DNA from: a virus
Virus record (IMG/VR): IMGVR_UViG_3300032304_002060
Coordinates: 1-25,280 of that record
Strand: one strand, 5' to 3'
Length of the DNA stretch: 25,280 nucleotides
The notes beneath the pieces were generated by a model that was not told the origin of the DNA, did no database searches, and was given only the letters and a program-made list of their open reading frames with translations. Of the stretch, positions 1 to 25,280 are shown piece after piece. A program made the position numbers and the translations under genes. Positions within the stretch are counted from its first letter, which is position 1; the number at the start of each line of letters is the position of its first letter.

Positions 1-53
1 CTTTGATCGCTGGCTAACGGTACTGTTAGTTTTGTTAATGAGGCTGTTGCCAT
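1..53 (-). CDS. Probable tail tube protein (gp19-like), 5' end only
   Basis: Only the first 17 codons are inside the window; the gene continues past position 1. The visible N-terminus is MATASLTKLTVPLASDQ. The ATG (53-51) is preceded by an AGGAG Shine-Dalgarno about 8 nt upstream and a late-promoter-like CATAAATA, so the start is well supported. The assignment rests mainly on position: in T4-like phages the tail tube gene follows the tail sheath gene, and the sheath is immediately upstream here. The tube protein polymerises inside the sheath and forms the DNA channel. Too little sequence is present for independent family recognition; another small virion protein is possible. Confidence 0.55.
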   Translation of the reverse strand, partial: MATASLTKLTVPLASDQ

Positions 54-77
54 TTGTTTATTCTCCTGATATACGTT

Positions 78-85
78 TATTTATG
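78..85 (-). promoter_or_regulatory. Late-promoter-like element of the tail tube gene
   Basis: CATAAATA on the minus strand, one mismatch from the T4 late consensus TATAAATA, 24 nt before the ATG at 53. It lies between the sheath stop codon and the tube gene, so tube mRNA could be made independently of sheath mRNA. Confidence 0.55.
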
Positions 86-93
86 GCGTTTGA

Positions 94-123
94 GCCAGAC
101 AAAAATTTGGGTATTTGTCTGGC
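94..123 (-). other. Perfect 10-bp hairpin between sheath and tube genes
   Basis: GCCAGACAAA (94-103) and TTTGTCTGGC (114-123) are perfect inverted repeats around a 10-nt loop. On the minus-strand transcript the hairpin lies 6 nt after the sheath stop codon. No U-run follows, so it is not a typical intrinsic terminator. It could protect a 3' end, be a processing site, or only attenuate readthrough into the tube gene. Confidence 0.6.
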
Positions 124-129
124 GGTCAA

Positions 130-3100
130 TTACGCTGATGCTTGGGCAGCAATGGTTCCTGTGTTCTGAATACGCATTGGAATATAGATAAACTCCACAG
201 CTTTCACTGGTTCAATGGCAATGTCAACATACAGTTCGTTGGCGTCAATTGTAGCTGGCGTGTTGTTAGTAAGGTCACACACAACCAAGTAATCATACAG
301 ACCACGCTTGTTGACTAGGTCAATCATGAGTGCTGTGATCTGATTGGTAATTGCGCTACGAGTAATTGTATCATTTGGCTCGAACAAATATTGGTTACCA
401 ATAATTTCCAAGCGTCCACGAATAAATGCTACCAAACGTGCCACGTTGATACGATCCAACGCTGTAGCTGTACCTTGTAAGGTGTGGTTACCAAAGTTAG
501 TAATGCCTGTGCCTGGAATGAATGTGATTGGGTTTACATTGTTAGAATATAACACATCACGCAGGCCTTGATTTACACCTAGCGGCTGGAATTCACCAGT
601 CTGAGCTTGTAAATAACCAATTTGTAGTGCATTATCTACTACGCCACGGCGTAAGCCAGCAGGTGCAAACCATGGATAAGCAACACTATCGCTACGGATA
701 ATTGTACGCAACATCATGTGACTCGGTGCTGTAACTACCACATTTCCTGTTAGATCTGTTGTGGTGCAACTTGGATAAAACGCTGCTGCATATGCATCAC
801 CGCCAGCTAAATTACCATCACCTGTGGCAAGGCCTAGACCATTGTTATTAGTAGCCCAGGTTACCACTTCATCTGGTGTCAAACGTAGAGGAGTATCAAC
901 TACACTAAACGAAGTCTCACCACGATCGTTGTTGAGTACCACCATGTTGGGTGCCAACTCTGGGTATTGTGGGCAAGCAATCAAGTTGTATTGTGCTTGG
1001 TTTTCACGCAGTTGTGTACTTGTGTCAATAGCTACCCTCAGTGCCTGTACAATTAATGTACGCTGAGCTTGACGCCCCATGTTAGGGCTGCCATCTGCAC
1101 GATTACCTGATGCTGTTAACCAAGTGTCAGTTTGATTAGGCAACACCGCTGGTGATGGATAGTCAGTTGAATTGAAATAGTTGACCTGGAATGATTTTAC
1201 GTTGAATCCTGATCTACGTGTGTTGAACAACAGGATACCTTCTGGATATAAATCTGGATTTGGTGCATCGAGATCCAAGTAGTCGCTGGTGATCAACGGC
1301 GTTGATCCTGTGGCAATTGGTGGAATAGGATCTGTAATTGGGTTAGTCGTGCCATTAGGTGCCCAGCGTGCATCGGCAAATAATACGCCATTGATTGTGG
1401 TCTGATCAGCGTTGTTGATTGTAACCCACTGATCTTCACCGTTTACTTGTTCCCAACGACTGATTATTGGATAGTTTTCTAAATCTGCTGTGTCAATCCA
1501 TAAATCACCGTAGGCCAATGGGCTTTCTGCGTCATCAGTCTGTGTGGTTGGTGCTGTGGCACTGAATATAGGGCCTGCGGCGTTGGTTAGACTCAAATCA
1601 TATCCACGCACATCATTTGTGACGTTTTGATATCCAACCCAGTCACCGTTGTTCTGAATCATGATATCAGCTGTTGTAGCATCACTGTAATACCAATATG
1701 TGCCATTTGTTGGGTCAATGTTTGGTTGACTTGCAGACGCTGTATAGGTGAATGTTGGAGTGCCAACCCAGTTACTAAGTGTTAATCCACTGCCATTCAC
1801 GTCAGTTTGACGAATACCTGTCACTGATGTTGTGAAGCCGGCATCAGCCAATGGTGTGTTAGCGCCGTCAACTAGATATATGTCTCCACCTGTGGCATGT
1901 GTAAAGAAAATTTGCCCTGCTTCGTTAACATCGGCGCTGACATTTTCAACCCCTGCGGCACTTACAGCGGCCACAAAATCAGCACTAGTAGTACCAAGGA
2001 TTGTAACTGTCACAGCGGCTGCCACTGTGGCTGTTTCTGGCTGAGTAGCGGCCAAGGTAAACGTAGAGTTGTTTACAAACACTGGCGTAGCGTCGCTACC
2101 AGTGATCACTGTGGCTCCAGGAGCCACTCGCTCAAGTATCAACAATCCTGATGTGGTATTGCTGTACGGGTCAATCTGTGCATAAGTAGTGCCGGCTGGA
2201 ATTGTTTGTCCACCTGATGTTGGATCTAGAGCATATAGGGCGGCAGCATCGTCGGCATATACTGGGCAACTTTGCAGCACAAATGTGCCCAAGGTGCTGT
2301 TGTAACGTTTGACCTGGATCAACATTCCTTGGTTAGGAGTGTTGGTTTGTTGGAACACACTGCCTGTTGGTTCTGGCTGTGTGTCTGTGGTGCGCCATCT
2401 TGGGGCGGAATAGTTTGGACCAGCAAAGTAAGCAGGAGCAGCATATTCACCAGTAGGGATACCTAATGTTGTCAAAGGTGTACCAATAGAGTTACTGATA
2501 GCAATAACACCTGTTCCTTCTGTGCTGCCGTCGTTGCTGGCTGTACTGTCTGCATACAAAGCTAATTTTCCACCAATACTAGCGGCATATACGCCATGAG
2601 CATTCATAACAGTATTAATTTGACCAGCTGCAACTGTTACGCTTCCTGATAAAGCAACAATATAATTATTGATATCAACTGATCCAGTAACAGTAGTAGG
2701 TGCTAATGTGCCTTGCACGGTGGGCCACGCTGTTTTCCATTCGTCGCTGCCAATTAAGACCCAGGTGTTGTACAGGTCACCAGCAGTGGCACTGTCTTGT
2801 AACCAGTTTGGTGCTTGAGCTGTAGTGGGTCCACCACGCTTGTAGTAGGTTGGATTGTACACGTTGGTTGCTGTGACCGCGTAGTCGCCGATACTGCCAT
2901 AGCTAGGCAAGGGTACTGTGCTTGCGGTTTCTAAAAATGTTGTGTCTGTAATGACACTAGGTGTTTTCTTAGTGAATGCAGATGTAGTTTGATTCCATTC
3001 CGTAATACCCCAAGTGGTGTTAGTAGTATCTAACCAGTAAGTGCCATTGGCAGGGGCGCCTACAGGACGAGTTAAACTGGCAGTAAGAGCTGCCAAGTCA

Positions 3101-3441
3101 ATGTCTGCCCGCATCACATAGGCAATATTAGTTACACCCAAGGCGGAATATCCAGCCAACAAGCCGTATTCATTGAGTTCGTATCCGTTGATTGGAGTAC
3201 CAGATGTGGTATTGTAAAAGAATGGAACACCAAATGTACTCAGCAGGTCTCGCTGACTGGTCATCAAATACAATTTGTTAGCATTAACTGCCAATGTTCC
3301 TGGAGCAATTCCAGTACCTGCGCCAGAGATTTTGTTCTCAGCAGTTACCAATAAAATAAATGGTACTGAGCTAGCGGCAGCGGGTGTGTAATTACTTTGG
3401 TCAATTACACTGACTTGTACACCTGGGGATAGTAAGGCCAT
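130..3441 (-). CDS. 18: Contractile tail sheath protein (gp18-like), with a large insertion
   Basis: 1103 aa. Sheath subunits form the outer contractile cylinder of the tail. The N-terminus (MALLSPGVQVSVIDQSNYTP) and C-terminus (starting near TALDRINVARLVAFIRGRLE, then FEPND, a KRGLYDYLVVCD stretch and a final YVDIAIEPVKAVEFIYIP strand) are typical of T4-like sheaths. T4 gp18 is 659 aa, so this protein carries some 440 extra residues, mostly between about residues 125 and 700. The extra part holds three Trp/Tyr-rich pieces with an NGTYW or YGDLW start (about residues 133, 580 and 643) and two alanine/glycine-rich beta-like modules. The ATG at 3441 has an AAGGA Shine-Dalgarno and a late-like box upstream. 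The frame is intact throughout. The sheath assignment is firm; the role of the insertion is unknown. Confidence 0.93.
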   Translation of the reverse strand: MALLSPGVQVSVIDQSNYTPAAASSVPFILLVTAENKISGAGTGIAPGTLAVNANKLYLMTSQRDLLSTFGVPFFYNTTSGTPINGYELNEYGLLAGYSALGVTNIAYVMRADIDLAALTASLTRPVGAPANGTYWLDTTNTTWGITEWNQTTSAFTKKTPSVITDTTFLETASTVPLPSYGSIGDYAVTATNVYNPTYYKRGGPTTAQAPNWLQDSATAGDLYNTWVLIGSDEWKTAWPTVQGTLAPTTVTGSVDINNYIVALSGSVTVAAGQINTVMNAHGVYAASIGGKLALYADSTASNDGSTEGTGVIAISNSIGTPLTTLGIPTGEYAAPAYFAGPNYSAPRWRTTDTQPEPTGSVFQQTNTPNQGMLIQVKRYNSTLGTFVLQSCPVYADDAAALYALDPTSGGQTIPAGTTYAQIDPYSNTTSGLLILERVAPGATVITGSDATPVFVNNSTFTLAATQPETATVAAAVTVTILGTTSADFVAAVSAAGVENVSADVNEAGQIFFTHATGGDIYLVDGANTPLADAGFTTSVTGIRQTDVNGSGLTLSNWVGTPTFTYTASASQPNIDPTNGTYWYYSDATTADIMIQNNGDWVGYQNVTNDVRGYDLSLTNAAGPIFSATAPTTQTDDAESPLAYGDLWIDTADLENYPIISRWEQVNGEDQWVTINNADQTTINGVLFADARWAPNGTTNPITDPIPPIATGSTPLITSDYLDLDAPNPDLYPEGILLFNTRRSGFNVKSFQVNYFNSTDYPSPAVLPNQTDTWLTASGNRADGSPNMGRQAQRTLIVQALRVAIDTSTQLRENQAQYNLIACPQYPELAPNMVVLNNDRGETSFSVVDTPLRLTPDEVVTWATNNNGLGLATGDGNLAGGDAYAAAFYPSCTTTDLTGNVVVTAPSHMMLRTIIRSDSVAYPWFAPAGLRRGVVDNALQIGYLQAQTGEFQPLGVNQGLRDVLYSNNVNPITFIPGTGITNFGNHTLQGTATALDRINVARLVAFIRGRLEIIGNQYLFEPNDTITRSAITNQITALMIDLVNKRGLYDYLVVCDLTNNTPATIDANELYVDIAIEPVKAVEFIYIPMRIQNTGTIAAQASA

Positions 3442-3468
3442 AACTAATTCCTTTTTATTAATTAAAGA

Positions 3469-3476
3469 TATTTATC
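3469..3476 (-). promoter_or_regulatory. Late-promoter-like element of the sheath gene
   Basis: GATAAATA on the minus strand, one mismatch from TATAAATA, 27 nt before the sheath ATG. It is followed by an AAGGA Shine-Dalgarno, the standard arrangement for structural genes in this window. Confidence 0.55.
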
Positions 3477-3507
3477 GGTTATCTCAAAAACTATGGCGTA
3501 TCACTGC

Positions 3508-3520
3508 CCTTACGGTAAGG
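3508..3520. other. 13-bp palindrome in the divergent spacer
   Basis: CCTTAC-G-GTAAGG is a perfect inverted repeat in the spacer between the divergent sheath and HNH-like genes. On the plus strand it is followed by TTTTGTT. It could be a protein-binding site or a weak hairpin; the stem is too short to call a terminator. Confidence 0.35.
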
Positions 3521-3537
3521 TTTTGTTCTGAAAATTT

Positions 3538-3545
3538 GGTAAATA
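3538..3545 (+). promoter_or_regulatory. Late-like TAAATA element abutting the HNH-like gene
   Basis: GGTAAATA lies 5 nt before the ATG at 3551. With T4-late geometry (start about 6 nt after the final A), transcription would begin at or beside the A of the ATG. No good -35 box and no Shine-Dalgarno are visible. The core TAAATA matches the other late-like boxes; the first two bases do not. Confidence 0.35.
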
Positions 3546-3550
3546 TCACT

Positions 3551-3895
3551 ATGAGACCCATATGCCCAACCTGTAAACAACGGTCATGTGCGATAAATTG
3601 TTATCGCGATGACCAAGTATATTATCGTAGTCAGTGTGATTATTGCATCAGAAAGGGCCGTAGAATCAGACCGGCAAAACCACAATGGGAGTTGGCTGGA
3701 TATAAGAAAAAACCCACATGTGACCGATGTGGGTTTAGAGCCAAGTTTGCAGCTCAGCTGTTGGTGTATCATGTGGATGGTAATTTACACAACACCGGGC
3801 TTAGAAATTTAAAAACTGTGTGTCAAAATTGTGTGGTAGAAATTGCTAAGACTGATCTGCCTTGGACTGTTGGAGATCTTGAACCAGATGTTTAA
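3551..3895 (+). CDS. Small zinc-finger / HNH-like protein
   Basis: 114 aa, starting MRPICPTCKQ. It has four CxxC pairs (C5/C8, C29/C32, C57/C60, C91/C94) and an HNH-like core with H74, D76, N78, N81 and L87 (YHVDGNLHNT, then NLKTVCQNC). Known families with this layout are small zinc-ribbon HNH proteins, common in marine T4-like phages; some are nucleases, others may only bind DNA. The frame is open upstream to a TTG at 3536, but the N-terminus is natural at the ATG (3551), placing the first CxxC at residues 5-8. It is the only plus-strand gene in this part and its 3' end overlaps the convergent gp1-like gene by 50 bp. Nuclease activity is an inference. Confidence 0.75.
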   Translation: MRPICPTCKQRSCAINCYRDDQVYYRSQCDYCIRKGRRIRPAKPQWELAGYKKKPTCDRCGFRAKFAAQLLVYHVDGNLHNTGLRNLKTVCQNCVVEIAKTDLPWTVGDLEPDV

Positions 3896-4511
3896 TCTGG
3901 GCATAAAGATTATCTAAGCCGTCACTGTTGTTATCAATCACAGCATCAAACTCAGTGCCAATCCATCCTGTTTCACTGGCATGGATTCCGTAGGTTTCCA
4001 GCTGATTTTTGCTCAGGCGCCAGTTAATATTTTTATCCTGACCACGATTTACCGTTTCAGCTAGCTCATACCAAACAGGCTCTGGACCACGGGTAACGCG
4101 AATAACTACGCCGCCAGCATTACGGATTGCTCGAATTTCATTAGGAAAACGACAGTCGCTAATCACTACATCATCTTGTGTTTTACGTAGTTTGTTTTCT
4201 AGGCTGGCAATCCAGATATCGTCGTGAAAGCTTCTGCGGGCAACTTCTGTACCCCATACTTGTAACACATAGCGGGGAGTCAAATGCGGCATGTTCAAAC
4301 GTTCTGACCACCATGGATCCACTTGTTCACGCCACTCACGACTTTCTCTAGTGCGTCCTTCGATTAGCTCACGGTCCCATCCAAACACGCAGGCAACTGC
4401 ATCTTTGAGTGTGTGAGCAAAACTTTCTCTACGGAACTGATGAATATTTTGTAGGTAGTCTGCTATGGTATCTTTACCACTTCCAATCAATCCACAAATA
4501 CCAATAATCAT
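3846..4511 (-). CDS. 1: Deoxynucleoside monophosphate kinase (gp1-like)
   Basis: 221 aa. It is expected to phosphorylate dNMPs to dNDPs for phage DNA synthesis. Residues 4-15 form a P-loop (GICGLIGSGKDT, K13), followed by the ADYLQ helix and an FAHTLKDAVACVFGWDRE segment typical of T4 gp1-type kinases. Further on are a YVLQVWGTEVARRSF segment and a strand ending VVISDCRFPNE, probably the acidic Walker-B-like region. The ATG overlaps the stop of the DexA-like gene (ATGA, 4508-4511), and AAAGGA lies about 8 nt upstream, so the two genes are probably translated from one mRNA. The last codons overlap the convergent HNH-like gene. In T4, gene 1 also lies beside a tail gene (gene 3). Confidence 0.88.
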   Translation of the reverse strand: MIIGICGLIGSGKDTIADYLQNIHQFRRESFAHTLKDAVACVFGWDRELIEGRTRESREWREQVDPWWSERLNMPHLTPRYVLQVWGTEVARRSFHDDIWIASLENKLRKTQDDVVISDCRFPNEIRAIRNAGGVVIRVTRGPEPVWYELAETVNRGQDKNINWRLSKNQLETYGIHASETGWIGTEFDAVIDNNSDGLDNLYAQIKHLVQDLQQSKADQS

Positions 4512-5032
4512 CTCAATTCCTTTACATTCAGGTGCCGTAATGTGGCCTGTAACATGTCAATTTGTCGACGACAATCTTCTAAAGCATGATGGCTGGTGGC
4601 GGGCTTAGGCAATTCGGGCCATAAGCTGTAGATAGTTCTTGCATCACGCACATTGTAAAACTGCCATGGCAATGCTTTGCCATAGCTCTTGTAAGCATGT
4701 TCAAGAATGTTCATATCATAGGTAGGACCGTTGGCCCAGATAAACTTGTGTTGCCAGGCCAGCTTGTACAGGCTATCTAGAGCCTGATTTAAATCTATAC
4801 GACCTTCCTCCATAAATGCTTCGGCTTGTGCTTCAGGTTGAGTGGCCCACCAGTCGATAGTGTCTTGTTGTATAGTTCTGTCTTCTTGACTTTCAAGGGT
4901 GATGCGGGCATAGTATTGTCGGTCGTAATAACCCAACCCAAACGGGTCAAAGCTCTGAGCTGCAATGGTCAAAATAGTGGCATCAGGACCAGTGCCTAGT
5001 CCTTCAATGTCGATCATTAGTGATGTGCTCAT
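4508..5032 (-). CDS. dexA: DEDD-family 3'-5' exonuclease (DexA-like)
   Basis: 174 aa. The DnaQ/RNase T-type exonuclease motifs are visible: Exo I with D8 and E10 (LMIDIEGLGTG), Exo II with D106 (WANGPTYDMNIL) and Exo III with H148/H149 and D153 (SHHALEDC). The WW after DTID near residues 61-62 also fits T4 DexA-like proteins (227 aa in T4). Likely role: degrading single-stranded DNA ends during phage DNA metabolism or host DNA breakdown. No Shine-Dalgarno precedes the ATG at 5032. Instead a sigma70-type -10 box ends 6 nt upstream, so the mRNA may be leaderless. A second Met (residue 6) just before the first Asp is an alternative start, with a 15-nt leader. A strand-specific RNase T-like role cannot be excluded. 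Confidence 0.85.
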   Translation of the reverse strand: MSTSLMIDIEGLGTGPDATILTIAAQSFDPFGLGYYDRQYYARITLESQEDRTIQQDTIDWWATQPEAQAEAFMEEGRIDLNQALDSLYKLAWQHKFIWANGPTYDMNILEHAYKSYGKALPWQFYNVRDARTIYSLWPELPKPATSHHALEDCRRQIDMLQATLRHLNVKELR

Positions 5033-5049
5033 GCTAAGATTATAGCATG
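5030..5049. repeat. Inverted repeat across the DexA-like start codon and -10 box
   Basis: CATGCTA (5030-5036) and TAGCATG (5043-5049) are perfect 7-bp inverted repeats around a 6-nt centre. One arm contains the start codon and the centre contains most of the -10 hexamer. It could be a repressor site or a coincidence of the promoter sequence. Confidence 0.5.
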
Positions 5050-5067
5050 ATTTTTGGACAAAGTCTA
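5039..5067 (-). promoter_or_regulatory. Sigma70-type promoter with extended -10 for the DexA-like gene
   Basis: The -10 is TATAAT (5044-5039), preceded by TGC (extended -10). A 17-bp spacer separates it from TAGACT (5067-5062), which matches TTGACA at 4 of 6 positions. Six bases separate the -10 from the ATG, so the predicted +1 is the A of the start codon. Confidence 0.65.
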
Positions 5068-5074
5068 GAGAGCG

Positions 5075-5845
5075 TTAGCCGATTACCCAGCTGAGTGGCT
5101 GACTACCGTCAACATAGTTCTTGAGTTCTTCAACCAATTTATCCATAGACACTTGTGCTTCAGTTTTCATGGCTGCACCGTTTAAAGTTCCGCCGCCTTG
5201 TGGGCCAGCAATGGTTCCAAACTTTTCACGTGCCTCACCAATGATCAATTTACAATTGGCAGTCATGTAGTCGCGGATCCATTGTACAATTTGGAAATCG
5301 CTTAGGAGATTGAATTCTGGTTTGAGATTGTAACACCAGAGTAGTACTGCTTCGCCTGTGCCTTTTGGGTCGCGGATCAGTTGCAGTTTCTTTGTGACTG
5401 GATTAAATGTGTAGTTCATGTAGGCGCCAAACATGCGTCCAGCCAATTCCACATACTGACTGTAAAAGTCATAGGTAGCAAGACCGCCAGCCACATTGAA
5501 GTTCATGAGATACACGTTCATGCTGGCTTGACTGAATGGATCAAAGTTACTTGCAAATGGTCCAGTTGAGTCGCCAAACGTTCTACGGAAAATCTGGCGC
5601 ACTGTTTGTACTTCTTGTGGCATGTCGTAGATATTGACATTAGTAACCAGCTCCATGAAGATGTAACTTTCTTCATAGGCGTTTTGTGCTCGTTGGCGAT
5701 ATACGCCAATGGTACGTTGATAAGCCGCTTCGTAGTGCTCGGCATCCAGCTCAATATCAACAATTTGATCGCCTAGTTGTAGACGTACATAATCGATAAG
5801 ATTTTGTTTTAATGTATCTAAGCTGGATTGATTTTCTAAGGCCAT
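5075..5845 (-). CDS. Neck / head-completion protein (gp13-like)
   Basis: 256 aa. The N-terminal region (LIDYVRLQLGDQIVDIELDA, then an EAAYQRTIGVYRQRAQNAYEE helix) has the pattern of T4-like neck proteins and other head-to-tail adaptors: a short helix, a conserved 'LG..V..IEL...' strand, then a long helix ending in acidic residues. These proteins sit between portal and tail and close the filled head. T4 gp13 is 309 aa. Context agrees: gp14- and gp15-like genes follow within 2 kb, though on the other strand. The ATG has a GGAG about 10 nt upstream and a late-like ACTAAATA. The number 13 is the likeliest assignment, but another connector protein is possible. Confidence 0.65.
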   Translation of the reverse strand: MALENQSSLDTLKQNLIDYVRLQLGDQIVDIELDAEHYEAAYQRTIGVYRQRAQNAYEESYIFMELVTNVNIYDMPQEVQTVRQIFRRTFGDSTGPFASNFDPFSQASMNVYLMNFNVAGGLATYDFYSQYVELAGRMFGAYMNYTFNPVTKKLQLIRDPKGTGEAVLLWCYNLKPEFNLLSDFQIVQWIRDYMTANCKLIIGEAREKFGTIAGPQGGGTLNGAAMKTEAQVSMDKLVEELKNYVDGSQPLSWVIG

Positions 5846-5868
5846 GTAAGGGAGCTCCGTGTTCCCTG

Positions 5869-5876
5869 TATTTAGT
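5869..5876 (-). promoter_or_regulatory. Late-promoter-like element of the gp13-like gene
   Basis: ACTAAATA on the minus strand, 23 nt before the ATG at 5845 and just after the stop codon of the upstream 381-aa gene. It would give the structural gene its own late transcript, separate from the sigma70-type promoters upstream. Confidence 0.5.
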
Positions 5877-5879
5877 AGT

Positions 5880-7025
5880 TTACCAAGCCCAAAGTATGAT
5901 CAAGTTGTCGTTGCCGCGGCCGTTAAATTTAGTTTCTGTGGCTTTGATTTCTCCAAATGCCTTGCGGGCCGCTGGTTTTCCACCACCTGTGACTGCTTTG
6001 ATTTGCTCAGCTGGTTTGCGGAGTGTTTTTTGTACTGTGGTCAATGCGTCAAACCCTACAATAGCACTGCCTTTTACAGTAAATGTACCAATGTGACTGT
6101 CGGCCATAACATGAATCAATCGGCGTTTAGACGTGTCATACAACCAGGCTTCGCTGGCACCAACCAGTTTAGTAACTGGTTCACTTTTAAGTTTAAGCTC
6201 ATCGAACTCTCGTAGGAATTTAAATTTACGACTTAATTTTTCTGCACTTACCGCTTTCTTGGCACGTGGTTTGCGTTCTACTTTTTTAAGCTGGACATAA
6301 CTGTTGCAGTCGTTGATCACAGTTTCGCAAAATTTTACACAATTACGAAGTTGTATTTTTGTAAGGTGGCTGTAGCCTTCTACTAGGTCAGCGTCGGCAC
6401 CTTCTAACACTTCGTTGAATTCGGCCAGGCGCAATTCCCAAACAGCCGACACAGTCCCAATCATGTTGGGACTGATGTTCATGCCACGCATGAGTTTGAT
6501 TGGACTAAAATCTGCACTCATCTTTGCGCCGGTTACTACAAAATCATCAAACATGCCTTCAAGTTCACCACAGCACTCTGAGACTTTTTCGCGCAGATGA
6601 TCTTGTATTGTGAGCTTTGCCACAGCCGTGTCAGCATCTACTTCACTTTGTGCTCGTTTGACTTCTTGTTTAGATTTGAGCATGGCACGAATTTGTTCGT
6701 CAACAATACTTTGCTCGTGTTCGTTGAGCACAAGACCTAATAATGTCATACGACATACCCATGCTGGTGTAAGACGAATTTGACTGTCTGGAATGCCACG
6801 CATGGTCTTGGCGTCCACTTTGCGACCGTTGTGCTCTAAATAATGGCACAACATTTCCTTAGCATCTTTTTTACCGTAGTGATAGTTGTACCACTGAAAC
6901 GCATTGGCAAGACTGCTGATGCGATTTGTTTCATCGGGTTGGAATTTCCACTCAGGTTCAAAACCCACATATTTGGTTTCAGCACCCTTGGGGTTTAGTC
7001 TTTTGATTTCGTTTGATTTAGCCAT
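5880..7025 (-). CDS. Conserved phage protein of unknown function, 381 aa
   Basis: Function not recognised. The first ATG (7025) gives MAKSNEIKRLNPKG; the frame is open a further 12 codons to a TTG at 7061, but a sigma70-type promoter lies within that stretch and predicts a start at the ATG. The protein is soluble, with no signal peptide or membrane segment. About residues 1-65 contain an FQWYNYHYGKKDAKEML motif. Residues 110-150 are charged and probably helical. A basic linker (VERKPRAKKAVSAEKLSRK) lies near residue 260, and the C-terminal third is beta-rich with basic patches (KTLRKPAEQ, GGGKPAARKAFGE). The basic linker could suit nucleic-acid binding, which is only inference. T4-like phages of aquatic bacteria carry similar proteins, as far as I recall. 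It follows the 83-aa gene closely. Confidence 0.75.
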   Translation of the reverse strand: MAKSNEIKRLNPKGAETKYVGFEPEWKFQPDETNRISSLANAFQWYNYHYGKKDAKEMLCHYLEHNGRKVDAKTMRGIPDSQIRLTPAWVCRMTLLGLVLNEHEQSIVDEQIRAMLKSKQEVKRAQSEVDADTAVAKLTIQDHLREKVSECCGELEGMFDDFVVTGAKMSADFSPIKLMRGMNISPNMIGTVSAVWELRLAEFNEVLEGADADLVEGYSHLTKIQLRNCVKFCETVINDCNSYVQLKKVERKPRAKKAVSAEKLSRKFKFLREFDELKLKSEPVTKLVGASEAWLYDTSKRRLIHVMADSHIGTFTVKGSAIVGFDALTTVQKTLRKPAEQIKAVTGGGKPAARKAFGEIKATETKFNGRGNDNLIILWAW

Positions 7026-7032
7026 AGTCTTT

Positions 7033-7061
7033 ATTGTATAGTAAAGTTTGGGTAAGGTCAA
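7033..7061 (-). promoter_or_regulatory. Sigma70-type promoter of the 381-aa gene
   Basis: TTGACC (7061-7056), a 17-bp spacer, then TACAAT (7038-7033): each hexamer matches consensus at 5 of 6. Only 7 nt separate the -10 from the ATG at 7025, and no Shine-Dalgarno is present, so the transcript should be leaderless or nearly so. The -35 overlaps the stop codon of the upstream 83-aa gene. Confidence 0.7.
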
Positions 7062-7309
7062 CCAAGTAAACTAGCAAAGGTTATATGTTGTTCTAAATTG
7101 GTTAACAGATCGGCTACTTGTTTTACCAACTCACGGTAACGCGGTGTTTCTTTGTGCAATCTACGACATTCTACACTTTCCATATCTGCGGCCACAATAG
7201 CTTGATCCACTGCCCGTGTCATTTTAAGCAGATCGCGGCGAGCTATCTTGTTTTTAACTGTAGCAATCTGCTTTTCAGCCCGATCTAATCTTTGAAATAA
7301 CTCGTCCAT
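7058..7309 (-). CDS. Small helical (coiled-coil-like) protein, 83 aa
   Basis: Unrecognised. It begins MDELFQRLDRAEKQIATVKN and is rich in Glu, Lys, Arg, Leu and Ala with heptad-like spacing, so it is probably a helical hairpin or short coiled coil; there is no membrane segment. The start is supported by a near-perfect sigma70 promoter ending 6 nt before the ATG. No Shine-Dalgarno is visible. It is the first gene of a minus-strand block with the 381-aa gene and may be an early or middle product. A regulatory or host-interaction role would fit its size but cannot be shown. Confidence 0.7.
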   Translation of the reverse strand: MDELFQRLDRAEKQIATVKNKIARRDLLKMTRAVDQAIVAADMESVECRRLHKETPRYRELVKQVADLLTNLEQHITFASLLG

Positions 7310-7315
7310 TTTGTA

Positions 7316-7344
7316 ATTATACTGGCTTTTGAATTCATAGTCAA
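7316..7344 (-). promoter_or_regulatory. Near-consensus sigma70 promoter of the 83-aa gene
   Basis: TTGACT (7344-7339), exactly 17 bp, then TATAAT (7321-7316): the best promoter in the window. Six bases separate the -10 from the ATG at 7309, placing the predicted +1 on the A of the start codon. It shares a 57-bp spacer with the late-like box of the divergent gp14-like gene. Confidence 0.78.
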
Positions 7345-7351
7345 TCTAACC

Positions 7352-7359
7352 GCTAAATA
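7352..7359 (+). promoter_or_regulatory. Late-like element abutting the gp14-like gene
   Basis: GCTAAATA, the same octamer found upstream of the 648-aa fibre gene, but only 7 nt before the ATG at 7367. T4-late geometry predicts a leader of about two bases. No Shine-Dalgarno precedes the ATG. Confidence 0.45.
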
Positions 7360-7366
7360 CACGACT

Positions 7367-8719
7367 ATGCCACGCTTATCGCTCTATCGCCCTAATAGAA
7401 CCAATGATTACCAGTTTTTGGATCGTACCATATCCGAAATGTACACAGTTGGCGGACTTGATATCTACGTCCACAAGTATCTGGGCCCGCAGGGCGCCGG
7501 TACAGACAACGGCAATAATGACGCTACTATTCCGAACTACAACAGTACCAATCCTTTGTTTATCGAGGATTTGTTGCTGTTGGAAAACCGTGATAGAGTT
7601 TATGCACCTGACGTTTTTGTCATGCGTGGTGTGTATCGCACACAAGACGTAGATTTTGATTTAACACAATTTGGTTTGTTTTTAAACAACGATACCTTGT
7701 TTGTTACCTTTCACTACAACGACATGATTGACACGTTTGGTCGCAAGCTCATGAGTGGTGATGTAATTGAAGTACCAAATCTAACAGATTATCATCCCTT
7801 GGACAATACCCTGGTCAAGAGTTTACCACGCTACTATGTAATACAGGACGCCAACTTTGCATCAGAAGGATTCAGTGTTACTTGGTTGCCGCACCTGTGG
7901 CGTATCAAGGCCACCCCCATGGTCAATGCTCAAGAGTACAGCCAGATCATCGACCAACCGTTCATGCCAGAAAATATTTGGGATAATGGAAATTTTTATC
8001 CAGCTGGTACCATTGTCAACTACGGCAACACTTATTATCAGGCTTCACAAAATGTACCGGCTGGTACTGATATTACCAACACTGCATACTGGACTATCAT
8101 TACCAATCCTGACACAGTGGGCGACAAACAAAGTACTAGACCTAAGGATTTGGCCATCAACGATGCCATACTTACCCAGGCCTATCAGGATGTGCCCTTG
8201 TCGGGCTATGACAATGTTAAATTTTATATTTTGCCTACCGGGCCCAATGATGAGCCTAGCTCAGCTGGTCTCACCGCCGATGACACGTTTCCTACAGTAG
8301 ATGGCACACAAACAGGCGAGGGTATTAGTCCCAAAGGGTTTGGCTATGTCCAAGGTTACTTGACAGGGTCTACTCATGCTCCTAATGGCTTACCAGTTAC
8401 ACCCGGAGTGGCATTTCCACCAAATCCAGTACTAGGTAATTATTGTTTACGCTTAGACTATTTCCCCAATCGTTTGTTCAGGTACGACGGACGAGTCTGG
8501 GTGGCCATCACAGACAATGTACGCACTGATCTTGACTACGCAACGCAATCACTTACCCAGAGATCCAGTTTTGTAAACAACACCTATACAGTACCTACTA
8601 CAGATCAAGGCAACATTCCTAGTCGGCAGAGTCTTAGTGAGATATTGGAACCACAGCCCGACAACGGCAATCAAGGTGGTAATATCACACCGGCCAACCC
8701 AAGACCACCAGGACGCTAA
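7367..8719 (+). CDS. Neck protein (gp14-like) with a C-terminal carbohydrate-binding-like module
   Basis: 450 aa. Neck proteins join the head to the tail. The first 190 residues show the T4-like gp14 pattern: a Tyr/Gly segment (ISEMYTVGGLDIYVHKYLGP), FDLTQFGLFLNNDTLFVTF, then GRKLMSGDVIEVPNLTDYHP and a WLPHLWRIKATPM strand. T4 gp14 is 256 aa; the extra length is C-terminal. About residues 205-245 (starting NIWDNGNFYPAGTIVNYGNT, then YYQA and a late YW) resemble a CBM5/12-type module. Residues 290-385 contain another insert with FRYDGRVWVAIT. The end is Pro/Asn/Gly-rich. The ATG has no Shine-Dalgarno but gives the expected N-terminus. The stop overlaps the next start (TAATG). Confidence 0.75.
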   Translation: MPRLSLYRPNRTNDYQFLDRTISEMYTVGGLDIYVHKYLGPQGAGTDNGNNDATIPNYNSTNPLFIEDLLLLENRDRVYAPDVFVMRGVYRTQDVDFDLTQFGLFLNNDTLFVTFHYNDMIDTFGRKLMSGDVIEVPNLTDYHPLDNTLVKSLPRYYVIQDANFASEGFSVTWLPHLWRIKATPMVNAQEYSQIIDQPFMPENIWDNGNFYPAGTIVNYGNTYYQASQNVPAGTDITNTAYWTIITNPDTVGDKQSTRPKDLAINDAILTQAYQDVPLSGYDNVKFYILPTGPNDEPSSAGLTADDTFPTVDGTQTGEGISPKGFGYVQGYLTGSTHAPNGLPVTPGVAFPPNPVLGNYCLRLDYFPNRLFRYDGRVWVAITDNVRTDLDYATQSLTQRSSFVNNTYTVPTTDQGNIPSRQSLSEILEPQPDNGNQGGNITPANPRPPGR

Positions 8720-10134
8720 TGGCACAATTTTTCTACGATCAACAATTACGTCGTTTTTTACTACAGTTTGCTAGAGTGTTCAGCAACTTTGACGTTGAAT
8801 ACGGTGCCAATCAAGCTGGGCAAGGTCCTGGAAGTGAAGCGGATACATTGATACGTGTGCCAGTACGCTATGGTGATGCTAGTCGTCAAGCTCAAACTAT
8901 TTTACAGAACAATTCAGCCAATGATATGCCAGCAACGCCGTTGATGACATTTTATATTACAGATTTAAAATATGATCGGCCAAGAATGCAGGAACCGTAC
9001 TTTGTAAACAACATAGCAGTGCGCCAACGAACCTACGATACGGCCACAGACACATATGAAACTACACAGGGCAATGCGTTTACTATTGAACGTGCCATGC
9101 CTGTACCTTACGAGATGACTATAAATCTTGACATTTGGACATCAAATACCAATCAAAAAATGCAGTTGTTGGAACAGATTCTAACTTTGTTTAATCCTGG
9201 ATTGGAAATACAAAGCACCGACAACTATATCGATTGGACCAGTTTGACTGTGCTGTATCTCAAGGATGTGCGTTGGTCTAGCAGAACTATTCCTGTTAAC
9301 GCAGACAATCCCATTGATGTTGCTACTTTATCGTTTACCTTGCCTATGTGGATTACGCCGCCGGCCAAGGTCAAGAAACTGGGTGTTATTGAACGCATCA
9401 TTGCCAGTGTGTACGATGCTCAAGGTGATCTTACCAATGCCTTAACCGACAGTGATTTGTTACTGGGCACAAGACAACGATTTACACCCTACGGTTACCA
9501 GGTGTTGTTGATTGACAACAAATTGCAGGCATTACGCCAGCAACAGGTTATTGATGAATCAAATGCCAGTTTAGTTCCACCAGATAGTCCTGACAGTAAT
9601 CTGTTGTGGCACAGTGTGGTTAACTTATATGGCGCATTGCGCCCCGGTATTAGCTACGTCACATTAGAACAACCAGATGGTACAGACGTAACCGGCACTG
9701 TGGCCTACGATCCTACTGATGATAGATTTTTATTGTTCACTGTAAATGCTGGCACTGTGCCCCCAAACACGCTAGACCCAATTAATGCTGTTATTGATCC
9801 CATTGCTAGCGGACCTGGGGCAGGACTTGCTGTGGCTGCACTAGGGCAAAGGTACTTGTTTACACAGGCTACAGGATCATATGCAAATCCAGGACTAACC
9901 AACCCAGATTCTTGGTCTGGTACAGACGGACAACCGTTAGTAGCACATGCCAATGACATTGTGGAATACGATGGCGATCGTTGGGCTGTGGTGTTTGACA
10001 GCGCCAGCAGTCCTGCAAACATGCAGTACGTAACCAACATCACCACAGAACTACAATATCGCTGGACTGGTACAACATGGGTCAAAAGTTATCAAGGGTT
10101 ATATCCAGGAGGACAATGGACACTGGTATTGTAA
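8719..10134 (+). CDS. 15: Tail sheath stabiliser / completion protein (gp15-like)
   Basis: 471 aa. T4 gp15 (272 aa) caps the sheath and joins the tail to the neck. Residues 1-240 fit this family well: FFYDQQLRRFLLQFARVFSN, then a VPVRYGD motif, ERAMPVPYEMTINLDIWTSN, the EIQSTDNYIDWTSL motif and LPMWITPPAKVKKLGVI. About 200 extra residues follow, with FTVNAGTVPP, a DGDRWAVVF strand and a final YRWTGTTWVKSY ... GGQWTLVL; these Trp/Tyr-rich pieces recall those in the sheath and gp14-like proteins. The start overlaps the gp14-like stop by one base, with AGGA upstream, suggesting coupled translation. The 3' end overlaps the Nudix gene by 19 bp. Confidence 0.85.
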   Translation: MAQFFYDQQLRRFLLQFARVFSNFDVEYGANQAGQGPGSEADTLIRVPVRYGDASRQAQTILQNNSANDMPATPLMTFYITDLKYDRPRMQEPYFVNNIAVRQRTYDTATDTYETTQGNAFTIERAMPVPYEMTINLDIWTSNTNQKMQLLEQILTLFNPGLEIQSTDNYIDWTSLTVLYLKDVRWSSRTIPVNADNPIDVATLSFTLPMWITPPAKVKKLGVIERIIASVYDAQGDLTNALTDSDLLLGTRQRFTPYGYQVLLIDNKLQALRQQQVIDESNASLVPPDSPDSNLLWHSVVNLYGALRPGISYVTLEQPDGTDVTGTVAYDPTDDRFLLFTVNAGTVPPNTLDPINAVIDPIASGPGAGLAVAALGQRYLFTQATGSYANPGLTNPDSWSGTDGQPLVAHANDIVEYDGDRWAVVFDSASSPANMQYVTNITTELQYRWTGTTWVKSYQGLYPGGQWTLVL

Positions 10135-10556
10135 CAGCAGTAGGTGTTTGGTTTTACGCAATCAACACTAGACGATATCTATATCTCATGCGTAACGACC
10201 CAAAACATCCTGGAGCTTGGGGATTGCCTGGTGGAAAAGTAGAAGCTGGCGAAACCTTGTTAGCTGCTATGAATCGTGAATGCACAGAAGAAATAGGATT
10301 TGTTCCTGAATATTTTAGGATGATTCCATTAGAAAAGTTTACTACTTCAGACGCAGGATTTGAGTATCACACTTTTTTCTGTATTGTTGACTATGAATTC
10401 CAACCCACGTTAAACGATGAACATATAGGCTATGCCTGGATTGACTCGGGCACTTGGCCTCGTCCAATGCACCCAGGCCTATGGAGCACTGTGAATTTTG
10501 AAGCAGTACAAAACAAAATTTTAACTATTGAATCTACCGTTCAAACGTCGCAGTAA
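10116..10556 (+). CDS. Nudix hydrolase
   Basis: 146 aa. The complete Nudix box is at residues 40-62 and fits GX5EX7REUXEEXGU exactly (GKVEAGE, then seven residues, RECTEEIGF). The preceding AWGLPGG is also typical. Nudix enzymes hydrolyse nucleoside diphosphates linked to another moiety; the substrate here cannot be read from sequence (damaged dNTPs, NAD-like compounds, ADP-ribose or mRNA caps are possible). The ATG at 10116 is chosen because AGGAGG lies just before it; an ATG at 10077 is in frame but lacks a Shine-Dalgarno and would overlap gp15 more. The 3' end overlaps the convergent 220-aa gene by 16 bp. Confidence 0.9.
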   Translation: MDTGIVTAVGVWFYAINTRRYLYLMRNDPKHPGAWGLPGGKVEAGETLLAAMNRECTEEIGFVPEYFRMIPLEKFTTSDAGFEYHTFFCIVDYEFQPTLNDEHIGYAWIDSGTWPRPMHPGLWSTVNFEAVQNKILTIESTVQTSQ

Positions 10557-11203
10557 CCAATAAAGTCTCGATAGGTCATAGTCTGTGTGTTGGCACAATT
10601 GACCCAATCATCGGGCATGCGAGTGGATTCTCCAACTAGATAAAATTTAGTGCCTGTGTATGCGGCAAATATGTTGGCAATTTGTTGAACCCACTCATTG
10701 TGTCCACCTGCGGTTTCATCTGTGTAGCCCAGCATGAATATTTCTTTGTGACCGTCAAATGCCGCAAGATATACCACGGTAGCTAGGTCAACTATTCTGG
10801 GTCGCAAAGGAATTAGATAAAATTCTCCTGGATGAGTAATACAATAGCGTGGACTGGTGTACACAATGTTGTTGGTTTGATAGCCAGTTTCTAAAATTTT
10901 AAGTAGATTATCAGCGTTAGTTTCTACCGCAAAGTCCAGACGCATTTGTTGAGCAATATTGCCGGTGCCATAGGTCTGTAATTTTTTGCTGCCCAACAAT
11001 CCGCCGCGATGGCGTTGTAGTATAGTGTAATTAAAATGTGCGCGGTCTAAGGCACTACCAATACAGGCCGCACGTCCACTGAGATGATGGTTGACAATTG
11101 GATTATCAATCCATTCGCGAGTTTCAGATTTTTTACCACCGGACCACTTGGTCTCAAGGATTACAAACTCACCAAGATAGTCAGTTCGATATCTGGCATC
11201 CAT
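10541..11203 (-). CDS. Conserved phage protein, possible Rossmann-like fold, 220 aa
   Basis: Function not established. The N-terminus (MDARYRTDYLGEFVILETKW) leads into a REWIDNPI motif, GRAACIGSALDR, QRHRGGLLGSKKLQTYGTG and a late strand KEIFMLGYTDE. Proteins with these motifs occur next to tail-fibre genes in marine T4-like phages, as far as I recall. The 'FMLGY' strand mirrors 'YLLGFD' in the 195-aa gene at the other end of the fibre cluster, so both may share an MptE/DUF115-like alpha/beta fold, perhaps acting on sugars or nucleotides; this is inference. The ATG overlaps the stop of the 413-aa fibre gene (TAATG), indicating co-translation. No signal or membrane segment. Confidence 0.7.
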   Translation of the reverse strand: MDARYRTDYLGEFVILETKWSGGKKSETREWIDNPIVNHHLSGRAACIGSALDRAHFNYTILQRHRGGLLGSKKLQTYGTGNIAQQMRLDFAVETNADNLLKILETGYQTNNIVYTSPRYCITHPGEFYLIPLRPRIVDLATVVYLAAFDGHKEIFMLGYTDETAGGHNEWVQQIANIFAAYTGTKFYLVGESTRMPDDWVNCANTQTMTYRDFIGYCDV

Positions 11204-12444
11204 TAAATCCTGCCTACTGCTATTTCGATTGTGCCCACTGTTTCAGAGTCGTATGCTTCTAAGGCTTTGCCAATAATACACCCAGGTTGATATTGTGACA
11301 TGTCTAACCGTGTGGCAACGCCAGGTGTTGAACTAGCAACTAATCGATCACCCTTGGCAATGGTGCCAACCACATAACATGGAACTCGCCCAACCAAGGC
11401 CACTTGTACAGCATTAACGCAAGTAAGTGTGCTGTTCATCAGGTAGCTGGGATTTGTACTCACAATACCGGCTACCCGAGTACTGTGTGAAGTTACTGTA
11501 GCAGTAACTTCTTCAGTTCCTCCAAATTCAAGCACAGTACCAGGAGTGTATTCTGCATCGGCACAATACATCTCTGCCAAGTCAGCGTATTGTGCCGAAG
11601 TTGCTTTGGCAAATATGGTATTATAGCTCAATGTGGCACTGCCAATGTTGGCTGTGGCATTGGCTGTTGGCATGATATTAGCACCAGTATTGATATTTCC
11701 AGTACCGTTAGGCGACAATGTGATATTACCATTGCTGGTTGTAATAATGGTCAATGGCCCTGTATCAACAATGTTACCATAAACTATCAGGTTACCAGCT
11801 GAAACGTTGCCAGTTAGTCCAGCGTTGACGTTACCACCTGTAATATTGCCGGTTGCTGAAATCAATCCACCTGTTAGGATATTTCCACCAGATACGTTGC
11901 CACTGGCACTTACTGTGGCGCCTGTGATAGCACCAGTTACACTAACACTACTGCCAGTCATTACGCCGCCGACTACACTTGCGGCTGTTGTAGTGCCAGT
12001 AACACTAGTGCTTGATCCGGTTATGACTCCACCAACTACACTTGCGGCTGTTGTAGTGCCAGTAACACTAGTGCTTGAACCGGTCATTACACCACCAACT
12101 ACACTTGCGGCAGTTACAGCGCCAGTGGCACTGATTAATCCAGTAACTGCCAATCCACTTGAATAGGTGTTTGTAATTGTGCTGCCGCCCACGTTGGCAC
12201 GAATATTTCCACCACTGGCAATCACTGCCACACTACTTGTTCCGTTGGTAATTGAGTTGGCACTTAAAGACGAAATCTGGGCTGTTACGTAACTTACTGT
12301 GGCAATGTTACTGCCGCCAGGTGTGATAGCATCATGCACCCGCAAGGTTCCGTTGGTGGTGTCCACCGTGATTTCAGCTAATGCGCCAGTAAATGCTAAA
12401 TTTTGTGCATTGGTTCCGCGTCTGTATTGTACTTGTGAGGCCAT
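11203..12444 (-). CDS. Tail fibre-like protein with conserved C-terminal domain, 413 aa
   Basis: The N-terminus is MASQVQYRRGTNAQNLAFTG, typical of T4-like aquatic phage fibres ('YRRGT... F.GA..E...DT'). Residues 80-270 are low-complexity Ser/Thr/Gly/Val/Asn sequence, probably a trimeric beta-structured shaft, including three 21-residue repeats (AASVVGGVITGSSTSVTGTT type). The last 140 residues form a distinct domain beginning FAKATSAQYADLAEMY and ending GKALEAYDSETVGTIEIAVGRI, shared with the 1445-aa protein. A 117-bp stretch is almost identical to that gene. The ATG has AGGA and a CATAAATA late-like box. It probably takes part in host recognition; which fibre it corresponds to is unknown. 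Confidence 0.82.
   Translation of the reverse strand: MASQVQYRRGTNAQNLAFTGALAEITVDTTNGTLRVHDAITPGGSNIATVSYVTAQISSLSANSITNGTSSVAVIASGGNIRANVGGSTITNTYSSGLAVTGLISATGAVTAASVVGGVMTGSSTSVTGTTTAASVVGGVITGSSTSVTGTTTAASVVGGVMTGSSVSVTGAITGATVSASGNVSGGNILTGGLISATGNITGGNVNAGLTGNVSAGNLIVYGNIVDTGPLTIITTSNGNITLSPNGTGNINTGANIMPTANATANIGSATLSYNTIFAKATSAQYADLAEMYCADAEYTPGTVLEFGGTEEVTATVTSHSTRVAGIVSTNPSYLMNSTLTCVNAVQVALVGRVPCYVVGTIAKGDRLVASSTPGVATRLDMSQYQPGCIIGKALEAYDSETVGTIEIAVGRI
11759..11875 (-). repeat. 117-bp near-identical block, copy 1 (pair at 15403-15519)
   Basis: This stretch matches 15403-15519 at 115 of 117 positions by eye, in the same frame and strand. It encodes LISATGNITGGNVNAGLTGN followed by a VSAGNLIVYG strand in both fibre genes. 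Flanking sequence is clearly less similar. Confidence 0.85.
11938..12126 (-). repeat. 63-bp tandem repeat, three units (413-aa fibre gene)
   Basis: Three in-frame units with exact 63-bp spacing (same anchor at 11972, 12035 and 12098). Units 1 and 2 share at least 44 identical consecutive bases. Each unit encodes 21 residues of the AAS.VGGV.TGSS.SVTG type. Confidence 0.85.
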
Positions 12445-12461
12445 TTTAATTTCCTATATGC

Positions 12462-12469
12462 TATTTATG
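12462..12469 (-). promoter_or_regulatory. Late-promoter-like element of the 413-aa fibre gene
   Basis: CATAAATA on the minus strand, 17 nt before the ATG at 12444, followed by AGGA. It contains the TAA stop codon of the upstream 617-aa gene. Confidence 0.55.
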
Positions 12470-14318
12470 TTACTATTGCACGATCTGTTACTCTGCGCCA
12501 ATTTGTACCGTCAGCAAAGGCCGGTACTGGCCCACCGGTTTCGTTGGTCACATATATCATGGCTCCAGCAACTGCTGCACTGGGCAACGTACTAGTGGTA
12601 TAACTGGGCAAAACAAACTGATCTGGGTAGATTAATCCTGACGTAACCAGCGTGCCAAGATCTGCTTCACTATCTACAGCATCGGTCACAAGGCCTAGAT
12701 CATCTGATAATGTGACTGGTTCGGTTACTGTTCCAAAATCTGCGCCGTCCACAAAGACTTCACTGCCAGCCTGAGCACCAATGGTTATGGTGTCTGTGGC
12801 GGGATCAACCACAATACTGATACCGGTACCAGCTGTTAAAGTTAGGGTATCAGCTATGCCGTCAGCCACAGCACTGTTGCCGCCGGTAACTGTGACATTG
12901 CTAAATGTGTTAATACCGGTAAGTCCAAACCCGTTGCCCAGGATATTACTGCCAGTAATATTGCCAGTGGCACTGACTCTACCTGTTACATCTAATCCAC
13001 TGGTGCTAAACACTGCTACATTACCTGTGCCGCCAACTCCAACTGTGACATTTCCACCTGAACTGACTACCGTGACATTTGACGTGCCATTGTTGATATT
13101 GGCCACACTGGTAATAACCCCAGTGAGCAAAGCTCCGTTACCTAATATGTAATTTGCAGTGACATTGCCTGTGGCACTAACTTGTCCAACGGTTCTTAAA
13201 TTGCCACTATTGATGTTGCCGGTAACACTTATGCTGGTACCAATTGCGGCTCCAATGTTTGGAGTTGTTAAAACTGGTGACAAGGCCCTCACCACGCTAC
13301 CTGTGCCTGTTTCAAATGAAAATAAATCTACACCAACACTCCAAGAGGCGGCATTGTTATTTGCGGTTGATATTACCCAAACTCGATATGAACCAATATT
13401 TGCGTTTGTATAAACCGTGGCACCAGTAGATGTTTGCACTGTTACTGTAAAACCTGTTCCATTGGTAATTAAAAAACTCCATCCAACGGCTAAAGTTGCC
13501 GTGCTAGGCAAGGTAATAGTTTGAGTTGTAGAGCCAATAATTTGTTGCTGATAAGTGCTTGTGTTAGTTAAGACTAAAGGTGTAGCACTGGCAGTAGTTA
13601 AAGTTAATGCAGTTAAATCAGCAAATGCCTCAGCCGCAGTTGTAGCCCCTGTACCTCCGTGAGCAATGCCCACCGCATTAGCTGACCAAGTGCCTGCAGT
13701 GATATTACCAACGCCGGTGATATTTGTTTGACTTGCTGTGGCCAGTGTACCAGTGATACTAGTAGCACTTACATTGCCCGAAGTAATATTACCAGTAACA
13801 CTTAACAATCCAGACACAAAAGTACCAGTGTTACTGACTGTTAGAACATTAGCTGTACCTGCACTACTTATTGTGACATTGGCATTTGAGTTGACTACCA
13901 CATTACTGCTTCCACTGCTAATGCTGTTGGCCATGTAGTTTTGTGTAAATGTCAGGGCCGTGGTGTTGATCACTATAGGATCGTCGGTGATCAGTTTCCA
14001 CTGTGTGTCAGCATAAATCACACCTTCGGTAACCATCACAATCATGCCGGCTTCAATTTCACCGTTTTCGTTGCCGTCACTAGTTCTAGCCCAGGTACCG
14101 TTGGCGCCAGAACCTAATGTAGTTACATAATATAATCCATTTTGGGTGCCTGTAGTCTGGCCGGTGACCAACACACGATCACCCAGGCTCAAGGTAACTC
14201 CATCGACTAAACTAGGGGCTCCACCACTCAAGGTAATGTTGGTGGCTGTAACTACTCGCGTGGATTGTTTGTAATCTAAGTTGAATATCTGCGCGGCACG
14301 CGGTTTAGTTAAGCCCAT
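12465..14318 (-). CDS. Tail fibre-like protein, 617 aa
   Basis: The N-terminal 130 residues form a domain seen in aquatic T4-like fibres: after MGLTKPRAAQIFNLDYKQST come DGVTLSLGDRVLVTGQTTGT, a QNGLYYV strand and a WARTSDGNENGEIEAGM segment. A related domain lies inside the 1445-aa protein (GTRILVKDQ, QNGVYVY, TRSTDTDQ). The rest is Ser/Thr/Gly/Asn/Val-rich shaft with many ISATGNIT and SVTGNI motifs and an LTTPNIGAAIGTSISVTG segment also found in the 1445-aa gene. The C-terminus lacks the 'FAKATSAQYADLAE' domain and ends AMIYVTNETGGPVPAFADGT then NWRRV, a short terminal motif common in phage fibres. A late-like box and GGGA precede the ATG. Structural; probably an adhesin or fibre segment. 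Confidence 0.8.
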   Translation of the reverse strand: MGLTKPRAAQIFNLDYKQSTRVVTATNITLSGGAPSLVDGVTLSLGDRVLVTGQTTGTQNGLYYVTTLGSGANGTWARTSDGNENGEIEAGMIVMVTEGVIYADTQWKLITDDPIVINTTALTFTQNYMANSISSGSSNVVVNSNANVTISSAGTANVLTVSNTGTFVSGLLSVTGNITSGNVSATSITGTLATASQTNITGVGNITAGTWSANAVGIAHGGTGATTAAEAFADLTALTLTTASATPLVLTNTSTYQQQIIGSTTQTITLPSTATLAVGWSFLITNGTGFTVTVQTSTGATVYTNANIGSYRVWVISTANNNAASWSVGVDLFSFETGTGSVVRALSPVLTTPNIGAAIGTSISVTGNINSGNLRTVGQVSATGNVTANYILGNGALLTGVITSVANINNGTSNVTVVSSGGNVTVGVGGTGNVAVFSTSGLDVTGRVSATGNITGSNILGNGFGLTGINTFSNVTVTGGNSAVADGIADTLTLTAGTGISIVVDPATDTITIGAQAGSEVFVDGADFGTVTEPVTLSDDLGLVTDAVDSEADLGTLVTSGLIYPDQFVLPSYTTSTLPSAAVAGAMIYVTNETGGPVPAFADGTNWRRVTDRAIVT

Positions 14319-14332
14319 TGTGGTTCCCGTAA

Positions 14333-14349
14333 TGACTAATATTTAGTCA
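14333..14349. other. Palindrome around the late-like box of the 617-aa gene
   Basis: TGACTAA-TAT-TTAGTCA is a perfect 7-bp inverted repeat. It contains ACTAAATA (minus strand 14347-14340), 21 nt before the ATG at 14318, and directly follows the U-run of the terminator of the upstream 109-aa gene. The box is the likely late promoter; the symmetry may be incidental. Confidence 0.5.
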
Positions 14350-14373
14350 AAAAAATAGGACTCAATGAGTCCT
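14349..14373 (-). terminator. Intrinsic terminator after the 109-aa gene
   Basis: On the minus strand AGGACTC-ATT-GAGTCCT forms a 7-bp stem with a 3-nt loop, followed by A and seven Us. It lies 24 nt after the stop codon at 14397. Confidence 0.75.
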
Positions 14374-14396
14374 CTTTTGAGCAGATACATTATTCC

Positions 14397-14726
14397 CTAA
14401 TATCCCTCAAAAGTATAAGATAATCCAGGCTGGAATAATCCGCCGCTTACTATTGGGTAAACCGAGTCAGCATCTTGTGGAACACTGAGTACTGGAACAG
14501 TGGCAGTACCACTACCAAAATCACCGGTGGCTGTCCAATTTCCGTTGTTGCCATTGGCTGCAAAGTAATCCCAACCCGGTATGCCCCTGTTTAACACAGC
14601 AAAGAAAAGTCCTTGAGTGCTAGGGCTGCCGCCAACGTTTTGGCCAGTGGCCGTGACAATAGTGGGACCACCATCTATCGCCCAACCTGCGCCTATGCTC
14701 CATCCTGCACCTATTGATACTGTCAT
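14397..14726 (-). CDS. Small Gly/Trp-rich virion-type protein, 109 aa
   Basis: Not recognised. The N-terminus has a short tandem repeat (SIGAGWSIGAGWAIDGGPTI), followed by a segment with GIPGWDYFAANGNNGNWTATG and the C-terminus GLFQPGLSYTFEGY. There is no signal peptide or membrane helix. Aromatic and glycine content and position among fibre genes suggest a virion component, perhaps a fibre tip or connector. The ATG has only a weak ribosome site (AAAG about 10 nt upstream). It sits between two intrinsic terminators and has no clear promoter, so it may depend on readthrough. Confidence 0.62.
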   Translation of the reverse strand: MTVSIGAGWSIGAGWAIDGGPTIVTATGQNVGGSPSTQGLFFAVLNRGIPGWDYFAANGNNGNWTATGDFGSGTATVPVLSVPQDADSVYPIVSGGLFQPGLSYTFEGY

Positions 14727-14741
14727 AATGTTCTACTTTGC

Positions 14742-14772
14742 AATAAAAAGATAGGGCCCGGAGACCCTATCT
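14742..14772 (-). terminator. Intrinsic terminator after the 1445-aa fibre gene
   Basis: AGATAGGG (14749-14756) pairs with CCCTATCT (14765-14772), a perfect 8-bp stem with an 8-nt loop. On the minus strand it is followed by UUUUUAUU. It lies 17 nt after the stop codon at 14790. Confidence 0.85.
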
Positions 14773-14789
14773 GTTACAGTGTTACCTGT

Positions 14790-17700
14790 TTAGAAGCGAC
14801 CAACTACCACTTCGATAACTGCGTTGCCTTCACTGTCTTCCAAGGCCTTACCAATAATTGCACCTGCACGTGGATCTGCTTCGGCACGTGCTGTACCATC
14901 ACCATTGGAAACCATCAAGTCACCTTTGGCCACTGTGCCAGTTACCTTAGTTGGTACACGACCAGTCAAAGCTACTGTTGCTATGTTGACACCTTCAAGT
15001 CCACCGTTCATGATGTAACTTGGGTTAGTTGATATCACACCTGCTACACGACGATCTGCATCTTGTGTACTGAGTGTAACTTCATGTGTACCACCAAACG
15101 CAACCACTGTACCAGGAACATACTCAGCGTCAGCTGTGTATTTCTCTGCCAAGTCAGCGTATTGTGCTGAAGTTGCTTTGGCAAATACTGTGTTGAAGTA
15201 TAGGCTACTACTACCAATGTTACCTACGCCGTTACCGTTGGCATTGACTATGTTGCCAAGTGTTACTGTGCCTGTACCAACTGACAAGTTACCACCTGTG
15301 ATGTTGCCAACCGCACTTACCGCACCTGATGCTGTAACAATACCAGTGCCATTTGGTACCAATGCAATATTACCATTGCTGCCAGTAATGATATTAAGTG
15401 CACCTGTATCAACAATGTCACCATAAACTATCAGGTTACCGGCTGAAACGTTGCCAGTTAGTCCAGCGTTGACGTTACCACCTGTAATATTGCCGGTTGC
15501 TGAAATCAATCCACCTGTTCTCAAGTTACCGCCATCTATATTACCAGTCACACTAACTGTGGCACCTGTGATGCCTGCTGTAGCACCAGCTAACACAGTT
15601 TGGCCACCCGATGGGTTTGTAAGTATTAGCGATGTGGCATTGGCACTAATTTGACTGTTACCCAAATAAATTGTGCTGTTGCTCAACCATATATCTTTCC
15701 AGCGGTTTGTGTTTGTGCCTAGGTCATATGTAATGTTGGCAGTTGGTATAATATTACCAGTCATGTTCAAGACACCTGGAGAAAACACTGCCAAGTTACC
15801 TGTGCCGCCTATGTTGATGTTAGCATTGCCGCTAGCAGTCTGGATGTCAAAGCTAGTTGTGCCGTTTTGAATACGATCGCCTAGGATGTTACCACTAAGT
15901 GTAGCATTACCAGACACAGTCAAGTTGCCCACAATGTCTACCAAGCCTGGGCTAATAGTCATTACAGTTGTACCGGCCACGTTACCACGGATGTTGCCAC
16001 CGCTGGTAACAATTGACATGTTTGAGTTACCACTAGTGATAGCAGTACTGTTGATGTTTCCACCCAGAATACTTCCGCTAACACTAAGGTCGCCAGTGAC
16101 ATTGACCTGTGCAGCAGTCTCACTTGGTGCTACTACAGCATTTCCACTACTGTTGGCAATACTGGTCACCGAAGTAGTTGTGGTAAGCTGGCGTACATCA
16201 ATCACGTCACCAACTGACGGTGCTTCTGTAAATGTCAATACACAAGTTGGGTTGGTGCCTGCCACTGCATACGCTAATGTTGGAATCTGCACCACACCGT
16301 TGATACTGACAATACAACTGTTGGTTGTTTGTGTTGAGCTTAGGGTAAAGGCTACATTTACACCATCACCGTTGAACTGTTGATCAGCAATGACTGTAAA
16401 TGTTTGAACACCCACCGAGGTCCATTGAGTATTGTCATACACTTCAACTGCGTTATTGGTTGTGTTGAAACGTATCATGCCTGTTACACCTGCAGCAGGA
16501 CGTTGTGCAGTATTACCAACTGGTGTTAAAATACTATTAGTTGAATTAAATGCTACAATAGCGTTGGTTGTCTGTGTAGATGATCCAAAACTGGCTGTGC
16601 CTGTTCCTGCATCAACAAAGAACACTGTTGTTGTGTCGCCGTTGACAGCAAAGTTTACGTCTGCACTGGTGCCGTTGACTGTGATTGCAGCAGCTGAACT
16701 GTCTATGTTGCCGCCGCTGATGCTTAGGTTGCTTGCGCTGACATCACCGGTTACACTAACACTTGACCCAGTAATTACACCACCCACTGTACTGGCAGCT
16801 GTAGCTGTGCCAGTGACACTGACACTTGATCCAGTAATAACACCACCTACTGTACTAGCCGCTGTGATAGTACCACTTGCGCTGACTGAAGTGCCAAACA
16901 CATTGCCATTGAAATTCTGTGCATCAACGTTGGCACCAACTGTAACTGTGTTTGATGCTTTGTTAAAAGCAAATCCCGAAGTGGCATTGGCTACTCCATT
17001 ATCATTGAACAGAACGTTGGTGTTAGCACCGGCTGCACTGAGGTTACCTTGGATGTTACCAATTAACCAAGCGGCTATCACGTTGCCAGTGGCACTTACA
17101 TTGCCGGCTGTTAAAATATTTCCACCGGTGATATTACCTGTGCCTGAAATTGCTCCACCAGATCCACTAGTTAAAATATTTCCACCAGTTACGTTGCCAG
17201 TGATACTAGCACTTGATCCGGTAATAACACCACCAACAGTACTTGCGGCTGTTACTGTACCAGTAACACTTAAACTTGTACCTGTTGCAGCACCAATATT
17301 AGGTGTTGTAAGATTTGCTCCGGCTTTGACACTGATGTTGCCTAGTCCGTCGAAGGCTGTGGTGTTGTTGTCAACCTTGGCTGAAAATACTGTGCCTGTT
17401 AAACTTAGACCAGCTGAAGTGTTGGCTGAGTAAACTTGACTTTGACTAAAGATACCAAACCCAATGTTGCTGGTACCAAATGTAATGACACCGGCGGGTT
17501 CGTTTACAATAAACGCTGTACCAGCATTGACATTTCCGTTGGTTGTAAAGAAGTAGTCGTTGATACTGAAAGCATTAGCAGCATCAGAGCCGTATTGGTC
17601 TGTGTCAGTGCTTCGTGTAATCACCGTAGCATTGGAATACACATACACACCATTTTGCACAGCATTGGCCTGATCTTTGACCAAGATACGTGTGCCCACA

Positions 17701-19127
17701 GTTTGAACGTTGGCCGTATCAATTGTAGTATATGTGCCAGTTGTGGTCAGTGTTGCGCCAACACCATTGGCCACACCATTGGGTTGAGCATACGTAATTG
17801 TGCCACCTGTGGCTACAGCCAAGTTAGATATGGTGGCTGCAAAAACTGCTTCGTGTATGGTTATACCTGTGGTTGCAATAGTATCAACATAGTATTTAGA
17901 AGCTGCATCAGCATCTTGTACCGGAGTCAATTGCAAACCATTGATGTAGGTGTTGTTGATCACAATATTGCCGGCGGGTTCTATGTTAATATTGCCGGCG
18001 TTTGTACTGACAGTCATTGCTGTAGCATTTGTAACTGTGTTTGAAACTAAATTGCCGCCGGTAACGTTAGCAGTGACACTGACACTTGAGCCTGTAATTA
18101 CACCACCCACTGTTGAGGCAGCAGTTTGTGCACCTGTTACACTTGTACTTGTGCCGCTAATTACTCCGCCTGCAACTGATGCGGCTGTTACACCACCCGT
18201 AACTGACACACTGGTTCCTGTGATTACACCACCTGCCACACTGGCTGCGTCTACACCGCCAGTGACACTGACACTTGATCCAGTGATCACACCACCCACT
18301 GTACTGGCGGCAGTTTGTGTGCCAGTGACGCTGGAACTTGATCCAGTGATTACACCACCCACGGTACTTGCAGCAGTTACAGTACCACTTGCACTAACTG
18401 AAGTGCCAAACACATTGCCATTGAAATTTTGTGCATTAACGTTACCGCCTACGGTAACTAAATTTGCAGTTTTGTCAAATGTAAATCCACTTGTGGCATT
18501 TGCTATGTTGCCGTCGTTAAACAACACTTGAGTGTTTGCTCCAGCTGCACTAACGTTTCCTTGAATGTTACCAATAAAATTAGCGGCTATCATGTTGCCG
18601 GTGGCACTTACGTTGCCAGCTGTGAATAAATTACCGCCAGTTATGTTGTTTGTAAAGTTTGCGGCGCCTATTACGTTACCAGCTAGACTGGTAGTTCCGC
18701 CTACTTCTAAATTATTGACATGCAAATTAGCATAACCAATTATGCTGATAACTGTGTTGGTTTCACTAGTGCTAGTAAATGCTGTTACAAATTCTGAATT
18801 GGCTTCGTTCCACACAAACGCAATGTTATTTGCCGTGCCGCGTTCACCAATAAAACCAATGTCTACCGCTGGAGCACCGGTTTGTGTGCTGGCCAGTACA
18901 ATGACCGGATCTTCAATGGTGGTAATTGTGGTGTCAATCGCCGTACTGGTACCGTTGACTGTGAGGTTGCCACTAACTGTTAAATCACTACCATATGTTA
19001 AATTGTTGGCAATTTTATTGGACGTAATTGAGAAATTTTGCAGTTTGGTATTGGCATTAATACCAAGATATACGTTACCTGCGCTCGCATCGGTAATTTG
19101 ATTATTATTAATTCTTGTGACGGCCAT
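14790..19127 (-). CDS. Giant modular tail fibre protein, 1445 aa
   Basis: The largest gene in the window. N-terminus MAVTRINNNQITDASAGNVY, then a Ser/Thr/Gly/Asn/Val-rich shaft. Visible modules: five 21-residue repeats near residues 250-350; a DADAASKYYVDTI motif followed by a domain with GTRILVKDQ and QNGVYVY (about 405-560); a second copy of the GNIQGN ... VLFNDN ... NFNGNVFG segment; an RP/RFN/W module plus an FTL/NGVVQIP/FTEAP module (about 865-980); a GNLTVSGNATLSGNI stretch; and a C-terminal domain from FAKATSAQYADLAEKY to GKALEDSEGNAVIEVVVGRF. That last domain is shared with the 413-aa fibre. It is probably a trimeric long fibre involved in receptor binding. A GGAG lies before the ATG; the late-like box (AACAAATA, 19157-19164) is poor. 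Frame intact. The terminator follows closely. Confidence 0.88.
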   Translation of the reverse strand: MAVTRINNNQITDASAGNVYLGINANTKLQNFSITSNKIANNLTYGSDLTVSGNLTVNGTSTAIDTTITTIEDPVIVLASTQTGAPAVDIGFIGERGTANNIAFVWNEANSEFVTAFTSTSETNTVISIIGYANLHVNNLEVGGTTSLAGNVIGAANFTNNITGGNLFTAGNVSATGNMIAANFIGNIQGNVSAAGANTQVLFNDGNIANATSGFTFDKTANLVTVGGNVNAQNFNGNVFGTSVSASGTVTAASTVGGVITGSSSSVTGTQTAASTVGGVITGSSVSVTGGVDAASVAGGVITGTSVSVTGGVTAASVAGGVISGTSTSVTGAQTAASTVGGVITGSSVSVTANVTGGNLVSNTVTNATAMTVSTNAGNINIEPAGNIVINNTYINGLQLTPVQDADAASKYYVDTIATTGITIHEAVFAATISNLAVATGGTITYAQPNGVANGVGATLTTTGTYTTIDTANVQTVGTRILVKDQANAVQNGVYVYSNATVITRSTDTDQYGSDAANAFSINDYFFTTNGNVNAGTAFIVNEPAGVITFGTSNIGFGIFSQSQVYSANTSAGLSLTGTVFSAKVDNNTTAFDGLGNISVKAGANLTTPNIGAATGTSLSVTGTVTAASTVGGVITGSSASITGNVTGGNILTSGSGGAISGTGNITGGNILTAGNVSATGNVIAAWLIGNIQGNLSAAGANTNVLFNDNGVANATSGFAFNKASNTVTVGANVDAQNFNGNVFGTSVSASGTITAASTVGGVITGSSVSVTGTATAASTVGGVITGSSVSVTGDVSASNLSISGGNIDSSAAAITVNGTSADVNFAVNGDTTTVFFVDAGTGTASFGSSTQTTNAIVAFNSTNSILTPVGNTAQRPAAGVTGMIRFNTTNNAVEVYDNTQWTSVGVQTFTVIADQQFNGDGVNVAFTLSSTQTTNSCIVSINGVVQIPTLAYAVAGTNPTCVLTFTEAPSVGDVIDVRQLTTTTSVTSIANSSGNAVVAPSETAAQVNVTGDLSVSGSILGGNINSTAITSGNSNMSIVTSGGNIRGNVAGTTVMTISPGLVDIVGNLTVSGNATLSGNILGDRIQNGTTSFDIQTASGNANINIGGTGNLAVFSPGVLNMTGNIIPTANITYDLGTNTNRWKDIWLSNSTIYLGNSQISANATSLILTNPSGGQTVLAGATAGITGATVSVTGNIDGGNLRTGGLISATGNITGGNVNAGLTGNVSAGNLIVYGDIVDTGALNIITGSNGNIALVPNGTGIVTASGAVSAVGNITGGNLSVGTGTVTLGNIVNANGNGVGNIGSSSLYFNTVFAKATSAQYADLAEKYTADAEYVPGTVVAFGGTHEVTLSTQDADRRVAGVISTNPSYIMNGGLEGVNIATVALTGRVPTKVTGTVAKGDLMVSNGDGTARAEADPRAGAIIGKALEDSEGNAVIEVVVGRF
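15403..15519 (-). repeat. 117-bp near-identical block, copy 2 (pair at 11759-11875)
   Basis: Two visible differences from copy 1 over 117 bp. Both are transitions, and both genes read it in the same frame. Confidence 0.85.
16740..16875 (-). repeat. 63-bp repeat units, second group (1445-aa gene)
   Basis: Two adjacent units of the 21-residue AASTVGGVITGSSVSVTGTA type. A single further unit lies at about 17205-17267 in the same gene. Confidence 0.75.
16840..17125 (-). repeat. Internal duplication of the 1445-aa gene, copy B
   Basis: Pairs with about 18352-18637 at a constant offset of 1512 bp (504 codons). Both copies encode GGN.(F/L)TAGNVSATGN, IGNIQGN, AAGANT.VLFND, NATSGF.F.K, then QNFNGNVFGTSVSASGT. 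The best conserved DNA is around 16885-16915, where almost every base agrees with 18397-18427. Confidence 0.8.
18070..18390 (-). repeat. 63-bp tandem repeat, five units (1445-aa gene)
   Basis: Five in-frame units at exact 63-bp spacing (anchors near 18091, 18154, 18217, 18280 and 18343). They encode AASTVGGVITGSSSSVTGTQ and variants such as AASVAGGVITGTSVSVTGGV. Units differ at several third positions, so the array is not freshly expanded as a whole. Confidence 0.85.
18352..18637 (-). repeat. Internal duplication of the 1445-aa gene, copy A
   Basis: N-terminal partner of the copy at 16840-17125. It is joined directly to the five-unit 63-bp array, as copy B is joined to the two-unit group, so the unit of duplication probably included the repeat edge. 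Confidence 0.8.
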
Positions 19128-19386
19128 TTTGGTCTCCAGTTGACTTCGTTGCTACTTATTTGTTGCCCCAACTTATCTTGGTCTTGTCAACAAATCAAAA
19201 TCTTCTTAGCCGTAACTATTCACAGGCTATGACTTATTTACCAGGGCCTGGATATTTTGGGTATTACAAACAAATTTTTGGAGGTATTTGCTCTGGAGCG
19301 AACGTGTTGCTGAGTAGGCGGCAGTGGCCTATTGATGGGTATAGTATTTATTTCACAACAAAAAAAACGTTAATTTGACCATGATT
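19128..19386. other. 259-bp gap inside the fibre cluster
   Basis: The longest stretch without a confident gene. On the minus strand it holds three TAAATA-like boxes: AATAAATA (19352-19345), GGTAAATA (19242-19235) and AACAAATA (19164-19157), the last 29 nt before the ATG of the 1445-aa gene. On the plus strand a 49-codon frame starts at ATG 19229 (MTYLPGPGYFGYYKQIFGGI) and ends at 19378; it contains rare AGG and CGG codons and its only AGG is too close to the ATG. CCAGGGCCTGG (19241-19251) is a small palindrome. An eight-U run on the minus strand near 19361-19368 has no clear stem. It may be the long leader of the giant fibre gene or a gene remnant. Confidence 0.5.
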
Positions 19387-20391
19387 TTACAAGAATCTAA
19401 TGTCAATCACATCGCTTGTTTCTGGAGCTTCTGTAAACACCAAGTTTGCACCGGGGCTAGGAACCATAGAATAGGCCTGGACTGGCACCTGTGTGATACC
19501 ATTTAATATAACCAAAACCGCAGCCGTGGTAGTACTACGATCCAAGGTAAATGTTTCGGTTGATCCGTCACCATACAGTACTTGGTTAGTGACTGCCTCG
19601 CTGGTAGAGGACCAGGCATTGCCGTTGTAGACTTCTATTAGATTGGTGGTACTGTTAAATCTTGTGGTTCCTGTTGATGCCGGGCTAGGGCGTTGTGCAG
19701 TGTTTCCCACAGGTAAAATCAAACCCGTTGTGGTATTGATGCTGACTATGCCTTGCCCGGTAGGTTGTATAAAGATGTTGGCAACGGTACCATCTGTAGT
19801 AATTGTGGTGTTTGAAATTGATAAATTACCAATGTTGACATTTCCGGGCTGATTAGTAACACCAATTGCGCCAACGTATTCGTAACCAGAAATATAAACT
19901 ACATTTCCTGCGGTCAGCACTGTTGGAATTGTTTCGCCAATAAAATTCAGCACCCCTGCTTGTGTATCAAAATAATATTCGCCAACTCCACCAATGCCTG
20001 CGGCAAATATTTGAGTGCCAGTGGCCTGAATATTAGCAGCTGCGGCAGGCCCTACATATACTTTAGGAAGCCAGGTGGCACCCATTTCCTGTGGAATCCA
20101 ATAAGACACACCCGACAGCCAAGTTGGATATATACCGCCAACAGGCGGAACTGTGGTATCTGCCACACACTGTACTGAATTGCTGTTTATTCGAGCGTTT
20201 GCAATGCTTGACACTGCCTGGGCAGTAGACGGAATTTGGTTGCTTTCCATCCAAATAATATCGCCGCGCAGGAAAGCAGGACTAGCAATGCTTTCGTTAC
20301 TGGCGCTTTTGACTGTGCTGTTGGCTGTTTTTGCAACACCCTGCAGTTTTTTAAACAGTAGGTCAACGTATTGTGCTATTGAGACGGCCAT
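19387..20391 (-). CDS. Tail fibre-like structural protein, 334 aa
   Basis: N-terminus MAVSIAQYVDLLFKKLQGVA, then SASNESIASPAFLRGDIIW, a segment with WIPQEMGATWLPKVYVGP and YYFDTQAGVLNFIGETIP. This N-terminal domain is familiar from fibre-cluster proteins of T4-like cyanophages. The middle is a short GNVNIGNLSISNTTITTDG shaft. The C-terminal 110 residues hold two modules: LPVGNTAQRPSPASTGTTRF with a VYNGNAWSS ending, then YGDGSTETFTLD, LNGITQVPVQAY and FTEAP. Both modules recur in the 1445-aa and 132-aa proteins. The start overlaps the stop of the 648-aa gene (TAATG), so translation is probably coupled. Virion role inferred from composition and position. Confidence 0.8.
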   Translation of the reverse strand: MAVSIAQYVDLLFKKLQGVAKTANSTVKSASNESIASPAFLRGDIIWMESNQIPSTAQAVSSIANARINSNSVQCVADTTVPPVGGIYPTWLSGVSYWIPQEMGATWLPKVYVGPAAAANIQATGTQIFAAGIGGVGEYYFDTQAGVLNFIGETIPTVLTAGNVVYISGYEYVGAIGVTNQPGNVNIGNLSISNTTITTDGTVANIFIQPTGQGIVSINTTTGLILPVGNTAQRPSPASTGTTRFNSTTNLIEVYNGNAWSSTSEAVTNQVLYGDGSTETFTLDRSTTTAAVLVILNGITQVPVQAYSMVPSPGANLVFTEAPETSDVIDIRFL

Positions 20392-22337
20392 TAGTTAGTC
20401 GCTGCCTTAAGTGAAAGGCCGGTTACTGTCTGGCCTGAATTTAATGCTACACGAACATAAATTTCGTTAGTTGCTGTGCTGGAGCTCGATACTGTACCAA
20501 ATGTGCAAGTCTTGCTGGTGCTGGCCACTGTGGTATTCAAAGTCACCACTCCGCCTACGCTACATCCATCACTACCGTTGCCCGGACTATTGACTCCAGG
20601 ATATCCACTGCCTGCATAGGCCTGAGACATATCAATCCACCCATTTGCACCAGAACTGGAATCTATTACACTGCCCGGCAGTGCCACCCACATACCAGCT
20701 ACATTGCCAGCGTAGGTAATGTCAAATTTACTCACTGTGGTTCGCACAAATTTAAATGTGAAATATTGGGTGCCTGACCGGCCAGCACTTAGGTTGGGAC
20801 CAGCTGGCAGATAGCCAGCTGAATAATTTGTTTGATCGTGTTTGAGTATGCCCTGTACTCCACTGCCAACTACGGTGGCGTCATAAGTTTGTAATGTACT
20901 TGACTGACTGTTAAATGTTGCGGCGTTGGCTGTGTAGGGCGGAGTATTGCCAGTGCCCGGATTGATTATTCGAACTGCATTTCCGCTGCCGGTTCCAACG
21001 CTAGTTACTATAATATTACCTTCGTCAACAGCAGTTGCATTGCCTGATTTATATAATACTATGTTGCCAAGTGCTGTAGTTAGTGTTAATGTGCCTGTAG
21101 CGTAACTGTTGTTGACACTGAGTTGTGGTCCTGTGGCGCTGCCGCCAAATCCAGTTGTAACTGTGGCAGTGGTAGTAAAGCTGGCCGACTGGAAGGAGTT
21201 TAATATATTACTACCAATGTTGCTGGCATTATAGTTTACACTGGCCGGAGCAGCAAAACTTCCGCCTGATGCTCCACTGGCCAACACATTGGACGTTGGG
21301 TACGTGTTCCCAGACACATTGGCCACAGTGGTTCCAATGGCAAATTGGTTGACATTGGTATAGTGAGGAATTGTGCTAGAATATAATAATGTTGTTGACC
21401 CCGGTGGAGTCATTGTGGTACTGGTAAAACTTGGTGTGCTGGGGCTGCTGTTGTCGTAGTACCAACTTGGAGTGTTGGTGTTGGCCACTGCTGAGTCAGC
21501 AATATAAACTTCGTTCCAGCCCGGCGGTGCAGATGCTCCAGAAATGGCCGCAGAAAATACATACCAGAATCCAGCGGCAATGTTGGCATTGGCTGAATTA
21601 TAATCAAAGTTGTTGGTAATAACCAAATTGCCACCATAGGTGCCATTGGCGCTAGGACTAGCATTGGTGTTTAAAGTTACTGTACCTACATTGGCGCCAT
21701 TGCGCACTGCGGTAATAGTTCCAGAATCACCAGGCCCTACTGTACTAATTGTGTTAGTTGCATAGGTGGCAGCTCGACGAACCGATGTTACTGTTGTACC
21801 TGCTGCCACAGATTTATTTGCTCCAGGGGTATTGTCCGTTTGAACAATGTTGGCCATTCTATAAGAAGAAAGGCTAGAAATTGAAAGAGTTTGCCCGCCG
21901 GGAAAGTTGCTCGGGCTTGGTGGAACCAGTTTTCCCAACACCGTGTTAATTTGTACTAGGCCGTCTGTAACAAACGTGTTGGCCGTGAGTGTGACTGCGT
22001 TGCTGATCAAATTACCGGCGCTGGGCGTACCTAATATAATGGCATTACCTATCACATCAGCACTGACGTTGCCTACTGCTTGGTCTACATAATATTTGGT
22101 CGTAGCATCTGTGTTGGCCACTGGTTCTGCTAGGTTATTGATATTGACATTGCCAGCACTAATATTACCAATGTTGGAAATTGTCACGTTTCCAACTGTG
22201 AAAATACCTGCTACTTCAAGTGTGGATGAAGGGCTAACAGTGTTAATACCCACATTGGCATTACTGATAGACAGATCGATACCATCTCGTTCAAGATTGC
22301 TTGATAGTATCTGTCCTTTTACATAATTGACTGCCAT
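20391..22337 (-). CDS. Tail fibre-like protein, 648 aa
   Basis: N-terminus MAVNYVKGQILSSNLERDGI, then SNANVGINTVSPSSTLEVAG, a fibre motif (GIGT.SPS..L.V.G type) common in phage and bacterial trimeric adhesins. An NTDATTKYYVDQAVGN segment near residue 80 corresponds to the 'A.TK.YVD' motif that precedes variable fibre domains, and also occurs in the 1445-aa protein. The remainder is Ser/Thr/Asn/Gly-rich and beta-like, without the 63-bp repeats. The C-terminus contains WIDMSQAYAGSGYPGVNSPG, an NGSDGCSVGG piece and a final strand with YVRVALNSGQTVTGLSLKAA, which looks like a folded tip domain. AGGGA and GCTAAATA precede the ATG. Probably receptor binding. Confidence 0.8.
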   Translation of the reverse strand: MAVNYVKGQILSSNLERDGIDLSISNANVGINTVSPSSTLEVAGIFTVGNVTISNIGNISAGNVNINNLAEPVANTDATTKYYVDQAVGNVSADVIGNAIILGTPSAGNLISNAVTLTANTFVTDGLVQINTVLGKLVPPSPSNFPGGQTLSISSLSSYRMANIVQTDNTPGANKSVAAGTTVTSVRRAATYATNTISTVGPGDSGTITAVRNGANVGTVTLNTNASPSANGTYGGNLVITNNFDYNSANANIAAGFWYVFSAAISGASAPPGWNEVYIADSAVANTNTPSWYYDNSSPSTPSFTSTTMTPPGSTTLLYSSTIPHYTNVNQFAIGTTVANVSGNTYPTSNVLASGASGGSFAAPASVNYNASNIGSNILNSFQSASFTTTATVTTGFGGSATGPQLSVNNSYATGTLTLTTALGNIVLYKSGNATAVDEGNIIVTSVGTGSGNAVRIINPGTGNTPPYTANAATFNSQSSTLQTYDATVVGSGVQGILKHDQTNYSAGYLPAGPNLSAGRSGTQYFTFKFVRTTVSKFDITYAGNVAGMWVALPGSVIDSSSGANGWIDMSQAYAGSGYPGVNSPGNGSDGCSVGGVVTLNTTVASTSKTCTFGTVSSSSTATNEIYVRVALNSGQTVTGLSLKAATN

Positions 22338-22356
22338 AGATTATCCCTGTATAGGG

Positions 22357-22364
22357 TATTTAGC
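22357..22364 (-). promoter_or_regulatory. Late-promoter-like element of the 648-aa gene
   Basis: GCTAAATA on the minus strand, 19 nt before the ATG at 22337; the intervening CCCTATACAGGG could form a 4-bp hairpin that includes the AGGG of the ribosome site. Confidence 0.5.
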
Positions 22365-22367
22365 TGA

Positions 22368-22766
22368 TTAACTTGTGGTGTGAATAACGTTGATCGGCAC
22401 AGTATTGGGTGGCGCTGATGTAAATGTAATATCGTATCCGCCGTTGACAGTGTAGGCCGACGCTGGATCTTGGTATATTGAGCCCACAAACACTATCAAT
22501 TGTGTCTCTGTGCTTTCTGCCACACTCATTGCAAATATTGTTTGTACCCCGTTGCCGACAAAATCATCTACTGTGTAGGTAATACTTCCACCTGTACTGA
22601 GTGACGACCAAATACTGCCGTTAAAAAATTCTACCAGTCCCGAATCTGTGTTGTAGCGAATCATGCCAAATGCAGGATTATCTGGACGAGTTGCTGCACT
22701 GCCGGTGGGCAAAACCACGCCCGAACTGCCACTTTGCAACCGGCGATTTTTTACAAAATATCCCAT
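22368..22766 (-). CDS. Small fibre-module protein, 132 aa
   Basis: It consists almost entirely of two modules found at the C-terminus of the 334-aa protein and inside the 1445-aa protein: first LPTGSAATRPDNPAFGMIRY with VEFFNGSIWSSL, then DDFVGNGVQTIFAM, FVGSIYQDPASAY and FTSAPPNTVPINVIHT. The N-terminus MGYFVKNRRLQSGSSGVV is short and basic. The start overlaps the 105-aa gene stop by one base (TAATG). It could be an independent fibre tip or adaptor; enzymatic function is unlikely. Confidence 0.75.
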   Translation of the reverse strand: MGYFVKNRRLQSGSSGVVLPTGSAATRPDNPAFGMIRYNTDSGLVEFFNGSIWSSLSTGGSITYTVDDFVGNGVQTIFAMSVAESTETQLIVFVGSIYQDPASAYTVNGGYDITFTSAPPNTVPINVIHTTS

Positions 22767-23083
22767 TAAATTGAGGTATACGAAGTTACTGCGGTTACTG
22801 TGTTGGCTGTGGTTACAACCTGAATAAAGTCTCCAGATCCTAATAATAATTTTTCTCCAGCGGCATACAGTTGGTAGGTGTCACCACTAGCCAATGGCAA
22901 TGCATATAAAATTTGATTGCTGGTTGTTGCGCTGCCGCTGTTGGGTACCACAAACACGTTAGCGTACACATTTGCGGCGCCCCAATTGTTCAAACTGAGC
23001 CAGGTAATAGCAGTGTTACCGCCACTGGTGTAAACCGTATTACCAACTACTGTGTTGCTGATTACTTGAGTTGTTATTGTCAT
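22766..23083 (-). CDS. Small conserved virion-type protein, 105 aa
   Basis: N-terminus MTITTQVISNTVVGNTVYTS, then AITWLSLNNWGAANVYANVF, a VVPNSG segment, a LPLASGDTYQLY strand and KLLLGSGDFIQVV. The pattern ('W..L.N.....A.V.VFVVP.G', 'I.SGDTY', 'L..GD.I') is that of small beta-sandwich proteins in T4-like fibre clusters. Possibly a fibre-associated or tip protein. AAGGA lies 7 nt before the ATG. The gene starts just after the 201-aa gene and is coupled to the 132-aa gene downstream. Confidence 0.75.
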   Translation of the reverse strand: MTITTQVISNTVVGNTVYTSGGNTAITWLSLNNWGAANVYANVFVVPNSGSATTSNQILYALPLASGDTYQLYAAGEKLLLGSGDFIQVVTTANTVTAVTSYTSI

Positions 23084-23092
23084 TATTGTTCC

Positions 23093-23698
23093 TTAAAATA
23101 TAATTCCGTAAACAATGGCTTTGCCTTTGCTTACCAGTTCGTCGTTGGCACTGGTTGAGGTAAAATACAACCCGGTCCCGCCACCACCAATCGCATTACT
23201 GTAAATAGCCACCGCATTGGCCACATTGGCTGGTGTAGCAGTATTGGCAAGTGCCTGAAAACCTGACAAAAACAACCGATTGTTTGCTGTGTTAAAAGTT
23301 AAGTTTGCAGTTGCTCCAAATGCTCCGCTGTCATTAAACTGTATCTGAGTGTTTGATCCGGCTGCAGCTGCGGCACTAGTGGTGGTAATAATGTTAGCAT
23401 AACTGGCAATAGGTGCGCCTGAACTTGACACACTGTTGCTGATTTGCCAGGCATTGGCTACAGAATTAAATCGTAATCCAGCAAAAGTTGTAGGACCTGT
23501 TTGTCCTAGCAATCCCATTTCGGTAACAGCACCAGTGTTGTTGGCGGCAACCACAATAAAATCGTCTACTGTGGTTAAATTGCCGGTGTAGGTTAAACTT
23601 CCATTAAACACAGTGTTGGCATAATTGATTGTGAGGGTGGCAAATCCGTCATCGCCGGTTAGAGTCAAATCACCACTGGTATTCTTGTATGTAGACAT
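23093..23698 (-). CDS. Fibre-like structural protein, 201 aa
   Basis: N-terminus MSTYKNTSGDLTLTGDDGFA. The first half is beta-rich, with GLLGQTGPTTFAGLRFNSVA and a WQIS strand; the second half contains GSNTQIQFNDSGAFGATANL, a TFNTANNRLFLSG strand and a short tail. The 'NTQIQFND.G..GA....TF....N.L...G' motif is a common phage fibre segment and is related to the VLFNDG pieces duplicated in the 1445-aa protein. The ATG directly follows the TAG stop of the 195-aa gene. AAGGAT and a late-like box precede it; the box lies inside the upstream gene. Probably a small fibre or fibre connector. Confidence 0.78.
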   Translation of the reverse strand: MSTYKNTSGDLTLTGDDGFATLTINYANTVFNGSLTYTGNLTTVDDFIVVAANNTGAVTEMGLLGQTGPTTFAGLRFNSVANAWQISNSVSSSGAPIASYANIITTTSAAAAAGSNTQIQFNDSGAFGATANLTFNTANNRLFLSGFQALANTATPANVANAVAIYSNAIGGGGTGLYFTSTSANDELVSKGKAIVYGIIF

Positions 23699-24286
23699 CT
23701 ATAGATCCTTTTTGTTATTTATGCGGTCTAAGAAGGTTGATAGATCAACGTGTGTAAAATTTGGTACAGCATTGAACTCTGGTATTAGGGCTGTGGTTGA
23801 TCCGTATACTCGTATAAATTGCACAACAGGGTGGTCTTTTGCAATGCGACACAGTTGTTTGATCCAATTTCCAGTAAAAGTAGGCGGTGCATCCATCCGT
23901 TTGTAGAATTCTGTGCCGGCATACAGGTTATTAATGGTATTACTTTCTGTAGGTCCCATGTCAAAACCCAGCAGATATATGTGAACATGTCCATCTTGCG
24001 CTGCCAACCCAGTGGCTATAGGGCCAGAGCTAAATCCAAAATATGGTTTTGGCACTGCTTGAGCGCCTAATCCCGGTATGGGTCTGCGGGTATAAAATCT
24101 ATGATGGGCGCTATACCCAGATTCTTGTATGTGTGTGGCTATTGGTCGATCAGTAGATACTAATACATCTGGCGTATATTCTCTATACAAAGCATTACAA
24201 CCGTAAATTTTACCGTAAGAGGATAGAGTTGATAGCTCAATGTTCCGTCTGCTGATGCCGTTACCTAGTACAAATGCTGTAGTCAT
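23699..24286 (-). CDS. MptE/DUF115-like conserved phage protein, 195 aa
   Basis: The N-terminus MTTAFVLGNGISRRNIELST has a glycine-rich first turn (GNG, residues 8-10) after a beta strand. It is followed by GCNALYREYTPDVLVSTDRP and a late strand VHIYLLGFDMG. This resembles the MptE/DUF115-like Rossmann-type fold seen in phage and bacterial proteins linked to glycan or flagellin modification; the biochemical role in phages is not established. There is no fibre-like repeat. The ATG immediately follows the U-run of a terminator, and the only good ribosome site (GGGGA) lies in that terminator's stem. Together with the 220-aa gene it brackets the fibre cluster. Confidence 0.72.
   Translation of the reverse strand: MTTAFVLGNGISRRNIELSTLSSYGKIYGCNALYREYTPDVLVSTDRPIATHIQESGYSAHHRFYTRRPIPGLGAQAVPKPYFGFSSGPIATGLAAQDGHVHIYLLGFDMGPTESNTINNLYAGTEFYKRMDAPPTFTGNWIKQLCRIAKDHPVVQFIRVYGSTTALIPEFNAVPNFTHVDLSTFLDRINNKKDL
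23716..23723 (-). promoter_or_regulatory. Late-promoter-like element of the 201-aa gene
   Basis: CATAAATA on the minus strand, 17 nt before the ATG at 23698, within the last codons of the 195-aa gene. The same octamer precedes the tube and 413-aa genes. Confidence 0.55.
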
Positions 24287-24319
24287 AAAAAAATCCCCAC
24301 AGTACTTATTGTGAGGATT
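24287..24319 (-). terminator. Intrinsic terminator overlapping the next gene's ribosome site
   Basis: On the minus strand AATCCTCACA (24319-24310) pairs with TGTGGGGATT (24301-24292), 10 bp with one G-U pair and an 8-nt loop, followed by a run of Us. It begins 18 nt after the 287-aa gene's stop. The 3' arm contains GGGGA, 7 nt before the ATG at 24286. Confidence 0.85.
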
Positions 24320-24337
24320 TTAGGGGAACTACAAAAA

Positions 24338-25201
24338 TTACGAAGTAATTTTCTCAATCTGTGCCAACTCAAGTGTACCATTGTTACCAGGTTGGTCACT
24401 ACCATTGGAACTAGCCCATGTGTCAACTTCGGCACCGGACTTAGCAAACGTGCTTTCATCTGTAAAGAAGTTGGCCGCATACTCAATGTCGTTAACCACT
24501 TGATCGGCATTCCAAACATCACCAGTGTTGGCACTACCGCCTGTGGCACCACCGTTGAAGTCTTGTGCAAATCTGTTGGTCAGCTTGCTGATATACACTT
24601 CTGTACTGTCACCGCCAACTGCCATGGCAATGCTCATGTTGCCCACTGTTGGAGTATTGCTGTCTGTAAGTACGCAAGTACCAACTAACAAAGCAGTACC
24701 GGTTGATGCTGACGCTACTGCAGCTGTGCAGGTAAAAATTGTACCAGCTACGGCACCAACAGGAGCACCCATTTGTTGCCAATTGGTTCCGCCCACGCTT
24801 AGAATCATATAAGTTGCATTTACTACTACATCTTCATCATTTACAGTTGTGTTGCTCACAACTAAAAATTTATGAGCACCTTTTTGACGTATGATGCGAC
24901 CAGTGGCGACACCTTGACCTGAGCCGCTTGGAAGTGCAATGTTTACCTGACAACTGACCACTGGATATGATGCGCTTGGTGCACTAAGAACCGGAGCACC
25001 ACCTACCACGCCCGTGAATGGCACTGGTGATGTTGCTGGTGATGGCAATACTACTGTTGCTGTGTCCATTGATGTTGGTGCAGCAAATGGAGGATAAGCT
25101 ATGTCAACCAATACAGATTGTGCTACAGCACCTTGATTGTTTGGATCATAAAAGATTCCAGACATAGGTGAATTTTTTGCTATTTTAAGAGGACGTCCCA
25201 T
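24338..25201 (-). CDS. Conserved virion structural protein, 287 aa
   Basis: N-terminus MGRPLKIAKNSPMSGIFYDP, a start seen in structural proteins of aquatic T4-like phages. Visible pieces: a VATGRIIRQKGAHKFLVVSN strand region near residue 100, a TYMILSVGGTNWQQMGAP segment, then a C-terminal half with YISKLTNRFAQDFNGG and ending LELAQIEKITS. It is acidic overall and has no signal or membrane segment. It is more ordinary in composition than the fibre genes downstream and is separated from them by a strong terminator. The ATG has AAGGAG about 8 nt upstream, overlapping the stop of the preceding gene. Exact virion position unknown. Confidence 0.78.
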   Translation of the reverse strand: MGRPLKIAKNSPMSGIFYDPNNQGAVAQSVLVDIAYPPFAAPTSMDTATVVLPSPATSPVPFTGVVGGAPVLSAPSASYPVVSCQVNIALPSGSGQGVATGRIIRQKGAHKFLVVSNTTVNDEDVVVNATYMILSVGGTNWQQMGAPVGAVAGTIFTCTAAVASASTGTALLVGTCVLTDSNTPTVGNMSIAMAVGGDSTEVYISKLTNRFAQDFNGGATGGSANTGDVWNADQVVNDIEYAANFFTDESTFAKSGAEVDTWASSNGSDQPGNNGTLELAQIEKITS

Positions 25202-25213
25202 TTTGTTTTCTCC

Positions 25214-25279
25214 TTAAAGAAGTCCGATGTGAGTTCTAGTCACTACGCGGTAGGGTTTAGTCTTCCGCATAAAACGCCG
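25214..25279 (-). CDS. 3' end of an upstream gene (partial)
   Basis: One minus-strand frame stays open from the window edge and ends RRFMRKTKPYRVVTRTHIGL then L and a TAA stop. The stop merges with the AAGGAG ribosome site of the 287-aa gene, as expected for consecutive genes on one transcript. The other two frames stop earlier. The product is not identifiable from 21 residues. Confidence 0.5.
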   Translation of the reverse strand, partial: RRFMRKTKPYRVVTRTHIGLL

Positions 25280-25280
25280 A

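Follow-up and report, generated by a model that had tools for sequence, protein, structure and literature searches.

Sigma70-type and T4-type late promoters predicted to yield leaderless mRNAs in a lineage of uncultured T4-like phages

Promoters and start codons in the window

The window (the whole 25,280-nucleotide stretch analysed, positions 1 to 25,280 of IMG/VR record IMGVR_UViG_3300032304_002060) carries three minus-strand genes with sigma70-type promoters directly before predicted leaderless starts. The g83 gene (7058–7309) is an ORF of 83 residues with a weak match to phrog_28063. Its promoter (7310–7344) reads TTGACT-17-TATAAT followed by a 6-nt discriminator (TTGACT at 7344–7339, TATAAT at 7321–7316 and ATG at 7309), and the predicted +1 is the A of the ATG (7309). 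The g381 gene (5880–7025; 381 residues, phrog_11903) is preceded by TTGACC-17-TACAAT and a 7-nt discriminator (7026–7061; TTGACC at 7061–7056, TACAAT at 7038–7033 and ATG at 7025). The TGA stop codon of g83 (7060–7058) sits inside the −35 element of g381. The third gene, dexA (4508–5032), encodes a DexA-like 3′–5′ exonuclease of 174 residues (PF16473, E = 6.9e-34; phrog_255); its promoter (5033–5067) consists of TAGACT-17-TATAAT with an extended −10 (TGC) and a 6-nt discriminator (TAGACT at 5067–5062, TATAAT at 5044–5039 and ATG at 5032).

The promoter letters and spacings reported for these genes in the first-pass annotation are present exactly, and g83, g381 and dexA all lack a Shine–Dalgarno (SD) sequence. 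The three promoters match 10–11 of the 12 hexamer positions and have a 17-nt spacer, which fits the host sigma70 arrangement with −35 and −10 elements 16–18 nt apart. In each case a TANNNT −10 box ends 5–8 nt before the start codon, as in the TA-led genes that were predicted to be leaderless in cellular genomes (Zheng et al., 2011; PMC3160421). The three rank within the seven best promoter-like sites of window positions 1–15 000. The total number of such sites in the same interval is not above that of shuffled sequences (33 versus 30.3), and the evidence therefore lies in position and conservation rather than in number. The contention that most nearby structural genes do have an SD holds roughly (a simple SD test is positive for about 10 of the 17 other genes in the window), but it fails for the structural gene starting at 7367.

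That gene (7367–8719, plus strand) encodes a 450-residue virion structural protein (phrog_11591) and is separated from g83 by a divergent intergenic region of 57 bp (7310–7366), in which back-to-back sigma70 and late promoters leave no space for leaders. The core CTAAATA (7353–7359, plus strand) corresponds to a T4-type late promoter, with a TATAAATA-like core and no need for a −35 element; the predicted +1 is A7364, which would give a 3-nt leader (ACT) and a near-leaderless late start. This gene, SD-less and with a late promoter at a similar distance, was overlooked in the first reading.

Conservation of the starts among orthologues

Orthologous upstream regions mostly retain the layout: 67 of 68 distinct regions for g83, 57 of 73 for g381 and, at a threshold of 9/12 hexamer matches, 66 of 85 for dexA, where the remainder mostly have a weaker −35; shuffled upstream regions of the three genes show it in only 1–2% of cases. 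The late start is similarly constant: orthologues of the gene at 7367 have a late core at d = 5–7 (where d is the number of nucleotides between the −10 or late core and the start codon) in 61 of 62 distinct intergenic regions, and the intergenic length between g83 and this gene is 57–58 bp in 85 of 95 relatives.

It could be asked whether the promoters are real but translation or transcription in fact starts at other positions, giving leadered mRNAs. The gene caller does choose a downstream ATG (codon 6) for dexA. The pattern of codon variation argues against such a displacement: codons 2–4 of g83 vary synonymously across 67 orthologues, codon 2 of g381 appears as GCT, GCA or GCC, and codon 2 of dexA as AGC/AGT and GAC/GAT. 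Since codons 2–4 of all three genes change synonymously, the assigned ATGs are taken as the true starts. Moreover, five relatives have an in-frame g381 start 21 nt upstream and the promoter has shifted along with it as TACAAT-6-ATG. We consider displaced starts to be very unlikely. In 11 other relatives g381 has a promoter with a leader, and an SD is then also present; the lineage thus shows genes switching between leaderless and leadered starts, with g381 occurring in both states. Start-finders that rely on the SD misplace leaderless starts, and the layout therefore matters for gene calling.

Two promoter classes in related contigs

Seven related IMG/VR contigs (1,619 genes), five of them large, were surveyed. 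Sigma70-type promoters form a sharp peak at d = 6 and a separate leadered hump at d = 28–32. Exactly d = 6 is found for 29 genes and d = 7 for six (1.2 expected from shuffles for both), and each of the five large contigs alone exceeds all 100 shuffles. In the leadered promoters, the seventh base downstream of the −10 tends to be A; in the predicted leaderless class, which comprises 43 genes, this position is the A of the ATG. Weak −10-like matches also form a spike at d = −2, which fades at a stricter threshold and which we take to reflect the letters of the ATG. Of the lineage orthologue pairs, 126 of 215 keep the layout, compared with none of 132 pairs with cultured phages.

Chance matches in A+T-rich upstream DNA would be in keeping with the unremarkable total of promoter-like sites in the window. 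Conservation among orthologues and the position enrichment, which far exceeds shuffles in each large contig, led us to reject this explanation as vanishingly improbable, in agreement with the first-pass annotation, which had judged the three matches unlikely to be accidental.

The layout had been described as a host-sigma70 trait of non-structural genes. This description is too narrow, as T4-type late promoters show it in more genes (109 versus 43), structural genes included. Across the seven contigs, a late core lies 4–8 nt before the ATG in these 109 genes, among them portal and baseplate genes, and the arrangement is kept in 230 of 307 lineage orthologue pairs, compared with none of 60 pairs with cultured phages. 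Base 5 is A in 92% of the d = 7 sites and base 6 is A in 88% of the d = 8 sites, so that the implied leaders are 0 or 3 nt and rarely 1–2 nt. All five of the large relatives, the genomes covered by this search, encode a homologue of the late sigma factor gp55 (E = 4.5e-8 to 5.6e-7).

SD sequences are associated with leadered genes in both classes: they occur in 0/43 predicted leaderless versus 64/91 leadered sigma70-type genes and in 2/109 versus 83/124 late genes. When one member per orthologue group is counted, the values are 0/23 (sigma70 leaderless), 0/55 (late leaderless) and 78/118 (leadered). All 152 leaderless genes start with ATG; non-ATG starts number 0/152 in this set versus 86/1467 among the others (p = 0.0004). 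A-richness after the ATG is only slightly higher (0.42–0.46 versus 0.39–0.41) and is not a distinctive trait.

Eleven cultured T4-like phages contain three sigma70 and eight late sites in total, where the seven contigs have 43 and 109, and T4 itself has no late site at d = 4–8 by the same method. The scan against shuffled upstream regions, which the first-pass annotation had proposed, is thus strongly positive in the relatives and negative in cultured T4-like phages. The closest cultured relatives (33–51% identity by gp15, sheath and portal), the jumbo phages Wroclawvirus PA5oct and Atu_ph07, differ from the lineage in having essentially only leadered promoters. As the nearest cultured relatives did not fix the layout, the lineage offers a test bed for the benefit of leaderless initiation.

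These comparisons also bear on genome compaction, in which promoters would adjoin start codons to save space and read-through mRNA would be the main template, translated through coupling or non-SD initiation. The genomes are 92–96% coding by gene calls, and the spacer between g83 and the structural gene is merely 57 bp. Compaction nevertheless appears very improbable to us, given that cultured T4-like phages have almost no such sites, that sigma70 distances hold to 6 instead of ranging over 0–20, that the SD is missing from every sigma70 case and that the late class avoids d = 6 and uses 4, 5 and 7.

Interpretation of the layout

Conservation, position enrichment and the absence of SD sequences strongly support, in silico, the proposal that the promoters are placed to yield leaderless mRNAs. 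The g83, g381 and dexA promoters are very probably real and of the host-sigma70 type, with transcripts expected to start at the A of the ATG and to be translated as leaderless mRNAs; g381 (d = 7) and many late genes (d = 7–8) may have very short leaders instead of none. The exact +1, recognition of the 5′-AUG in translation and the purpose of the layout are what we infer beyond the sequence itself. The data are best explained by a lineage-specific leaderless architecture, spanning early and late classes, in uncultured, mostly freshwater T4-like phages. Leaders would measure 0 or 3 nt in some of the early genes, mostly for DNA metabolism, and in a larger late set of portal, baseplate and other virion genes.

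Related arrangements are known. The TA-led bacterial genes (PMC3160421) are similar in having a TANNNT −10 about 12 bp upstream, in lacking an SD and in exceeding dinucleotide shuffles, but they are cellular; here the layout belongs to a phage lineage and involves T4-type late promoters besides sigma70 boxes. The λ cI mRNA (PMC9031893) starts at its AUG and relies on 5′-AUG recognition, as predicted for the lineage; cI, however, is a single leaderless gene. Leaderless phage mRNAs are known mainly as such single cases, whereas this common lineage appears to have fixed the layout in two promoter classes that are unrelated to each other, with between several and about 40 such genes on each contig. 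If so, regulation in these phages can be deduced from their sequence down to the single base. T4 late transcription (PMC2988020) shares the TAAATA core, the gp55 homologue and the absence of a −35, but T4 late promoters are placed about 17–29 nt before the start codon, so that their mRNAs have a leader. We found no report in the open-licence literature of a phage lineage with the layout in both promoter classes.

As to purpose, we tentatively prefer promoter-gated translation, in which the message for an SD-less gene would be the short transcript begun at that gene's promoter, and long read-through RNA would not serve. If such a gene is read only from its own transcript, its expression window would be set by its own promoter class. 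The advantage early in infection that had been suggested cannot account for late genes with an identical layout.

Host adaptation is a possible alternative reading of the purpose alone: the host would translate leaderless mRNAs well and the lineage would have taken over the habit, with no gating. The frequency of leaderless genes does vary among host groups (about 20% in the Actinobacteria; of 71 β-proteobacteria, only 9 showed them; PMC3160421), and the trait spans the lineage and both promoter classes. Against this, the cultured relatives ACP17 and V45v66, which have β-proteobacterial hosts, do not show the layout, and the majority of genes in the lineage genomes are not leaderless. The host hints are weak: the closest bS21 genes (55–58% identity) are from Burkholderiales, Neisseriaceae and Proteobacteria MAGs, faintly suggesting a β-proteobacterial host, and the tmRNA tag ends in DETFALAA.

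A dedicated leaderless channel throughout infection seems rather unlikely. The phage would here shift host ribosomes to 5′-AUG initiation, and the 0- or 3-nt leaders shared by early replication and late virion genes would separate phage messages from SD-led host mRNA and from its own read-through RNA. The appeal to modified ribosomes in the first-pass annotation is unsupported; genes for bS21 and initiator-type tRNAs are carried by some members of the lineage and also by layout-free cultured relatives. Phage bS21, present in two of the five large lineage contigs, was rejected as the cause because PA5oct also has it without the layout. Initiator-type tRNA-Met (C1xA72, judged by eye from ARAGORN sequences) is present in contigs G002 and G005, with similar tRNAs in PA5oct, OC and others, and was likewise rejected.

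RNA structure around the starts limits the case for promoter-gated translation. Hairpins that hide the ATG were rejected as a general device: start-site inverted repeats are in modest excess in the sigma70 leaderless class (16% with arms of at least 6, versus 4% in shuffles) and not enriched in the late leaderless class, and read-through RNA is predicted to occlude the ATG only slightly more on average (0.63 versus 0.54–0.56). At dexA, an inverted repeat (CATGCTA...TAGCATG; 5029–5050, minus strand) covers the −10 and the ATG. Of 55 distinct orthologues, most preserve the pairing; the repeat is mostly invariant, with only two double changes. The repeat would mask the ATG in read-through RNA and be missing from the leaderless RNA, which fits promoter gating. 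In the T4 genes e, soc, 49 and I-TevI (PMC3014915), with which dexA may be compared, the promoter lies within the hairpin region, and the start is free in the short transcript and hidden in the long one; these short transcripts retain an SD, whereas dexA, with its putative hairpin, would retain nothing 5′ of the AUG.

Promoters and starts of the three window genes

The window, an IMG/VR record of 25,280 bases, belongs to a T4-like myovirus that encodes a gp15-like sheath stabiliser, a sheath, a dNMP kinase and a DexA-like exonuclease, and no close DNA match to it was found among deposited phages. The tail sheath (130–3441; 1,103 aa) far exceeds the usual sheath length and aligns with other jumbo-phage sheaths as two separate segments (∼63% covered), so that a long insertion is likely. 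A strong terminator-like hairpin (14749–14772, minus strand; 10 pairs, then TTTTATT) lies between the 1,445-aa and 109-aa genes, and a gene adjoining the tail genes (23699–24286) weakly matches a family of phage sialyltransferases (phrog_4603).

The first-pass annotation described three minus-strand genes, g83 (83 aa; 7058–7309), g381 (381 aa; 5880–7025) and the exonuclease gene dexA (4508–5032), as driven by sigma70 promoters in which the spacer is 17 bp and the −10 element ends 6–7 nt before an ATG that lacks a Shine–Dalgarno (SD) sequence; both letters and coordinates are correct. The total of promoter-like sites in window positions 1–15000 is not above that in shuffles, and the case must therefore rest on position and conservation. 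IMG/VR was scanned (80 loci each for g381 and dexA), and the layout was counted as kept with at least 9/12 hexamer matches, a spacer of 16–18 and 5–8 nt to an in-frame ATG. It is kept in 57 of 73 (g381), 66 of 85 (dexA) and 67 of 68 (g83) distinct upstream regions, compared with 1–2% of shuffled ones. Hexamers and distance are constant across the orthologues, with the spacer letters drifting. Codons 2–4 vary synonymously (GCT/GCA/GCC, GAC/GAT, GAA/GAG, AGC/AGT), and the annotated ATGs are therefore the true starts. In five relatives an in-frame ATG of g381 lies 21 nt further upstream, and the −10 element is shifted along with it, preserving the 6-nt distance. In eleven others (69–82% identical) a promoter of this kind is followed by a leader with a GGAG-type SD; among g381 relatives, neither leader nor SD occurs without the other.

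Early and late promoters in related contigs

Seven related uncultured contigs (64–344 kb) were analysed, with their 1,619 genes called from coding statistics alone, without regard to promoters or SD sequences. Sigma70 promoters (at least 10/12 matches) peak strongly just before the start codon, with 29 genes at 6 nt and six at 7 nt against 1.2 for both combined in shuffles, followed by 0–5 per position at 8–18 nt and a broad hump at 28–32 nt. In each of the five large contigs taken singly, the leaderless-type count exceeds all of 100 dinucleotide shuffles. The sigma70 leaderless genes mostly serve DNA metabolism (helicase, primase, SbcD-like nuclease, exonucleases and an endonuclease).

The T4-type late core VTAAATA is likewise two-peaked, with 31, 36, 7, 26 and 9 sites at 4, 5, 6, 7 and 8 nt, respectively, and 0–3 per position beyond this up to a leadered hump at ∼17–28 nt. 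At 7-nt sites A occupies base 5 after the core in 92% of cases, and at 8-nt sites it occupies base 6 in 88%; A is also commonest at base 5 in leadered late sites, which makes base 5 or 6 the most likely late +1. On this basis 67 late genes would most probably have leaders of 0 nt and 35 leaders of 3 nt; leaders of 1–2 nt are predicted rarely and appear to be avoided (distances 4/5 and 7/8 versus 6; pieces L144–L155, L164–L181, L182–L198, L199–L208 and L209–L218). A gp55 homologue is present in 5/5 large contigs. The late leaderless genes include those for the portal protein, a baseplate protein and virion structural proteins, and the limitation of the layout to host-sigma70, non-structural genes was thus mistaken, whereas the proposal that the three window promoters yield leaderless mRNAs is well supported by these sequence comparisons.

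Both classes meet in the window, where a 57-bp divergent spacer (7310–7366) separates g83 from a 450-aa virion structural protein gene (7367–8719, plus strand; late promoter and start CTAAATA-CACGACT-ATG) and holds both promoters back to back, early and late overlapping. Of 95 relatives, 85 have a spacer of 57–58 bp, and 61 of 62 distinct versions retain a late core at 5–7 nt; the spacer may act as an early/late switch.

No sigma70 leaderless-type gene in the seven contigs has an SD, and most leadered ones do. Because relatives share genes, the counts were redone with one member per orthologue group (INDEPENDENCE). SD sequences are then absent from the drawn members of all 23 sigma70 and 55 late leaderless groups, compared with 78 of 118 leadered groups and 219 of 634 others that have one. 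ATG is the start codon of all 152 leaderless-type genes, whereas a different codon opens 86 of the remaining 1,467 (p = 0.0004), in line with the AUG preference of leaderless initiation (PMC9031893).

Proposed mode of expression

Promoter placement, absent SD, exclusive AUG, conservation and lineage restriction are the observed basis of the leaderless reading. Transcripts would begin on the A of the AUG, or 3 nt before it in late genes with distances of 7–8 nt, and ribosomes would initiate at the 5′ AUG. The most likely use is that a gene would be translated only from its own promoter's transcript, since in read-through RNA a ribosome would find no recruiting signal upstream of the AUG. The dexA start lies within an inverted repeat (CATGCTA...TAGCATG) that would mask it in read-through RNA and be lost from the leaderless RNA, like the hidden start of T4 gene e (PMC3014915). 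The repeat is retained in most relatives with few double changes, and start-region repeats at other genes are enriched only modestly, so this masking step is tentative.

Restriction to the lineage

Leaderless mRNA is already known; judging by the open literature covered, the new element is a phage lineage that applies this layout, with leaders of 0 or 3 nt, to early and late promoters alike. The same method was applied to eleven cultured T4-like phages: T4, PA5oct, OC, Cr30, phiM12, S-PM2, BUCT-ZZ01, part of Atu_ph07, XaC1, ACP17 and V45v66, the last two with beta-proteobacterial hosts. The enrichment for which the first-pass annotation proposed a test holds for the seven contigs (43 sigma70 sites, with 109 late sites besides) but not for the cultured phages (three and eight in all), most of which do show the leadered humps. 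Orthologue pairs within the lineage retain the layout in 126/215 (sigma70) and 230/307 (late) cases; among orthologues from the first eight phages of the cultured set, the corresponding counts are 0/132 and 0/60.

The main rival concerns the purpose of the layout, namely host adaptation, and leaves the leaderless reading itself untouched. Weak hints point to a beta-proteobacterial host for the lineage, the metagenome sources of which we take to be mostly freshwater. Modified ribosomes, also suggested initially, are unsupported: neither bS21 genes nor initiator-type tRNA genes track the layout by their presence, and both were rejected as its cause. By eye, in translation, the bS21 gene lies directly 3′ of a ClpX-like gene in two jumbo relatives (L308 and L309). 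Initiator-type tRNA-Met (C1xA72) occurs in contigs G002 and G005, the former also carrying a cluster of up to 26 tRNA genes (L180, 10354–17602), and permuted tmRNA-like calls were made in four contigs (L151, L180, L191 and L211).
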